DNA from: Idiomarina loihiensis
GTDB lineage: Bacteria > Pseudomonadota > Gammaproteobacteria > Enterobacterales > Alteromonadaceae
DNA length: 64,000 nt
Assembly: GCF_024584785.1 (NCBI RefSeq)
Contig: NZ_CP074112.1
Location: 124,001-188,000, forward strand
Reading direction: 5' to 3'
Shown here: positions 1-64,000 of the stretch, piece after piece
Numbering within the stretch: position 1 is the stretch's first letter
Layout of the letters: every line of letters begins with the position of its first letter
Notes under the pieces: model-generated
What the model saw: the letters and a program-made list of their open reading frames with translations, nothing else
What the model was told of the DNA's origin: nothing
Database searches by the model: none
Position numbers and translations under genes: made by a program

Positions 1-2
1 GC

Positions 3-641
3 ATGACCGACCTGACAGTGACTAAGCCAACTTCGGCTGATGAGCAACAAACGTCAATCCCTGCGTCAATACGTGGGGATTTTCCGTTGCGTGGTAATGG
101 TTTTAGCCGTTGGGTAGGGCGTGTCGGTTTGCACCTATTGGGGGGATGGCAAGTGATTGGCGATTTACCCCAAGTGCGCAAAGGCATTTTTCCTGTCGCC
201 CCACATACCTCTAACTGGGATTTTTTTATTGGGGTATTTGGGATGTTGGCGTTGGGTTTAAATTTAAGCTACCTCGGTAAACACACTATTTTTCGATTTC
301 CTGTGAATGGCATGCTGCGCTGGTTAGGGGGCATCCCTGTCGATCGCCGAGCGGCGCACGGGGTGGTTGGCGAAATGGTCGAACAGTTTCAGCAACGCGA
401 GCATCTGATATTAGCTTTATCCCCAGAGGGAACACGCACCAAAGTCACAGAATGGAAAAAAGGCTTTTTACATATGGCCAAAGCAGCGCGAGTACCGGTA
501 ATCCCTGTGGCCCTAGACTTTTCTCGTAAAGTGATTGAGATCACTCCGGCCTATATGGTGACCGGAGATATCGACAGTGAACTTGCTAAGGTCAAAGCAA
601 AACTTGCTCACGCCGTTGGCAAGAATCCTCAACATGCTTGA
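3..641 (+). CDS. Lysophospholipid acyltransferase family protein (PlsC-like)
   Basis: Likely a membrane-associated acyltransferase of the PlsC/LPLAT superfamily that moves an acyl chain onto a lysophospholipid or similar acceptor. The catalytic H-x4-D box is visible as HTSNWD at residues 68-73. SPEGTR at 140-145 is the acceptor-binding motif, and GGIPVDRR at about 109-116 is motif III. The 212 residues are short for PlsC itself (about 245), and the family also covers other acyltransferases, so the exact substrate is not known. The first ATG lies two bases inside the window, so a start further upstream cannot be excluded. It sits about 50 bp before ribH on the same strand, but ribH appears to have its own promoter. 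Confidence 0.75.
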   Translation: MTDLTVTKPTSADEQQTSIPASIRGDFPLRGNGFSRWVGRVGLHLLGGWQVIGDLPQVRKGIFPVAPHTSNWDFFIGVFGMLALGLNLSYLGKHTIFRFPVNGMLRWLGGIPVDRRAAHGVVGEMVEQFQQREHLILALSPEGTRTKVTEWKKGFLHMAKAARVPVIPVALDFSRKVIEITPAYMVTGDIDSELAKVKAKLAHAVGKNPQHA

Positions 642-662
642 AACTAATTTTTGTGCTATTAT
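638..662 (+). promoter_or_regulatory. Possible ribH promoter (extended -10)
   Basis: TGC-TATTAT at 654-662 looks like an extended -10 element. TTGAAA at 638-643 is a possible -35, but the 13-bp spacing is short, so the extended -10 would have to carry recognition. It lies 31 bp before the ribH start codon, in the only gap available. Confidence 0.35.
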
Positions 663-692
663 CGCGCCAAAATTTGTAAAGGACAGCTCCCT

Positions 693-1157
693 ATGAAAAT
701 CATTGAAGGTGGTATTGCCGCACCGGGTAAGAAATTCGGTATTGTGGTTTCTCGGTTTAACCATTTTGTTGTTGATAGCCTATTAGAAGGCGCATTAACC
801 ACGTTGAAACACTACGGCCAAGTAAGCAGCGATGACATTACTGTCGTTCGCGTACCCGGTGCCTATGAAATTCCTTTAACAGTCAAAAAGTTAGCTAAAA
901 GTGGCAACTTTGATGCAGTTATTGCGATTGGTGCTGTGATTCGCGGTGGTACGCCACACTTTGATTTTGTTGCCGGTGAGAGTAATAGCGGTTTAGGGCG
1001 AGTCGCGCTGGAGCATGAAATTCCGGTAGCTTTTGGCATTATTACCACAGATAGCATTGAGCAAGCGATTGAGCGTAGTGGCACCAAGGCTGGTAATAAA
1101 GGCTCTGAGGCTGCACTAAGCGCCCTTGAAATGGTCAATGTATTAGACCAGCTTTAA
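693..1157 (+). CDS. ribH: 6,7-dimethyl-8-ribityllumazine synthase
   Basis: Penultimate enzyme of riboflavin synthesis; it condenses 5-amino-6-ribitylamino-uracil with 3,4-dihydroxy-2-butanone 4-phosphate. At 154 residues it has the usual family length. Family motifs are SRFNHF at 20-25, VPGAYEIP at 54-61, and [17 protein letters not shown] at about 80-96, with the catalytic His at 89. The ATG at 693 is chosen because the protein then begins MKIIEG as in relatives and AAAGGA lies 10 bp upstream; a longer in-frame reading would start inside the presumed promoter. It is followed by nusB, thiL and pgpA in the order seen in many gammaproteobacteria. Confidence 0.95.
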
Positions 1158-1242
1158 GCTTTACTATAAGCCCACGCAGGCTATTTATTCCTATTTAAAG
1201 GTTCAGTTAACGTAACCAGTTAACCCACAGAGAGTTAAAGTA

Positions 1243-1662
1243 ATGAAACCAGCTGCACGCCGTAAAGCCAGAAAACTTGCCATCCAGGCAATTTACTCAT
1301 GGCAGTTATCACAAAATAGTATGAGTGATATTGAGGCGCAATTTTTAACGGATAACGACACCAGCAAGATAGATGTAGATTATTTTTTAGCATTGGTGCG
1401 CGGTGTTGCCGGTCAGTCCAACAGCTTAGATCAAGCCGTTGAGCCCTTCTTAGATCGTCCATTAAAAGACTTAGATCAGGTGGAACGTGCGGTTTTACGT
1501 TTAGCTGCGTACGAATTGCGTGAACGTTTGGATGTGCCCTACAAGGTAGCTATTAACGAAGCGATTGAATTAGCTAAGTCCTTCGGTGCTGATGATAGTC
1601 ATCGCTTTGTTAATGGTGTGCTTGATAAAGCCATTGATAGCCTGCGCCCCGCTCGCAAATAA
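1243..1662 (+). CDS. nusB: Transcription antitermination protein NusB
   Basis: RNA-binding antitermination factor that joins NusE (S10) at boxA in rRNA operons. The 139-residue all-helical protein matches E. coli NusB in length. It shows the characteristic opening ([16 protein letters not shown]), the central [16 protein letters not shown] helix and a C-terminal FVNGVLDKA segment. It lies 85 bp after ribH and only 8 bp before thiL, so it is probably co-transcribed with both. Confidence 0.95.
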
Positions 1663-1670
1663 GATATTTT

Positions 1671-2666
1671 ATGGCCTTTGCTGAGTTTGATCTGATCGAT
1701 ACCTATTTCAGTCAACGCATGGAGCAACGAGATGACGTTGAGCTAGGCATTGGTGACGATGGGGCGGTGGTAACTGTCGATGCCGGCAACCAATTGGTGG
1801 TAGTTACCGATACCATGGTGGCCGGTGTGCACTTTGACCAAGATACTCCTGCGCGCGCTATTGGTCATAAAGTGGTAGCGGTGAATCTTAGTGATTTAGC
1901 TGCTATGGGGGCTGAGCCTACTTGGATCAGCCTTGCTCTAACCTTACCGTCTATTGATCAAGATTGGTTACAAGGCTTTACCCATGGCTTGCGCGAAATT
2001 TGTGAATACTACGGTTGTCAGTTAATCGGCGGTGATACCACCCAAGGCCCATTAACGGTAACAGTCACTGCTCACGGGGTGTTACCTCAAGGCAGTGCCA
2101 TCAAACGAACCGGTGCCAAGCCCGGCGATTGGTTGTATGTGACCGGAACTTTAGGCGATGCTGGCTTAGCCTTAGCTGCACGACAACACCGCCAGCAGGT
2201 CTCCGACGCACATTATCGCCGGATTACCGAACGCTTGTATTTTCCGTCGCCACGGGTTGCCTTAGGGCAATCGCTGCGGGGCGTAGCCAGTAGTGCCATT
2301 GATGTCTCTGATGGCCTGTTAGCGGATCTAAAGCACATACTCAAAGGCTCCCGCGTGGGTGCCAAAATCAGCTTGGATGAACTCCCTCTGTCGTTAGCTC
2401 TCACTGAAACGCTGACGCAAGACCAAGCCTTAGCCTATGCGCTCACCAGCGGTGACGATTATGAGCTTTGTTTTACTGTGCCAGAAAGCCAACGTGGTGT
2501 GTTTGATACCTTAGTGGCTCATACTGCAAGTAAACCTGTCTGCATTGGCCGAATCACTAACGAAGCTGAAGCATTGCAGCTGACCTTGCAAGGTGAACCT
2601 TGGCAGTTACCTGAAACAAATACCGGCTACGAGCACTTCGCTAGCCCTTTAGAGCCTAGTGTGTAA
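1671..2666 (+). CDS. thiL: Thiamine-monophosphate kinase
   Basis: ATP-dependent kinase that makes thiamine diphosphate from thiamine monophosphate. The 331 residues show the AIR-synthase-like fold signatures: GIGDDGAVV near residue 26, VVTDTMVAGVHF near 44, GGDTTQG near 120, and a DVSDGLLADL segment near 211. It sits between nusB (8-bp gap) and pgpA (5-bp gap), an arrangement common in this class. No thiamine riboswitch is visible, as expected for an internal operon gene. Confidence 0.95.
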   Translation: MAFAEFDLIDTYFSQRMEQRDDVELGIGDDGAVVTVDAGNQLVVVTDTMVAGVHFDQDTPARAIGHKVVAVNLSDLAAMGAEPTWISLALTLPSIDQDWLQGFTHGLREICEYYGCQLIGGDTTQGPLTVTVTAHGVLPQGSAIKRTGAKPGDWLYVTGTLGDAGLALAARQHRQQVSDAHYRRITERLYFPSPRVALGQSLRGVASSAIDVSDGLLADLKHILKGSRVGAKISLDELPLSLALTETLTQDQALAYALTSGDDYELCFTVPESQRGVFDTLVAHTASKPVCIGRITNEAEALQLTLQGEPWQLPETNTGYEHFASPLEPSV

Positions 2667-2671
2667 CCATC

Positions 2672-3160
2672 ATGAGCCGCGCTGTTTCTGGGCAATTACT
2701 TAAACATCCTGTTCATTTCTTAGCGCTTGGCTTTGGTAGCGGTTTGCTGCCCAAGGCGCCTGGCACCTTTGGTACACTAGCAGCCATTCCGTTAATATTG
2801 GCGATGCAGTATTTGCCGAGCTGGGGCTATTTGGCGGTGATGCTACTGGCTGCTTGGTTAGGGATTTATATCTGCCAGTTTACCGCAAAAGCGATGGGTG
2901 AACATGATCATCCAGCGATTGTGTGGGATGAAATTGCTGGGTACATGATTGCCATGTATGCGTTGCCCGCAACTTGGTATAACCTATTGGCTGCGTTCGT
3001 GCTCTTTAGATGGTTTGATATTCGCAAACCTACTGTTATCGGCTGGTGCGATCGTCATCTGCACGGCGGTTTAGGCATTATGGCTGATGATTTAGTGGCT
3101 GGACTGGCTAGCGCCGCAGTTATCCATTTAAGTTATCTGGGCTGGGCGCTAGTAACTTAG
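2672..3160 (+). CDS. pgpA: Phosphatidylglycerophosphatase A
   Basis: Inner-membrane phosphatase that dephosphorylates phosphatidylglycerophosphate to phosphatidylglycerol. The 162-residue protein carries the family pattern: FGSGLLPKAPGTFGTL near the N-terminus, MGEHDHPAIVWDEIAGY near residue 75, FRWFDIRKP near 111, and several hydrophobic helices. It is the last gene of the ribH-nusB-thiL-pgpA run and meets dxs tail to tail with a 7-bp gap. Confidence 0.93.
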   Translation: MSRAVSGQLLKHPVHFLALGFGSGLLPKAPGTFGTLAAIPLILAMQYLPSWGYLAVMLLAAWLGIYICQFTAKAMGEHDHPAIVWDEIAGYMIAMYALPATWYNLLAAFVLFRWFDIRKPTVIGWCDRHLHGGLGIMADDLVAGLASAAVIHLSYLGWALVT

Positions 3161-3167
3161 CTGCTAA

Positions 3168-5090
3168 TTAGTCACCTAAACAGCGTTTGATTTGAGCCAT
3201 CATACCAGCTGCATCTAAGCCTAATTCGGCCACGATTTCAGCTTGCGTACCATGCTTAATAAACTCATCTGGTAAGCCTATTGGTAATACTTGTGCACGC
3301 TGTTGGTTGCTACTCACGGGCTGCGCGGCAAAGTATTCAAGGATGGCTGAACCGGCACCACCGGCCACGACGTTCTCTTCGACACTCACTAAAAGATCAT
3401 GGCTGGCGGCTAACTCATCAAGCAGCTCGGTGTCTAGTGGTTTGACAAAGCGCATGTCAGCAACCGTTGCATCTAACTCCTCAGCACAGGTCATGACTTC
3501 GGCTAATAAGGTGCCAAAATTCAACAAGGCAATGCGTTTTCCAGAACGAACAATTCTGCCTTTACCCAGAGGTAACTGCTGCATGCTCTCGTCCATGGCA
3601 ACGCCAGTACCATTGCCGCGGGGATAACGTACAGCGGCTGGTTGTTGCAGTAAATGGCCGGTATACAGCATATTACGGCATTCATTTTCGTCACTTGGGG
3701 TCATGATCACCAAGTTAGGAATACAACGCATAAAGCTGATGTCAAAAGCTCCTTGGTGAGTAGGGCCGTCAGCACCAACAATGCCGGCTCTATCGATAGC
3801 AAATAATACCGGTAACTGTTGCAGGGCAACGTCATGAATAAGTTGGTCGTAGGCACGCTGTAAGAAGGTTGAGTAAATAGCTACTACCGGATTGTAACCA
3901 CCGATAGCTAACCCCGCAGCAAAGGTCACCGCGTGTTGCTCGGCAATGGCTACATCAAAATACTGATGTGGATAACGTTGAGAAAAGGCAACCATGCCTG
4001 AACCTTCGCGCATCGCGGGAGTGACCGCCATCAGCTTGTCATCCTGTGCGGCCATTTCGCACAGCCAATCGCCAAAAACTTGTGAATACGATGGAGTTGA
4101 GGCTGGCTTGCTCGGTAAAGAGGTTTGACTCGGGTCAAACTTAGGCACGCCATGATAGCCAATAGGATCTTTCTCGGCCGGCGCATAACCTTTGCCTTTA
4201 CGAGTTACCACATGCAAAAACTGTGGCCCCTTAAGGTTGCGCATATTCTGTAGGGTTTCTACCAGTAAGTTAACATCGTGACCATCAATAGGCCCAATGT
4301 AGTTAAACCCTAATTCTTCAAAAATCGTGCCGGGTGCGACCATGCCTTTCATATGTTCTTCGGCTCGGCTGGCAAGATGCTGAATGCCAGGCATGCCTTG
4401 CAGAAGCTTTTTACCGCTTTCACGAATAGAGGTATACACCTTACCCGAAAGCACTCGTGCTAAGTGATTATTCAGCGCACCCACGTTTTCTGAAATAGAC
4501 ATGTCGTTGTCATTCAGAATCACCAGCATATCAGGTTTGATATCACCAGCATGATTCATGGCTTCAAAAGCCATACCGGCAGTCATGGCGCCGTCACCAA
4601 TAACCGCCACCACTTTTTGATTATTCTGCTCGCGCTGAGCTGCAATCGCCATGCCTAAGGCCGCACTAATAGAAGTACTAGAGTGCCCGACACTTAAAGT
4701 GTCGTATTCACTTTCAGGACGCCACGGGAAGGGATGCAAACCGTCTTTTTGGCGAATGGTCGGCAATTGCTGTTTGCGGCCGGTCAGAATTTTGTGCGGA
4801 TAGGCTTGATGACCAACATCCCAGACCAATTGGTCGTAGGGCGTTTGATAGACATAGTGCAAGGCTACTGTCAGTTCTACCGTGCCTAACCCTGACGCTA
4901 AATGGCCGCTACTTTGACTCACTGAGTTAAGCAGGTATTCACGTACCTCAGCACACACTTGTGGCAGTTGCCGCGGGCTTAATAGCCTTAAATCGGCAGG
5001 CGTGTCGATGTGATCTAACAAACTAGCAGCCCCAGCGCGCTGGCTAGCTGCTGGTGCATTAGGTGATGCTGGCTTACGTGAAGACGTCAT
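3168..5090 (-). CDS. dxs: 1-deoxy-D-xylulose-5-phosphate synthase
   Basis: Thiamine-diphosphate enzyme that starts the MEP isoprenoid pathway by joining pyruvate and glyceraldehyde 3-phosphate; its product also feeds thiamine and pyridoxal synthesis. The 640 residues include [10 protein letters not shown] at 91-100, [14 protein letters not shown] at about 133-146, the ThDP-Mg motif from GDGAM (165-169) to LNDNDMS (192-198), and [12 protein letters not shown] in the pyrimidine-binding domain. The N-terminus is about 15 residues longer than E. coli Dxs and rich in Ser and Ala. It lies 4 bp downstream of ispA in the xseB-ispA-dxs operon. Confidence 0.97.
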
Positions 5091-5094
5091 GATG

Positions 5095-5982
5095 TTAATG
5101 ATTCCGGTTTAGCAGGTGATCTGCAAATGCTTCCAATACTTCGGTATTGTAAGGGATTCTCGCCAAGGCATGAAGTGCTTTCTGATGCAGTTGGTCACGT
5201 CGTTCAATCGCACCCTCTAGACCCAACAGGCGGACATAAGTCGCTTTATCTGCAGCTACATCACTACCTTGCTGTTTACCTAGCGCGGCGGTATCACCAA
5301 TCACGTCTAAAATATCATCCTGAACCTGAAAAGCTAAGCCGAGGTTATAGGCGAATTCGTCAAAATCGGCCAAATAGTGCTGTGCGGCAGGGCTGCCACA
5401 CAGCACCCCCAGTTTTACCGCTGCTTGAATCAATGCACCCGTTTTATGAATGTGAACCTGAGCTAATTCGGTTTCGCTGAGGGCTTTACCGGTAGCACTT
5501 AAATCGAGCGCTTGACCACCGCACATACCTAAGTCGCCACTAGCCTGCGCAAGCATCTGTACCATTTGTAATTGTTGGGCTGGCGTTACTGCTGCATCAG
5601 CCTCACTAATGAGCTCAAAAGCTAAGGTTTGCAGGGCATCACCGGCTAAAATTGCGGTAGCTTCATCAAACGCAATATGGCAGGTAGGATGGCCACGGCG
5701 CAGGGCATCATCGTCCATCGCCGGTAAATCATCGTGTACTAATGAATAGGCATGGATGCATTCAATAGCTAAACTGGCTCGTTGTAGCATCGCCATTGGC
5801 GCCCCGCAGAGGGCTCCCACCTGTAAGGTCAAGAAAGGTCGTACCCGCTTGCCACCTAGCACCAAAGCATAGTGCATCGCTTCATTTAATGGTGCCGCAA
5901 CCGCTTGGCGTTGTTGTAACAACTGTTCGAGTTGCTGATTAATATCAGCCCGTGTTTGTGCTAACACTTGGCTAAGGTTCAC
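5095..5982 (-). CDS. ispA: Farnesyl diphosphate synthase (geranyltranstransferase)
   Basis: Trans-prenyltransferase that adds isopentenyl diphosphate to make geranyl and farnesyl diphosphate for quinones and undecaprenyl carriers. The first aspartate-rich motif is DDLPAMDD at 84-91 and the second is QVQDDILD near residue 220. GGKRVRP at 43-49 is the substrate-binding segment. Length (295) is typical. Its start overlaps the xseB stop by 4 bp, indicating translational coupling. Confidence 0.95.
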
Positions 5983-6212
5983 ACATTATCCTCTTGCGGT
6001 TTGAATTCAGCTAATTGCTCCTGACCTTGTTGGGCAAGTAGTTGACTCACTTTCTGTTCGGCTTGCTGTAATTTTTGTTGGCTTAAACGGGATAATTTTA
6101 CCGCTTGCTCAAACTGCGCTAAGGCTTGTTCTAGAGGCAAATCGCCTTGCTCAAGTTGCACAACTATTTGTTCTAATTGTTTTATCGCTTGCTCAAATGA
6201 AACGTCGCTCAT
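5979..6212 (-). CDS. xseB: Exodeoxyribonuclease VII small subunit
   Basis: Small helical subunit of exonuclease VII, which degrades single-stranded DNA with XseA (encoded at 23192-24520). The 77 residues show the family pattern [31 protein letters not shown] and a glutamine-rich C-terminal helix. It is first in the xseB-ispA-dxs operon and is divergent from thiI. Confidence 0.93.
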
Positions 6213-6288
6213 GGTGATTCATCGCTGTTGCTGGTGATAGAAGTATGGCGCACAAGTTACCTTGATTCCGCAGTAGGGTCAAATCAGG

Positions 6289-6294
6289 TATAAT
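6289..6294 (+). promoter_or_regulatory. Possible -10 element of thiI
   Basis: A perfect TATAAT lies 35 bp before the thiI start codon in the xseB/thiI divergent gap. No well-spaced -35 is seen; TTGATT at 6262-6267 is 21 bp away. Treat as tentative. Confidence 0.35.
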
Positions 6295-6328
6295 GCCCGA
6301 TTTTTAAGCTTAGGCCCCCAAAAATATC

Positions 6329-7819
6329 ATGAAATTTATTGTTCGACTGCACGCTGAAATCACCATCAAAAGTAAAGGCGTTCGTAAGCGCTATGGCAAA
6401 GTTCTGGTAAATAACCTGAAAAGCATCTTGCGCCGTAATCAACTAGACGCCAAAGTGATTTGGTGTTGGGATCGTATCGAAATTGTGGTGGCCGAAGGCG
6501 TAGCCGATGAACAGGCTGTGGCCGAGCACATGAGTCAGCTGCTGCAATGTGTGCCAGGAATTGCCTGGTTTAGTCGCTCGTACGAGCTACCTCTTAGTGA
6601 AGCAGACGGACAGGCTGATTTTGCCGCCATGGTGCCAACCGTGTTGCAAGTTTGGGGGCAGGAATTAGCGCACAAGAGCTTTGCGGTGCGAGTTAAGCGC
6701 AAGGGCACTCATAGCTTTCGTTCGATCGATTTAGAACGTTACATCGGTGGCGCCGTATTACAACAGGTGGCTGGTACCAAGGTCAATTTAGGTCGGCCTG
6801 ACATTGATGTGCGGATTGAAGTAGACCAAGATATCGTACGGATTTTTGGTACTAAACAAGCTGGCTTAGGCGGCTTTCCGTTACCCACCCAAGAAACCGT
6901 ATTAAGTTTGTTATCAGGGGGCTTTGATTCTAGTGTCGCCAGTTTTCAATTATTACGGCGCGGTGCACGGGTCCATTTTTGCTTTTTTAATCTTGGTGGC
7001 GCTCAGCATGAAACTGGGGTACGACAAACGGCCTATTACCTGTGGCAAAAATACGCCAGCTCTCATCCATTAAAATTTATCAGCATCGATTTTGCGCCTG
7101 TGGTAGAGGAAATTTTAACCAAGGTCGACAACGGCTTGATGGGGGTAGTGCTTAAACGCCAAATGTTACGTGCAGCTGAGCTGGTCGCAGATAAACTCAA
7201 TACTGCGGCTATTGTTACCGGTGAAGCTTTAGGGCAAGTTTCTAGCCAAACGCTGAGTAACTTAAGTGTCATTGATGAGGCGACCCAGAAGTTGGTGTTG
7301 CGCCCATTGATTACCATGGACAAACAAGAAATCATTAACATTGCGCAACAAATTGGTACCGCCGATTTTGCCAAAAGTATGCCAGAATATTGTGGTGTGA
7401 TTTCTAACAAGCCGACAGTGAAAGCACAGCGCGATGCATTAGTAGCGGCAGAAGCCGAGCTCAACCCCGAGTTGATTCAGCAGGTAGTGCGCCAGTCGGG
7501 AGTGCTTGATGTGAGCACCATTGGCGAGCAAGCTGCGGCAGCAGTGACCGCAGTTGCGAGCTTAACCGTAGCAGCCGCTGGGCAGTGTGAGATCATCGAT
7601 ATTCGTGCCGCCGATGAAGCTGAGTTGAAACCTTTTGTGGCGACGGATGCCAGTATCACTGTACGACATATTCCGTTTTTTAAGTTAGCGACTAAATTTG
7701 CTGAGCTTGATCCGGATATCACCTATTTGCTGTACTGTGAGAAAGGCGTAATGAGTCAGCTACAGGCACTTTATTTACAGGAGCAAGGCTACCAAAACGT
7801 AGCTATTTATAAACCTTAA
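6329..7819 (+). CDS. thiI: tRNA 4-thiouridine synthase / thiamine sulfurtransferase
   Basis: Makes 4-thiouridine at tRNA position 8 and supplies sulfur for the thiamine thiazole. The order is an N-terminal ferredoxin-like/THUMP region (about 1-165), a PP-loop SGGFDSS at 196-202, and a C-terminal rhodanese domain of about 95 residues. That domain carries the persulfide-forming Cys470 (YCEKGVMS); Cys355 in PEYCGVIS is the likely disulfide partner. The 496 residues match the two-function E. coli type rather than the short type lacking rhodanese. ATG at 6329 gives the standard MKFIVRLHAEI opening. Confidence 0.96.
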   Translation: MKFIVRLHAEITIKSKGVRKRYGKVLVNNLKSILRRNQLDAKVIWCWDRIEIVVAEGVADEQAVAEHMSQLLQCVPGIAWFSRSYELPLSEADGQADFAAMVPTVLQVWGQELAHKSFAVRVKRKGTHSFRSIDLERYIGGAVLQQVAGTKVNLGRPDIDVRIEVDQDIVRIFGTKQAGLGGFPLPTQETVLSLLSGGFDSSVASFQLLRRGARVHFCFFNLGGAQHETGVRQTAYYLWQKYASSHPLKFISIDFAPVVEEILTKVDNGLMGVVLKRQMLRAAELVADKLNTAAIVTGEALGQVSSQTLSNLSVIDEATQKLVLRPLITMDKQEIINIAQQIGTADFAKSMPEYCGVISNKPTVKAQRDALVAAEAELNPELIQQVVRQSGVLDVSTIGEQAAAAVTAVASLTVAAAGQCEIIDIRAADEAELKPFVATDASITVRHIPFFKLATKFAELDPDITYLLYCEKGVMSQLQALYLQEQGYQNVAIYKP

Positions 7820-7838
7820 GAGTCTAAGGATAGGATGC

Positions 7839-8210
7839 ATGACAACAAAATTAGTGGTGGCCAGAATTGTCTTTATGATGGTCTTAATTGCTTTGTCGAT
7901 GGCTTTTTTGATGCAGGTATCAACGGGCGGAATACCGCGCTTTGAACATGCCGATAAAGTCGTGCACTTTGCTGCATTTTTTGTGTTAGCACTGACCTTT
8001 CATCGTGCTTTTCCTATTCCTATTGGTGCCGCCTTAGTGGTCCTTACGCTGTACGGGTTAGCCATTGAGTGGGCGCAACACCTGTTGCCTTATCGTAGTG
8101 CCAGTGCTGGCGATTTATTAGCTGATGCGGCCGGAGCTGTTAGCTATTACGGCTTATTTTGGTGGCGTTTTGAGCGCAAACGCAAGCGCAACAAACAAGT
8201 TAGTTCTTAG
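7839..8210 (+). CDS. VanZ-like family membrane protein
   Basis: Small inner-membrane protein of 123 residues with about four hydrophobic helices. The family pattern is visible as DKVVHFAAFFVLAL near residue 40, an E-W-A-Q-H segment near 84, and AGDLLADAAGAV near 100, ending in a basic tail. The VanZ family is best known from teicoplanin resistance loci, but most chromosomal members have no assigned role. It lies 19 bp after thiI and may share its transcript. Confidence 0.75.
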   Translation: MTTKLVVARIVFMMVLIALSMAFLMQVSTGGIPRFEHADKVVHFAAFFVLALTFHRAFPIPIGAALVVLTLYGLAIEWAQHLLPYRSASAGDLLADAAGAVSYYGLFWWRFERKRKRNKQVSS

Positions 8211-8212
8211 CA

Positions 8213-8250
8213 TAAAAAAAGCCCTTAACTTGGTGGTTAAGGGCTTGTTA
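8213..8250 (-). terminator. Rho-independent terminator between the VanZ-like gene and srmB
   Basis: An 11-bp perfect stem (8219-8229 with 8236-8246, AAGCCCTTAAC arm) with a 6-nt loop. The A-run at 8214-8220 becomes a U-tract when read on the minus strand, so it best serves srmB. It may also stop plus-strand transcripts from thiI/VanZ, although the U-tract on that side is weak. Confidence 0.8.
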
Positions 8251-8251
8251 A

Positions 8252-9466
8252 TTATTTCTTCTTCGTTGCAGCGGCTTTCTTCTTGGCCTTCTTCTTCTTG
8301 CTCTTACCTGGCATCGGAAACTTAAACTGAGGGCGCAGATCGTCAAACACCCGCCGTTCCATCTTCACTTTCTGATAGCGCTCAATCCTACCTAGTAAAT
8401 CAGCATCATGAGCCTCAACAATAGCGATAGCTAAACCGCTCTTACCGGCACGACCGGTACGACCAATCCGATGCAGGTATACATCGGCTTGTTTGGGTAA
8501 ATCTAAGTTAACTACCAACTCGATATCTTCAATATCAAGACCACGAGCAGCTACATCAGTCGCTATCAAAATACTGTCGTTGTAGGTTTCCATGCGTGCA
8601 ATAATCTGCTGGCGTGCATCTTGAGGCATGTCGCCACGCAGGGTCATCACTTTAAAACCTTGTTGCTGTAGCTTACCGGCTAGCTCTTCTACTTTTTCAC
8701 GAGTACGCACAAAAATCACCCGCCGCCCCGGTGTCGTTTCTAAAATACGAACCAGCAGTTTAAGTTTATGTGCCGCATCATCGGCTTGATACCAGCGCTG
8801 TAGAATTTTACCTTTTTCGCGTTTGGGCGGCTCAATGGTTAAGAGCTCCGGCTCTTTTTGAATTTCCGCAGAGAACTTGGTCACTCCTGGGCTTTCAAGA
8901 GTGGCTGAAAACAACATGGTTTGTTGTAGTTGACGCGCTTCGTTAACCAACTGCTTCACTGCAGTACTGAAGCCCATGTCCAACATCCGGTCGGCTTCAT
9001 CAATAATCAGCCACTCCACGTTATCGAGTTCGTATTGGTCAGCCCCAATAAGATCAAGTAAACGCCCAGGTGTTGCTACTAAAATGTCATGGTTAGCTTC
9101 GAGTTGGGCATGTTGACTACCGTAATTGACGCCGCCAGTAATTAATACGGTGCTGAGCTCTGTGGTTTCATTAAATGCATCGGCTTGCTCGGCAATTTGT
9201 TGAGCTAGCTCACGAGTGGGCGCTAAAATAAGCACTCGCGCCGAGCCCGGCTTACGGCGTGGAAAATCCAGGAGATGTTGCAAAGCCGGCAGCAAAAATG
9301 CAAGGGTTTTGCCGGTGCCCGTAGGCGAACTTACGAGTAAGTCTTGACCACGTAAGGCGGCTGGAATAACTGCTTGCTGTACTTTTGCAGGCTTGTTAAT
9401 GTCTGCGGCACGCAGCACATCGATGAGTTCGTCATCGAGTTCGAGTTGTTCCCAATCGGGTGTCAT
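8252..9466 (-). CDS. srmB: DEAD-box ATP-dependent RNA helicase SrmB
   Basis: RNA helicase that helps early 50S ribosome assembly. Visible motifs are the Q-motif region near 25-32, SPTGTGKT at 47-54, PTRELAQQ near 83, DEAD at 156-159, SAT at 187-189 and HRIGRTGRAG in the second RecA domain. The C-terminus is a short lysine-rich tail that could bind RNA. Assignment to SrmB rather than RhlE or RhlB rests on the 404-residue length and on divergence from trmN6, the same pairing as srmB/yfiC in E. coli. Confidence 0.88.
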   Translation of the reverse strand: MTPDWEQLELDDELIDVLRAADINKPAKVQQAVIPAALRGQDLLVSSPTGTGKTLAFLLPALQHLLDFPRRKPGSARVLILAPTRELAQQIAEQADAFNETTELSTVLITGGVNYGSQHAQLEANHDILVATPGRLLDLIGADQYELDNVEWLIIDEADRMLDMGFSTAVKQLVNEARQLQQTMLFSATLESPGVTKFSAEIQKEPELLTIEPPKREKGKILQRWYQADDAAHKLKLLVRILETTPGRRVIFVRTREKVEELAGKLQQQGFKVMTLRGDMPQDARQQIIARMETYNDSILIATDVAARGLDIEDIELVVNLDLPKQADVYLHRIGRTGRAGKSGLAIAIVEAHDADLLGRIERYQKVKMERRVFDDLRPQFKFPMPGKSKKKKAKKKAAATKKK

Positions 9467-9512
9467 GATCCTATCCTGTGCAAAGCGCCTTAGCGCGGAG
9501 TCAAAAAGACAA

Positions 9513-10262
9513 ATGAGTTTTCAATGCCGACAATTTTACCTCAAAGATGATCACTGTGCGATGAAAGTTAGCACTGATAGTCTTTTACTAGGATCTTGGG
9601 CTGTCGTTCAGCCCCATGAAGCCACCTTAGATCTTGGCTGTGGCTGCGGTATTTTGGCGTTGATGATGGCGCAACGAGGGGCTGCACCTGTGGTGGCACT
9701 AGAACTAGATGCTGCTGCTGCAGCGCAAGCACAAGCCAACGTGGCAGCTAGCCCATGGCCGCAAGTCGTGCAAGTAGAGCAGGCCGAGGTGGTGAACTGG
9801 TGTGCTCATCACGCTAGCTATGCCGTAGCTATTGAACAAGATGATGCTAGCAAGCTGCCGGCACAATTTGCTCATGTGATTTTTAATCCACCTTATTTTG
9901 CAGCTCACTTGGCTAGTGATGATCAACAGCGACGCTTGGCGCGCCAAGGGCAAGGAGCGGTTTGGTCAGATTGGTTACAGGCGGCGAGCCACGTACTAAC
10001 GGCAACGGGGCGAGTCAGCTTCATTGCCCCAGTGCTAGCCTGGTCGGCTATTCTAACGGCAGCTAGCGCGGTGCAACTGCAGGTGAGCCGTTATTGTGAA
10101 GTTCAAGCAACGCCGAATAAGCCGGCACGCTTGCTGTTGATTGAATTGCAGCGGGGGAACCAAAGGGGCTTACCCCCGCCACAGCAGCTTTGTATTCGTA
10201 ATCAAACCAATCAATACACCGATGAGTTTAAACAACTCACCGGTGCATTTTACTTGAACTAA
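9513..10262 (+). CDS. trmN6: tRNA1(Val) (adenine(37)-N6)-methyltransferase
   Basis: SAM-dependent methyltransferase (E. coli YfiC) that modifies A37 of tRNA-Val. Reading from ATG 9513 gives 249 residues with FYLKDDHCAMKVSTDSLLLG near the N-terminus, the SAM-binding LDLGCGCGILAL at 39-50, and the N6-adenine motif NPPY at 125-128. An in-frame ATG at 9393 would extend it backwards through srmB and is rejected, because the added 40 residues have no family similarity. Its stop overlaps the stop of the convergent M49-like gene by 4 bp. Confidence 0.88.
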   Translation: MSFQCRQFYLKDDHCAMKVSTDSLLLGSWAVVQPHEATLDLGCGCGILALMMAQRGAAPVVALELDAAAAAQAQANVAASPWPQVVQVEQAEVVNWCAHHASYAVAIEQDDASKLPAQFAHVIFNPPYFAAHLASDDQQRRLARQGQGAVWSDWLQAASHVLTATGRVSFIAPVLAWSAILTAASAVQLQVSRYCEVQATPNKPARLLLIELQRGNQRGLPPPQQLCIRNQTNQYTDEFKQLTGAFYLN

Positions 10263-11935
10263 TTCAAGCCAAGCACATGATTACCTTGATTAAAGGTGAT
10301 ATCTACTGGAATGGCAGCAGCAGCCAGCCGGTCTAAATCAGCTTGTAATTGCGGGCCTACGTTACCCATGGTGTCAAATAACTCACCCACCCCTGCGTAA
10401 TCGCCATCACCTTGCAAGGTCAGAATTTTCTCTGAAAGGCTGTTCATGGCGCTGCGCATGGCATCCATATTGACCGAATACAAACCATCGGCATTACGGC
10501 TAAAGGCACCGGCTTGCTCAAAGTAATTGAAGCGAATCATATTGGCTTTACCATGAGCACTCGAAGCACCAAAGCGAACCGAACGGAAAATACCCGCTAG
10601 GAAAGTGGTGTAATAATCCTCGAGGGCCCCTTCCGTAATCACACCAGCTTCAAGCAACTGAGTGACCATATACAAACCAAGAATATCGGCTTTGCCTTCT
10701 TCGAGCGCTGATGCATGCTCTTTCAGTGCTTCACGAACAGTACCCGAAGCATTAACTAGGTTCTTAATCCCTAGTCCGTGTGCCACCTCGTGGAACATGG
10801 TGTTGGCAAAAAACGCATCAAACGTGATGTGTTGGCGTTGCTCTGGCACAATCAACTGCTCAGCAATAGGAACCAAAATGGCGTCAAACTTGGCGCGCAT
10901 TGCATTTTTTAGTTGTAACCGCCGGGTGCCTTTTTCTAACTGAACTTGCTCATCGTTCGGTAAGTTAATCGCGATGGTTTTGCTACCGGCATTAGAATGA
11001 CCGGCATAATACACCACGTCATAGGCATTCAGTTGCGCACCTGCGCCGGGTACTTCAGCTTTATAAGCAGCTGGTACGGGGAGATTACGTTGTAATTCTG
11101 GCAAATGCTGAGCGTAAATGGCTAAACGCTCACTCCAAGCTAAGTCTTTGATCAGTACATATGACTCAAACGCAGCACGATAGCCGTACAGTTGATCTTC
11201 GTAGCTCTCGATAGGGCCGATAACCACATCAACCATGTTCTCGGTCATATCCATCCAAGCAAAATCAGAGGCTTGATACTCGTTACTTAAAAAAGCGTCG
11301 GCGCGCATTTCTAGGTATTGCTTAAACTGAGGGTCTTGGGCAAATTCAGCCGCTTCGCGCAGCAGTTCAGCGGCTTGCGTTAACTGATCGCGGTACGCTT
11401 CATGGTAAGGTAGCGCATAGAGTTTACCTGCAGCATCGCGACGAATCAGCGTGTATAGGTCTATCTTGCCAGCGAAGTCCGCCGCCTCAAATTCGGCTTT
11501 CGTCATGTCGGCAGGATAAAAGTTAGCTCCAGCAGGTTTATCCGCATACCCAGTTAGAAAAGGTTGGTCGTTATTTAATCTATCCCAGGGGCCATAGTTG
11601 ATTTCAGTAAAACGTTTGACCTTGCTGTCATCCAATTGGCTTAGTAATTGGTCCTTATCACCGGCGTAGGCTTGTTGCCAAAATAAGTCATCCATGATCT
11701 CAGATGCTTCAATAAGCAGTTCCACCATATGACGTTGGCGGTCGGTTAAATGACTCAAATCCGCGGAGAGGTCCATCGGGTAATAAATATCTAAACGCTG
11801 CTCGGCGCCGCTTACTAGGCTAGCGGTAACCTGGTCACTATTGGCTTTTTTTACTGGCGCTGGCTCGCTGCAGCCGGCCAAAGCTAGGCTGGTGGCAAGG
11901 GCTAAGCTAGACAGAGCAAGGGTGATTGGTTTCAT
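10259..11935 (-). CDS. M49-like (dipeptidyl peptidase III-type) zinc metallopeptidase lipoprotein
   Basis: Probable zinc peptidase in the periplasm or at the outer membrane. Residues 1-22 form a lipoprotein signal ending LALAGC (Cys22); Ser at +2 would send it to the outer membrane under the E. coli Lol rule. The zinc site is a pentapeptide HEVAH at 382-386, followed by EEGKAD at 412-417, which corresponds to the EECRAE-type motif of dipeptidyl peptidase III. Eukaryotic M49 enzymes have a hexapeptide HELLGH, so this is the shorter bacterial form. The substrate is unknown. It lies 19 bp after rdgC on the same strand. Confidence 0.75.
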   Translation of the reverse strand: MKPITLALSSLALATSLALAGCSEPAPVKKANSDQVTASLVSGAEQRLDIYYPMDLSADLSHLTDRQRHMVELLIEASEIMDDLFWQQAYAGDKDQLLSQLDDSKVKRFTEINYGPWDRLNNDQPFLTGYADKPAGANFYPADMTKAEFEAADFAGKIDLYTLIRRDAAGKLYALPYHEAYRDQLTQAAELLREAAEFAQDPQFKQYLEMRADAFLSNEYQASDFAWMDMTENMVDVVIGPIESYEDQLYGYRAAFESYVLIKDLAWSERLAIYAQHLPELQRNLPVPAAYKAEVPGAGAQLNAYDVVYYAGHSNAGSKTIAINLPNDEQVQLEKGTRRLQLKNAMRAKFDAILVPIAEQLIVPEQRQHITFDAFFANTMFHEVAHGLGIKNLVNASGTVREALKEHASALEEGKADILGLYMVTQLLEAGVITEGALEDYYTTFLAGIFRSVRFGASSAHGKANMIRFNYFEQAGAFSRNADGLYSVNMDAMRSAMNSLSEKILTLQGDGDYAGVGELFDTMGNVGPQLQADLDRLAAAAIPVDITFNQGNHVLGLN

Positions 11936-11954
11936 GACTGGTCCTTGATATATG

Positions 11955-12839
11955 TTATTTAAATAAACCGACTAACTGCGGGAATAACGCTTTAATTTCG
12001 CCACTTAATAGCGCAAAGTCTGCGTCAATCTTCTGCTCTGCAGTGGCATCTACCAGTTTATCTTGTTCATCCAACATCAGGTCGGTAGGTTTAAAACGTT
12101 TGATTGCTAGATCTTGTTCCAACACAAAGTTGACCCGCTGTTGCCATTCTAGCGCTATTTTAGTGGCTTGTTTACCATGTGCCAAATGGGTCTCGATTTC
12201 AGTTCCGGTTAGTTCGTGTTGACGGTAACGCACAATACCATCGTCGCTATCACGCAGCTCAACTTCAGCGCCGAAAGTAAAGCCGGGTGCAATTTCAGCT
12301 TGCTTTAACCATTCGGTAAAGTAGAGCTCCGTTGGCTGTTCACAAAACCAAGGTTTTACCGGTAAGCTACCTAAGCTACTGCGCAGCAAGCCAAGGAAAT
12401 CTTCTGCTTTGTTGGCTGCTGAAGCATCTACCACCACAATCCCTAAGTCGGTATCCAACATCCCCCAAGTATTGCGAAAACGGCTAAAGGCTTGAGGTAA
12501 CAAGCGTTGAGTAATGTCTTCTTTGAGATTCTGTTTTTCTTTGCCGACAACTTTACGGCCTTGTTCTGCTTCAATGTGCTCTAAAGCTTCTTCTAGTTGG
12601 GCCTGAATAACTGCGCTGGGTAGCACTTTTTCTTCTTTGCGGGCACAAAAGAGATAGCTGTTGCCAATTTGGTGCGATAGCACCTCATGCGCGGTGCCAA
12701 AGGGGGAGGTCCAGCCGAAACTGGCGAGCTCTTGGCGGCCGCAAGCACGAAATGGATGCTGCTGCAGACGCTCGTCAAGGTTGTCAGGAAGGCTAAAATC
12801 ATCGCCTAAGGTATAAATCCGTAAGTTACGGAACCACAT
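11955..12839 (-). CDS. rdgC: Recombination-associated protein RdgC
   Basis: Toroidal DNA-binding protein that limits RecA activity and is needed for normal growth of some recombination mutants. The 294 residues start MWFRNLRIYTL and include the conserved FGWTSPFG segment near residue 42 and TLLPQ-like and KPTDLMLD-type motifs expected of the family. It lies between the sensor kinase gene (23-bp gap) and the metallopeptidase, all on the minus strand, so the three could be co-transcribed. Confidence 0.93.
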   Translation of the reverse strand: MWFRNLRIYTLGDDFSLPDNLDERLQQHPFRACGRQELASFGWTSPFGTAHEVLSHQIGNSYLFCARKEEKVLPSAVIQAQLEEALEHIEAEQGRKVVGKEKQNLKEDITQRLLPQAFSRFRNTWGMLDTDLGIVVVDASAANKAEDFLGLLRSSLGSLPVKPWFCEQPTELYFTEWLKQAEIAPGFTFGAEVELRDSDDGIVRYRQHELTGTEIETHLAHGKQATKIALEWQQRVNFVLEQDLAIKRFKPTDLMLDEQDKLVDATAEQKIDADFALLSGEIKALFPQLVGLFK

Positions 12840-12862
12840 AATAGATCCTTGTATGTATTAGG

Positions 12863-14605
12863 TTACTCGGTGGGGTCAAGAAACGTCAGCGGAAACTCAA
12901 TAACGTAGCGTAAGCCTTGGTTAGGAGCGCTTTCAGCACGAATCTCACCGGCTAACGTTTGGGTTACTAAATTGCGCACAATGTGCGTTCCTAACCCACT
13001 ACCACCTTGCTTTTGCTTGGTGGTAAAGAAGGGGTCGAACAATTGTTTTAACTGCTGCTGATCAAGGCCCTTACCGTTATCTTGGTAGATAACATGCAAG
13101 CGATCTTGGCTGCGGGCAATAGTAATGTCTATGTTTCCTTTGGGTTTGGCCTCAAAGCCATGAATAACTGAGTTCATGATTAAATTAGTAAAGATCTGCG
13201 CCAGAGCTCCGGCGGGGCAGCGCGCTTCTAAATGTTCTGGGCAAGAAACGCTGATCCTGTGCTCGGTATGACGTAATTGTGGCTGTAAGGCCTGTATCAC
13301 ATCAGTTAGATACGCTTTAATATTTATATCACGAGTGGCTTCAGAGGTTTGATCTACGGCGACCTGTTTGAAGCTAGAAATCAAGTCAGAAGCTCGGGCT
13401 AAGTTGCGTTCAACCACGTTCAATGCTTCTTTACCTTGCGCCAAGAAGGTTTCTAGTTGTGTTTGCGTGAGTTCACGATTGTGCAACGCTTGCTCGGTAT
13501 CTAGCAAGCGATCGCGAATTAAGGTAGCAGCTGTTACCGACACCCCAATGGGGGTATTCACATCGTGTGTGATACCCGCCACCAAGCCTCCTAACGAAGC
13601 CATTTTTTCAGATTCTAACAGTTGATCTTGGGCTCGTTCTAGAGCGCTTAATGATGTTTGTAGACGCTGATTGGTTTTTCGTAACTCAGACTCGACCGCT
13701 TGACGTTGACGAATTTCGTTTTCCAAAGAATCTTGGCGGGTCTCAAGTTCATGTTTGCGTCGCTCTAAATCAATCACAATACGCGTAATGTTGCTGGTTT
13801 TGCGGGCGACTTCTTGCTCTAGAATATTGTTTTGCTCGTCTAGCTTCTTGTTTGCTTGCAACAGTTGCTGTTCGGTTTGCTGTAGACCCTCTTGATAATC
13901 GTAAAGGGTATCAATGAGTTGATTATAGGCTTGCTCTAATAAAACAAACTCAGTGTTGCGTTGATCACGTAGGTGAACTTTTGAATGCTCGAGGTCATCC
14001 AGGCGGAAGTTTTTAATTTGATCGATTAAATCTGCCATAGGGCGGTTGAGCATGCGGCTAAAAGCTAAGCTGAACAGTAAGATCAGAAAAGTACTCTTAA
14101 TCAAGGCACTGCCAATAATAAAGTACAAGCTGACTTTGATACGTTCGATGGCAATGTCGCGCGTTGAAAACAAAGTTACATCACCGACCAGCGTTGAATC
14201 GCCAGAAAATTCAAAAACTAGGGTAGAAAAATAGCCAAAGACGCCATCGCGTTCATTCAGTTCAAAGGCTTCAGTAGGGCCATTTGGCAATTGTGAGATA
14301 GGGATGGTTTGGCCGAGCTCAATCACCACTTTGCCAGTGTCGTCACGAATAATTAGGCCCGCAATGGCTGGAATATTGATAAGGCCGTCAGCAATGGCAT
14401 CAATTTGTGGCGAGTTATATTCCCACAAGGAGCGTGCCAAGGGATAACTAAAGGTGCTCTGCTGATTCTGTAATTCTTGGATTAACACCGACTTAGTATC
14501 AAAATATTCACCCACCACTTGGATAGAGGTGACCAGCAATGTCAGTACAAAGTACACAGACAAGACGCTGGTTAACAGTGATTTTGAAATACTTGATGTT
14601 GACAT
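12863..14605 (-). CDS. Sensor histidine kinase with periplasmic sensor, HAMP and coiled coil
   Basis: Membrane sensor kinase of 580 residues. There is a transmembrane helix at about 11-32, a periplasmic sensor domain at about 33-155, and a second helix at about 160-183. A HAMP-like linker follows, then a long coiled coil (about 230-335). The phospho-acceptor region is LVAGITHDVNTPIG with His347. The ATPase domain shows an N box (NSVIHGF), DNGKGLD and GGSGLGTHIV. No response regulator gene is adjacent, so the partner and signal are unknown. It is divergent from the mechanosensitive channel gene. Confidence 0.85.
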   Translation of the reverse strand: MSTSSISKSLLTSVLSVYFVLTLLVTSIQVVGEYFDTKSVLIQELQNQQSTFSYPLARSLWEYNSPQIDAIADGLINIPAIAGLIIRDDTGKVVIELGQTIPISQLPNGPTEAFELNERDGVFGYFSTLVFEFSGDSTLVGDVTLFSTRDIAIERIKVSLYFIIGSALIKSTFLILLFSLAFSRMLNRPMADLIDQIKNFRLDDLEHSKVHLRDQRNTEFVLLEQAYNQLIDTLYDYQEGLQQTEQQLLQANKKLDEQNNILEQEVARKTSNITRIVIDLERRKHELETRQDSLENEIRQRQAVESELRKTNQRLQTSLSALERAQDQLLESEKMASLGGLVAGITHDVNTPIGVSVTAATLIRDRLLDTEQALHNRELTQTQLETFLAQGKEALNVVERNLARASDLISSFKQVAVDQTSEATRDINIKAYLTDVIQALQPQLRHTEHRISVSCPEHLEARCPAGALAQIFTNLIMNSVIHGFEAKPKGNIDITIARSQDRLHVIYQDNGKGLDQQQLKQLFDPFFTTKQKQGGSGLGTHIVRNLVTQTLAGEIRAESAPNQGLRYVIEFPLTFLDPTE

Positions 14606-14788
14606 GCAGGGTTCCGAGAATGCTTTCCTTCAAGGTAAATGATCTGGGTTGGTTTCGCAATCCTAAGTGACCCCTACGGACCTAGCTTTTTGCACTCAGT
14701 TTACAGTTACAGCCGGGGGTTGGCTTGCTAGTCTGTGTGCTTTGCGGAATACTATCAATATCAACTAACCAGACAGGAAGGTTCCACC

Positions 14789-16051
14789 ATGGAGAAATAT
14801 TTAGAGCAGATACAAACTTGGCTAACGGAGCATCCAGACATGGATACGTTAGTGAAGTTGAGCTTGCTTTTAATCGGTGCCTGGTTAGCTAATTTTATTG
14901 TCAAAAAAGTACTGTTACGCGGTGTGCTTACCGTGATGAGTTATACTCCCGCCGGCAAAGATAGGGAGTTGTTAGAGCGAAATGTGATTGCGCGTATTTC
15001 GCATGTGGTGCCAGCGTTGGTGTTGTCTTACGGTATCTTTTCGGTGCCGGGATTACCTGAGGCGGCCGCCATAGTCGTCAGTAATGTCAGCAAAGCCTTT
15101 ATTGTATTGACTATAGCGCGTGCCATTAGTGGCGTACTCAATGTGATTAATACGCTGTATGAGCGCCAACCGGATGCACACGAACGCCCCATCAAAGGGT
15201 ATTTGCAGGTTGTTACGATAGCTATTTATGCCATTGCCACTATTTTAGTGATAGCAGCGTTGATTGATAAATCCCCAGTGATCTTGCTATCGGGCTTAGG
15301 CGCCATGGCCGCGGTATTGATGTTGGTGTTTCAGGATACCTTGCTGTCACTGGTGGCAAGCGTACAAATTTCTTCAAACGACATCATTCGCGTCGGTGAC
15401 TGGGTAGAAATGCCTAACTTGAATGTCGATGGTGATGTGATTGACATCGCTTTGCATACGGTTAAGGTTCAGAACTGGGATAAAACCATATCGACTATTC
15501 CTACCAAGCGCTTTATTTCGGATCCCTTTAAAAACTGGCGTGGCATGCAAGAATCCGGTGGGCGGCGCGTTAAGCGTAGTTTGATGTTGGATCAAAACAG
15601 CGTGCACTTTTTAACAAAAGATGAGTTACAGGGGCTGCGCCGCTTCCGTCTCTTGAAAGACTACCTTGCCAATAAACAGCAAGAGATTGATGAGTGGAAC
15701 CAAAAGCTCAAAGAAGAAGGCAAAGAGCCGGTCAACACCCGCCGCATTAGTAACATAGGTACCTTTCGAGCCTATTGCTTAAACTATTTGAAGAATCACC
15801 CGCGTATTCATCAACAGATGACGCTAATGGTGCGCCAACTCAATCCAACCGCAGATGGCTTACCGTTAGAAGTCTATTGTTTTACAGCAACCACCGAATG
15901 GGTTGCTTATGAAGGCATTCAGTCCGATATTTTTGACCATTTGATTTCGATCCTGCCTGAATTTGGCTTACGGGTATTTCAACATCCTAGTGGGGTGGAT
16001 ATGCGCGAAATGGTCACGCAACTTAAACAAAACCGTCACACTGAAACATAA
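14789..16051 (+). CDS. ybdG: Mechanosensitive ion channel, MscS family (YbdG-type)
   Basis: Inner-membrane channel of the MscS superfamily that opens on membrane tension. About five hydrophobic helices precede the pore-lining GAMAAVLMLVFQDTLLSLVASV segment and the beta domain. The FKNWRGMQESGGRRVKRS segment and the length (420, against 415) point to the YbdG (MscM) subgroup rather than MscS. ATG 14789 is chosen because AGGAAGG lies 8 bp upstream; the in-frame ATG at 14735 lacks a ribosome site and adds 18 residues not seen in relatives. Confidence 0.8.
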   Translation: MEKYLEQIQTWLTEHPDMDTLVKLSLLLIGAWLANFIVKKVLLRGVLTVMSYTPAGKDRELLERNVIARISHVVPALVLSYGIFSVPGLPEAAAIVVSNVSKAFIVLTIARAISGVLNVINTLYERQPDAHERPIKGYLQVVTIAIYAIATILVIAALIDKSPVILLSGLGAMAAVLMLVFQDTLLSLVASVQISSNDIIRVGDWVEMPNLNVDGDVIDIALHTVKVQNWDKTISTIPTKRFISDPFKNWRGMQESGGRRVKRSLMLDQNSVHFLTKDELQGLRRFRLLKDYLANKQQEIDEWNQKLKEEGKEPVNTRRISNIGTFRAYCLNYLKNHPRIHQQMTLMVRQLNPTADGLPLEVYCFTATTEWVAYEGIQSDIFDHLISILPEFGLRVFQHPSGVDMREMVTQLKQNRHTET

Positions 16052-16096
16052 GTGACATATTAGAGTCACTAAGCTGTCATATTTTTGCAGTATCTT
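16052..16096 (+). promoter_or_regulatory. PhoB-box promoter of the ttpC-exbB-exbD-tonB operon
   Basis: Four 7-bp half-sites lie in perfect 11-bp phase: GTGACAT (16052), GAGTCAC (16063), CTGTCAT (16074) and TTGCAGT (16085). Taking GAGTCAC-TAAG-CTGTCAT as the core box, exactly 10 bp separate it from a -10-like TATCTT at 16091-16096. This is the spacing known from PhoB-activated promoters such as phoA. The operon's first start codon is 36 bp further on. Confidence 0.7.
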
Positions 16097-16131
16097 GCGC
16101 CCATCAATCCTGACATGCGCAAGGTACTGTT

Positions 16132-16905
16132 ATGAAACTTTCCTTTGGTCTTTCGGTGATTGCAGCAGCTCTCCTCGCTGTACCTGCAATTGCCCAAGAT
16201 AAATCTCTCGAGCCGGTTGTTGATGCTGCTAATGCCATTAACTCAGCCGCTAAAAATTCTCAACTTACCATCGAAAAGATTGCTGATACCACGCAAGAGC
16301 GTATGGCTCAGTATAAGCAGATTAGTCGCCAAATAGAGGGACTAGAGGTTTATACCATGCAGTTGGAAAAGCAATTGCGAGCGCAACAGAACGAACAAGC
16401 TGAGCTGAATGCTTCTATTGATGAAGTAAGCGTGGTTGAACGACAAATTACTCCGTTGATGTTACGCATGATTGATGCCTTAGCTGCTTTTGTTGAGCTT
16501 GATGTGCCATTTTTACCTACCGAGCGAGCTGAACGGGTGGCTGGCTTGCGTGATTTGATGGACCGCGCTGACGTGGATGTTTCTGAGAAATTTCGACGGG
16601 TGATGGAAGCCTACCAAATTGAAGCAGATTACGGCCGTAATATTGAAGCCTACAATGGTGAAATGGACGTAGCTGGACAGGTGCAAGACGTTGAATTTTT
16701 GCGTATCGGTCGCACCGCACTGATCTACAAAACTCGTGATGGCAGTTCGTTAGGTTTATGGAATCAACAGCAACGCCAGTGGCAACCGCTTGATTCAAGC
16801 CATCAAAGTGCCGTGCAAGAAGCCTTACGTATTGCGCGTAAACAGCTAGCCCCAGACTTACTGATGCTTCCTATTTTTACCTCTGAATTAGCGGCGGGAG
16901 AATAA
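16132..16905 (+). CDS. DUF3450 family periplasmic coiled-coil protein
   Basis: Exported protein of 257 residues with a signal peptide (MKLSFGLSVIAAALLAVPAIAQ, cleavage near 22). A long helical, glutamine- and glutamate-rich region (about 30-125) follows, probably a coiled coil, and then a compact C-terminal part. DUF3450 proteins are typically encoded directly before TtpC/ExbB genes of TonB2-type systems in marine gammaproteobacteria, which is the case here (3-bp gap). It probably helps assemble or couple the energising complex in the periplasm; the precise function is unknown. It is first in the operon and directly downstream of the Pho-type promoter. Confidence 0.75.
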   Translation: MKLSFGLSVIAAALLAVPAIAQDKSLEPVVDAANAINSAAKNSQLTIEKIADTTQERMAQYKQISRQIEGLEVYTMQLEKQLRAQQNEQAELNASIDEVSVVERQITPLMLRMIDALAAFVELDVPFLPTERAERVAGLRDLMDRADVDVSEKFRRVMEAYQIEADYGRNIEAYNGEMDVAGQVQDVEFLRIGRTALIYKTRDGSSLGLWNQQQRQWQPLDSSHQSAVQEALRIARKQLAPDLLMLPIFTSELAAGE

Positions 16906-16908
16906 GCC

Positions 16909-18276
16909 ATGATGAAACATTTGCTTGGCGCCGTAGCGCTATTGTTATCAACATCGTTAGCGGCGGCTCCAATCGTTAGCCCACAAGAGCCGATTAACTT
17001 AGACCAGTTGTTGCAGCAGTTGCAGCAAGGACAGTTCTCGCAGTCAAAAGAAAACCAAGAACGCGAAGCGCGTTTTCAAGCACAGGCAGATCAGCAAGCA
17101 CAAATCTTGCGAGAAGCCATAGCGAAACGAGATCAACTTGAACGTTTAAGTGAGCAATTAGAAACCAACTTTGAACAAAACGAAGTCGCGTTAGCCAATC
17201 TAACCGATACCCTTACTCAGCGGATGGGGTCATTGCGAGAGCTGTTCGGGGTGTTACAGCAGGTTGCCGGCGATGCCAGCAGTAAATTGCAATCCTCTTA
17301 TGTGTCCGTTGAATATCCAGGGCGCAGTGATCAATTAGCCGATTTAGCGCAAAAAATGGGATCAGCATCTAAGTTAGCATCTATCGAAGAAATTGAATCG
17401 GTTTGGTTAGCTTTACTACAAGAAATGACTGAAACCGGTAAGGTGAGTCAGTTTGAAACCAGTGTCACCTTAGCCAATGGTGAGAAAGTGGTGAAGCCGG
17501 TAGTTCGGGTGGGCGCTTTCAACATGGTTGCTGATGGCAAATACCTAGAGCTTGTGCCGGGCACTGACACAGTCGCAGAACTAGTTCGTCAGCCGGCAGC
17601 GCGCTATTTATCAAGTGCGGAACAGTTGCAGCAAGCGCAACAAAACCCAGTTACCTTTGGTTTAGATCCTACCGGCGGAGCTATTCTTGGGCTGTTAGTC
17701 CAAGCCCCTGATTTACAAGAACGTATCGATCAGGGCGGCACTGTGGGCTATATCATTTTGGCGCTAGGTGCAATTGGCCTACTAATTGCGCTGGAGCGCT
17801 TCGTTACCTTAACCCTGGTTGGCGGCAAAGTTAAACGTCAGTTAAAGCAGTCGGCACCGCAACAAGATAATCCGTTGGGCCGCGTGATGGCGGTACAGCA
17901 GAAATACCCTGATGTTGATACTGAGACCTTAGAGCTCAAACTCAGCGAAGCGATTTTACGCGAAATTCCGAAAATCTCGCGCAACCTAACCTTTATCAAG
18001 ATTATTTCAGTGGTCGCGCCTTTAATGGGCTTACTAGGTACGGTAACCGGTATGATTAATACTTTCCAAGCCATTACCTTGTTTGGCACCGGCGACCCGA
18101 AACTGATGGCGGGCGGTATTTCGCAAGCCTTGGTTACCACCGTATTGGGCTTAGTTGTGGCAATTCCGATGACGCTATTATTTGCCACCCTTAACACCCG
18201 TAGCCGCAACATTGTGCACGTATTACAAGAGCAGGCGTCAGGCATTATTGCGGAGCGTTCTGAGCGAGGCCAGTAA
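16909..18276 (+). CDS. ttpC: TtpC-like MotA/TolQ/ExbB proton channel family protein
   Basis: Extended ExbB homologue of 455 residues. A signal peptide (about 1-20) leads into a periplasmic coiled-coil region (about 25-115). A linker and the C-terminal proton-channel domain follow, with helices near 283-305, 365-390 and 403-430 (GTVTGMINTF and GGISQALVTTVLGLVVAIP motifs). This layout matches TtpC, the fourth component required by Vibrio TonB2 systems. A second ATG follows immediately (16912). It is followed by a separate short ExbB, so both ExbB types are present in one operon. Confidence 0.85.
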   Translation: MMKHLLGAVALLLSTSLAAAPIVSPQEPINLDQLLQQLQQGQFSQSKENQEREARFQAQADQQAQILREAIAKRDQLERLSEQLETNFEQNEVALANLTDTLTQRMGSLRELFGVLQQVAGDASSKLQSSYVSVEYPGRSDQLADLAQKMGSASKLASIEEIESVWLALLQEMTETGKVSQFETSVTLANGEKVVKPVVRVGAFNMVADGKYLELVPGTDTVAELVRQPAARYLSSAEQLQQAQQNPVTFGLDPTGGAILGLLVQAPDLQERIDQGGTVGYIILALGAIGLLIALERFVTLTLVGGKVKRQLKQSAPQQDNPLGRVMAVQQKYPDVDTETLELKLSEAILREIPKISRNLTFIKIISVVAPLMGLLGTVTGMINTFQAITLFGTGDPKLMAGGISQALVTTVLGLVVAIPMTLLFATLNTRSRNIVHVLQEQASGIIAERSERGQ

Positions 18277-18278
18277 TC

Positions 18279-18806
18279 ATGTTTATGGTTGAGTTCTATA
18301 GTGCAATCCAAGACTTTATCGAGACCGGCGGCCAAGTGTTGCTGGTTATCGGGGTCCTGATTTTTGTGATGTGGTTGATGATTCTGGAACGGATCTTTTA
18401 CTACAGCAAAGGCCATCGTCAGCAAGTTAAACAGGCGGTGCAAAACTGGCAACAACGAAGTGATAAGTCGTCTTGGAATGCGGAACAAATACGGCAAGCG
18501 ATGATTTCTCGAGTATCGCTGGCGCTAGGAGGCAATCTTGCCGTGTTACAAGCCATGGTGGCCCTGTGTCCGCTATTGGGCTTGATGGGTACTGTGACCG
18601 GCATGATTGAAGTTTTTGATGTGATGGCAGTGGCTGGCACCGGCAATGCAAGGTCGATGGCCGCTGGGGTATCGAAAGCAACCATACCTACCATGGCAGG
18701 CATGGTTGGGGCACTGTCTGGGGTTTTTGCGACCACCTGGCTTCAACGCACGGCAAAACGCGAACGTTTAAAGCTTGAAGACCGACTCTTGCTGGAACAC
18801 CACTAA
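18279..18806 (+). CDS. exbB: Biopolymer transport protein ExbB (TonB2-type)
   Basis: Inner-membrane proton-channel subunit of 175 residues that powers TonB. Three hydrophobic helices are visible, near 17-36, 85-110 and 128-150. The signatures are LMGTVTGMIEVFDVMA and GVSKATIPTMAGMVGAL. The ATG at 18279 lies two bases after the ttpC stop, with GAGG about 10 bp upstream; an in-frame ATG at 18285 is possible. Confidence 0.9.
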   Translation: MFMVEFYSAIQDFIETGGQVLLVIGVLIFVMWLMILERIFYYSKGHRQQVKQAVQNWQQRSDKSSWNAEQIRQAMISRVSLALGGNLAVLQAMVALCPLLGLMGTVTGMIEVFDVMAVAGTGNARSMAAGVSKATIPTMAGMVGALSGVFATTWLQRTAKRERLKLEDRLLLEHH

Positions 18807-18818
18807 AGGTAATTTCTG

Positions 18819-19226
18819 ATGAAACAACATTTTGCTAATTTGATGGATGAAGAAGAAGCGCAGATTGATATGACCCCGATGTTGGACGTGGTCTTTATTA
18901 TGCTGATTTTCTTTATTGTGACTGCCAGCTTTGTAAAAGAGTCAGGGATTGATGTGAACCGCCCGGAAGCAGCCACAGCGGTGCAAAAAGACCGCGCTAA
19001 TATTCTGGTAGCTATCAGTGATAGCGGTGAAATTTGGATTAACAAGCGCCAGGTAGATGCACGTGCTGTGCAAGCTAACATTGAGCGTTTATATGCTGAA
19101 AATCCGCAAGGTTCGGTGGTGATTCAAGCTGACAAAAAAGCTACTACTGAAACCTTGATCAAGGTGATGGATGCAGCTCGTGCTGCTGGTGTTTTTGATG
19201 TTTCAATTGCAACCCAAGAAGAATAG
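18819..19226 (+). CDS. exbD: Biopolymer transport protein ExbD
   Basis: Single-span inner-membrane partner of ExbB, 135 residues. DMTPMLDVVFIMLIFFIVTA contains the essential membrane aspartate, followed by the periplasmic ExbD/TolR domain. AAAGGT lies upstream of the start. The gene lies 12 bp after exbB and 2 bp before tonB. Confidence 0.93.
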   Translation: MKQHFANLMDEEEAQIDMTPMLDVVFIMLIFFIVTASFVKESGIDVNRPEAATAVQKDRANILVAISDSGEIWINKRQVDARAVQANIERLYAENPQGSVVIQADKKATTETLIKVMDAARAAGVFDVSIATQEE

Positions 19227-19228
19227 TT

Positions 19229-19837
19229 ATGCTTAGATTTTTCGCAGCATTGTTGGTGGCGTTGGCGGTAACTGCGGGCTTGTTTTATCTGATGCAGTCA
19301 CTCATTGCCGGTGGTGAGGGAGCCATGAGCGAACCACCTAAAGGCAGTGTGTTGGACTTTGTCCGCGTCAAACCTGACGAAGTGGTGGAACAGAAAGAAC
19401 GTAAGCCCAAACGACCACCAGAGCCAGAGCAACCACCACCGGATATGCCTCAGCCGCAATTATCTAGTAGCGATATGGATAGCAGCGCCGGCGCGATGGA
19501 TTTCTCGACAGATATTCAAGCTGATACCGGCTTGTCGGGCGGTATTGGCTTAGATACCAGCGATGGTGAGTACTTACCGATAGTTAAAGTACAAGCTGTG
19601 TATCCACGCCGGGCTTTGCAACGAGGGATTGAAGGCTACGTGGTGGTGGAATTTACTGTCACCAAACAAGGCACGGTGCGCGACCCTTATGTGGTTGAAG
19701 CCAGTCCTGAAAGTATTTTTGATCAAGCTGCTTTAGATGCAGTGCTGAAATTTAAATACAAACCCCGAGTCGTTAATGGCGAAGCAGTGGAAGTTGCTGG
19801 GGTGCAAAACCGCCTAACGTTTGCGATTGACCGATAA
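19229..19837 (+). CDS. tonB: TonB2-type energy transducer
   Basis: TonB protein of 202 residues that carries energy from ExbB/ExbD to outer-membrane receptors. It has an N-terminal membrane anchor (about 3-28) and a short proline- and charge-rich spacer (PPKGSVLDFVRVKPDEVV, then KPKRPPEPEQPPP). The C-terminal domain (about 115-202) shows YPRRALQRGIEGYVVVEF and AVLKFKYKPRVV. The short length and SVLDFVRVKPD segment are typical of the TonB2 class. It probably serves the two Oar-like receptors at 33.8-40.3 kb, by shared regulation (inference). Confidence 0.9.
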   Translation: MLRFFAALLVALAVTAGLFYLMQSLIAGGEGAMSEPPKGSVLDFVRVKPDEVVEQKERKPKRPPEPEQPPPDMPQPQLSSSDMDSSAGAMDFSTDIQADTGLSGGIGLDTSDGEYLPIVKVQAVYPRRALQRGIEGYVVVEFTVTKQGTVRDPYVVEASPESIFDQAALDAVLKFKYKPRVVNGEAVEVAGVQNRLTFAIDR

Positions 19838-19863
19838 CTAAGGGCATGGTGAGGATAGTTATT

Positions 19864-21132
19864 ATGGGTAAATTATTAAAAGTAGCCATTATTGCCACGG
19901 TGCTGTTAGCCGCAGTAAGTAATCAAGCGGCCTGGGCTCAAGAGCGTAAGAAAACACCTGCGCTAAGAGAACAGGTCTATAGTCAACTTGCCCGTGCCCA
20001 AGAACTCGCAGATGCAGGTGATGTTCCAGCAGGTTTGCAAGTATTGCAAGCGGTGGAGCAAAAACTAAGCAGCATGAACAGCTATGAACGTGCCATGTTG
20101 TGGAATTTTTATGCCTACATGCATTATGGCCAGGATAATATCGATCAAGCTATCGTCTATTTTGCCAAAGTTGTTGATGAAGAAGCACTGCCGCTAGCGC
20201 TCGAGCAAAATACCCTTTATAGCTTGGCGCAGTTGGCACTGGGGCAAGGTAACTATCAGCAAAGTTTAGGCTATCTAGAGCGCTGGCAGCAGTTGGTGCC
20301 GGTTGATCAGCATAGCAAAGCTTTTGTGTTAAAAGCCCAAGCGCTTTATCAGGCGGGCGATTATGCGGCGGCTTTAATGCCTATCACTCAGGCGATAGAC
20401 GGAGCCGTTGCTAAGTCTGTGATACCTGACGAAAACTGGTTGGTGTTACAACGCGCCATTTATTTTGAGTTGAAGCAAACAGACCAGGTGGCCAAGGTCT
20501 TAGAGCAGATGGTGCGCTGGTATAATAAGCCGGAATATTGGGTTCAGCTAGCTGGAGTTTATGGTCAGCTAGGCGAAGAAGCCAAGCAACTGGCGATGTT
20601 AGAAGCAGCCTATCAACAGGGCTTCTTAGTGAAAGGCACCGACTTATTGAACCTGGCACAAACTTATTTCTTCAGTGATTTACCCTATAAATCGGGTCGA
20701 GTGTTAGAGCAAGCGTTAGCAGACCAGAAGGTTGAGCGCAACCTACGCAATTTGAAAATGTTGGCGCAAGCTTGGGTAGCAGCGCGTGAAACTGACAAAG
20801 CGGTAGAGGCCTTAGCTGCGGCAGCTGAGCTTAGCGACGACGGTGAATTAGATGCTCAACGTGCCACTGTGCTGCTCAATGCCGAGCGTCATCAAGCAGC
20901 GATTGCTGCGGCGCAAGCTGCGCTAACCAAGGGAAATCTGCAACAACCTGGCACCATGCACCTTGTGATAGGGATGGCTGAACTTAATCAGGAAAATTAC
21001 AATGCGGCGTTGCAAGCTTTTGCACGTGCTAAAGAATTTGAGCAATCACGGCGCACCGCAAGCCAATGGCAACGTTATGCAGAAGCTGAACTTGAACAAG
21101 CGCAGCGGTTAGCTGAAATAAATCGGTCATGA
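19864..21132 (+). CDS. Tetratricopeptide-repeat periplasmic protein of the TonB2 operon
   Basis: Exported protein of about 422 residues with a signal peptide (GKLLKVAIIATVLLAAVSNQAAWAQ). Helical TPR-like repeats fill the rest, for example LYSLAQLALGQGNYQQSLGYL and AYQQGFLVKGTDLLNLAQTY. TPR proteins commonly close ttpC-exbB-exbD-tonB operons; their role is unclear and may be docking or stabilising. ATG 19864 is preferred because GAGG is 10 bp upstream. The in-frame ATG at 19846 has its AAGGG only 1-2 bp away. Confidence 0.78.
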   Translation: MGKLLKVAIIATVLLAAVSNQAAWAQERKKTPALREQVYSQLARAQELADAGDVPAGLQVLQAVEQKLSSMNSYERAMLWNFYAYMHYGQDNIDQAIVYFAKVVDEEALPLALEQNTLYSLAQLALGQGNYQQSLGYLERWQQLVPVDQHSKAFVLKAQALYQAGDYAAALMPITQAIDGAVAKSVIPDENWLVLQRAIYFELKQTDQVAKVLEQMVRWYNKPEYWVQLAGVYGQLGEEAKQLAMLEAAYQQGFLVKGTDLLNLAQTYFFSDLPYKSGRVLEQALADQKVERNLRNLKMLAQAWVAARETDKAVEALAAAAELSDDGELDAQRATVLLNAERHQAAIAAAQAALTKGNLQQPGTMHLVIGMAELNQENYNAALQAFARAKEFEQSRRTASQWQRYAEAELEQAQRLAEINRS

Positions 21133-21187
21133 TTATTTCATAAAACTGACATACGGTAATGAAACTGTCATAAAGCTGACATAACAT
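21124..21187 (+). promoter_or_regulatory. PhoB-box array and promoter of the porin gene
   Basis: PhoB-type half-sites are dense. CGGTCAT (21124), ATTTCAT (21135) and CTGACAT (21146) lie in 11-bp phase. CGGTAAT (21154) and CTGTCAT (21165) form a second pair, and a further CTGACAT sits at 21176. From the CGGTAAT-GAAA-CTGTCAT pair, 10 bp lead to TAACAT at 21182-21187 as a -10. A separate AT-rich TATATA at 21211 is an alternative -10. Confidence 0.65.
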
Positions 21188-21253
21188 AGCTCTCCAGGTC
21201 GAAGATATGCTATATATCTTGTGTGAATCATCACTAAACTGGCGAGCTAAGTT

Positions 21254-22210
21254 ATGGCAATCGGTGCTAAAGCAAACGTTATCTTTCCTTCTCTAGCATT
21301 AACTGCAATGCTAATTCATCCTCTTGCGCAAGCTCAGGATGAGCCTGTTACTTTTGATTTTTATGGAAAAATCAATGTATCCCTACAAAGCAACGATCTT
21401 GATGATGGCACTCCCAGTGATACTGAAATTATCTCTAATGCGTCCCGTTTTGGCATTAAAGGCGGCGCTCAGTTAGATGGCGACCTTGAGGTCATTTATC
21501 AATTAGAATGGGAAGTCGACGTTGCCGATTTAGGTGGTGATGACAATATTAAGGCGCGAAACCAGTTTATCGGGCTCAAAGGTAACTTTGGTGAGTTTAC
21601 TGTGGGGCGTCGCGATACGGCGTTGAAGTTGGTACAAAGTGGCTTTGATCCCTTTTCTAACTATGCCGCAGACATGAAACATATATTTGCAGGTAAAAAC
21701 CGCACTAAAAACACGTTAAGTTATTTCTCGCCTAAGTTTAATCAGTTTCAGGTAGCGGCAAGCTATGTGTTTGCTGAAGATGACTTCGTTGACGATGGCA
21801 TCTCGCTAAGCTTGGCTTATGGCGATAAAAAACTGAAACAAACCCAGTTTCATGCAGCCATTGCCGTAGACGATAGTGTTAATGGACGCGATATCGTGCG
21901 TGCCATGGGGATGACCAAAGTAGGCGATACTCAGCTTGGTCTGTTGTGGCAAGATCAAGAAAATGTCGATGGTACTGGTCAAGCCGATGGGTGGGTCGCG
22001 AATGTGATTCAGCCGTGGCAGAATTTCAGTTTTAAATTCCAATATCAAATGATGGATTTTGACGATGGTGAAAAATCAGCCATTGCCGCTGGCGCTGACT
22101 ATAAACTCGGCGACAACACCACAGTTTACGCTTGGTATACCGGCCGTGATCTCGATAATATCGATGCACAGCAACGATACCTGGCGATTGGTATCGAGCA
22201 CAAGTTTTAA
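21254..22210 (+). CDS. Outer-membrane porin, probably phosphate-starvation induced
   Basis: Beta-barrel general porin of 318 residues with a signal peptide (cleavage near 28, LAQAQ-DE). The alternating strands include FDFYGKINVSLQ at the first strand, the GLKGNFGEFTVGRRDT segment and a terminal phenylalanine (GIEHKF) required for barrel assembly. It belongs to the Gram-negative porin family. The PhoB-type promoter suggests a PhoE-like role in phosphate passage, which is inference; pore selectivity cannot be judged from sequence alone. Confidence 0.85.
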   Translation: MAIGAKANVIFPSLALTAMLIHPLAQAQDEPVTFDFYGKINVSLQSNDLDDGTPSDTEIISNASRFGIKGGAQLDGDLEVIYQLEWEVDVADLGGDDNIKARNQFIGLKGNFGEFTVGRRDTALKLVQSGFDPFSNYAADMKHIFAGKNRTKNTLSYFSPKFNQFQVAASYVFAEDDFVDDGISLSLAYGDKKLKQTQFHAAIAVDDSVNGRDIVRAMGMTKVGDTQLGLLWQDQENVDGTGQADGWVANVIQPWQNFSFKFQYQMMDFDDGEKSAIAAGADYKLGDNTTVYAWYTGRDLDNIDAQQRYLAIGIEHKF

Positions 22211-22253
22211 CTAGCAGCAAAGCAAGGTAAACTAATGCCATCAATTCCAACAG

Positions 22254-23195
22254 ATGCAGATGATGGCGAACTTTATCTTTATCGCCGGCTACGTAGTCAT
22301 TGGTCTACTGCTACAGCGTAGTCGGCAATTTCCACAAAATACCGGTCAAATTCTTAATGCCTACGTGATTTATGTGGCACTACCTGCCGTGGTGTTGCAG
22401 AAAATCCCTAGCCTAACCTTTGGCAAAGAGCTGCTTTACCCAGCCATTATGCCGTGGCTGTTATTAGTACTAACGGTGCCACTTATAATGTGGTTAGGTA
22501 AGTTGTTTAAGTGGTCACGCAATACCTTGGGTGCTATGTTAATTGTCATCCCGCTTGGCAATACCTCGTTTGTTGGGTTTCCTATGATTGAGGCTTTTTT
22601 TGGCCCCGAGGGGATCCCATACGCACTGCTTTATGACCAACTAGGGTCATTCTTTATTCTCTCCATTTATGCCACCATTATAGCTGCGGTCTATGCTCAT
22701 GATGAGGGGCAAGCAGCACAGCGACCTTCCTTGGCACAATTATTGATGAAAATCGCCAAATTCCCGCCTTTTGTTGCGCTTGTTGCAGCCTTTGCTCTAA
22801 GGCCCTTTAGTTATCCAGAAGTAGTGAGTAGTTTTATTGATTCGCTCGCCATTACCTTGGTGCCAGTAATCATGGTAGCGGTTGGTTTTCAGCTGAAATT
22901 CAGATTGCCACAAGAAGATCGAGGGCCATTGTACTGGGCTTTAGGTATAAAGTTAGTGCTTACTCCAATGATTGCCTTATTAGCTTTGTGGGCGTTTGAT
23001 TTGCAGCAACTGGCGGTTCAGGTCACCATCATGGAAGCAGCCATGCCGGCGATGATTTCAGCCGGCGCGCTGGCTATTATGGCCGGCTTAGCGCCGACCT
23101 TATCAGCCGCAGTGGTGGGCTACGGAGTATTGCTGTGTTTTATCAGCTTGCCACTCTGGTTTTATCTGCTGCAATGGCTGGCTCAATCAATTTAG
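22254..23195 (+). CDS. AEC (auxin efflux carrier) family transporter
   Basis: Inner-membrane carrier of about 313 residues with around ten hydrophobic helices. The family pattern is visible as LNAYVIYVALPAVVLQKIP near residue 33, LGNTSFVGFPMIEAFFG near 101 and a C-terminal AAMPAMISAGALAIMAG segment. Bacterial members move malate, malonate or similar acids, but the substrate here is unknown. Several ATGs (22254, 22260, 22263) are possible starts. Its stop overlaps the xseA stop by 3 bases, tail to tail. Confidence 0.82.
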   Translation: MQMMANFIFIAGYVVIGLLLQRSRQFPQNTGQILNAYVIYVALPAVVLQKIPSLTFGKELLYPAIMPWLLLVLTVPLIMWLGKLFKWSRNTLGAMLIVIPLGNTSFVGFPMIEAFFGPEGIPYALLYDQLGSFFILSIYATIIAAVYAHDEGQAAQRPSLAQLLMKIAKFPPFVALVAAFALRPFSYPEVVSSFIDSLAITLVPVIMVAVGFQLKFRLPQEDRGPLYWALGIKLVLTPMIALLALWAFDLQQLAVQVTIMEAAMPAMISAGALAIMAGLAPTLSAAVVGYGVLLCFISLPLWFYLLQWLAQSI

Positions 23196-24520
23196 TCTCC
23201 AACTTTGGTGGCCTTAAACTCACCTTTGGCGACACGGACGTTAAACACCTGTTGTGGAGCAAGCTCAGCCGGGTCACGAATCACTTGGCCTTGGTCGTTC
23301 TGCAGCACCGCATAACCACGCGCAATAGTCTCTAAAGGGCTAACCACTTGCAGTGTTTGAATGGTGCTTTGTAGTCGCAGATGGGCTTGTTTTAGCACGC
23401 TGCGCATGGCGGTTTGTTGGCGCTGCTGCAATTGTTGCAATTGTAATTGCGCAGGCGCCAGTAACCGTTTTGGATGAGCTGCTAGCAAACGTTGTTGCAG
23501 TTGTTGTTGATGTTGCTGATGCAATTTAGATTGCCGCAGCAGGGCAGATTGGGCACGATTGCTGAGTTCATCTAAGCGTTGACTATTTTGCTGTAGCTGA
23601 CGTTGGGGGTGTTGTTGCTGTAAACGTTGCTGTAAATACCGTTGCTGGTGTTGCCAACTCGTCATTTGGGCCTGCCAAACGCGGGCTAAACGATGCTCTA
23701 AGTGAGTAATTACTTGCATGGTTTCGCGCTGATCACGGGTTACTAACTCAGCCGCTGCCGATGGTGTAGCTGCGCGTACGTCGGCGACAAAATCAGCAAT
23801 AGTAAAGTCGACTTCATGCCCGATTGCCGCAATGGTCGGAATCGGGCAGGCAAACAACGCATGAGCCAGTTGTTCGTTATTAAAACACCATAAATCTTCT
23901 AAGGAGCCACCACCGCGACTCACAATGAGTACATCAACCTCGTTCCGTGCGATTGCCCGTTGCAACATCTGTAGCAGCTCTTGCGGAGCACTTTGGCCTT
24001 GTACGCTAGCAGGGTAGATGATCACCTCTACCGCTGGGTCGCGGCGTTTCATTACGGCTAAAATATCGCGCACGGCCGCTCCTGTGGGGGAGGTGATCAC
24101 GCCTACCCTATTAATGCGGGGCGGCAGTGCTTGCTTGGTTTGAGGATCGAACAAGCCAGCTGCTTGGAGTTTGGCTTTAAGTTGTTCGTATTGTTGCTGC
24201 AGTAAGCCGGCCCCAGCGTCTTCCATATGTTCTATGATCAGCTGATAATCGCCGCGCGGTTCATACACGGTCAATTTGGCCCGTACTAAAACCTGCATGC
24301 CTTGTTGCGGCTGTATCCGTACCCGTTGATTAGCATTGCGAAACATCGCTGCTTTAATTTGCGCACGTTCATCTTTTAAGGTGAAATACCAATGGCCAGA
24401 GCCAGGAGCGGCAAAGTTTGAAATTTCGCCAACCAGCCAAACCGAGCCAAAGCCCTGCTCTAATACTTGCCGAACTTCGCTATTAAGGCCATGTACGGTA
24501 AAGATGTGCGACTGCTGCAT
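23192..24520 (-). CDS. xseA: Exodeoxyribonuclease VII large subunit
   Basis: Large subunit of exonuclease VII, acting with XseB (5979-6212). An N-terminal OB fold (about 5-105, FTVHGLNSEVRQVLEQGF, GEISNFAAPGSGHWYFTLKD) is followed by the catalytic core. The core shows RVGVITSPTGAAVRDIL, DVLIVSRGGGSLEDLW and IGHEVDFTIADFVADVRAATPSAAAE. The C-terminal part is a long glutamine-rich coiled coil. The start at 24520 (MQQSHIFTV) fits relatives; an in-frame ATG at 24532 adds four residues. It is divergent from guaB, as in E. coli. Confidence 0.94.
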   Translation of the reverse strand: MQQSHIFTVHGLNSEVRQVLEQGFGSVWLVGEISNFAAPGSGHWYFTLKDERAQIKAAMFRNANQRVRIQPQQGMQVLVRAKLTVYEPRGDYQLIIEHMEDAGAGLLQQQYEQLKAKLQAAGLFDPQTKQALPPRINRVGVITSPTGAAVRDILAVMKRRDPAVEVIIYPASVQGQSAPQELLQMLQRAIARNEVDVLIVSRGGGSLEDLWCFNNEQLAHALFACPIPTIAAIGHEVDFTIADFVADVRAATPSAAAELVTRDQRETMQVITHLEHRLARVWQAQMTSWQHQQRYLQQRLQQQHPQRQLQQNSQRLDELSNRAQSALLRQSKLHQQHQQQLQQRLLAAHPKRLLAPAQLQLQQLQQRQQTAMRSVLKQAHLRLQSTIQTLQVVSPLETIARGYAVLQNDQGQVIRDPAELAPQQVFNVRVAKGEFKATKVGD

Positions 24521-24551
24521 GATAAAACCCACTGGAAAGTTGAGAAATCAG

Positions 24552-24580
24552 TTTACTGAAAAGCGCTTTGCGAGTAAAAT
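24552..24580 (+). promoter_or_regulatory. Promoter of guaBA with a central palindrome
   Basis: TTTACT (24552-24557) and TAAAAT (24575-24580) are separated by 17 bp, a good sigma-70 arrangement. The 10-bp palindrome AAAGCGCTTT (24560-24569) lies between them, the classic place for a repressor. It resembles but does not match a PurR site. Confidence 0.5.
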
Positions 24581-24617
24581 CTGCACGCAACATTAAGTCA
24601 GCCAGTGAGATGTTGCC

Positions 24618-26087
24618 ATGCTACGAATTGCCCAAGAAGCTCTTACCTTTGACGACGTTCTACTCGTCCCAGGACACTCCACCGTTTTACCCCATACAGC
24701 CGATTTGCGCACGCGTTTAACGCGCTCGATTGAATTGAATATTCCCCTTGTGTCAGCGGCCATGGATACGGTAACCGAAGCAGCATTAGCCATTGCTCTA
24801 GCGCAAGAAGGCGGGCTAGGCTTTATCCACAAAAATATGACCATTGCTGAGCAAGCCGCACATGTCCGTAAAGTTAAAAAATACGAAAGCGGTGTGGTTT
24901 CAGACCCAGTAACAGTTACTCCCGACACTACTTTAGGTGAAATCAGAGCGCTAGCCATCGAGCATGGCTTTCATGGATTTCCTGTGGTTGCAGAAAGTGG
25001 TGAGCTAGTAGGTATTATCACCGGTCGAGATACTCGCGCTGAAAAAGATGATAGCCGCTTAGTTAGCAGCATCATGACCCCTAAAGACAAATTAATTACC
25101 GTGAAAGAAAATGCTGGCAGTGATGAAATCTTAGGTTTGATGCATCAACACCGCGTAGAAAAAATCTTGGTCGTAAACGACGACTTTCATATGCTTGGCA
25201 TGATTACCTTGAAAGATTTCACCAAAGCTGAAAACAAGCCTAACGCCTGTAAAGACGATTTAGGGCGGTTACGAGTGGGTGCTGCGGTAGGTGTGGGGCC
25301 AGGTACAGAAGAACGCGTAGCGGCATTGGTTGAAGCCGGGGTAGATGTACTGTTGATTGATACCTCTCATGGCCATTCACAAGGGGTTATTGACCGAGTG
25401 ATGTGGGCACGCAAAACTTACCCAGACTTGCAAATCATCGCAGGTAACGTGGCAACGGGTGCTGGGGCGAAAGCCTTGGCTGATGCCGGGGTAGATGCGG
25501 TAAAAGTTGGGATTGGTCCTGGCTCTATCTGTACCACGCGCATTGTTACCGGTTGCGGTGTGCCGCAAATTACGGCTATTTCAGACGCCGTAGACGCACT
25601 TAAAGGAACCAACATTCCGGTTATTGCTGATGGCGGGATTCGCTTCTCTGGAGATATTGCTAAAGCTATCGCTGCTGGAGCTGATTGCGTGATGGTTGGC
25701 AGTATGTTGGCGGGTACTGAAGAGTCACCTGGTGAAGTAGAGCTTTATCAAGGCCGCTATTACAAATCCTATCGTGGCATGGGCAGTATTGGTGCTATGA
25801 ATCAGCGTCACGGCTCGTCGGATCGTTACTTTCAAGCAACGAACGAAGCAGAAAAACTGGTGCCTGAAGGGATTGAAGGCCGCGTTGCGTACAAGGGGCC
25901 GATTGCCACTATTATTCATCAACAAATGGGCGGTTTACGTTCAGCCATGGGCTTAACCGGCTGTGCCACCATGAAAGAAATGCGCACCAAACCGCAGTTT
26001 GTCAAAGTAACAGCGGCGGGTATGGGTGAATCCCATGTGCACGATGTGCAAATCACCAAAGAAGCACCTAACTACCGGATGGGATAA
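24618..26087 (+). CDS. guaB: Inosine-5'-monophosphate dehydrogenase
   Basis: NAD-dependent oxidation of IMP to XMP, the committed step of GMP synthesis. The 489 residues form a TIM barrel interrupted by two CBS domains (about 93-205). The catalytic loop is [11 protein letters not shown] with Cys305. SAAMDTVTE near 47 and the C-terminal flap (GMGSIGAM near 387) are also visible. It is 6 bp upstream of guaA in the usual guaBA operon. Confidence 0.97.
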
Positions 26088-26093
26088 GCAATC

Positions 26094-27668
26094 ATGCAAG
26101 ATATTCATGCGCATAAAATATTAATTTTAGATTTTGGTTCGCAGTACACTCAGCTGATTGCTCGCCGTATACGTGAACTAGGTGTCTATTGTGAACTTTG
26201 GGCTTGGGATGTGAGCGAAGCTGATATCCGCGAGTTTAAGCCGAACGGTATTATCTTGTCAGGGGGGCCCGAATCTGTCACTGCAGCTGACTCTCCGCGC
26301 GCACCTGATTACGTGTTTAACGCTGGGGTGCCGGTATTTGGTATCTGTTATGGCATGCAAACCATGGCGGCCCAGTTAGGTGGTCAAGTGCAAGGCTCTA
26401 GTGAGCGTGAATTTGGCTATGCGCAAGTAGAACGTATTGCGCCCTGTCCACTGTTTCATCACATTGAAGATAGCGTTCACGAAAGCGGCAATCCTAGCAT
26501 TGACGTCTGGATGAGCCACGGTGATAAAGTGATTGAAATGCCACCGGGTTTTACCCTTGTGGCGCAAACACCAACCTGCCCGATTGCGGCTATGGCCGAT
26601 GACACCCGCGATTTTTATGGTGTGCAGTTCCACCCTGAAGTAACTCATACGCGCCAAGGGATGCGGATGCTAGAGCACTTTGTGGTAGAAATCTGCGAGT
26701 GTGAACAAAACTGGACGCCGGCACACATTATTGATGATGCAGTTGCTCGAATCCGCGCCCAAGTAGGAACCGGAAAGGTGGTGTTGGGCTTATCCGGTGG
26801 GGTAGATAGTTCGGTTACTGCCATGCTGTTGCACCGTGCCATTGGTGACCAGTTAACCTGCGTCTTCGTTGATAACGGTCTGTTACGCTGGCAAGAAGCA
26901 GAGCAAGTTATGGAAATGTTTGGTGACCACTATGGTCTAAATATTATTCATGTTGCTGCCGAAAATCGTTTCTTAGATGCCCTTGCTGGTGAGCAAGAGC
27001 CCGAGGCTAAACGTAAAATTATTGGTCGTGTGTTCGTTGAAATATTTGATGAACAGGCGAGTCTAATTAAAGACGTATCTTTCTTAGCCCAAGGTACGAT
27101 TTATCCGGATGTGATTGAATCGGCTGGCTCGAAAACGGGTAAAGCCCATGTGATTAAATCTCACCATAACGTAGGTGGTTTGCCGGCCGATATGAAGCTG
27201 AGCTTGGTGGAGCCATTACGTGAATTATTCAAAGACGAAGTGCGTAAAATTGGTCTTGAGTTAGGGTTGCCATATGACATGCTTTATCGTCACCCCTTCC
27301 CAGGACCAGGCTTGGGCGTAAGGGTCTTGGCTGAAGTTAAGAAAGAATATTGCGACTTGTTGCGTCGTGCTGACCACATCTTTATTTCAGAATTACGCAA
27401 AGCTGGTTTGTACCATGAAGTAAGCCAAGCTTTTGCGGTCTTCTTACCGGTACGTTCAGTTGGCGTTATGGGTGATGCTCGAAAATACGATTGGGTGATT
27501 GCACTACGCGCCGTAGAAACGATAGATTTTATGACCGCACGTTGGGCACACTTGCCATACACGCTGTTAGAAACCGTATCTAATCGTATTATTAACGAAA
27601 TTGATGGTATCTCACGGGTGGTATACGATATTTCCGGCAAGCCGCCAGCTACCATCGAGTGGGAATAG
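26094..27668 (+). CDS. guaA: GMP synthase (glutamine-hydrolysing)
   Basis: Converts XMP to GMP with ATP and glutamine. The N-terminal class-I amidotransferase has the nucleophile Cys85 in GICYGMQ and an HPEV-type histidine-glutamate pair near residue 183. The ATP-pyrophosphatase domain shows LSGGVDSS near residue 235 and the C-terminal dimerisation domain ends PPATIEWE. The 524 residues are typical. Confidence 0.97.
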
Positions 27669-27674
27669 GCTAAG

Positions 27675-29078
27675 ATGCTGCGAGTTCTGCTTAGCTGTTG
27701 CTGGTTGTTATTGATAGTTGGCTGTACGCCAGCTCCAGAGCCCAGTCAGCTAGAGCAAATCAAAGCCCGTGGCGTATTAAAGGTAGGGACCTTGATGGGG
27801 CCCTCAACCTATTACCTTGATGCCAATGGCGAAGCAGGCATTGAAGCGGCCTTGGCGCAGCAATTTGCTGATGAACTCGGCGTAGCCCTAGAAATGGTGC
27901 CGCGCTATAACGTCAAAAACTTACTCGATTTACTGGCTAACAACGAAGTAGACCTGTTGGCAGCTGGGTTAGATCGTACTCCTCAACGCGACCAACTGTT
28001 TCGTTTTGGCCCTCCTTACCTTGAGGTAAGCCAGCGAGTCATTTATAAACAAGGCTCGCGTGATCGGCCGCGCAGTTTAACCGAGCTAGATGGTGAACTG
28101 GTGGTGGTGGCTAACAGTAGTCACCACGATTGGCTGCAAAGTATTAGTAGTGATTATCCTGAGCTGAAATGGCGCGCCACGGATGATCAAGACACCCAAG
28201 AGCTTCTGCGCCGCGTCATGTTAGGTGAGATCGACTTTACCATCGCGGACAGCAATACACTTGATATCCAACGTCGTTATTACCCCAATCTAAGCGTGGC
28301 CTTTACGGTACGAGATCGAGTTGATGTGGGCTGGATGCTAGCATCCCAGGTGGATGGCTCTCTTTATGCTGAAGTGATTGATTTTTTTGGTGAACTGCGT
28401 GCGTCAGGCCAGTTGGCACAGTTGATGGACCAGCATTTTGGCCATGTTGCTAACTTTAATTACGTGGATGCTAGTTTGTTTATTCAAGCAGTAGAAACTA
28501 CCTTACCGCGTTACCGCGAGATGTTTGAACGCCATGCAGGTAGTCTCGATTGGCGTTTATTGGCCGCTATCAGCTACCAAGAAAGCCATTGGAACCCGCG
28601 TGCTTTGTCGCCAACTGGGGTTCGCGGCATGATGATGCTGACCCTGCCTACGGCTAAGGCTATGGGCGTAACCAGTAGACTTAACCCAGAGCAAAGCATT
28701 CGTGGCGGAGCACGCTATTTTGAGCGAATGCTGCAGCGAATTCCGGCCCGTATTCAACATCCTGACCGCATTTGGTTTGCGTTGGCTGCCTATAATATTG
28801 GCTTTGGCCATCTTGAAGACGCACGGATTTTGACTCAGCAGCAGGGCGCCGATCCTGATCGCTGGATAGATGTGAGAAAACGTCTACCTTTATTACGACA
28901 GAAAAAATATTACCGACAAACCAAGTATGGTTTTGCTCGAGGTGATGAACCGGTGCGGTATGTAGGAAACATCCGTCGTTATTATGATACCTTGATTTGG
29001 CTTGATAGTCGTGGACGCATTCCAGCCAAACCCATGCAAATTCTGCTTCCGCAAGGTAGTGGTGACGAGATGAACTAA
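27675..29078 (+). CDS. mltF: Membrane-bound lytic murein transglycosylase F
   Basis: Outer-membrane lytic transglycosylase that cleaves peptidoglycan. It has a lipoprotein signal ending LLIVGC (Cys17, Thr at +2, compatible with outer-membrane sorting). A solute-binding-protein-like regulatory domain (about 30-260) and a C-terminal SLT domain follow. The catalytic Glu303 is in ISYQESHWNP, followed by SPTGVRGMMMLT. It lies 6 bp after guaA and upstream of purL; in E. coli mltF and purL are also neighbours. A short basic reading frame starts at its stop codon. Confidence 0.93.
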   Translation: MLRVLLSCCWLLLIVGCTPAPEPSQLEQIKARGVLKVGTLMGPSTYYLDANGEAGIEAALAQQFADELGVALEMVPRYNVKNLLDLLANNEVDLLAAGLDRTPQRDQLFRFGPPYLEVSQRVIYKQGSRDRPRSLTELDGELVVVANSSHHDWLQSISSDYPELKWRATDDQDTQELLRRVMLGEIDFTIADSNTLDIQRRYYPNLSVAFTVRDRVDVGWMLASQVDGSLYAEVIDFFGELRASGQLAQLMDQHFGHVANFNYVDASLFIQAVETTLPRYREMFERHAGSLDWRLLAAISYQESHWNPRALSPTGVRGMMMLTLPTAKAMGVTSRLNPEQSIRGGARYFERMLQRIPARIQHPDRIWFALAAYNIGFGHLEDARILTQQQGADPDRWIDVRKRLPLLRQKKYYRQTKYGFARGDEPVRYVGNIRRYYDTLIWLDSRGRIPAKPMQILLPQGSGDEMN

Positions 29079-29200
29079 TGCGTAGAAACCGTCGGTTGGT
29101 GTCGCCTGAAAGACGCCGTGCTTTGCTAAGAAAACGTCATCGATTACAACTGGAGCGCCGCCAAAAGTGGTTCCGGTTGTGTGAGAAAACTGATAATTGA
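29078..29200 (+). CDS. Possible small arginine-rich protein coupled to mltF
   Basis: A 40-codon frame whose ATG overlaps the mltF stop as TAATG, a layout typical of translational coupling. The product starts MRRNRRLVSPERRRALL and ends CEKTDN. About 15 of its 40 residues are arginine or lysine, and one Cys and one Trp lie near the end. No family is recognised. The basic composition would suit RNA or membrane-lipid contact, but this is only inference. It may also be a chance frame in the 148-bp mltF-purL gap. Confidence 0.4.
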   Translation: MRRNRRLVSPERRRALLRKRHRLQLERRQKWFRLCEKTDN

Positions 29201-29225
29201 CCCTCGATAATTTGGAGAGAGATCT

Positions 29226-32200
29226 GTGGAAATAGTACGTGGCGCTCCGGCCTTGTCAGAATTTCGTACCGAAAAGCTATTGCAACGATTACAGGCTGCT
29301 GAGCTTCCGGTTACTGAAGTTTATGCAGAGTTCATGCATTTTGTAGATGTAGCCCAAGCGCTCGACGATGCGTCGCGTGAGGTATTGGGGAAATTACTCA
29401 GTTATGGCCCTTCGATGGCGCAGCACTTGCCTGAGGGTAGCTTACAAGTGGTGGTGCCACGCCAAGGAACTATCTCACCTTGGTCTTCAAAAGCAACGGA
29501 CATTGCGCATAACTGTGGGTTGACCCAAATTAAGCGCATCGAACGCGGTATTGCCTACTACCTCAGTGGTGAGCTGAGTGTTGAGCAATTAGCTCAGGCA
29601 GCCGCTTTGTTGCATGATCGTATGACCGAAATGGTGTTGGCAGAATTGCAGCAAGCAAGCATCTTATTCGAACATGCCGAGCCGGCTCCACTGCAAAGTA
29701 TTGATATTTTAGCTGGTGGTCGAGCAGCCCTTGCACAAGCCAACGTGACCATGGGGCTAGCGCTTGCGGATGATGAAATTGATTATTTGTTTGAAAATTT
29801 TAGCGCGTTAAAGCGCAATCCAAACGACATAGAACTCTATATGTTTGCACAAGCAAACTCTGAACATTGTCGTCATAAAATCTTTAATGCTGACTGGACT
29901 ATTGATGGTGAGCAGCAGCTTAAATCATTGTTCAAAATGATTAAGAATACCTACGAAACGCACCCTGAAAACGTATTGTCGGCATACAAAGACAATGCTG
30001 CGGTGATGGTAGGGTCAGAAGCCGGTCGTTTTTACCCATACCCAGCCGGCAGCGCCGCCGCAGGCGAATACAGCTATTTCCATGAGCCTATTCATATTTT
30101 AATGAAGGTGGAAACTCACAACCATCCTACTGCCATTTCACCTTATCCGGGTGCCGCCACGGGGTCTGGGGGCGAGATTCGTGACGAAGGTGCAACGGGG
30201 CGCGGCTCTAAACCTAAAGCCGGTTTGGTTGGCTTTACCGTATCTAACCTGCGTATTCCAGGCTTTGAACAGCCATGGGAAGAAGACTTTGGTAAACCAG
30301 AACGGATTGTTACCGCACTGGATATTATGCTCGAAGGGCCGTTAGGTGGCGCTGCATTTAATAATGAATTTGGCCGCCCAGCTTTAACAGGTTATTTCCG
30401 TACCTATGAAGAAAAAGTAACCAGCCACAACGGCGAAGAAATCCGTGGTTATCATAAGCCTATTATGATTGCCGGCGGTATGGGGAATATTCGCGAGCAA
30501 CACGTTGAGAAGGGTGAGATTCCGGTCGGCGCCAAGCTTGTGGTATTAGGCGGCCCGGCCATGAATATCGGTTTAGGTGGTGGTGCGGCATCATCGATGG
30601 CATCAGGTACCTCGACTGAAGATCTCGACTTTGCTTCGGTTCAGCGTGATAACCCAGAAATGGAGCGGCGCTGCCAAGAAGTGATTGACCGTTGCTGGCA
30701 ACTGGGCGACAAGAACCCCATTGCATTTATTCACGATGTGGGCGCTGGTGGTTTGTCGAATGCCATGCCAGAGCTGGTGGGTGATGGTGGCCGTGGTGGT
30801 ATTTTTGACTTACGCAAAGTGCCCAACGATGAGCCAGGTATGTCGCCGCTCGAGATTTGGTGTAACGAATCGCAAGAACGCTACGTGATGGCTATTGCAC
30901 CAGAACATATGGATGTTTTTGAACAGATTTGTCAGCGTGAGCGGGCACCATTCGCAGTGATTGGTGAAGCCACTGAAGCGCAACATCTAACCATGACAGA
31001 TCCGGTATTTGCGAATAAGCCCATTGATTTGCCACTGAACGTGCTACTTGGTAAACCACCGAAAATGCATCGTGACGTAAGTTCAGCGCAAGTTCAGGGA
31101 CAAGCGCTTGAAACCAGCTCAATCAAGCTTAACGACGCCGCCAAGCGCTTGTTACGATTGCCAGCGATTGCAGAGAAAACCTTCTTGATTACCATTGGTG
31201 ATCGGTCTGTGACTGGTTTGGTTGCGCGTGACCAAATGGTGGGACCATGGCAAATACCTGTAGCCGATGTGGCGGTAACTGCTGCTAGCTACGATACCTA
31301 TGCTGGTGAAGCTATGGCCATGGGGGAACGCACACCACTGGCGTTATTAAACTACGGCGCTTCTGCACGGATGGCCGTGGGCGAGGCTTTAACTAACCTT
31401 GCTGCCGCTGATATCGGCGATTTAAGTTTTGTAAAATTATCGGCAAACTGGATGGCTGCTGCTGGTCACCCAGGCGAAGATGCTGGTCTCTATGAAGCAG
31501 TCAAAGCGGTCGGTGAAGAACTTTGTCCAGCGCTTGGAATCACCATTCCGGTGGGTAAAGATTCGATGTCGATGAAGACTCGCTGGCAGGATAGTGCCGG
31601 TAATGAACAAGCAGTAACCGCACCGCTGAGCCTTGTCATTACAGCCTTTGGTCGCGTACGTGATGTGCGTCGTACGCTGACCCCGCAGCTGCGGATGGAT
31701 AAAGGCGACTCTAAATTAGTCTTGATTGATTTGGGGCAAGGACAAAACCGTCTGGGTGGTTCAGCGTTAGCCCAAGTTTATCGTCAGTTAGGTGATGTCA
31801 CGCCTGACGTGGATGACGCCGCCTTGCTGAAAGGCTTCTTCAACGCCATCCAACAACTGGTGCACAACAAGCAATTACTGGCCTATCATGATCGCTCTGA
31901 TGGTGGTTTGTTTGTGACGGTGGCAGAAATGGCCTTTGCTGGTCATTGTGGGGTTGAAGTAGCACTTGATGAGGTTGGTACAGACGATCTTGCGGCACTC
32001 TTTAGCGAAGAATTAGGCGCTGTCATTCAGGTAACTGTTGAGGACTTGCCGGCAGTGCAGGCAGTATTTGCTGAACATGGGTTAGCTGATTGTGTGAAGG
32101 TTATCGGTCAGCCTGTGCGCGAAGATGTGGTGCGATTTAATCGCAATGGACAAGAAGTGCTGTCTCATTTGCGTAGTCACTACCGTGCTGTGTGGGCAGA

Positions 32201-33125
32201 AACTACCCATCAGATGCAGCGTTTACGAGATAACCCAGAGTGCGCTGACGAAGAGTTTGAAGCTAAGCAAAACCTCAATGATCCTGGTTTGTTTGCCGAA
32301 CTGACGTTTGATGTGGCTGAGGATATTGCGGCTCCGTACATCAATACAGGGCGTGATCCTGTGGTGGCTATTTTGCGTGAGCAAGGGGTGAACTCGCACA
32401 TGGAAATGGCCGCAGCTTTCGATCGTGCCGGCTTTGCTGCGATTGATGTGCACATGAGTGACATTTTAAGCGGTCGCATCAGCTTAGATAAGTTTGATGG
32501 TTTAGCTGCTTGTGGCGGTTTCTCCTACGGTGACGTACTAGGTGCTGGCGAGGGTTGGGCGAAGTCGATTTTATTTAATGGCCGTGCCCGCGATGAGTTC
32601 AGTGCTTTCTTTGAACGCCAACGCACGTTCGCGCTAGGGGTGTGTAATGGCTGTCAGATGTTATCCAATCTGAAAGAACTGATTCCTGGTGCAGAAGCTT
32701 GGCCACGTTTTGTTACGAACCGTTCAGAGCGGTTTGAAGCGCGTTTTAGCTTGGTTGAAGTGCAGCCTAATGACTCGTTGTTCTTCTCTGGTATGGCTGG
32801 CTCGAAAATGCCAATTGCGGTATCTCATGGTGAAGGGCGGGCTGAATTTAGTGGCAACAACCTAGAGTTAGTACAGCAACAGCAATTAGTGACCTTGCGC
32901 TACATTAATAATAAGGGCCAAGTTGCTAGCAGCTATCCGGCTAACCCCAATGGAACCCCAGCAGGGATCACCGGGTTAACTACCAGCGATGGTCGAGTGT
33001 CTATTATGATGCCGCATCCAGAGCGGGTATTCCGAACTGTGGCTAATAGCTGGCATCCGGAAGAATGGGGTGAAGATAGCCCGTGGATGCGTATGTTCCG
33101 TAATGCTCGGGTCTATCTAGGCTAA
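29226..33125 (+). CDS. purL: Phosphoribosylformylglycinamidine synthase
   Basis: Fourth step of purine synthesis, making FGAM from FGAR, glutamine and ATP. The 1299-residue single-chain form contains an N-terminal domain, two AIR-synthase-like halves (with [19 protein letters not shown] near 300) and a C-terminal amidotransferase. That domain's nucleophile is in [11 protein letters not shown], near residue 1140, and HGEGRAEF and PHPERVFR follow. The start is GTG at 29226 with GGAGAG 8 bp upstream; it gives [11 protein letters not shown], matching the E. coli opening. Confidence 0.97.
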
Positions 33126-33150
33126 GATAGTCCTGCGTAGGACACCAGCA

Positions 33151-33205
33151 AAACCCGAGATCATGTAAGCAGCTGTAGACGCTTACTTGGTCTCGGGTTT
33201 TTCGT
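33151..33205 (+). terminator. Terminator of purL overlapping the 3' end of tadA
   Basis: The outer stem AAACCCGAGA (33151-33160) pairs with TCTCGGGTTT (33191-33200). An inner stem TAAGC (33166-33170) pairs with GCTTA (33181-33185). A run of T follows at 33198-33202. The right arm lies inside the last codons of the convergent tadA gene. Confidence 0.7.
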
Positions 33206-33701
33206 TATTGGATCGGTGTAATTTCTCAGCCGCTTGTTGCGCGCGGCGTTGTTTAAAAAAATCCTTTAATTGCTGCGCACAGCTATCTGCTAGTACACCA
33301 CCTATAACCTCAACCTGATGATTCATACTGCTGTGGTTTACTACTTGGATGGCGCTACCCGTTGCGCCTGTACGCGGATCGCTGGCGCCAAACACGAGAG
33401 TTTTGATGCGGGCATGAGTGATCAGCCCAGCACACATTGCGCAGGGCTCTAGGGTCACATATAAAGTCGTGTCTACCAGGCGATAATTATTTAGTTTTTG
33501 ACCAGCTGCGCGAATCGCCATCACTTCTGCATGGGCGGATGGATCGTGCAAATGAATCACTCGGTTAAAGCCTTCACCGATGATTTCACCTTGTTGTACT
33601 AAGACAGCCCCCACGGGGACTTCACCCAAGGCTTGAGCCTGCTCGGCTAGTTGGCGTGCACGTTGCATAAAATGCTGGTGCTGTTGGTTGGAGTCGAGCA
33701 T
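33183..33701 (-). CDS. tadA: tRNA-specific adenosine deaminase
   Basis: Zinc deaminase that makes inosine at the wobble position of tRNA-Arg. The zinc and catalytic residues are His57 and Glu59 (SAHAE) and Cys87 and Cys90 (PCAMC). The FGASDPRTGATGS segment binds the anticodon. The 172 residues are typical, with a basic C-terminal extension. It sits tail to tail with purL. Confidence 0.95.
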   Translation of the reverse strand: MLDSNQQHQHFMQRARQLAEQAQALGEVPVGAVLVQQGEIIGEGFNRVIHLHDPSAHAEVMAIRAAGQKLNNYRLVDTTLYVTLEPCAMCAGLITHARIKTLVFGASDPRTGATGSAIQVVNHSSMNHQVEVIGGVLADSCAQQLKDFFKQRRAQQAAEKLHRSNNEKPETK

Positions 33702-33740
33702 AGATAGAAAGACGCTTCGTTGTAAAATGATGGTCTATCA

Positions 33741-33773
33741 TAAAAAAAAGCCCCCGCAGATGCGAGGGCTTGT
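33741..33773 (-). terminator. Terminator of the first Oar-like receptor gene
   Basis: The stem pairs 33748-33758 with 33761-33771 (AAGCCC and CGCA arms with one C-A mismatch, 2-nt loop). The A-run at 33742-33749 gives a U-tract on the minus strand. It is nearly identical to the terminator of the second receptor gene at 37019-37049. Confidence 0.85.
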
Positions 33774-33795
33774 TTCAACTATAGCGTTATTAGGC

Positions 33796-36700
33796 TTAGA
33801 AATCGTATTTAAAGCCTAAACGGATGCTCCACAATGATGGTGCACCTGAACGACCTTGTACGCCGTCAATACGTGAGCTCAATGACTCAAATACATATTG
33901 GTTTTGGTCGTTAATTGATACGTTAGCTACGCCAATTGAACGAGGGAAGCTTGCTTCATACAACACGCCCCAATCATCGTTTAACAGGTTAGTTAAGTTA
34001 TCAACCACAAAGTACAGGCTTGATTTGTGACCATCGGCAAAACCAGGTAGGTCTTGTTCGAATTTGAAGTCAACTTTGTGCCACCAGCTGCTGTAGAACT
34101 CGTTACGAGGTGCAATACCACCAGCGTACTTGTCTAAGCCAGCTTCTTCGATAAAGGCAAAGAATTTGTCAGTATCAAAGCCAGCAGCAAAGATTGCATT
34201 CGGGTCAGTTAAACCAGTTGGTACGTATAACAATGCACGAGCAGAGCTAGTGATATCACCGAACACGTTACCGTTCATAGTGTAGCTGTACGGACGACCT
34301 TTGTTAGCGCTACCGAATAAGCTGAACTTAGTATCGTAACCATCTAACCACTCAGTGGTGTAGGTAGCACGGAAAGTAAAGCGGTGTGGAATTTCGTAGT
34401 TAGAAGTTGCCACGCCTGGGTTTTGTAAATCAGCAGCCGCTACGTTGGTGTAGTTTGAGTAAGCTACCGAGCTGGTCATTGGGTTAACGTCTTCAGCTTT
34501 GTTCCAAGCGTAAGCCAAGGTCCAGTCTAAACCAAAGTCATGGGATTTGCTTACCGCCAATGACAATGAGGTTTGCTTACCAGAGTCACCATCAACGTTG
34601 GTTAACAAGAAGGCATCAGAGCCTGAACCAGCATAGATTGGACGACCGTCTGGAGCTGTATCCACTTGCGTACGGCGTAAGTCTTTGATGATTGCAGCAT
34701 TGTCTTTTTCAGTGTGCAACAAGTCAGCCATGAAAACATAGCCGTTATCAAAGGCGTAGGTGGCACCAATGGCATATTTCCATTCTTTAGGTAATTCAAA
34801 GTTAGGATCTAATGCGTTAACCGGGCCAACACCAGCAGCGTTTGCTACTTCGTCATACATGGACTGTGGAATGTCGATTAATGGATTACCAGAGCCAGTG
34901 TGAGGGATATCAAACAGGCTGCCACCATTTAAGAACAGGTTTGATTCGTACAAGCTCACGCCGTTGTTTGAGTAGTTGTTAGACAACCAAACGTTCGGGT
35001 TACCGCCAGAATACAAACCAATACCACCACGTACTTCAAGCTCTGGGCTTACTACCCAGTTCACGCCTAAGCGCGGCTGTACTAAACCTTCACCGTCTAA
35101 GGTAGCGGTGTTGGCGTAGCCATAAGTGCTTTGGAAGTTAGCGTTCAGCGCTGGCTCATCACTGGTGGTGTACCAGTCATAACGTAAACCAGCAGTTAAG
35201 GTTAAATCTTGGTCGATAAAGTAGTATTCATCTTGTGCATACAAGGTGTTTACTGAGTACTTGAATTGACCAGCACCATCATTTGGATCGTTACTACCAG
35301 CGGCGTTTTCATAGATCACGCGGCTAGGAGTACCAGCTTCAAAGGCATCGATAGAGGCAAACCGGAACTCACCTTGTGCTTCTTGAATAAACAAGTTGTA
35401 CACATCGTAACTTTCGCGCTCATAACCGAAGGTGAAAGTATGATCTTCATACAAGTAAGTACCAGCAACTTTGAAGAAAGTTGTGTCGTAGTACAACTTG
35501 TTGGCATGACGAGAATCGTCAGCACCAAGATAAATGGTGTTGCCATTGTGGCTAATTTGAACTTCACCTACTTCAGTACCGCCAAGTGGGTCAACGCGAG
35601 CGTCTAACTCAGAGTAACCAGCACGAATTTCGGTAGAGAAGTTGTAGGTCCAGTCTGAGTACAACTGTGCTACATAAGAAGTGAATTTAGAACCGCGCTC
35701 ATAGTAGTGGTTAGAGAATTCTAGTTCGTTGTCATCACCGTCAGACTCAGCGATAGAGTAACCATCGTTGTAGTTGTAGGTAAAGGCCGCACGATGCTGG
35801 TCATTAATGTACCAGTCTAATTTCGCTAAGAACTTCTCGTCTTCTACTGGAATGCTAGCTGGGAAACCGCCTGGCTCGAAGCCGTAAACATCACGGGCGA
35901 TGTTAGCAATTCGGTCAAGATCTGCTTGCGTAACGCCTAGTACTGGCGTGGCTGCAGAGCCATCTTCTGGGCCGCGATCGAACGTATCAGCGCCTTCTAG
36001 TTTTTCATAAGCAATGAAGGCGAAAAGTTTATCATCAATTAACGCGCCACCACCGTTGAAACCGTAACGACGTTCGTTGAAAGCACCCACGTTAATCGAG
36101 TCACCTTCAAGCTTATCGCCTTGCAGGCTGTCGTTGGTGTAATCAAAGAAAACGCTACCAAATAGCTCGTTTTCACCTGATTTGGTTACGGCGTTGATGT
36201 TACACGCAGTAAAACCACCGTATTGCACGTTAAAAGGAGCTAACTCTACTGCTACCTGCTCAATAGCATCATAAGAGAAAGGCATCCGCTCGGTAGGGTA
36301 ACCGCTTGAATTCAAACCAAAGTTATCGTTCATGCGCACGCCGTCAACAGTCAAGCTGTTGAAACGCGGGTTAGCACCGGCGCACTGAATGTCACGTGCG
36401 TTGGTTTCGTTGATATAGATACGCGGGTCATTACGTACAATATCTTTGATATCACGGTTTACTGTAGGAGCGCTTTGCAAATCAGCTAGGCTGAAGGTTG
36501 CAGTTGGACCATTAGTACCAGAAGTCGTAGTGAGTTGCGAACCCGTTACAGCAATACGTTCTACGGACTGCTGCGGCACTGCCACGCTTAAGTTTTCGGT
36601 CTCGCCCAAGGTTAAGAAGACGTTCTCAATAACCTCGCTGTTACCCATCGCATCGGTCACAGTTAACGTGTATGGACCACCTACGGCAAGGCCGCGGGCA

Positions 36701-36915
36701 GAGAACAATCCATTGTCGTTAGCTGAAAGTGTACTAGTAGTACCGGTGCGTTCATCCTTTAACGTTACCGTTGCATTGGCGATAGCTTGTCCGGTTGCTT
36801 CGCTCGTTACCACACCACGAATACTTGATGTAGTTTCTTGCGCAATGGCCGCTGAGGAAATCCCGATAGCCAAGGCAACTGCGGCGGCTATACGGCTGGG
36901 TTTACTATTGAACAT
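33796..36915 (-). CDS. Oar-like TonB-dependent receptor 1
   Basis: Large outer-membrane receptor of 1039 residues. The order is a signal peptide (cleavage near 25, AIAQ-ET) and a carboxypeptidase-regulatory-like beta-sandwich (about 30-110, SIRGVVTSEATGQAIANATV). A plug domain (about 115-250, VTGSQLTTTSGTNG, FNSLTVDGVRMNDNFGL) and a long beta barrel ending in phenylalanine (RLGFKYDF) follow. Two cysteines in the plug (in DIQCAGAN and FTACNINAVTKSG) could form a disulfide. It is a paralogue of the next gene; each has its own Pho-type promoter and terminator. The ligand is unknown. Confidence 0.88.
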   Translation of the reverse strand: MFNSKPSRIAAAVALAIGISSAAIAQETTSSIRGVVTSEATGQAIANATVTLKDERTGTTSTLSANDNGLFSARGLAVGGPYTLTVTDAMGNSEVIENVFLTLGETENLSVAVPQQSVERIAVTGSQLTTTSGTNGPTATFSLADLQSAPTVNRDIKDIVRNDPRIYINETNARDIQCAGANPRFNSLTVDGVRMNDNFGLNSSGYPTERMPFSYDAIEQVAVELAPFNVQYGGFTACNINAVTKSGENELFGSVFFDYTNDSLQGDKLEGDSINVGAFNERRYGFNGGGALIDDKLFAFIAYEKLEGADTFDRGPEDGSAATPVLGVTQADLDRIANIARDVYGFEPGGFPASIPVEDEKFLAKLDWYINDQHRAAFTYNYNDGYSIAESDGDDNELEFSNHYYERGSKFTSYVAQLYSDWTYNFSTEIRAGYSELDARVDPLGGTEVGEVQISHNGNTIYLGADDSRHANKLYYDTTFFKVAGTYLYEDHTFTFGYERESYDVYNLFIQEAQGEFRFASIDAFEAGTPSRVIYENAAGSNDPNDGAGQFKYSVNTLYAQDEYYFIDQDLTLTAGLRYDWYTTSDEPALNANFQSTYGYANTATLDGEGLVQPRLGVNWVVSPELEVRGGIGLYSGGNPNVWLSNNYSNNGVSLYESNLFLNGGSLFDIPHTGSGNPLIDIPQSMYDEVANAAGVGPVNALDPNFELPKEWKYAIGATYAFDNGYVFMADLLHTEKDNAAIIKDLRRTQVDTAPDGRPIYAGSGSDAFLLTNVDGDSGKQTSLSLAVSKSHDFGLDWTLAYAWNKAEDVNPMTSSVAYSNYTNVAAADLQNPGVATSNYEIPHRFTFRATYTTEWLDGYDTKFSLFGSANKGRPYSYTMNGNVFGDITSSARALLYVPTGLTDPNAIFAAGFDTDKFFAFIEEAGLDKYAGGIAPRNEFYSSWWHKVDFKFEQDLPGFADGHKSSLYFVVDNLTNLLNDDWGVLYEASFPRSIGVANVSINDQNQYVFESLSSRIDGVQGRSGAPSLWSIRLGFKYDF

Positions 36916-36976
36916 GATGTTGTTTCCCTAGTTGTGTTAAACAAACAGTTTTATCAATAAAAAAGTTGGGTTGCGA

Positions 36977-37010
36977 AGTGTAGGTAATAACTATGACAAA
37001 TTGATGACTT
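36977..37010 (-). promoter_or_regulatory. PhoB-box promoter of Oar-like receptor 1
   Basis: Read on the minus strand, AAGTCAT-CAAT-TTGTCAT (37010 down to 36993) is followed by exactly 10 bp and then TACACT as the -10 (36982-36977). A ribosome site AGGGA precedes the ATG. The box lies just downstream of the terminator of receptor 2, so receptor 1 is an independent unit. Confidence 0.65.
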
Positions 37011-37016
37011 TGTCGT

Positions 37017-37050
37017 TTAAAAAAAGCCCCCGCATTGCTGCGAGGGCTTC
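37017..37050 (-). terminator. Terminator of the second Oar-like receptor gene
   Basis: The stem pairs 37024-37034 with 37039-37049, with a C-A mismatch at the same position as in the 33741 terminator and a TTGC loop. The A-run at 37017-37025 becomes the U-tract on the minus strand. Confidence 0.85.
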
Positions 37051-37062
37051 TGTATTGCTAAA

Positions 37063-40000
37063 TTAGAAACGATAGCGAACACCAATCTTGGCCTGCCATG
37101 ATGAGCGAGTAGGCTCATAACGGGTAGGCGATTGGTTCAATACGTCCCAGCCGTCGCCACTGTTATATGGCTGACCATAAACGTAACGGCCTTGATCGTC
37201 GATATTAACAGAGGCGATTTGACGCGCGTTATCACCGTAAGGTAAGACGTGCTTTTGGCCTGCATCTTTATCGAACAGAGCAATCAGGTTACGAACGTTG
37301 ATGTAGAACTCGCCCTTATGGCCGTCAACAAAACCTGGAATCTCTTGCGAGAATTTAAAGTCTAGGTTGGTGGTCCACGGAGCACGACGGGTGTTACGTG
37401 GAGCGTAACCGCCAGCATATTGGTCAAGACCAGTTTCTGCTAAGTAACCAGCAAAAGTGTCATAGTCTAAACCGCCGGTGTATACCACGTTCGGGTCATC
37501 GGCACCTGTTGGAATGTACGGCAAGTAACGAGCAGTACTTTCGAAGGTTGATTGGTCACCAAACTTGTTGAAGCGGAAAGTGTCTAGCACATAACCCCAT
37601 GGACGACCTGAGTAACGTTCCCAGAACAAGCCAAAGGTAGAGGTGTAGCCACTGAACAATTCAGTTTTGTAGGTGATATCGGCCATCAAACGGTGTTCAA
37701 CCATGTACGATGCAGTACCGGCTTCAACATTGTTCGGGTCGATAGCAACTGGGTAACGGAAGTTAGATACCGCAGTGCTTGAACTACCTGCTACTGCTTC
37801 TTGTACGTCTTGGTTGGTGTAGCTAGTACGTAAGCTTAAACCGTTGTCCCAAGCTTTACCAAGAGTTGCAGTAAAGATACGGCTGTTACCACCGTCACCA
37901 TTGGTCAACATCAGGTCATAACGCTCAACGCCGTTATCATCGCCTGGAGCCATTGGTTCGTGGTCATCTAATGGATCGTCAACAACATAAATTGGACGGC
38001 CGCCGTCAGCAGTAGTTACCGGGTTACCGTTTTCGTCAAGTAATTGACGACGCGCTAAATCTACCCACTGCACGTCATCTTTACGACGGCTGTAGATGTA
38101 TTCTGCACTCGCAAACCACTCTTCTCCCATGAATGGGATATCGAAGCTTTCGAAATCAACTGCTAAGCTGGCGCGCCAGTCGGTTGGTAACTCGAAGTTT
38201 GGATCGATAGCATTTACGTAACCGTCTTGAGTTAATGATTGTTGTACTAACTCAGGAACAGTCGTTGGGTCTACGTTGTTGCTGTAAACCGAAGATGGCA
38301 AACTGCTGGTATTGAACTGCGAGAATGCCATACCGCTGTTGGTATACGAGTTGGATACCCATACGTTTGGACGACCACCGCCGTAACGACCGAAGCCACC
38401 ACGTACTTTGATATCGTCAGCTGCTTGGTATTTGAAACCAAAGCGCGGCAAAATTAAGTCTTTACCGTCTAAGTTTTCAGTGTTGGCGAAGCCATAACGC
38501 TCAGCGAACAATGGGTTATAAGTTGGCTTATCTTTTGCGAAAATACGCTCGTAACGCACACCAAACGTTAACTCAAGATCCCAAGTAGGAGCCCAAGTGT
38601 CTTGCAGGTATAGCGCTTGATAACCTTGAGTAAAGTCAGCAGCAGCGTCGTTTACGTCACCGGTTAAGCTGCCCGCGTAATAGAAACGGTTAGCAGTTTT
38701 GTTACGGAAGTTATCTAGGCTCCAGAATTCCCATGAACCCAACGCGTTCTGTACGAACAAGTTGTAGATATCAGTAGAAGAGTACTGGTAACCAAATGAC
38801 AACGCGTGGTCGCCAATTAAGTATTCACCGTTTAATTGCAATTCTAGGGTGCTGTTTTCACCATAGTTAGCGTGGCGTGAGTAGTCAGGACCAAAAGTGA
38901 TTTCGTTACGGTCGCCATCTACTTGGACAGTAACAGAACCCATGGTGCGGCCGTTCATTGGCTCTTGCAAAGCTTCAACATCTTTGTACGACAATTTCAT
39001 GTCAGTTGAGAAGTTAGAGCTCCAGTTTGAGTACAGCTGCAACGCGTAAGCATTTAAGGTTTGCTCGTTGTTGTACCAGCTAGAAGATAAAGCTAATGAG
39101 CTATCGCTACCGTAATGGCCACGAATTGAGTTACCTTTGGTAGCCTGATAAGTAAAGGCTGCACGGTGCTCATTGCTGATGTTCCAGTCTAATTTCAACA
39201 ACAATTTTTCGTCGTCTTCTTCAGCTGGCATGTTCCAGTCGCCAAGTTGGCTATCGGTTAAGCCGTATACGTCACGAGCGATAGATAAAACTTCTTCTAA
39301 AGCTTCTTGAGATACATTGGCAATGTTAGATGCATTTGAGCCGATAGGACCACGATACGGGCTTTCTGATTCGCTCGATTTTTCGTAGTTAGCGTAGAAG
39401 AATAAGGTGTCTTCGATGATTGGACCGCCGATACCGATACCGTAGGTTTTCTCATCATAATCTACGTTTGGTACGCCAGAGCCTGGCTCATAAATAGATT
39501 CGCTAGGGTTACCAGCTAAAGAATCGCTAGTGTACTGAACGAATACGGAACCTTTTAATTCGTTGGTACCAGATTTGGTTACCGCGTTAACTTTAGCACC
39601 AGTAAAGTTGCTTTCTTTTGCGCTAAACGGCATCACATCAACGTTAATTTGTGCAATAGCGTCGATTGAAATAGGTGAACCTTGGGTTGGGTAACCGTTG
39701 TTGTTCAAACCGAAATCATCGTTCTGGCCGATACCGTCGATAGTGATTGAGTTGTATTTTGGGTTGTTACCAGCAACAACTAATTGGTCGCCGTCGCCAA
39801 GCTGAGTGGCTAATGGGTTCAAACGAACGATTTCTTTTAAGTCACGGCCGTAAGTAGGCAGTGATTCAATTTGTTCTTGACCAAACGAGCTTGAAGAACC
39901 GTTGTTCATTGAAGCATAGTTGATGGCGCGACCAGTAACGCTGATACGCTCAGCAGCTTGAGTCTCAAGTTGCGCATTCAAACGGTAAGTTTCGCCTAAT

Positions 40001-40308
40001 TTCAGGTAAACTTCTTCGTAGGTGGCGTCACGGTATACGTCTGAGTCTAAGGTTACACGGTAAGGACCGCCAACACGCAGACCACTGGCAATAAATGAAC
40101 CTGATTCGTCAGTCGTTACTTCTAAACGACTGCCTGAAGGCATGTGTTCGATTACTACTTTGGTGTTGGCTGCGCCAGCACCTTGTGGACCGACAATAGA
40201 ACCACGCATTGCTGCAGAGGTATCTTGTGCAATAGCAGTTGCTGAGACTAAGCCCAATGCAACGGCGATAGCACTGGCGGTGCGTGTTAATCGCATAGAT
40301 GTACTCAT
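37063..40308 (-). CDS. Oar-like TonB-dependent receptor 2
   Basis: Outer-membrane receptor of 1081 residues built like its neighbour. It has a signal peptide (cleavage near 28, AIAQ-DT) and a carboxypeptidase-regulatory-like domain (about 30-112). The plug (about 118-255) shows VTGRAINYASMNNGSSSSF and YNSITIDGIGQNDDFGL, and the barrel ends KIGVRYRF. It lacks the plug cysteines of receptor 1 (KYNSIT instead of an Ala-Gly-Cys context, and FTGAKVNAVTKSG), so the two may bind different ligands. It is divergent from the phosphatase-family lipoprotein across a 213-bp gap. The substrate is unknown. Confidence 0.88.
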   Translation of the reverse strand: MSTSMRLTRTASAIAVALGLVSATAIAQDTSAAMRGSIVGPQGAGAANTKVVIEHMPSGSRLEVTTDESGSFIASGLRVGGPYRVTLDSDVYRDATYEEVYLKLGETYRLNAQLETQAAERISVTGRAINYASMNNGSSSSFGQEQIESLPTYGRDLKEIVRLNPLATQLGDGDQLVVAGNNPKYNSITIDGIGQNDDFGLNNNGYPTQGSPISIDAIAQINVDVMPFSAKESNFTGAKVNAVTKSGTNELKGSVFVQYTSDSLAGNPSESIYEPGSGVPNVDYDEKTYGIGIGGPIIEDTLFFYANYEKSSESESPYRGPIGSNASNIANVSQEALEEVLSIARDVYGLTDSQLGDWNMPAEEDDEKLLLKLDWNISNEHRAAFTYQATKGNSIRGHYGSDSSLALSSSWYNNEQTLNAYALQLYSNWSSNFSTDMKLSYKDVEALQEPMNGRTMGSVTVQVDGDRNEITFGPDYSRHANYGENSTLELQLNGEYLIGDHALSFGYQYSSTDIYNLFVQNALGSWEFWSLDNFRNKTANRFYYAGSLTGDVNDAAADFTQGYQALYLQDTWAPTWDLELTFGVRYERIFAKDKPTYNPLFAERYGFANTENLDGKDLILPRFGFKYQAADDIKVRGGFGRYGGGRPNVWVSNSYTNSGMAFSQFNTSSLPSSVYSNNVDPTTVPELVQQSLTQDGYVNAIDPNFELPTDWRASLAVDFESFDIPFMGEEWFASAEYIYSRRKDDVQWVDLARRQLLDENGNPVTTADGGRPIYVVDDPLDDHEPMAPGDDNGVERYDLMLTNGDGGNSRIFTATLGKAWDNGLSLRTSYTNQDVQEAVAGSSSTAVSNFRYPVAIDPNNVEAGTASYMVEHRLMADITYKTELFSGYTSTFGLFWERYSGRPWGYVLDTFRFNKFGDQSTFESTARYLPYIPTGADDPNVVYTGGLDYDTFAGYLAETGLDQYAGGYAPRNTRRAPWTTNLDFKFSQEIPGFVDGHKGEFYINVRNLIALFDKDAGQKHVLPYGDNARQIASVNIDDQGRYVYGQPYNSGDGWDVLNQSPTRYEPTRSSWQAKIGVRYRF

Positions 40309-40394
40309 CTTTATTTCCTGGGTTGGTTGCTTTTAATAAAAATCGAGTTAAGGCATAACCGCTTGTTTTGACGCCTTAATGACATTCGTGCGCA

Positions 40395-40428
40395 TTTATA
40401 GCACGCAGATATGTCAAAAATGTGACAA
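40395..40428 (-). promoter_or_regulatory. PhoB-box promoter of Oar-like receptor 2
   Basis: On the minus strand TTGTCAC-ATTT-TTGACAT (40428 down to 40411) is followed by exactly 10 bp and a strong -10, TATAAA (40400-40395). The core is nearly symmetric and could also be read rightward toward the lipoprotein gene, but on that side the -10 position (AATTTT) is poor. Confidence 0.75.
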
Positions 40429-40521
40429 TATTTTACGCAATTTTCTTTTCAATTGCATCGTTAAATTAGAACCTTTATTGTTTTTATTTGTCTCAGTTCT
40501 CCCACTAACGGAAATCATCAA

Positions 40522-41730
40522 GTGAAAAAGTCAATCTTAGTGCCTGTTATAGCGGCATTTGCAGTAGTTTTGACCGGATGTGATATGGCCAAACCAGAAC
40601 CTGTTGAACCGGTAAGCTTACGCGTGGCAACCTTCAATGTCAGTATGGATGCTTCCAATTATCTACCGAACGACAAATTGGTCGCGGAAGGGGCCGGTGC
40701 ATTAACCCATGCGCTTGCTGCCCAACATCCACAAATTCAAGCAATAGCCGAGATCATTCAACATGTTCGGCCTGATATTTTGGTACTCAATGAATTTGAC
40801 TATGTGCCAGCTGAGCAAGGCATAGAGGTATTCTTAAAAGACTATCTGGCGCATAGCCAGCGTGGTGAGTCTCCGATCGATTATCCATACTATTTCATTG
40901 CCCCAGTGAATACCGGTGAACCAAGCCCCTTTGACTTGGATCAAGATGGCCATGCTAGCGGTGTAGGCAACGATGCTTGGGCGTATGGCAATTATCCAGG
41001 ACAATACGGGATGGTGGTGCTGTCAAAGTATCCTCTTGCGGATGATGCGATTCGTACGTTTCGCAATTTCAAATGGAAGGATATGCCGGGCGCGCTGCAG
41101 CCGCTTAAACCCGGAACTCAAGAATCTTGGTACCCAGCCGAAGCTTGGCAAGAGTTTCCGTTAAGCTCGAAGTCTCATTGGGATGTGCCGGTTATGGTCG
41201 GTGATTTTGCGTTGCACCTATTGGTGAGCCATCCTACGCCGCCGGTGTTCGACGGGCCTGAAGATCGAAACGGCCGTCGCAATCATGACGAAATCAGATT
41301 CTGGGCTGATTACCTCCAGCCGCACCTCAGTGATTACATCTACGACGATCAGGGTCGCAGCGGCGGTTTAGCTCCACAACAGCGGTTTGTGGTAGCGGGC
41401 GATTTAAATGCGTCAGTGGAGAGCACCGATAATTATCCTGGCACTATTGCGCAGCTGTTGCAGCACCCGGCGGTTCAAGCAGAGCCCACGCCAACCAGTG
41501 CTGGCGGCAGCGCTCACACCCCGAACAATCCTCATGCCGCAACTCATACGGCCGGATGGCGTAAGCGCGCTGATTACGTGCTGCCATCAGTTTACGGTAC
41601 GCGGGTAATTCAAAGTGGCGTGTTTTGGCCGACAGTAGGACAACCCAAGGCAGATTTAGTGAGTGAACGGCAACGCTCTTCAGACCATCGATTAGTTTGG
41701 GTGGATCTGCAACTTATTGCCGCAGAATGA
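40522..41730 (+). CDS. Endonuclease/exonuclease/phosphatase-family lipoprotein
   Basis: Predicted metal-dependent phosphoesterase anchored in the periplasm. The lipoprotein signal ends VLTGC (Cys20). Asp21 at +2 is the inner-membrane retention signal under the E. coli rule. EEP-fold residues are Asn39 (TFNVS), Glu91 (LNEFD), His237 (VSHPT), Asp294 and Asn296 (GDLNAS) and Asp388-His389 (SSDHR). A DLDQDG loop at 138-143 resembles a calcium-binding DxDxDG site. The start is GTG at 40522. Next to phoBR and a Pho-type receptor it is probably a phosphatase or phosphodiesterase for scavenging; this is inference, and nuclease activity is equally possible. A weak promoter (TTGCAT 40453, TATTGT 40476) lies upstream. 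Confidence 0.75.
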   Translation: MKKSILVPVIAAFAVVLTGCDMAKPEPVEPVSLRVATFNVSMDASNYLPNDKLVAEGAGALTHALAAQHPQIQAIAEIIQHVRPDILVLNEFDYVPAEQGIEVFLKDYLAHSQRGESPIDYPYYFIAPVNTGEPSPFDLDQDGHASGVGNDAWAYGNYPGQYGMVVLSKYPLADDAIRTFRNFKWKDMPGALQPLKPGTQESWYPAEAWQEFPLSSKSHWDVPVMVGDFALHLLVSHPTPPVFDGPEDRNGRRNHDEIRFWADYLQPHLSDYIYDDQGRSGGLAPQQRFVVAGDLNASVESTDNYPGTIAQLLQHPAVQAEPTPTSAGGSAHTPNNPHAATHTAGWRKRADYVLPSVYGTRVIQSGVFWPTVGQPKADLVSERQRSSDHRLVWVDLQLIAAE

Positions 41731-41735
41731 AATAA

Positions 41736-41788
41736 ATGTCATCTATTTGCAGCATTTTCATAAAAGTGTCATAAAGTATCTGAATAAT
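41736..41788 (+). promoter_or_regulatory. PhoB-box promoter of phoBR
   Basis: TTTTCAT-AAAA-GTGTCAT (41755-41772) is followed by 10 bp and AATAAT (41783-41788). Two further half-sites, ATGTCAT (41736) and TTGCAGC (41747), lie upstream in 11-bp phase with each other. This fits autoregulation of phoB, which is established in E. coli. Confidence 0.75.
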
Positions 41789-41819
41789 TGGCGCTGTTGG
41801 AAAATAACAGGTAACGCAC

Positions 41820-42506
41820 ATGTCTAGAAAGATACTGATTGTTGAAGATGAAGCTCCGATTCGCGAGATGCTGAGCTTCGTCATGGAGCAGCACGGCTAT
41901 CAAGCTGTGGAGGCGGGTGACTACCAAACAGCCCTAGAAAAAGTGGTTGAGCCCTTCCCTGATATGATTTTGCTGGATTGGATGATTCCTGGTGGGTCTG
42001 GTATTCAGTTAGCGAAAAAGCTAAAAGGCGATGATTTTACCCGCTCGATCCCGATCATCATGCTAACGGCACGAGGCGAAGAAGAAGATAAAGTACGTGG
42101 GTTAGAGGTGGGTGCCGATGACTACATGACTAAACCTTTCTCGCCAAAAGAGTTAATGGCCCGCATGCGGGCGGTGTTCCGCCGTGTCGCGCCAACTGCG
42201 TTAGATGAGCCGCTCGAGGTAGAACATTTGAAGTTAGACCCAGTATCGCATCGCGTGAGTGCTTTTAATGACCGTTTAGAAATGGGCCCCACCGAGTTTA
42301 AATTACTGCACTTTTTTATGACTCATCCAGAACGGGTTTATAGCCGTGAGCAACTGCTAGACCATGTGTGGGGCACCAACGTTTATGTCGAAGACAGAAC
42401 CGTTGATGTGCATATACGACGTTTGCGCAAAGCGTTAGAATTGCATGGTCATGATCGCCTCATTCAAACCGTACGGGGCGTCGGTTATCGGTTTTCAAAA
42501 AACTAA
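41820..42506 (+). CDS. phoB: Phosphate regulon response regulator PhoB
   Basis: OmpR-family transcription factor activated by PhoR under phosphate starvation; it binds Pho boxes as a dimer. The receiver domain has Asp10, Glu11, the phospho-acceptor Asp53 (LLDWMIPG) and Lys105 (TKPFSP). The C-terminal winged helix ends VQT-like VRGVGYRFS. The 228 residues match E. coli PhoB (229). It lies 28 bp upstream of phoR. Confidence 0.96.
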
Positions 42507-42534
42507 ACAGCGATAAACAAGCGGATGCGCACCA

Positions 42535-43836
42535 ATGGATAGACGCTACTCGGTTTTCTTTATTCTACGGGGCTTACTGTGGTATGTGCTGCCGTTAGCG
42601 GTCGTTGGTGCGTTGTTTGATGTGTTTTGGCCATTGATGGCCATCGCTTTGTTTATGCTGGTGGCTTGGCATTATTATTATCAATACAAATTGGTGGATT
42701 GGCTGTGGCATCGACGCACCTTGTTACCGCCAAATGCTCCCGGCAGCTGGAGCTATATCTACGATGGCATTTATCGAACCCAGCGTCGTAGTCAGCAACG
42801 CCGCCGCGCCCTCGCTAGGTTACTGCGCCGTTTTCGTGAAGCCTCAGAAGCCATACCCGATGCTGCTATAGTGTTTCGTAAAGATGGTAGCCTCATTTGG
42901 TGTAACAAGTTAGCGCAATTCTATTTCGGCCTGAAATGGCCGGCCGATACCGGTATCCGTTTACCTAACTTAATTCGTCATCCTGAGTTTGTTGCTTATT
43001 TGCAAGCAGGCAAGTTCAACGAAGATATGCACCTTGCCTCGCCTGTTCGTGAAGAAGTTGAGTTAGAAGTTCGCATCATGCCGTACAGTGATGATCAGTA
43101 CTTACTGATGGCGCGCGATGTAACTCAAATTAAGCGCTTAGAACAGATGCGTAAAGAATTTGTCGCAAACGTATCGCACGAACTAAAAACGCCACTGACC
43201 GTATTGCAAGGTTATCTCGAGATGCTTGAGCAACCAGAGGCAATGCCGCCAGCCATGCTTAGTAAAGCTGTACGAGACATGGACGCGCAAAGTACGCGCA
43301 TGCGCAACCTAGTTGACCAATTGTTATCGATGTCGCGCTTAGATGTTCATCGGACGGATATTTTTGAGCGCAAAGTGGATGTTCCAGCCATTTTTCGGCA
43401 GCTAAAACTCGATGCCGAACGTCTTAATCAAGACAAGCAGCACAGCATCGAATTTGATATCGCAGAGGTGAGCATGTTTGGCATTGATGATGAGATGCGC
43501 AGCGCCTTTGCCAATCTAGTCACCAATGCTATTCATTACACCCCACCGGGCGGGCACATCAAAGTGCGTTGGCAGCCAGTGGCTAACAGCATGGAGTTTA
43601 GTGTTACTGATAATGGTCCTGGGATTGGTGGTGAACATATCCCGCGTTTAACCGAGCGCTTTTATCGAGTAGACAAAGATCGTAATAGCAAAAAGGGTGG
43701 TTCAGGGCTAGGTTTAGCCATAGTGCAGCAAGTGCTTGAGCATCATCACAGTAAGCTTCAAATAGATTCGCAGCTAGGGCGAGGGTCTAAGTTCTGGTTT
43801 CGGATTTCAGAAGAGCTTGTCATAAAATCATCATAA
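42535..43836 (+). CDS. phoR: Phosphate regulon sensor kinase PhoR
   Basis: Inner-membrane kinase and phosphatase of PhoB. Two close hydrophobic segments span about 8-46 with almost no periplasmic loop, as in PhoR, which senses through Pst and PhoU. A charged linker and PAS domain (about 105-200) follow. The H box is FVANVSHELKTPLTVL with His215. The ATPase domain shows NLVTNAIHYTPPGG, DNGPGIG and GGSGLGLAIV. Length is 433. Confidence 0.95.
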   Translation: MDRRYSVFFILRGLLWYVLPLAVVGALFDVFWPLMAIALFMLVAWHYYYQYKLVDWLWHRRTLLPPNAPGSWSYIYDGIYRTQRRSQQRRRALARLLRRFREASEAIPDAAIVFRKDGSLIWCNKLAQFYFGLKWPADTGIRLPNLIRHPEFVAYLQAGKFNEDMHLASPVREEVELEVRIMPYSDDQYLLMARDVTQIKRLEQMRKEFVANVSHELKTPLTVLQGYLEMLEQPEAMPPAMLSKAVRDMDAQSTRMRNLVDQLLSMSRLDVHRTDIFERKVDVPAIFRQLKLDAERLNQDKQHSIEFDIAEVSMFGIDDEMRSAFANLVTNAIHYTPPGGHIKVRWQPVANSMEFSVTDNGPGIGGEHIPRLTERFYRVDKDRNSKKGGSGLGLAIVQQVLEHHHSKLQIDSQLGRGSKFWFRISEELVIKSS

Positions 43837-43881
43837 TTTCGTCATACTTGTCATTAAACTGTCACATTGACGACTTAAACT
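43817..43881 (+). promoter_or_regulatory. PhoB-box array and promoter of pstS
   Basis: Five half-sites: TTGTCAT (43817), TCATCAT (43828) and TCGTCAT (43839) in 11-bp phase, then TTGTCAT (43848) and CTGTCAC (43859), also 11 bp apart. From the last one, 10 bp lead to TAAACT (43876-43881). The array begins inside the last codons of phoR. Confidence 0.8.
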
Positions 43882-43955
43882 CTCCGGTATGAACTCAATA
43901 AACGAGTCTGACTTAGGTCGACTATGATGAATACAAGACAACTCTCGGAGTTATT

Positions 43956-44927
43956 ATGAAGCTTAAATCTGCAATGATTGCCCTCAGCCTTAGCGCTGTA
44001 GTGAGTGCTGGAGCTTACGCACAAAAAGCCACAGATAATCTGCCTGAATATGAAAAAGTAAGTGGCCTATCAGGCAACTTATCATCGGTAGGGTCAGATA
44101 CGTTGGCGAACATGATGACCTTTTGGTCGGAAGAGTTTAAGCGCATGTACCCTAATGTAAACATGCAAATTCAAGCGGCCGGATCTTCTACTGCACCACC
44201 AGCGCTGACTGAAGGTACTTCAAACTTTGGCCCTATGAGCCGTGCTATGAAGGCGAAAGAAATCGAGGCCTTTGAAAAACGTCATGGCTACAAGCCAACC
44301 CCAGTGCGCGTTGCTATCGATGCGCTAGCGGTGTTTGCGCACAAAGATAACCCGATTGAAGGTTTAACTATTGCTCAAGTTGATGCGATTTTCTCAAGCA
44401 CTCGTTTATGTGGTGCCAACGAAGAAGTTCGCCGTTGGGGCGACCTAGGTTTAACTGGCAGCTGGGTGAACCGTGATTTGCAAATTTACGGTCGTAACTC
44501 AGTATCGGGAACCTACGGCTACTTCAAAGAGGTTGCCTTATGTGATGGCGACTTCCGCAATAACGTTAATGAGCAACCAGGTTCTGCGTCGGTAGTACAA
44601 TCGGTATCAACATCGCTTAATGCCATTGGCTACTCAGGTATTGGTTACATGACCTCTGGTGTTAAAACGGTGCCTTTAGCTGTTGAAGAAGGCAGCGAAT
44701 ATGTGGATGCAACCACTGAAAATGCATTAGCCGGTAAATATCCGTTAGCACGCTTCTTGTATGTTTATGTCAACAAGCATCCAAACAAGCCGCTTGACCC
44801 AGCAACCGCCGAATTCTTAAAAATGGTTCTATCTAAGCAAGGCCAAGAAATCGTTGATAAAGACGGGTACATTCCAGTACCACGTGTGGTGGTAGAGCAA
44901 GAACTTGAGCGTTTAGGCTTAAATTAA
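43956..44927 (+). CDS. pstS: Phosphate ABC transporter substrate-binding protein
   Basis: Periplasmic phosphate-binding protein of 323 residues with a signal peptide (cleavage near 22, AYAQ). Binding-site segments are [10 protein letters not shown] near 46-55, [23 protein letters not shown] near 71-93, and [12 protein letters not shown] near 174-185. It is the PstS form common in marine gammaproteobacteria and differs from E. coli PstS. It has its own terminator, so it is a separate transcript from pstCAB, which starts about 1.8 kb downstream. Confidence 0.92.
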
Positions 44928-44940
44928 GCATTGCCCAAAA

Positions 44941-44970
44941 ATCCCTCAGCCAAGGCTGGGGGATTTTTTT
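44941..44970 (+). terminator. Terminator of pstS
   Basis: An 11-bp stem (44941-44951 with 44954-44964, arms ATCCCTCAGCC and GGCTGGGGGAT, one G-T wobble) is followed by a run of seven T at 44964-44970. Confidence 0.9.
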
Positions 44971-44992
44971 ATGTCCGTAACAAAACTCCCTT

Positions 44993-45439
44993 TTAAATGG
45001 AAAGGTTACGCATGATGGGTTGCTGCAGAGAGATTAACGTTTCAGTGGCTTGAACTTCCGCGATGGCCTGAATTTTATTGATCAATAAATCTTGCAGTTC
45101 GCTGATGGATGGCACCATCACTTTAATAAAAATACTGTATTGGCCTGTGGTGTAGTGCGCTTCCACCACCTCCGGTAAAGCCTGTAATTGCTTTAATGCG
45201 CTTGGGTAATCGCCTGCTTTAGCTAAATTAATACCAATAAAGCAACAAACATCAAAGCCCAACTGTTTGGCATTAACATGCACGTGAGTGCCACTAATAA
45301 TGCCGGCTTGGCGCATTTTTTCAACGCGTACGTGCACCGTTGCAGGGCTCACCTGTTGCTGCTTAGCGATTTCCGCATAACTGGTTTTGGCGTTCTGTTG
45401 CAAAGTACGCAAGATGTCTTTGTCTAAATTGTCGATCAT
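44993..45439 (-). CDS. asnC: Lrp/AsnC-family regulator AsnC
   Basis: Transcription regulator that in E. coli activates asnA in response to asparagine. The 148 residues have an N-terminal helix-turn-helix (about 5-55, SYAEIAKQQQVSPATVHVRVEKM) and a C-terminal ligand-binding RAM domain (YTTGQYSIFIKVM, ETLISLQQPIMR). These strings track E. coli AsnC closely. It is divergent from asnA, as in E. coli, but the pair here sits inside the pst locus. Confidence 0.92.
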   Translation of the reverse strand: MIDNLDKDILRTLQQNAKTSYAEIAKQQQVSPATVHVRVEKMRQAGIISGTHVHVNAKQLGFDVCCFIGINLAKAGDYPSALKQLQALPEVVEAHYTTGQYSIFIKVMVPSISELQDLLINKIQAIAEVQATETLISLQQPIMRNLSI

Positions 45440-45491
45440 TTATTTGGCTCTTAGTTAAAGTATGCAATATTAGATAATATCTATTAAAAAT

Positions 45492-45540
45492 GGCTTTTAA
45501 TCAATGCTATCTATCACCTAATGCAACTTTGATTAAAGGC
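45492..45540. promoter_or_regulatory. Inverted repeat in the asnC/asnA divergent promoter region
   Basis: GGCTTTTAATCAA (45492-45504) and TTGATTAAAGGC (45529-45540) form an imperfect inverted repeat in an AT-rich gap. It is a plausible AsnC operator by position only. Confidence 0.4.
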
Positions 45541-45624
45541 TATTGAGCTTTGTGAGTTTTGTGGTGATTATTGTTTACCTCTCTCATACTTAGCCGAAGG
45601 GTTAATGTAACTAGGATAAATAAA

Positions 45625-46614
45625 ATGACCGGATATTCAGAACAACTCAAATTACAACAGCAAATTGCTAAGCTATATGCCTCTATCACAACTGCATTGG
45701 CGCAAAGCTTAAGTTTAACTGAAGTGCAGGCGCCGCTGATGGTTGCTAGTGGCTCTGGCTTGCAAGATAACCTCAGTGGGATTGAGCAGCCGGTGCGGGT
45801 CTTTGTGAAAGCGCAACAGCAAGATTACGAGGTAGTGCACTCCCTAGCCAAATGGAAGCGTAGTGTGTTAGCGCTACTCGAGTGCCCGGTTGGTACCGGC
45901 ATCCTAGCTGATATGAAGGCCTTAAGGCCGGACGAAGAGGCGCTGACAGCGCGGCATTCAGTGTTGGTCGAACAATGGGATTGGGAGCAGGTGATCCTGC
46001 CACAGCAGCGTTGTGTTGCTTATTTACAGCAGTGTGTGCAACACATCTATCAGGTGTTACGCAAGGCGCATCAGGCGTTTGCACCCAGCCCGATAAGTCT
46101 GCCCGAACAGGTCACGTTCATTCATGCAGAGCAGCTCCGCCAAGCCTATCCGCAGTTAGCACCGAAGGCCCGCGAGCGAGCTATCACGCAGCAACATCAG
46201 GTGGTGTTTATTATGGGAATAGGCACCACTTTAGGTGATGGTAGTCAGCATGATAAGCGCGCTCCAGATTACGATGACTGGAGTACGGTCGCCAAAGATA
46301 GCCAAGGCTTGGCTGGGCTTAACGGTGATTTATTGGTGTGGCATCCACAGCTAGATGATGCGTTAGAATTATCATCGATGGGAATACGGGTGGATGCTAG
46401 CGCGTTGCAGCAGCAGTTAAGCCTGCACAGTTGTGAAGAGTATGCGCAGCAGGCTTGGCATCAACAACTGTTGCAAGGTGCTTTACCCTTGTCCATTGGC
46501 GGCGGTATCGGACGTTCTCGCGTAGCCATGTGGATTTTACAGCAGCATCATATCAGTGCGGTGCAGGCTCCAGCTATTGAACTGCTGCCGTTATGCGGTA
46601 CCCAGGCTGCATGA
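45625..46614 (+). CDS. asnA: Aspartate-ammonia ligase (asparagine synthetase A)
   Basis: Makes asparagine from aspartate, ammonia and ATP. The class-II synthetase-like core shows EVQAPLMVASGSGLQDNLSG, VVHSLAKWKR, MKALRPDE, RAPDYDDWST, GLNGDLLVWHP, LSSMGIRVD and GGGIGRSR. From ATG 45625 the protein is 330 residues, exactly the E. coli length, with AGGA about 10 bp upstream. The in-frame ATG at 45571 would add 18 unmatched residues and is rejected. Confidence 0.94.
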   Translation: MTGYSEQLKLQQQIAKLYASITTALAQSLSLTEVQAPLMVASGSGLQDNLSGIEQPVRVFVKAQQQDYEVVHSLAKWKRSVLALLECPVGTGILADMKALRPDEEALTARHSVLVEQWDWEQVILPQQRCVAYLQQCVQHIYQVLRKAHQAFAPSPISLPEQVTFIHAEQLRQAYPQLAPKARERAITQQHQVVFIMGIGTTLGDGSQHDKRAPDYDDWSTVAKDSQGLAGLNGDLLVWHPQLDDALELSSMGIRVDASALQQQLSLHSCEEYAQQAWHQQLLQGALPLSIGGGIGRSRVAMWILQQHHISAVQAPAIELLPLCGTQAA

Positions 46615-46621
46615 CAGAAAA

Positions 46622-46675
46622 GTGTCAGTTATATGACAGCGCTGTAACATAACTGTCATAGAAGCCGTCTATACT
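46622..46675 (+). promoter_or_regulatory. PhoB-box promoter of pstCAB-phoU
   Basis: CTGTAAC-ATAA-CTGTCAT (46642-46659) is followed by exactly 10 bp and TATACT (46670-46675). Two upstream half-sites, GTGTCAG (46622) and ATGACAG (46633), are 11 bp apart. The pst permease genes therefore have a PhoB promoter separate from that of pstS. Confidence 0.8.
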
Positions 46676-46721
46676 ATGTCGTAGATAAAAATGGTAGTTA
46701 ACCTAAATCAACGAGGCAGCA

Positions 46722-48965
46722 ATGGCGGCATCACCACGCGGACAGTTGGGAGCCAGTAATGTGCGTTTATTTAAAGACCGAGCAGCACGCTGGGGGGTAA
46801 CCTTTGGTGGCGGCTTGGTGTTAATCGCACTTCTCCTAATTTTCTTTTATCTCTTGTATGTAGTCGAGCCCATTTTCCGTGGGGTTGATATAGAACAACA
46901 GCAGTCTTTTGCAATTCCTGGCCAAGGCGAAACCGTGGCAATGGGCATGGAAGAACAATCTGAAATAGGCTATCGCTTTGATAACCTGGGCGGCTTGAGC
47001 TTCTTTGCGTTAAAGCAAAAACCAGGTACTGATTGGCAGCCAGGGCAAGTGTTGTTGCAGCAGCAGGTGGCGGAGCAGCCCACCGCCTTTGCGGCAACAC
47101 AGCCACAGAATAAGCGTTACGTCTACGCTGTTGCCGATGGCAAGGCTCGCGTCATCGAGCCGAAATTTCGTACCCAATTCAATAATGGCCGTCGCTTAAC
47201 CACTCCGGTCGTTGATTTTGCCAATGACGGTGAGTTGTATCAGGTAGATCCGCAAGGGCGGCAGCTACAGCAAATTGCCTATGAGTACGACGGCGATTCA
47301 TCGCTGTTTGCAGCGGTCACCTCAGATAATGTAGTGGTCGTTAATTACTTACAAGCCACCAAGAGCTTCTTGACGGGGGCAGTAGAGTTAAAAGCAAAAG
47401 TGAGTGAATTACCAACCACAGGTAACGTAGATAACCTGGTGGTAACGCCCGATTTGCGCCAAGTATTTGTGCGCCAAGGCAACCGTTTTGCGGTTTATGA
47501 TGTGTCGCGCACTGGTAGCGTGAGTGAGCGTCAAGTGCTCAATGTTGATAAACGGCGTTACGGTGCTATCACCAGCATGCAGTTACTAGCTGGTGCTAGT
47601 TCTGTGTTATTTGGCCATGACCAGGGGTTAATTACCCAGTGGTTTGAAGTGGCTGGAGAAAATGGACGTCAGTATCAATACATTCGCGAATTTAAGGCCG
47701 GCAATAGTGCTATTACCGGTTTGGTTGCTGAGTATTATCGTCGTACTTTTTATGCGCTCAATAGCGAGGGACAAGTTGGCGTCTTCCATACCACCTCGCA
47801 AGCGGACCTTTATTTAGCAAAACCAGAACAGTTGCATGCTGAACAGCTGGTGATAGATCCTCGAGCAAACACCTTGCTGATGCAAAGTGGCAACCAACTG
47901 CACAGCTTTAAACTCGATAACGAGCACCCTGAGGTGAGTTGGAGCGGAGTCTGGCAAGAGGTGTGGTACGAAGGTTACCCAGAGCCGCAGTATGTGTGGC
48001 AATCCACCTCAGGCTCAGATGACTTTGAGCCTAAGTTTAGCTTGGTTCCTATTTCTTTCGGTACCATCAAAGCCGCTGCCTATGCGATGTTATTTGCCGT
48101 ACCTATTGGTTTAGCAGCCGCCGTCTACACCGCCTATTTTATGTCGCCTGGGGTGCGCAAAGTAGTGAAGCCCACGGTTGAAATCATGGAAGCGTTACCC
48201 ACGGTTATCTTGGGCTTCTTAGCAGGGTTATGGCTAGCGCCGCTCATTGAGACTTATTTGCCGGGTATTGTGGCGACCCTGATTTTAATTCCTACATCGA
48301 TTATTTTAATGGCGTTAATCAGCTCCAACTTACCTAAAGCATGGCGCAGCAAGTTTACCGATGGCAGTGCTGCCTTAGTGCTGATTCCGGTGGTGCTCTT
48401 AGCTGGTTGGTTATCATTTGAATTATCGCCATGGATAGAGTCCACCTTGTTTGGTGGTAACGTGCGCCAATACATCACCAACGAGTTAGGCATCACGTTT
48501 GATCAGCGCAACTCGCTTGTTGTGGGTATCGCCATGGGCTTTGCTGTGATTCCAACGATTTTCTCGATTGCCGAAGATGCGGTGTTCAGTGTTCCTAAGC
48601 ACCTGTCTAATGGTTCGTTAGCCCTAGGTGCAACCACCTGGCAAACCCTCACCAAAGTCGTGTTGTTAACTGCCAGCCCAGGTATTTTCTCGGCGGTCAT
48701 GATGGGCTTAGGACGCGCAGTAGGTGAAACCATGATTGTGTTAATGGCAACCGGTAACACGCCCATCATGGATTGGAACATCTTTGAAGGAATGCGCACC
48801 TTGTCGGCCAACATTGCGGTAGAAATGCCAGAGTCTGAAGTAGGTAGTTCGCACTATCGCATCTTATTCTTGGCGGCATTTGTGTTATTCATTTTCACCT
48901 TCGCGTTTAACACGGTGGCAGAGCTCGTGCGCCAGCGGTTACGCGATAAATACAGTTCAATGTAA
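46722..48965 (+). CDS. pstC: Phosphate ABC transporter permease PstC, long form
   Basis: Inner-membrane permease subunit of the Pst phosphate importer. Helix 1 is at about 24-48. It is followed by an extracytoplasmic region of about 390 residues (to about 437) and then a permease core of about 310 residues. That core contains the EAA-type loop (SVPKHLSNGSLALGATTWQT). E. coli PstC has about 319 residues, so the 747-residue protein carries a large periplasmic insert. That insert has many short beta-like stretches (VVDFANDGELYQVDP, NVVVVNYL, FAVYDVSRTG), suggesting a propeller-like fold. Long PstC forms occur in marine gammaproteobacteria; the insert's role is unknown. Confidence 0.92.
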   Translation: MAASPRGQLGASNVRLFKDRAARWGVTFGGGLVLIALLLIFFYLLYVVEPIFRGVDIEQQQSFAIPGQGETVAMGMEEQSEIGYRFDNLGGLSFFALKQKPGTDWQPGQVLLQQQVAEQPTAFAATQPQNKRYVYAVADGKARVIEPKFRTQFNNGRRLTTPVVDFANDGELYQVDPQGRQLQQIAYEYDGDSSLFAAVTSDNVVVVNYLQATKSFLTGAVELKAKVSELPTTGNVDNLVVTPDLRQVFVRQGNRFAVYDVSRTGSVSERQVLNVDKRRYGAITSMQLLAGASSVLFGHDQGLITQWFEVAGENGRQYQYIREFKAGNSAITGLVAEYYRRTFYALNSEGQVGVFHTTSQADLYLAKPEQLHAEQLVIDPRANTLLMQSGNQLHSFKLDNEHPEVSWSGVWQEVWYEGYPEPQYVWQSTSGSDDFEPKFSLVPISFGTIKAAAYAMLFAVPIGLAAAVYTAYFMSPGVRKVVKPTVEIMEALPTVILGFLAGLWLAPLIETYLPGIVATLILIPTSIILMALISSNLPKAWRSKFTDGSAALVLIPVVLLAGWLSFELSPWIESTLFGGNVRQYITNELGITFDQRNSLVVGIAMGFAVIPTIFSIAEDAVFSVPKHLSNGSLALGATTWQTLTKVVLLTASPGIFSAVMMGLGRAVGETMIVLMATGNTPIMDWNIFEGMRTLSANIAVEMPESEVGSSHYRILFLAAFVLFIFTFAFNTVAELVRQRLRDKYSSM

Positions 48966-48979
48966 GTATGAGGATTTCC

Positions 48980-50635
48980 ATGAATACTTGGTTTAAATCA
49001 GGAAAACCCTACATTTGGCTCACCGCTGGTGCAGTAAGTGTGAGCTTAATTGCGGTCTTAGGTTTGCTTGCATTGATTGCGTGGCGTGGGCTTAGCTTCT
49101 TTTGGCCAGCGGCCATTCATGAAGTAGAAGTGCAAGCCAATGACGGCTCGAAGCGGGTCATCATTGGTGAAATCTACGACCGTGAAGAGGTGAGTCTGGA
49201 GCGTTTGCAAGAATCAGGCGTGGCGCTAGATGGCTATCAGGAAGATACGTTAGAGCGATTGCTGTTTAAAGTAGGTAATCGTGAGTTTGTCTCCCTTGAT
49301 TTTATGTGGGTGATGGAACCTCAAATTATTCGTAACGAGACGCCTAGCGATTTAGCCGTGATTGAGCGTTCAAAAGATGGCAACTTCTATGGTTATGTGG
49401 TTGATGTTATTGAAAATGGCCAATCAGTAGCCACAGCTGAATCCATTCGTACGGTATTGTTCGAGCGAATTGAACGAGCGGTTGCGTTAAATGAGCAAGC
49501 TGCTGATTTACAGCAAGGCGAGATTGGTGCCATCAACTATGAGTTGAACCGATTACGCTTAGAACGTCGAGCGTTAGAACTCGAAGGCCAGTTAACCGCA
49601 GCTGAAGAACAGCGCATAGCAGCAGCCGAAGAAGCCCAGCGAGCGGCGTATCAGGAACTGGAGCAGCAACTCTTTGCTTATCGTGATCAAGCAAGCCGCG
49701 ATAGCGTAGTGATGCGCGACATGCGCGGTGAAGAAGTGACCATCCCTATGTATCGGGTGCTGGATGCGACTTTCCCCAACGATATGGGATGGTTTGCAAA
49801 AGTAGCGCACTTCTTTACTCAGATCGGTAAATTTATTACTGAAGATCCACGTGAAGCCAATACCGAAGGCGGCGTCTTTCCAGCTATTTTTGGTACCGTA
49901 TTTATGGTGCTATTAATGTCGGTGATTGTGACCCCGTTTGGCGTTATCGCAGCGGTTTATTTGCACGAGTACGCGGGCAAAAATGCTATTACGCGTTTGA
50001 TTCGTATCGCCGTGATCAACTTGGCGGGTGTGCCTTCGATTGTGTATGGCGTATTCGGCTTAGGCTTCTTTGTATACATGGTGGGTGGTTCACTAGACCA
50101 AATCTTTTATCCAGAGGCCTTGCCTAGCCCCACTTTTGGTACTCCAGGGGTGATGTGGTCTGCTATTACCTTGGCTATTTTGACGCTACCTGTGGTCATC
50201 GTTTCTACCGAAGAAGGTTTATCACGTATTCCTAGTACCTTGCGTGAGGGTAGTTTGGCCCTTGGAGCCACCAAGGCAGAGACCTTGTGGCGCATCATTT
50301 TACCGATGGCATCGCCAGCGATCATGACCGGCTTAATTTTGGCGGTAGCGCGAGCGGCCGGTGAAGTCGCGCCATTGATGTTAGTAGGGGTAGTAAAATC
50401 AGCGCCAATGTTGCCCGTTGATGGAAACTTCCCGTATTTTCATTTAGACAGAAAATTTATGCACTTAGGCTTCCACATTTATGATGTTGGCTTCCAAAGT
50501 CCAAACGTAGAAGCGGCGCGACCGCTGGTTTATGCAACCTCATTTTTATTGGTGACTGTGATTGTCGGTCTCAATTTGACCGCTATCAGTGTGCGTAACC
50601 ACTTACGTGAAAAATATCGTTCGCTTGAGCACTAA
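48980..50635 (+). CDS. pstA: Phosphate ABC transporter permease PstA, long form
   Basis: Second permease subunit of Pst. From ATG 48980 it has 551 residues against about 296 in E. coli. Helix 1 (about 15-40) is followed by a periplasmic insert of about 255 residues. The insert contains a glutamate- and glutamine-rich coiled coil (NRLRLERRALELEGQL, AAAEEAQRAAYQELEQQL). The permease core follows, with the EAA loop (RIPSTLREGSLALGATKAET). The start is chosen because GAGG lies 6 bp upstream; the ATG at 48968 overlaps that site. Confidence 0.91.
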   Translation: MNTWFKSGKPYIWLTAGAVSVSLIAVLGLLALIAWRGLSFFWPAAIHEVEVQANDGSKRVIIGEIYDREEVSLERLQESGVALDGYQEDTLERLLFKVGNREFVSLDFMWVMEPQIIRNETPSDLAVIERSKDGNFYGYVVDVIENGQSVATAESIRTVLFERIERAVALNEQAADLQQGEIGAINYELNRLRLERRALELEGQLTAAEEQRIAAAEEAQRAAYQELEQQLFAYRDQASRDSVVMRDMRGEEVTIPMYRVLDATFPNDMGWFAKVAHFFTQIGKFITEDPREANTEGGVFPAIFGTVFMVLLMSVIVTPFGVIAAVYLHEYAGKNAITRLIRIAVINLAGVPSIVYGVFGLGFFVYMVGGSLDQIFYPEALPSPTFGTPGVMWSAITLAILTLPVVIVSTEEGLSRIPSTLREGSLALGATKAETLWRIILPMASPAIMTGLILAVARAAGEVAPLMLVGVVKSAPMLPVDGNFPYFHLDRKFMHLGFHIYDVGFQSPNVEAARPLVYATSFLLVTVIVGLNLTAISVRNHLREKYRSLEH

Positions 50636-50679
50636 TTAGTGTTTGTAGCCATAAAATTTAAGCGCAGAAGGTTGATATT

Positions 50680-51498
50680 ATGATTTCGGTAACTCCGACC
50701 AATACCCAAGCAGGCTCGTTAGATTTAGCTAATTTGAGTGCTGCAGATACTGCTTTAGAAATTCAGAATTTAAATTTGCACTACGGCGAAGCTCAGGCTT
50801 TGTATGATATTTCAATGAAGATCCCGAAAAACCGTGTGACTGCTTTTATCGGGCCGTCAGGTTGCGGTAAGTCAACGCTGTTGCGTTGTATCAATCGGAT
50901 GAACGATCTCGTTGAAATTTGTAAAGTGAGTGGTGAAATTCGCCTCCACGAGCAAAACATCTACGCTAAAAATGTCGATGTTGCAGCTTTGCGCCGCCAA
51001 GTTGGCATGGTGTTCCAGCGCCCGAATCCGTTTCCTAAATCTATTTATGAAAACGTGGTTTACGGGATGCGCCTACAAGGGGTGAACGATCGTCGCCGTT
51101 TAGATGAAGTGGTAGAGCGTTCGCTAAAAGGAGCGGCGCTCTGGGATGAAGTGAAGGATCGTTTGAACGAATCAGCGTTCGGCTTATCAGGCGGTCAGCA
51201 ACAACGTTTAGTGATTGCTCGCGCGATTGCCATAGAGCCAGAAGTGTTGTTGTTGGACGAGCCAACCTCAGCCCTAGATCCTATTTCTACGCTCACGATT
51301 GAAGAGCTTATTACCGAGCTTAAAGAGCAGTTTACGGTGGTGATTGTTACTCACAATATGCAACAAGCGGCACGGGTGTCTGATCAAACTGCCTTTATGT
51401 ACATGGGTAAGTTAATTGAATATGCTGATACCAACACCTTGTTCACGACCCCACAGAAAAAACAAACGGAAGATTACATCACTGGACGTTACGGTTAA
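50680..51498 (+). CDS. pstB: Phosphate ABC transporter ATP-binding protein PstB
   Basis: Cytoplasmic ATPase of the Pst importer. Walker A is GPSGCGKST at 58-66, the signature is LSGGQQQR, Walker B is [12 protein letters not shown], and the switch histidine follows in VIVTHNMQQ. The 272 residues include an N-terminal extension of about 15 residues. It lies between pstA and phoU on the same strand. Confidence 0.97.
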
Positions 51499-51511
51499 TT
51501 AGGAGCAGCCC

Positions 51512-52228
51512 ATGGATAAAGTAAATATGAGCCGGCATATTTCCGGCAAATTTAATGAAGAATTAGAAGCTGTTCGTAACCAAGTATTGAGTATGGGTGG
51601 GCTGGTTGAGCAGCAACTGCGCGACTCATTGATTGCCATAGAAAAATCAGATCATGATATGGCGCAGCAAATTTTGCAGCGCGACTATAAAATCAACGCA
51701 CTCGAAGTGCAGATTGATGAAGCCTGCGTACAAATTATTGCAAAACGCCAGCCAGCAGCGAGTGATTTAAGATTAATCATCGCAATTTTTAAAACCATTT
51801 CAGATCTTGAGCGAATTGGTGACGAAGCAGAGCGCATTGCGCGTGTGGCACTAGAAAGCTTTAACAATGACCAGCAGCAATTTTTGGTGAGTTTGGAAAA
51901 TCTTGGCCAGCAAGTATTGTCCATGTTGCATGGGGTGCTTGATGCCTTTGCGCGGATGGATCTAGACTCGGCCTACGAGGTTCACCAAATGGATGCCCAA
52001 GCCGACCGTCAATACGAGGCTCTTACGCGGCAGTTGATGACCTATATGATGGAAGATCCGCGCGGTATTCCTAAGGTCATGAATGTCCTTTGGTCAGCCC
52101 GTTCACTCGAGCGTATCGGTGATCGCTGTCAGAATATTGCGGAGTACATTATTTTCTTCGTGAAAGGAAAAGACGTGCGCCATGTGTCACCCGAGTCGAT
52201 GGAACAAACGGTTAAAGGAACACGTTAA
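51512..52228 (+). CDS. phoU: Phosphate transport regulator PhoU
   Basis: Helical protein that links Pst to PhoR and keeps the regulon off when phosphate is plentiful. It has two three-helix PhoU repeats in 238 residues. The metal-binding E/D-xxx-D patterns (DLERIGDEAERIA near 98-110 and SLERIGDRCQNIAEY near 200-214) are both present. It closes the pstC-pstA-pstB-phoU operon and is followed by a terminator. Confidence 0.95.
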   Translation: MDKVNMSRHISGKFNEELEAVRNQVLSMGGLVEQQLRDSLIAIEKSDHDMAQQILQRDYKINALEVQIDEACVQIIAKRQPAASDLRLIIAIFKTISDLERIGDEAERIARVALESFNNDQQQFLVSLENLGQQVLSMLHGVLDAFARMDLDSAYEVHQMDAQADRQYEALTRQLMTYMMEDPRGIPKVMNVLWSARSLERIGDRCQNIAEYIIFFVKGKDVRHVSPESMEQTVKGTR

Positions 52229-52246
52229 CTCGTTTCTTAAAGACAC

Positions 52247-52283
52247 AAAAAAGCCGGTGGCAGTGATGCGACCGGCTTTTTTA
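52247..52283 (+). terminator. Bidirectional terminator between phoU and serA
   Basis: AAAAAAGCCGGT (52247-52258) pairs with ACCGGCTTTTTT (52271-52282) around a 12-nt loop. A- and T-runs on both sides allow it to serve phoU and the convergent serA. Confidence 0.9.
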
Positions 52284-52297
52284 TTGAATAAAGCTTG

Positions 52298-53554
52298 TTA
52301 GTAAAGAACTCGTGCCTTAATGGTGCCATCAATACTGCGGATCGCAGCGAGGAGGTCGTCGGCGATACTGCTCTTCGGCGGCGTTTCTATGTCAATGACC
52401 ACGTAACCTACCTCACTGTCGGTTTGTAAGTATTGACCCGCCACGTTGATATTGTTGTCCGCCAAAATTTGGTTGATGCGGGTTAGCATACCTGGGCGGT
52501 TGTGGTGAATATGCAACAAGCGGCGCGCCTTGTCATGAGTTGGTAAAGCAACCTCAGGAAAATTAACCGCAGACAACGTGGAGCCATTATCTGAGTAGCG
52601 GACTAGCTTTCCGGCAACTTCAATACCGATATTCTCTTGTGCTTCTTGGGTTGAGCCACCAATGTGCGGGGTTAAAATACAATTGTCTAAGCCACGCAAG
52701 GGCGACTCAAACATTTCGTCATTGCCTTTGGGCTCCACCGGGAAAACGTCAATCGCAGCACCTGCGAGGTGACCGGATTTGAGTGCATCAGCCAAGGCGT
52801 TGATTTTCACAACCGTGCCTCTGGACGCATTAATTAACACCGCGCCAGGTTTCATCTGCGCTAATTGCTCAGGACCGATCATCCATTGTGTTTGCGGTGT
52901 TTCGGGTACGTGTAGGGTTACTACATCAGCTTGCGCTAACAGCTCGGATAAACTGGCTAGCTGCAGGGCATTACCTAAGGATAATTTGGTTTCGATATCG
53001 TAATAACGTACTTGCATGCCCAATTGCTCGGCCAGCACACTTAATTGGCTGCCAATATGACCGTAGCCTATGATACCAAGAACTTTACCGCGTGCTTCAA
53101 ACGAGCCTTTGGCGGCTTTATCCCAGCCACCACGATGGGCCGCTGCATTTTTCTCAGGAATACGGCGTAACAGCATGATCATTTCTGCTAGCACTAATTC
53201 GGCAACACTACGAGTATTAGAGAAGGGCGCGTTAAAGACCACCACCCCATGCTGGCGCGCAGCAGCTAAATCAACTTGATTGGTGCCAATACAAAAACAA
53301 CCGACAGCTACCAGTTTTTCTGCTGCTGCGAAGACTTTAGCGGTGAGCTGGGTGCGCGAACGAATCCCAATAAAATGGGCCTCTTGGCATGCTTCAATTA
53401 GTTCAGCTTCAGCCAGTGACGTTGGCAGCGCGCGAATATTGGTGTAACCATGTTGCTGTAACACTTTGATGGCGCTGTCGTGCACGCCTTCAAGCAATAA
53501 GATATTGATCCTATCTTTCGCCAATGACACCTGTGGACTCGCTAAATGAGACAT
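52298..53554 (-). CDS. serA: D-3-phosphoglycerate dehydrogenase
   Basis: First step of serine synthesis. The catalytic domain is split around the NAD domain (IIGYGHIGSQLSVLAEQLG). The active-site Arg is in NASRGTVV, the Glu in a DVFPVEP context and the His in LTPHIGGST. A C-terminal ACT domain (about 345-418, HHNRPGMLTRIN) binds serine for feedback inhibition. The 418 residues are of the E. coli type. It is 2 bp downstream of rpiA, the same neighbour as in E. coli. Confidence 0.96.
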   Translation of the reverse strand: MSHLASPQVSLAKDRINILLLEGVHDSAIKVLQQHGYTNIRALPTSLAEAELIEACQEAHFIGIRSRTQLTAKVFAAAEKLVAVGCFCIGTNQVDLAAARQHGVVVFNAPFSNTRSVAELVLAEMIMLLRRIPEKNAAAHRGGWDKAAKGSFEARGKVLGIIGYGHIGSQLSVLAEQLGMQVRYYDIETKLSLGNALQLASLSELLAQADVVTLHVPETPQTQWMIGPEQLAQMKPGAVLINASRGTVVKINALADALKSGHLAGAAIDVFPVEPKGNDEMFESPLRGLDNCILTPHIGGSTQEAQENIGIEVAGKLVRYSDNGSTLSAVNFPEVALPTHDKARRLLHIHHNRPGMLTRINQILADNNINVAGQYLQTDSEVGYVVIDIETPPKSSIADDLLAAIRSIDGTIKARVLY

Positions 53555-53556
53555 TG

Positions 53557-54219
53557 TTACTCCAGAATTTGTAAACCGTCGCTACCGGCGATAATGGCAA
53601 TGTTAGCGCCACGCTTAGCAAATAGGCCGTTGCTAACAACGCCTACGATATTATTCAATTGTAGCTCTAGTTGAACAGGGTCTAGGATATCAAAGTTGTG
53701 AATATCCAGAATGATGTTGCCGTTGTCAGTGACAAACCCTTGACGCCAGACGGGGTCACCACCTAGTTTCACGATTTCACGTGCGACATATGAGCGCGCC
53801 ATGGGAATCACTTCAACGGGTACCGGGAACTGGCCAAGTCGGCCTACTAACTTGGATTGGTCGGCAATACACACAAACTGTTGGGCAACTGCGGCAATGA
53901 TTTTTTCGCGGGTAAGAGCGCCACCGCCCCCTTTAACCATGCGTAAGTGCTGGTCAAGTTCGTCGGCACCATCAACATAAACGGGTAAATCTACACAGTT
54001 ATTGAGTTCAATCACCTCAATGCCGTGAGCTTTTAAGCGTGCTGTTGAGGCTTCAGAACTAGATACCGCAGCTTCAATATCTTGTTTGATGGTAGCGAGA
54101 GCATCAATAAAATAATTAACCGTAGAGCCGGTGCCAACACCAACCACAGTATTGGGTTGAATGTACTTAAGTGCGGCTTCGGCGGCTTGTTTTTTGAGGG
54201 CTTCTTGAGCGGTAGACAT
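53557..54219 (-). CDS. rpiA: Ribose-5-phosphate isomerase A
   Basis: Interconverts ribose 5-phosphate and ribulose 5-phosphate. Motifs are [16 protein letters not shown] near residue 28, [14 protein letters not shown] near 53, [25 protein letters not shown] near 84, and a C-terminal [12 protein letters not shown]. The 220-residue start at ATG 54219 is preferred, with GGAA about 8 bp upstream and the length of E. coli RpiA (219). An ATG at 54231 adds four residues and has no visible ribosome site. Confidence 0.95.
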
Positions 54220-54264
54220 GGTAGATTCCATAGTGAGTTAGCTATGGCTTTTCAGTATACAGTT

Positions 54265-54852
54265 TTACCGCAAAAAGTCCCAAACTTTTGCTGCAGTGAT
54301 CACCTTATTTAAGGGGATATCCCAAGGGTTAACCGGCAGCTTCGGGGTTTGCTGGCAGGTCAGCGCTAGCCCAATCACTTGCAAGTGCGGATATGCTCCG
54401 CGATGCCAAGCCGCAAGGGTACGATCGTAAAAGCCACCGCCCATGCCTAAGCGATTGCCTTGGTGGTCAAATCCCACCAGTGGCACCAGCAAAATATCTA
54501 AGTGAGCAAGTGGGGTGATATCTGCTACCTGCAACGCGGGTTCGGGAATGTGGTATTTATTGGGAACCCATAAGGTCTTCGGATGCACTTGTAAAAACAA
54601 TAAGTGCCCGGTGTTGATTGGATGCAACACGGGAACCGAGAGTTGGTGTCCCATGCTTATCAAGCGTTGGTTCAGTTGAGGGGTCGGCAATTCCGCTTTG
54701 ATACTGATGTAACTACCGATACGCTTGGGTGTTTGCAGCTCTGGTAGCGCCAGTAAGTGCTCGCTTACTGCCGCAGCTTCTGCAGCTCGATCGGGAGCAG
54801 AGATAGTTGCACGTTTAGCCAGAAGTTGTTGACGCAATTGCTGTTGTTGCAC
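54265..54852 (-). CDS. ygfA: 5-formyltetrahydrofolate cyclo-ligase
   Basis: Converts 5-formyltetrahydrofolate to 5,10-methenyltetrahydrofolate using ATP. The 195 residues show LRQQLLAKRATISAPDRAAE at the start, a LFLQV/WVPNKYHIPEP segment mid-protein, and the signature LVPLVGFDHQGNRLGMGGGFYDRTL. In E. coli it is directly downstream of 6S RNA. Here an amidohydrolase gene on the opposite strand separates the two. Confidence 0.92.
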   Translation of the reverse strand: MQQQQLRQQLLAKRATISAPDRAAEAAAVSEHLLALPELQTPKRIGSYISIKAELPTPQLNQRLISMGHQLSVPVLHPINTGHLLFLQVHPKTLWVPNKYHIPEPALQVADITPLAHLDILLVPLVGFDHQGNRLGMGGGFYDRTLAAWHRGAYPHLQVIGLALTCQQTPKLPVNPWDIPLNKVITAAKVWDFLR

Positions 54853-54873
54853 GGCACTGATATCCTTGGCTTA

Positions 54874-54925
54874 ATAACTAGAGCTCAATAACTAGCCAAC
54901 CCATAACTAGCCAATCCATAACATA
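54874..54925. repeat. Phased ATAACTAG repeats
   Basis: ATAACTAG occurs at 54874, 54888 and 54903, and a partial copy (ATAACATA) at 54918, with spacings of 14, 15 and 15 bp. The last two full copies belong to near-identical 15-bp units (ATAACTAGCCAACCC and ATAACTAGCCAATCC). The array fills the ygfA/amidohydrolase divergent gap. Confidence 0.7.
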
Positions 54926-54942
54926 ATAAAAAGAGTTATATC

Positions 54943-56526
54943 ATGAAGCCTGTTCTGTTCGCCACGTTACTTACTTGTTTCTTGTTGGGAGCTACCGCAG
55001 CTCCTGCCCAAGCTGATTCAGCGAAAGCACCACCGCGCGCAGAGCAGGGCGAGGGGCCATTTCAGCGCTTAATTCTACGCGGAGTGACGCTCGTTAACGG
55101 TGAAGGCGCTCCGGCCCGAGGCCCAGTTGATATCGTGGTGGAGCAGGACCGCATCGTGCGTATTGTGAGTGTTGGTCATCCTGGCGTTCCGATAAAAGCA
55201 CAGGGCCGACCGCAAGCACAACCGGGTGACCGTGAACTGGATTTAACCGGCAAATATGTTTTACCAGGCTTTATTGATATGCACGGGCATATTGGTGGCT
55301 CTGCTGACGGAATACCAGCGGAATATGTGTTGAAGCTGTGGTTGGCTCATGGCATTACGACGGTGCGTGAGCCGGGTAGCTTTAATGGTCTAGCCTGGAC
55401 TAAATGGCACCAACAGCAAAGCCAGAACAACCAAATCGTCGCACCGCGGATCATTCCATTTGTTGGTTTTGGCATGGGTGCCGAAGAGCCTATCTTTACT
55501 GCAGAACAAGCACGTACGTGGGTGCGTCAAATCAAACAACAAGGTGCCGCAGGCATTAAGTTTTTTGGCGCCACGCCCAAGGTGATGGCGGCTGCACTGG
55601 ATGAAGCTAAACAGCAACAGCTGGGTTCGATGATGCACCATGCGCAACTGAATGTGGTGCGCACCAACGTGGTGGACTCGGCGCGTTTGGGTTTAGGAAG
55701 TATGGAACACTGGTATGGCTTGCCGGAAGCGCTCTTTAGTGGACAGGTCATTCAGGATTACCCAGCAGATTACAATTACAACGATGAGCAAGATCGGTTT
55801 CGGGCCGCGGGACGGTTATGGCAGCAAGCCGCGCAGCCTGGTTCAGAGCGTTGGAACCAAGTGCGCGACGAATTGATAGCCCTAGACTTTACTATCAATC
55901 CTACCTTAACCATCTATGAGGCTAGCCGTGATCTGATGCGTGAGCGTCAAGCTATCTGGCATGAGGAATACACCTTGCCGCAATTGTGGGACTTCTTTAC
56001 CCCAAGCCGTTATGCCCATGGCTCTTATTGGTTTGATTGGACCACCGATGATGAAGTGGCATGGCGCCAAAATTACCAGTTGTGGATGACTTTTCTCAAT
56101 GACTTTAAAAACCATGGCGGTCGTATCACCACGGGTTCAGATGCTGGCTATATTTATAAAATTTACGGGTTTGGCTTTATCCGCGAATTAGAATTACTGC
56201 GTGAAGCCGGCTTTAACGCATTAGAAGTGATTCAGGCTGCAACCTTAAATGGTGCACAAGAACTGGGTTTAGATGACGAGATTGGCAGCATCGTGGTTGG
56301 TAAAAAGGCCGACATGATCGTTGTGGATGAAAATCCATTAGCTAACTTTAAAGTGCTATACGGTACTGGGCACTATAAGTTAGACGACAATAATCAGCCG
56401 ATGCGCACTAAGGGCATTCGCTACACCATTAAAGACGGCATCGTCTACGATGCCCAAGAGCTGCTTGCCGACGTTCGCCGTATCGTGCAAGAGCATAAAC
56501 GCACGAACAGCATCGCGGATGAATAA
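54943..56526 (+). CDS. Exported metal-dependent amidohydrolase
   Basis: Periplasmic hydrolase of the amidohydrolase superfamily (imidazolonepropionase/prolidase-like group). The signal peptide is cleaved near 24 (PAQA). The metal site is HGH-type at His114 and His116 (FIDMHGHIGG), with a candidate bridging lysine at 206 (AAGIKFFG). Histidines occur in MMHHAQLN and SMEHWYG, and the catalytic aspartate is in TTGSDAGY. Length is 527. The substrate is unknown; peptides or N-acyl amino acids are candidates by family. It interrupts the usual ssrS-ygfA neighbourhood. Confidence 0.8.
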   Translation: MKPVLFATLLTCFLLGATAAPAQADSAKAPPRAEQGEGPFQRLILRGVTLVNGEGAPARGPVDIVVEQDRIVRIVSVGHPGVPIKAQGRPQAQPGDRELDLTGKYVLPGFIDMHGHIGGSADGIPAEYVLKLWLAHGITTVREPGSFNGLAWTKWHQQQSQNNQIVAPRIIPFVGFGMGAEEPIFTAEQARTWVRQIKQQGAAGIKFFGATPKVMAAALDEAKQQQLGSMMHHAQLNVVRTNVVDSARLGLGSMEHWYGLPEALFSGQVIQDYPADYNYNDEQDRFRAAGRLWQQAAQPGSERWNQVRDELIALDFTINPTLTIYEASRDLMRERQAIWHEEYTLPQLWDFFTPSRYAHGSYWFDWTTDDEVAWRQNYQLWMTFLNDFKNHGGRITTGSDAGYIYKIYGFGFIRELELLREAGFNALEVIQAATLNGAQELGLDDEIGSIVVGKKADMIVVDENPLANFKVLYGTGHYKLDDNNQPMRTKGIRYTIKDGIVYDAQELLADVRRIVQEHKRTNSIADE

Positions 56527-56562
56527 CGAAGCGTACGAATAACGAACTATCTTTGAGAAGGG

Positions 56563-56747
56563 TGACTACCCAAAATGCCGCTGCGTGCCTTGGCCCTTGA
56601 ACCCACTGGTTCAAGGCGGGGCGCAATTGAATCGACCGCAGGCTTCTCGATACGAGTCGAGCTTGCACAATAGCCGCTCAGTGAGCCCCTATACTACTAG
56701 CATCGGCTCAGGGACATCGGCGTGCTGGCGAACATTCCAGGTAGTCA
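56563..56747 (-). ncRNA. ssrS: 6S RNA
   Basis: Regulatory RNA that binds sigma-70 RNA polymerase by imitating an open promoter. On the minus strand the ends pair (TGACTACC against GGTAGTCA, 56740-56747 with 56563-56570), giving about 185 nt, close to the E. coli length. Conserved pieces occur in the right order: TGTTCGCCAGC near the 5' end, GTCCCTGAGCCGAT, a CTCG...CGAGAAGCC region, the hairpin CTTGAACC/GGGTTCAAGG, and GCAGCGGCAT near the 3' end. It lies downstream of zapA as in E. coli. The exact ends are estimated. Confidence 0.9.
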
Positions 56748-56801
56748 TTGTCTTGCATGCTTAACTGCACTCATTGAGTCAGCGAAGCGAACTTGGGTAT
56801 T

Positions 56802-57107
56802 CTAACGTTTTGGGCCTTGCTCTGTCATGACCTGTTCTAAGGTTTCTTGCAGTAATTTTAGCTTTTCTTCCAAATCTTCGACCTGTTTGCGCAATTGTTG
56901 TTCAACTTGTGCGCCTTCGTGCACAAGATTGAGCGCAGCCATCACGGCAATTTGCTCCGCATGGGTTAAGCGCTTGTTGCTACGAATTTGCTCAAGTTTG
57001 TGGTTGAGTTTGTCGGCGGCGCGCTGTAACGCAACTTCTTGCCCAACTGGACAATTAATTTTGTAGTTGCGATCCATAAGTTTTATTTCCATTGCACGCT
57101 GGCTCAT
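56802..57107 (-). CDS. zapA: Cell division protein ZapA
   Basis: FtsZ-ring stabilising protein. The 101 residues have an N-terminal beta domain (KLMDRNYKINCPVGQEVAL) and a C-terminal coiled coil (about 60-98) that forms tetramers. It is divergent from ygfB and upstream of 6S RNA, as in E. coli. Confidence 0.9.
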   Translation of the reverse strand: MSQRAMEIKLMDRNYKINCPVGQEVALQRAADKLNHKLEQIRSNKRLTHAEQIAVMAALNLVHEGAQVEQQLRKQVEDLEEKLKLLQETLEQVMTEQGPKR

Positions 57108-57234
57108 GCCTCTTCCTCATTTTTAATGCTACTGCGTTAGAGTGATTATGGCATGCCGACCGGGGTTTTGTCAGCTAGCCTGAAAGGGCCTGTGGTGATA
57201 GGATGGCAGCATAAATCATGATAGAGATGACGCT

Positions 57235-57822
57235 ATGACAGATCAAAGCAGTGGTGCCAATAATCCATTCGCCTACGAAACTTTAACAGAATATTTTGAA
57301 AGCCAAGGTTTGCTCTCTAATGCCGCCGAAATTCATGGCATTTTAACCGGTATGATCGCTGGCGGGGCCAGTATTGAAGGGCAAGACTGGTTGTTGTTAC
57401 TCAGCGACTTGGTTAACGAAGGGCAATCCTTTAACCCGCAGTTACGTGAACGCTGTACCGAGCTGGCACACTCCATCTGCGCCAGCTTGCGCGACCCCGA
57501 TTTAGGTTTTCACCTGTTGTTACCAAGTGATAACGAATCTTTATACGAACGCTTAACTGGTCTAATTAACTGGGTGCAATCGTATTTAGTAGGGTTTGGT
57601 ATTAATCAAACCAACCTGGCTGGCTTATCGGAAGACTTGCGTGAAGCCATTGAAGATATGGTTGAAATTGCCAAGTTAGATTTTGAAATTGAAGATGAAG
57701 AAGAAGCAGAGCGAGCTTACTTTGAAATCGTTGAGTATTTACGAGTATCAGCCATGTTGTGCTTTGGTGAATTAGGCCAGGCAAGCGGGGGCGCTTGTAA
57801 AACCAACAAAACGCTCCACTAA
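57235..57822 (+). CDS. ygfB: UPF0149 family protein YgfB
   Basis: Conserved helical protein of 195 residues. The family pattern is visible in SPAELHG-like SNAAEIHGILTGMIAGG near 28-44, LNWVQSYLVGFG-like INWVQSYLVGFG near 110, and a terminal FGELGQ-type stretch. Its molecular function is not established for most species. It is first of the ygfB-pepP-ubiH-ubiI group. The last residues contain an extra Cys and Lys (GGACKTNKTLH). Confidence 0.88.
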   Translation: MTDQSSGANNPFAYETLTEYFESQGLLSNAAEIHGILTGMIAGGASIEGQDWLLLLSDLVNEGQSFNPQLRERCTELAHSICASLRDPDLGFHLLLPSDNESLYERLTGLINWVQSYLVGFGINQTNLAGLSEDLREAIEDMVEIAKLDFEIEDEEEAERAYFEIVEYLRVSAMLCFGELGQASGGACKTNKTLH

Positions 57823-57880
57823 AATAGCGTTCACCTCAGTTCGTTTTACCTCATTCAAGTATTGAGAGCGAAAACCTTAT

Positions 57881-59203
57881 ATGCAGCAGTCTATTAGTTT
57901 GGCGGAATATCAGCAACGTCGGCAGCGAATTTTAGATCATGTCAGCAGCCATGCAGACCATGGGGTAGCAGTGATTGCTGCCGCTAGCCTACAAACACGC
58001 AGCCGTGATACCGAATATCCATTTCGGCAAAATAGTGATTTCTTTTATCTCACGGGGTTTAACGAGCCCGACGCCTTATTGATTCTAGCGCCGGGTAGAG
58101 CGCAACAAGTGATTCTGTGTTGCCAACCTAGCGATCCGGCAGCCGAAGTATGGCACGGTCGTCGCTTAGGTATTGATCGAGCAGTTGCCCACCTTGGGGT
58201 TGATGTGGCGCACAGTATCGAAGATGCTGAAGAAGTATTATTAGATGTGCTTAATCAAGCCGATGTGGTGTTTTCCAGTCATGAAGATAGCAGCTTGCTA
58301 GAGCAGCTACATGATGTTGCCAGTGCTCTGCGCCAAGCGCCAAAACAAGGTTATGTTGCGCCCTCAAGCTGGCAAGATTTGAGTCCATTCATGGCCGATA
58401 TGCGTATCATTAAAAGTGCCGCAGAGCTCGATTTAATGCGTGCCGCAGCAGCCATTAGCGTAGCTGCCCATAAGCGCGCGATGCGCTTTACCAAACCTGG
58501 CTGCTATGAGTTTCAGGTAGCGGCAGAGTTGCACCATGAATTTGCGCGCCAAGGCGCTCACCACCCAGCTTACGGCAGTATTTGTGGGGGTGGCGACAAT
58601 GCCTGTATTTTGCACTACACCGATAACGCCGATGAGTTGCACGATGGTGATTTAATCTTGATTGATGCTGGTGCCGAATATCAAGGTTATGCGGGCGATA
58701 TTACCCGTACCTTCCCAGTAAACGGCCGCTTTAGCGAAGCCCAAGCTGCGCTCTATAACGTGGTGTTAAAAGCGCAGTTAGCAGCCTTAGCAGCGGTAAC
58801 CCCAGGGTCATCGATGCCGCAGGCAACCCAAGCTATGGCACTGGCGCTCACGGAAGGCTTGGTCGAGCTCGGTCTATTAGCGGGCACGCCAGCGCAGCTA
58901 GTCGCTGAGGGCGCTTATAAAACCTTTATGATTCATGGTCTGGGCCATTGGCTGGGTTTAGATGTGCATGATGTGGGCACCTATTCAGCTGCCGGTAAGA
59001 ACCGTCCGTTTGAGCCGGGTATGGTATTGACCATAGAGCCTGGGGTGTATATTCCGCACGGCATGGCTGGGGTAGATAAAAAATGGCATGGTTTAGGCAT
59101 TCGGATTGAAGACGATGTGATTGTAACCGCCAACGGCCACGAAAATATGACTGCAGCGGCCCCTAAAACCGTCGCTGAAATAGAAACTTGGATGCAAGGG
59201 TAA
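57881..59203 (+). CDS. pepP: Xaa-Pro aminopeptidase
   Basis: Dimanganese peptidase that removes N-terminal residues before proline. The N-terminal domain (about 1-170) contains [19 protein letters not shown]. The pita-bread domain has the metal ligands in [41 protein letters not shown] and GIRIEDDV. The 440 residues match E. coli PepP. It lies 58 bp after ygfB and 5 bp before ubiH. Confidence 0.95.
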
Positions 59204-59208
59204 CAGCA

Positions 59209-60399
59209 ATGGCAGCAGCGCCACGACCAGCTGACACACTAAAACCTATAGTGATTGCCGGCGGCGGCCTCGTTGGGGCGTTAACGGCTTTATTAGTAGC
59301 ACGGCAGCGGCCGGATTGGATCGTAACAGTGCTTGAGCCACAGGCCAGTGGGCCGGCGCAAGATAAACGCACCATAGCGCTGGCGGCCGCTACCATTGAC
59401 GTATTACAACAACTGCAAGTGTGGCCAGAAGTAGCGTCTGCCGCCTGCGCAATTGAGCATATTCATGTGAGTGACCGAGGTCATCTGGGCATGACGCAAC
59501 TGCATGCTGAGCAACAAGGCGTGCCCGCGCTTGGCTATGTGATCGCGGCGGCACAACTCAACCAAGCGCTTTATCAGGCTTGCCTAGCGCAACCTAATAT
59601 TGAATGGCTAGCTGGCGCTTGGTTTAGTCATTCACAACCAGAACAAGATAGTATTGCAGTGCATTACCAAGTTGCAGATCAGCCGCACGTTTGCCATGCC
59701 CAGCTGTTAGTAGGTGCAGATGGCTCACGCTCACAAGTGCGCAGCTCGGCTGGTATTCAGATGCAGCAAACGGATTATCAGCAAGTGGGCATAATTGCCA
59801 TGCTTGAACTGTCTGAGCCGATGCAAGGCTGGGCTTATGAGCGCTTTACTGATACTGGGCCACTGGCGTTGTTACCGGTTAGTGACCAAGTCGCTTCGTT
59901 AGTTTGGAGTCTGCGTCCAGCAGAAGCCGAACAGATGATGGCTGCTAGCGATGATGAATTTATGGCCAAGTGCCAACAAGCCTTTGGCTATCGCGCGGGG
60001 CGGTTGCGTAAAGTCTGGGACAGAGTGCAGTACCCATTGCAATTGCATTTAGCCGAACAACATATTGCTCAGCGTTTGGTGTTAATAGGTAACGCCTCGC
60101 ATACCTTGCATCCGATTGCCGGGCAGGGATTTAACTTGGGTGTGCGCGATGCAATTAGCTTAAGCCAACAGCTAGCGACGGCAGCCGATGCCGGGCAGTA
60201 TCGTGTGTTGGCAAGTTACCAGCGTGAGCGCCAGAGCGACTATAAAGCCATTATTGGCTTAACTGATAGCTTGGTTCGAGGCTTTTCTAATCAACTGTTG
60301 CCACTGGTGATTGGGCGCAACATCGCCTTGAGTGCCTTGGCGTGGTTGTTGCCACTGAAGCAGCAATTTGCCCGTAAAACCATGGGTTATAGAAATTAA
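59209..60399 (+). CDS. ubiH: 2-octaprenyl-6-methoxyphenol hydroxylase
   Basis: FAD monooxygenase of ubiquinone synthesis. The dinucleotide-binding motif is [14 protein letters not shown] near residue 16, with [11 protein letters not shown] mid-protein and [22 protein letters not shown] as the second FAD motif. From ATG 59209 it has 396 residues, with AAGGG 8 bp upstream. The in-frame ATG at 59188 lies within pepP and is rejected. The order pepP-ubiH-ubiI supports UbiH over other family members. Confidence 0.93.
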
Positions 60400-60417
60400 C
60401 GAGACGATAGGATAACC

Positions 60418-61581
60418 ATGCAGCCATTTACCTTTATTGTCGCTGGGGCCGGTATGATCGGGCTGGCTACGGCCATTGGCCTGCAACAAGCTGGGCATAG
60501 GGTTATTGTGATTGAACGCGGTGAGCGGCCCGAGTACGGCAGCGCGCCAGAACTGCGGGTAAGTGCGCTAGCTCATCGTAGTAGGCACTTACTTGAGCGG
60601 TTAGGCAGTTGGCAGCGGATGCCAGTGTCACGCCTTGGTCCTTATACAGGGATGCGGGTGTGGGACTATGATAGTTTTGGCCGAATCGAGTTTGATGCCA
60701 GCGAACTAGCACTGGCCGACATCGGCGCCATTGTTGAAAACAAAGTGCTTGAACAAGTGCTGTGGGACCAAGCTGTGGCGGCAGGGGTGGCGATTATGGC
60801 GACCACTGAGTTAGTGCAACAACAGGTTGATGATCAGCGAGTACAGGTAACGCTAGCCAATGGGCAAACATTAACTGGCGATTATCTGATCGCAGCCGAT
60901 GGTGCTCGTTCTACCGTGCGGGCACAAGCAAACTTGCCGCTTACTTTTTGGGACTATCAACAACAGGCCCAAGTAGCAGTGCTTACTACCGAGTTACCAC
61001 ATCAAGGCATTGCGCGCCAAGTGTTTTTGCCGACCGGGCCGTTAGCCTTGTTGCCTTTAGTGGATGCCCATCAAGTATCGATCGTGTGGTCGGCGGATAC
61101 CGAACGAGCGCAGCAACTGAGTACCCTTAGCGACAGTGATTTTATTCGGCAGTTACAAGTAGCCAGCGATAATTGCTTGGGGTTGCTGCAGCTAAAATCA
61201 GCGCGAGCTACTTTTCCGCTGCGTATGCAGTACTGTCAACGTTGGGTGCAGCAGCGTCTGCTGGTGCTAGGTGATGCTGCCCATAGTATTCACCCCTTGG
61301 CCGGTCAAGGAGCTAACTTGGGCTTTGCTGATGTGGCTGACTTATTGGCTATTTTTGCACACCCAGAGCTTCAGGTCGCAACCCTGCCAAAACAATTACG
61401 CCAATGGGAGCGGCAGCGTAAGGCCGCAGCGGTAACCATGATTGGCGCGATGGAAAGCTTTAAACGTGGGTTTGCCGGCAGTGCGTCTTGGGCCAAGTTA
61501 GGGCGCGGCTTAGCGTTGCAGCTCGCGCATCGAGTGACGCCGTTAAAGCAACAACTGATGCGCGCAGCTCTGGGCGCATAA
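60418..61581 (+). CDS. ubiI: 2-octaprenylphenol hydroxylase
   Basis: FAD monooxygenase (E. coli VisC) that hydroxylates C5 of the ubiquinone precursor. It shows VAGAGMIGLATAIGL near residue 8, AADGARSTVR mid-protein, and LGDAAHSIHPLAGQGANLGFADV. The 387 residues lack a few C-terminal residues of the E. coli enzyme (400). It follows ubiH by 18 bp and is the last gene of the run. Confidence 0.92.
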   Translation: MQPFTFIVAGAGMIGLATAIGLQQAGHRVIVIERGERPEYGSAPELRVSALAHRSRHLLERLGSWQRMPVSRLGPYTGMRVWDYDSFGRIEFDASELALADIGAIVENKVLEQVLWDQAVAAGVAIMATTELVQQQVDDQRVQVTLANGQTLTGDYLIAADGARSTVRAQANLPLTFWDYQQQAQVAVLTTELPHQGIARQVFLPTGPLALLPLVDAHQVSIVWSADTERAQQLSTLSDSDFIRQLQVASDNCLGLLQLKSARATFPLRMQYCQRWVQQRLLVLGDAAHSIHPLAGQGANLGFADVADLLAIFAHPELQVATLPKQLRQWERQRKAAAVTMIGAMESFKRGFAGSASWAKLGRGLALQLAHRVTPLKQQLMRAALGA

Positions 61582-61583
61582 GC

Positions 61584-62459
61584 CTATATACGTTCTTGAA
61601 TAAACTGAGCCAATTGAGTGGCGGCCGGGTTATCACTATCGGCCTGCCACATCACGACGCTCACATTACCCAGCTCAGGCAAAGCATGTGATCCCACATG
61701 GCGGACGTGAATGAGATTGTCGGGCAACGTACTTTGCGCTAAGACCGTAATCCCCAAACCGCTATCGATGGCCGCAGTCAGCCCAGAAAAATCCGCATTG
61801 GTGTAGCTAATACGCAAAGGGATGGTGTGCTGGCGCAGTACTTGTAAGGCGCGACGCCGATAAATACAGCCTTCTGGCGCGACCACCAGCGGCACTGCTT
61901 CGGCGGCGCTATCGGTTACCGCCGCTAATTGGTTGCTGGCAATACTACTCACCCACACCAGTGAATCTTGCTTGAGCAGCACTAAACCAGCACGGGTAAG
62001 TCGCTTATCAGGTTCCTTGAGGGCAATCACTAGATCAAACTGCTGCTGTTCTTGGGCGAGTAATTCTTTGCTTAGCGCAGAGGTCACCGACAAGGTTACG
62101 TGGGGATAAGATTGTGCAAATTGTCCTAATACCTGAGGCAATAACTTACTGGCAAACTCACTGGGAATACCAAGCCGTACCACGCCGGTCAGCGATGGCT
62201 CAGCGATTTTAGCAAAGATTTGGTCGTTAATATTAAGCAGATGTTTAGCTTGCTCCCAGAGCTCACGACCGGCTTCGGTAAGATGAATGCGACCACCGCT
62301 GCGCTGCAATAGCTGGCTACCAAGCAACTCTTCTAGTCGTTGCAATTGCAAACTAATGGCTGGCTGCGAGCGACTGAGCTGTTGCGCAGCGGCAGTGTAG
62401 CTTTGCAACTCGTACACGCTGATAAAGGCGCGCAGAGCTTCTAACGATAAATGTTGCAT
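61584..62459 (-). CDS. LysR-family transcriptional regulator (LrhA-like)
   Basis: A 291-residue regulator with an N-terminal winged helix (about 4-62, FISVYELQSYTAAAQQLSRSQPAISLQLQRLEEL in parts) and a substrate-binding co-inducer domain. The RDMVLATL-like RRRALQVLRQ and ADFSGLTAAIDSGLGITVL segments resemble LrhA/HexA more than GcvA. The target is unknown. It is inserted between ubiI and gcvT, which are adjacent or close in E. coli, and is divergent from gcvT. It ends 2 bp from ubiI, tail to tail. Confidence 0.82.
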   Translation of the reverse strand: MQHLSLEALRAFISVYELQSYTAAAQQLSRSQPAISLQLQRLEELLGSQLLQRSGGRIHLTEAGRELWEQAKHLLNINDQIFAKIAEPSLTGVVRLGIPSEFASKLLPQVLGQFAQSYPHVTLSVTSALSKELLAQEQQQFDLVIALKEPDKRLTRAGLVLLKQDSLVWVSSIASNQLAAVTDSAAEAVPLVVAPEGCIYRRRALQVLRQHTIPLRISYTNADFSGLTAAIDSGLGITVLAQSTLPDNLIHVRHVGSHALPELGNVSVVMWQADSDNPAATQLAQFIQERI

Positions 62460-62496
62460 GATGATCAGCTCGGCTGGTTGATGCGTATTAATAAAT

Positions 62497-62529
62497 AATA
62501 TTAATAGCTAGTTTAACCATATTAATATT
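62497..62529. promoter_or_regulatory. AT-rich inverted repeat between the LysR gene and gcvT
   Basis: AATATTAAT (62497-62505) and ATTAATATT (62521-62529) are exact inverted copies 15 bp apart. By position this could be the operator of the LysR regulator. Confidence 0.4.
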
Positions 62530-62556
62530 TTAAATAAATGTATAAGTAATATTCAT

Positions 62557-62585
62557 TTGTTGCCTTGCCCTTAGGGTCTTATAAT
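62557..62585 (+). promoter_or_regulatory. Promoter of gcvT
   Basis: TTGTTG (62557-62562) and a perfect TATAAT (62580-62585) are separated by 17 bp. The start codon is 49 bp downstream, too little space for a glycine riboswitch, and none is seen. Confidence 0.65.
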
Positions 62586-62634
62586 TAGGGCCACAAATTT
62601 TAAGAAGTAACTAACCCAACAGGATACTTTGGTC

Positions 62635-63714
62635 ATGGCTCAACGCACTCCTTTGTACGACGCACATGTGAAAGCAAATGCGAAAATGGTGGATTTTCAC
62701 GGCTGGGATATGCCGCTTAACTACGGCTCGCAGATAGAAGAACACCAAGCTGTACGTAATGACTCTGGCGTTTTTGATGTATCGCACATGACGATTGTGG
62801 ATGTTGCCGGTACCGAAGCAAAAGCTTTCTTACAGTACTTACTAGCCAACGATGTCGCTAAGCTAACCGTCTCAGGTAAAGCTTTATACAGCGGCATGTT
62901 AAACCAAGCTGGTGGCGTGATTGACGACCTGATTGTGTATTACTTTACCGATGAGTCTTACCGTTTGGTGGTTAACTCTGCCACGCGTGAGCAAGACATG
63001 GCTTGGATTAACGCGGTAGCTGCAGACTTTCAAGTAACTATTACTGAACGTCCGGAGTTGGCCATGCTTGCGCTGCAAGGTCCAAAGGCGGAAGAAAAGC
63101 TAAAATTGGTGATGGGGGCTGACAAATTTACAGGTGTAGCCAGCATGAAGCCCTTTATGTCGTTGCAAGTAGGCGATTATTTTATTGCAACTACGGGCTA
63201 TACCGGCGAAAAAGGCTACGAAATTGCCTTACCAGCTGAGCAGGTGGTCGCACTTTGGGATGCGCTACTGAATGTTGGGGTACAGCCTTGTGGTTTAGGT
63301 GCTCGTGATACCTTGCGTTTAGAAGCCGGCATGAACTTATACGGCCAAGATATGGATGAAACCGTGACTCCGCTTGAATCCAATATGGGCTGGAGTGTGG
63401 CTTTTGAGCCAGCTGAACGCGATTTTATTGGTAGAGCAGCACTTACTGAACAAAAAGCACAAGGCCACGCCAAGTTGGTGGGCTTAGTGATGAAAGAGAA
63501 AGGCGTTCTGCGGCATGGCCAAAAAGTGATTGTAGGTGATAGCGAAGGCGTGATCACGTCAGGTACCTTCTCACCTACCTTAGGTTTCTCGATTGCATTG
63601 GCGCGAGTGCCAGCAACCGTGGGCGCTACCGCCGAAGTGGAAATTCGCAAAAAATTAGTTACAGTAAGCGTGGTTAAACCAAGCTTTGTTCGTAACGGTC
63701 AATCCGTACTTTAG
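62635..63714 (+). CDS. gcvT: Aminomethyltransferase (glycine cleavage T protein)
   Basis: Tetrahydrofolate-dependent subunit of the glycine cleavage system; it releases ammonia and methylenetetrahydrofolate from the aminomethyl-lipoyl group on GcvH. The 359 residues show [14 protein letters not shown] near 21, GVFDVSHM near 45, [10 protein letters not shown] near 190 and [16 protein letters not shown] near 225. The start at ATG 62635 ([11 protein letters not shown]) matches relatives, with AGGA 10 bp upstream; a TTG two codons earlier is less likely. gcvH follows by 31 bp. Confidence 0.95.
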
Positions 63715-63745
63715 TCAGTTTTACAGAATCATCGAGGACACAATA

Positions 63746-64000
63746 ATGAGCAATATCCCAAAGGAATTAAAATACGCATCAACCCACGAGTGGGTTCGTA
63801 ACGAAGGCGATGGCATTTTCACGGTTGGTATTTCTGAGCACGCACAAGATTTGCTAGGCGACATGGTGTTTGTAGAACTACCTGAAGTTGGCGCCACTGT
63901 TGCAGCAGGCGATGATGTTGCCGTAGCTGAATCAGTAAAAGCGGCTTCAGATATCTATGCACCTATTGCTGGTGAAATTGTGGCGGTAAACGAAGAGCTA
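63746..64000 (+). CDS. gcvH: Glycine cleavage system H protein (partial, runs off the window)
   Basis: Lipoyl carrier that shuttles the aminomethyl group between the P, T and L proteins. The 85 residues seen contain [11 protein letters not shown] near 13-23, [22 protein letters not shown] near 28-49, and the lipoyl-lysine at 65 in ESVKAAS. GAGGA is 8 bp upstream of the ATG. About 45 residues are missing past the window edge. Confidence 0.95.

Follow-up and report, generated by a model that had tools for sequence, protein, structure and literature searches.

The analysis presented here suggests, at a probability of roughly 0.6, that two tandem Oar-type receptors of Idiomarina loihiensis, oarA and oarB, are under PhoB control and take up oligonucleotides or nucleotides, by a TonB-dependent route, to supply the cell with phosphorus. 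Both genes lie in a window of 64,000 nucleotides, the whole stretch of DNA that was analysed (contig NZ_CP074112.1, positions 124,001 to 188,000; Table 1). Direct support comes from the anatomy of the genes, Pho-box-like sites in their promoters, conserved synteny, invariant catalytic-type residues in an adjoining EEP-fold (Exo_endo_phos) lipoprotein and the neighbour genes of relatives; from these we infer the ligand, by way of gene context, together with the direction of transport, the substrate and location of the EEP protein, and induction.

Table 1. Features of the receptor and pho/pst region, in window coordinates.
Feature	Position	Strand	Basis or remark
Terminator-like hairpin after oarB	33740..33780	-	z -4.99
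oarB, paralogous Oar-type receptor, 1039 aa	33796..36915	-	ORF and profile matches
PhoB-box-like site upstream of oarB	36993..37009	-	11/12, 77 bp before gene
Terminator-like hairpin with T run between oarA and oarB	37014..37058	-	z -5.28
oarA, Oar-type TonB-dependent receptor, 1081 aa	37063..40308	-	ORF and profile matches
Two PhoB-box-like sites, oarA/EEP divergent spacer	40368-40384, 40411-40427	-	
EEP-fold lipoprotein, 402 aa	40522..41730	+	profile match and lipobox LTGC, then Asp
PhoB-box-like site upstream of phoB	41756..41772	+	
phoB	41820..42506	+	TIGR02154 363.8 bits, cut-off 296.2
phoR	42535..43836	+	TIGR02966 426.6 bits, cut-off 334.2
PhoB-box-like repeats upstream of pstS	43818..43865	+	
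pstS	43956..44927	+	TIGR02136 281 bits, cut-off 206.6
Pst locus remainder	46722..52228	+	pstC, pstA, presumed pstB, phoU
pstC	46722-48965	+	
pstA, permease-family	48968-50635	+	
Presumed pstB	50680-51498	+	by position
phoU	51512-52228	+	

The initial annotation described tandem paralogous receptors of 1039 and 1081 residues beside phoBR, each with a carboxypeptidase-regulatory-like N-domain. The open reading frames bear this out, and both proteins match PF13620 (CarboxypepD_reg; 53.7 and 51.7 bits, cut-off 32.3) as well as PF25183 (OMP_b-brl_4). They are 37% identical over their full length, are the top two of five PF13620 matches in the 2.90-Mb genome and are its only proteins above the PF25183 cut-off. 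The oarA product comprises a signal peptide, the PF13620 N-domain, a TonB-box-like ERISVTG, a plug and a large barrel; the Plug model PF07715 exceeds its cut-off in oarB and falls slightly under it in oarA (21.7 vs 23.9). Across 44 sequences an ERIxVTG-like motif, which we take to resemble a TonB box, precedes the plug, with E120 invariant and I122 and V124 nearly so. The predicted model of oarA (pLDDT 85) has FusA (4zgv, E 3.6e-29) as its best Foldseek match and also matches YddB (6ofr); as modelled, the receptors would carry the plug inside a large beta barrel that marks TonB-dependent transporters, and the PF13620 N-terminal extension points to the Oar type. A PDB sequence search returned no credible homologue for either Oar or EEP. 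Both receptors are strongly acidic, with whole-protein net charges of -58 and -70 against a median of -67.5 over 44 homologues; this speaks mildly against a polyanion ligand. Signal transduction through Oar was rejected as a role, PF13620 being an Oar-like extension distinct from the transducer extension in the portion of PMC1790865 consulted, and no sigma/anti-sigma gene being found beside oarA and oarB among the profile matches of the window.

Across the spacer from oarA lies what had been called a phosphatase-family lipoprotein; it is indeed a lipoprotein, and is better described as an EEP-fold protein of phosphodiesterase or nuclease type (PF03372, 106.1 bits, cut-off 24.5). Residues N39, E91, H237, D294, N296, D388 and H389, presumably of catalytic type, are invariant across 64 sequences. 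The 50 PDB matches listed for its predicted model (pLDDT 93.9) are all, by our own grouping, EEP-type enzymes, with sphingomyelinases and nucleases mixed and modest TM-scores of 0.38-0.47 by query length. On modelled fold and conserved residues the protein appears to belong to the EEP superfamily (PF03372). Reading its specificity from the fold was rejected, nucleases and sphingomyelinases occurring among the matches alike; the fold does not decide on a nuclease role, and gene context favours one. A Cys-Asp lipobox is found in 19 of 22 congeneric EEP proteins, which suggests a periplasmic location, the sorting rule for the residue after Cys being that stated in section 12 of PMC2996285. Elsewhere EEP is fused to an alkaline phosphatase (locus L179) or to purple-acid-phosphatase and metallophosphatase regions (L095).

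The PhoB box has the consensus TGTCATN5TGTCAT, and the earlier claim that each receptor has its own PhoB-type promoter agrees with PhoB-box-like sites before oarB (11/12) and before oarA (10/12, 102 bp upstream, between oarA and the divergent EEP gene). Similar sites at pstS and phoB are consistent with the co-regulation with Pst that had been predicted. The upstream regions of tadA, purL, phoR, lrp and asnA score 8-9/12. Allowing up to two mismatches, 21 sites were counted in the window; 100 shuffled versions averaged 4.9 (sd 2.0), and not one of them reached 21. In the whole genome, 15 sites have no more than one mismatch (8 for a control pattern), and oarB, phoB and pstS account for three of these; at two mismatches the count of 184 barely exceeds the 160 of a reversed-pattern control, so that weak sites count by position only. 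The scan had pstS, phoB, ppk and alkaline phosphatase as positive controls, and perfect boxes precede ppk and, as one of two and by about 50 bp, an alkaline phosphatase gene that shares its Pfam family with the one in Colwellia Oar clusters. Within the genus, boxes of at least 10/12 precede oarB in 13/20 and oarA in 10/17 cases, compared with 0/21 for purL, 0/23 for tadA and 0/22 for phoR. Such sites are enriched upstream of Oar receptors also away from phoBR (9/18 Oar genes vs 26/475 other genes; in further sets, 5/34 vs 12/830, and 9/24 Oar genes). Among the receptor loci selected because EEP is absent beside them, no Oar site reaches 11/12. Outside the genus, EEP upstream regions give a weak signal (1/11 and 3/33), and boxes occur at 0/8 phoA genes of Colwellia clusters, at 1/21 udk genes and at 1/23 nupC genes. 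Membership of oarA and oarB in the Pho regulon is supported by these promoter boxes, from which phosphate control is predicted. With one hairpin between the receptor genes and another after oarB, the two look like separate transcription units; a consensus terminator scan gave no excess (11 vs 10.6 in shuffles), and of the two hairpins it picked up the one after oarB alone.

Oar genes, one or two per genome, flank EEP-phoB-phoR-pstS on the side towards tadA and purL in 22 of 23 congeneric genomes, the 23rd contig being too short to show EEP. This position next to pho genes is kept within the genus; outside Idiomarinaceae the receptors do not lie beside phoBR. Across the order, in a survey limited to two receptor candidates for each genome, 43 of 394 genomes have both EEP and Oar homologues, which lie within 10 kb of each other, divergently or on the same strand, in 33 of the 43. 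A kinase/regulator pair beside Oar and EEP at locus L045 was rejected as PhoBR (blastp identity 24-31%); Pfam assigns this kinase a CHASE8-type sensor.

A probable ligand is suggested by relatives. Outside Idiomarinaceae, a nucleic-acid gene lies within 6 kb of Oar at 56 of 67 loci and is absent from the other 11; of 59 loci with an EEP homologue and no receptor, 2 have such a gene. The neighbours counted were homologues of udk, nupC, deoA, cdd, xanthine PRTase, 5'-nucleotidase and S1/P1 nuclease. Products at these loci include uridine kinase, NupC, xanthine phosphoribosyltransferase, cytidine deaminase, thymidine phosphorylase, 5'-nucleotidases and S1/P1 nuclease. One representative each of udk, nupC, deoA, cdd, xanthine PRTase, UshA and e(P4) 5'-nucleotidase exceeds its NCBIfam cut-off, and PF02265 confirms two S1/P1 nucleases; the remaining genes were labelled by BLAST similarity to representatives drawn from loci of this kind (those for S1/P1 and UshA from L220 and L228). 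Of 20 receptor loci picked because EEP is not a neighbour, homologues of udk, nupC or 5'-nucleotidase, queries set before these loci were read, occur in 13, and a nucleic-acid gene in 16 once S1/P1 is added; ten further receptor loci of the order-wide survey with no neighbouring EEP fall outside this set, namely G052, G035, G081, G306, G354, G406 (twice), G415, G381:C57 and G119:C37. S1/P1 (12 loci) and EEP (41 loci) never stand beside the same Oar, as if filling one slot. These locus counts are not independent events, because the loci are kin by descent and many were found via EEP; other neighbours in EEP-adjacent genomes were checked in hand-picked loci, L115 duplicates L167, and L117, which lacks EEP as well as nucleoside genes, is grouped as Idiomarinaceae-like with its family uncertain. 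The window, the 23 genus loci and 13 Idiomarinaceae-like loci have no homologue of these neighbours near the receptors. The window genome does have nupC, with a udk-like/nupC pair about 450 kb away, and in a tree oarA and oarB fall among the nucleoside-linked Oars. Since Oar genes of relatives so often stand beside nucleases, nucleotidases and nucleoside transporters, the receptors probably import pieces of DNA or RNA. Of the organophosphate, nucleic-acid and polyphosphate ligands originally put forward, a phosphorus-bearing compound is supported, nucleic-acid fragments are the best supported of the three by gene neighbourhood, and nothing points to polyphosphate, which was set aside: ppk is Pho-boxed, but neither ppk nor ppx is among the matches of the scanned neighbours.

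We propose a cycle in which phosphate limitation would lead PhoB to turn on both receptor genes, the EEP gene and pst. The Oar receptors would capture DNA or RNA fragments at the surface, TonB driving their transfer into the periplasm, where the EEP lipoprotein, probably anchored on the inner membrane, would cleave phosphodiester bonds. Phosphatases such as the Pho-boxed alkaline phosphatase encoded elsewhere in the genome could then free Pi for PstSCAB, and nucleosides could enter through a NupC-type transporter. More tentatively, and at somewhat less than even odds, this may be a widespread system of marine Gammaproteobacteria in which Oar imports oligonucleotides for periplasmic digestion by EEP or S1/P1, wired to PhoB in Pseudidiomarina; nucleic acids would cross the outer membrane by energised uptake, as nutrients and not for transformation.

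Import of a different phosphodiester (head groups of phospholipids, glycerophosphodiesters or lipid phosphates, for instance), with EEP as a phospholipase C or sphingomyelinase-type enzyme, would suit Pho control, which is compatible with any organophosphate, and the EEP model is equally close to sphingomyelinases (7cne, 2uyr) and nucleases (TDP2, CNOT6L, ExoIII). We consider it unlikely, given the varied sets of nucleoside and nucleotide genes that recur beside Oar and the S1/P1 nuclease that takes the place of EEP. It is similarly improbable that the receptors import nucleosides or bases for carbon, nitrogen or salvage after dephosphorylation at the surface, with Pho control local to Pseudidiomarina. 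NupC and udk are the commonest nucleoside neighbours (38/67 and 36/67 loci), and a RutR-like regulator, under its NCBIfam cut-off, occurs in 8 loci. However, nucleases, phosphatases and nucleotidases are co-encoded, Pho-box-like sites precede Oar genes away from phoBR too, the EEP lipobox suggests the periplasm, and nucleosides are small enough to pass porins such as Tsx.

That the receptors send a protein such as the EEP enzyme out to the cell surface or into the medium is highly unlikely: the pairing of Oar and EEP genes and the Myxococcus Oar, which has the same PF13620-plus-plug plan and, in the part of PMC6434023 consulted, is needed for PopC secretion, are in its favour, but Oar often stands alone, 26/67 outside loci lacking EEP, and 59 loci have EEP and no Oar. 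We give least credence to coincidental synteny with an unrelated ligand. The absence of nucleic-acid genes from 11 outside loci and from the genus loci would fit it, but different gene sets share one theme in several bacterial families and in varied orientations.

If import of nucleic-acid fragments is correct, these receptors would represent a new substrate class for the transporter superfamily, give a function to one branch within the Oar group, provide a marker gene by which DNA-foraging bacteria could be recognised and fill the outer-membrane step, a gap in known extracellular DNA use. ExeM is reportedly linked to such use (PMC6085458). Among the matches listed from the open PMC literature, as far as these texts extend, no Oar or other TonB receptor is assigned to nucleic acids.

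Several known systems resemble parts of this arrangement. Shewanella and other marine bacteria use extracellular DNA as a nutrient through nucleases, nucleotidases and nucleoside catabolism, as described in sections of PMC8289736, and the Oar loci encode similar functions; the word TonB, by contrast, has 0 occurrences in the main text of that paper. Substrates of Shewanella TonB-dependent transporters were likewise deduced from operon context, that is, from co-encoded inner-membrane transporters and enzymes, though for sugar pathways, with no nucleic-acid transporter in the consulted part of PMC2996990. Caulobacter ElpS (CC0170) is a phosphate-starvation lipoprotein encoded beside the TonB receptor CC0171, as EEP is beside oarA, but excerpts of PMC2996285 report no functional domain beyond its lipobox, in contrast to the EEP domain here. 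For Flavobacterium PusCD and Pi-inducible transporters, import of organic phosphorus beside phosphodiesterase and phosphomonoesterase genes is proposed in the available portion of PMC8115612, making this a phosphate-linked TonB-dependent import comparable to the Oar locus; PusCD is a two-part SusCD system of Bacteroidota, whereas an Oar-type receptor occurs here, and no SusD model is among the profile matches of the scanned neighbour proteins. The Myxococcus xanthus Oar, an Oar-subclass TonB-dependent transporter required for PopC secretion according to the text consulted of PMC6434023, has the same domain plan, with a PF13620 extension, a TonB-box-like motif and a plug set in a barrel; it differs in that oarA and oarB have a context of phosphate and nucleic-acid genes, for which import is proposed rather than the export of PopC.

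The closed 2.90-Mb genome around the window carries two Oar-type receptor genes, oarA and oarB (like EEP, names coined in this analysis), whose products are 37% identical end to end. The initial annotation had described tandem paralogues of 1039 and 1081 residues near phoBR, each with a carboxypeptidase-regulatory-like N-domain and its own PhoB-type promoter; the reading frames, their identity and the PF13620 match in both proteins bear out the first two points, and predicted sites agree with the third. The plug match of oarA lies slightly below the cut-off. Against the PhoB-box consensus TGTCATN5TGTCAT, a site scoring 11/12 lies 77 bp before oarB and one scoring 10/12 lies 102 bp before oarA, inside the spacer that oarA shares with EEP, with another two-mismatch site nearer oarA. 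Within the window phoB and pstS score 11, pstC 10 and the remaining neighbours 8-9. Between the two genes lies a hairpin with a T run, and a comparable one is found 3' of oarB; a consensus terminator scan gave no excess over shuffles. As judged from sequence, the receptor genes look like two transcription units with predicted Pho-type promoters.

Coordinates and loci of the features discussed (window coordinates unless an L-numbered locus, from another genome or elsewhere in this one, is named)
Feature	Position	Strand	Remarks
oarB, Oar-type receptor, 1039 aa	33796-36915	minus	PF13620 N-domain, PF25183 barrel
oarA, Oar-type receptor, 1081 aa	37063-40308	minus	PF13620 N-domain, PF25183 barrel
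EEP-fold lipoprotein gene	40522-41730		divergent from oarA
TonB gene	19229-19837	plus	
TPR protein gene	19846-21132	plus	follows TonB gene
General-porin gene (PF13609)	21254-22210	plus	Pho-box-like sites at 21125-21182
Polyphosphate kinase (ppk), same genome	L207:5667-7811		perfect Pho-box consensus ~50 bp upstream
Alkaline phosphatase (PF00245), same genome	L233:3354-4751	minus	perfect Pho box L233:4803-4819, ~50 bp upstream
534-aa ORF, same genome	L211:2083-3687		Pho-box-like site (TGTCACAAATCTGTCAC) ~65 bp upstream
Phosphatase-EEP fusion, 1720 aa	L095:9496-14658		
2OG-Fe(II) oxygenase	L135:2532-3485		
Bacteroidota EEP loci	L139, L141, L143, L145, L146, L148-L150, L152, L154, L156, L157, L159, L160, L164, L170		
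Unknown gene pair beside receptors	L114, L158, L181, L183, L213, L215, L216, L218-L220, L224, L225, L227		

Of the 15 genome-wide sites with one mismatch or none (a reversed control pattern gives 8), oarB, phoB and pstS account for three, and another precedes the porin gene. Two-mismatch sites barely outnumber the control (184 versus 160), so that lone weak sites mean little. The only two perfect boxes precede ppk and the alkaline phosphatase gene. About 2 kb upstream of the latter, on the same strand, lies a gene for a 607-aa EEP-domain protein. The porin gene, with four adjacent Pho-box-like sites directly upstream, probably encodes a phosphate-starvation porin, and the 534-aa ORF, which has no Pfam match, is a candidate unknown member of the Pho regulon.

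The arrangement is conserved. Past EEP come phoB, phoR, pstS, an lrp-type gene with asnA and then the remaining pst locus, an order repeated in Pseudidiomarina loci L127-L131, L133 and L134 and in L132 (filed as Idiomarina sp.); on this basis the genus is taken to be Pseudidiomarina. Homologues of P0002 occur in all 23 congeneric genomes searched, and 22 of these have a single Oar gene or a pair on the side of EEP-phoB-phoR-pstS that faces tadA/purL, the contig of the 23rd being too short to show the arrangement. By best BLAST match, 13 of the 22 have both receptor types, two only the oarA type and seven only the oarB type. Congeneric sites of at least 10/12 precede oarB in 13/20, oarA in 10/17 and EEP in 13/22 cases, with phoB (20/22) and pstS (21/22) as known Pho genes and none at purL (0/21), tadA (0/23) or phoR (0/22).

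Outside the genus the receptors lie away from phoBR, yet often still with EEP; pho genes are absent from Idiomarina-type loci L136, L147, L151 and L175, which retain EEP and both tandem receptors. Among 394 genomes surveyed across the order, 107 contain EEP homologues, 64 contain Oar homologues and 43 contain both (odds ratio 8.5, p 1.5e-13, a statistic that ignores descent). Of these 43, 33 have the two within 10 kb of each other, mostly 120-560 bp apart, divergent or on the same strand. Receptors away from phoBR have sites of at least 10/12 in 9/18 cases, versus 26/475 other genes. At named loci outside Idiomarinaceae the figures are 5/34 versus 12/830 (p 3e-4), and 1/34 at a score of at least 11 (p 0.11); receptor loci without EEP reach 10/12 in 9/24 and 11 in none. 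Upstream of EEP beyond the genus the Pho signal is at best weak (1/11 and 3/33). EEP homologues 50-55% identical to that of the window also occur in Bacteroidota (Dyadobacter, Flavobacterium, [Flexibacter]); the 16 loci, as fetched, contain no Oar match, and this distribution suggests transfer between phyla.

The neighbourhoods of outside receptors differ in gene content and share a single nucleic-acid theme. Uridine kinase and NupC adjoin Oar in Rheinheimera, Arsukibacterium, Alishewanella, Paraglaciecola, Aliiglaciecola, Lacimicrobium and Marinibactrum, where a 2OG-Fe(II) oxygenase and xanthine phosphoribosyltransferase frequently join them. The set in Colwellia, Psychrosphaera and Thalassotalea comprises cytidine deaminase, thymidine phosphorylase, alkaline phosphatase and a RutR-like regulator (below cut-off), and Kineobactrum has a NadN-like nucleotidase, slightly below cut-off. 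Other genomes have e(P4) 5'-nucleotidase, UshA with S1/P1 nuclease, or S1/P1 nuclease without either nucleotidase. Counting homologues of udk, nupC, deoA, cdd, 5'-nucleotidase, S1/P1 nuclease and xanthine PRTase within 6 kb, 56 of 67 outside Oar loci have such a gene (63 if EEP is included). Because the queries came from such neighbourhoods, EEP loci without Oar served as control, and 2/59 had one. A cleaner test used 20 loci picked from the receptor search for absence of an EEP neighbour, with queries fixed in advance: 13 have a udk, nupC or 5'-nucleotidase homologue, and 16 when S1/P1 is added; L214, L217, L221 and L232 have none of the counted genes, S1/P1 included. All 36 outside loci read from the receptor search give 28/36, or 29/38 with duplicate L115 and doubtful L117 re-included. 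The oxygenase homologue accompanies udk-nupC and Oar in 32 of the 67 loci and is possibly a nucleoside or base hydroxylase. A conserved unknown gene pair, one member weakly phosphonate-binding-like and the other without a match, adjoins receptors in 13 of 67.

EEP appears, from gene context, to fill a nuclease slot beside Oar. S1/P1 homologues adjoin Oar in 12 loci, EEP in 41 and both in none (chance p 1.6e-6 over 67 loci, many of them found via EEP); the 36 loci from the receptor search give 10, 12 and 0 for EEP, S1/P1 and both (p 0.008, descent ignored). In Colwellia L179 EEP forms a fusion with alkaline phosphatase, and the L095 protein combines a purple-acid-phosphatase N-terminal domain with metallophosphatase, PKD and EEP domains. 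The EEP model (pLDDT 93.9) has EEP enzymes among its listed matches (4ruw, sphingomyelinases, TDP2, CNOT6L, ExoIII), and since these have several substrates, the fold alone does not decide its own. In E. coli, Asp after the lipobox Cys causes inner-membrane retention. Among 22 congeneric EEPs the lipobox reads Cys-Asp in 19 and Cys-Glu in two and is absent in one; with such retention EEP is predicted to be periplasmic, and would hence act once the ligand has been imported. PMC2996285, which covers the ElpS-CC0171 pair, likewise links Asp at the lipobox to inner-membrane retention.

Further observations bear on a nucleic-acid ligand, some for and some against it. Homologues of the counted genes occur near the receptors in none of 23 congeneric loci, nor near them in the window, which is a point against it. 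The components of the proposed route are present in the genome but scattered: nupC and a uridine-kinase-family gene 450 kb away, one S1/P1 nuclease apart from Oar, six EEP-fold genes, four TonB genes and the one Pho-boxed alkaline phosphatase. That phosphatase and the lack of nucleoside neighbours in the genus pull in opposite directions. The receptors have net charges of -58 and -70, and 44 homologues have a median of -67.5. Such values are unexpected in a polyanion binder and count mildly against one, unless the lumen is charged differently or bridging cations intervene. The oarA model (pLDDT 85, pTM 0.83) is a TonB receptor with the ferredoxin receptor FusA and YddB as best PDB matches, a modelled likeness that would fit a large ligand but proves nothing. 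One of the TonB genes lies 14 kb from the receptors and is a possible energiser. In a quick 62-row tree (no bootstrap, midpoint root), a set of 16 rows (SH-aLRT 99) contains oarB, five receptors linked to udk/nupC and the Kineobactrum receptor, and oarA falls in a 5-row set with one udk/nupC-linked receptor (SH-aLRT 91, not starred), nested in a 34-row set (SH-aLRT 100); on these placements the tandem pair looks old.

The receptor pair is real and conserved and has predicted phosphate-type promoters, and gene context makes nucleic-acid fragments or nucleotides the most likely ligand. Our open-access literature search returned no TonB receptor for nucleic acids among the matches listed; the available portions of a TBDT review (PMC11658791) and of work on marine DNA degraders (PMC8289736) mention, respectively, no nucleic-acid ligand and no TonB. 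The proteins are of a known kind, and their cargo is probably new in kind. Pi-induced TBDTs and PusCD adjoin phosphodiesterases in Flavobacterium (PMC8115612), Caulobacter places TonB receptors and phosphate-mobilising enzymes under PhoB control (PMC11208175), and Myxococcus Oar, which shares the PF13620-type domain plan of oarA and oarB, is known as an exporter of PopC (PMC6434023).
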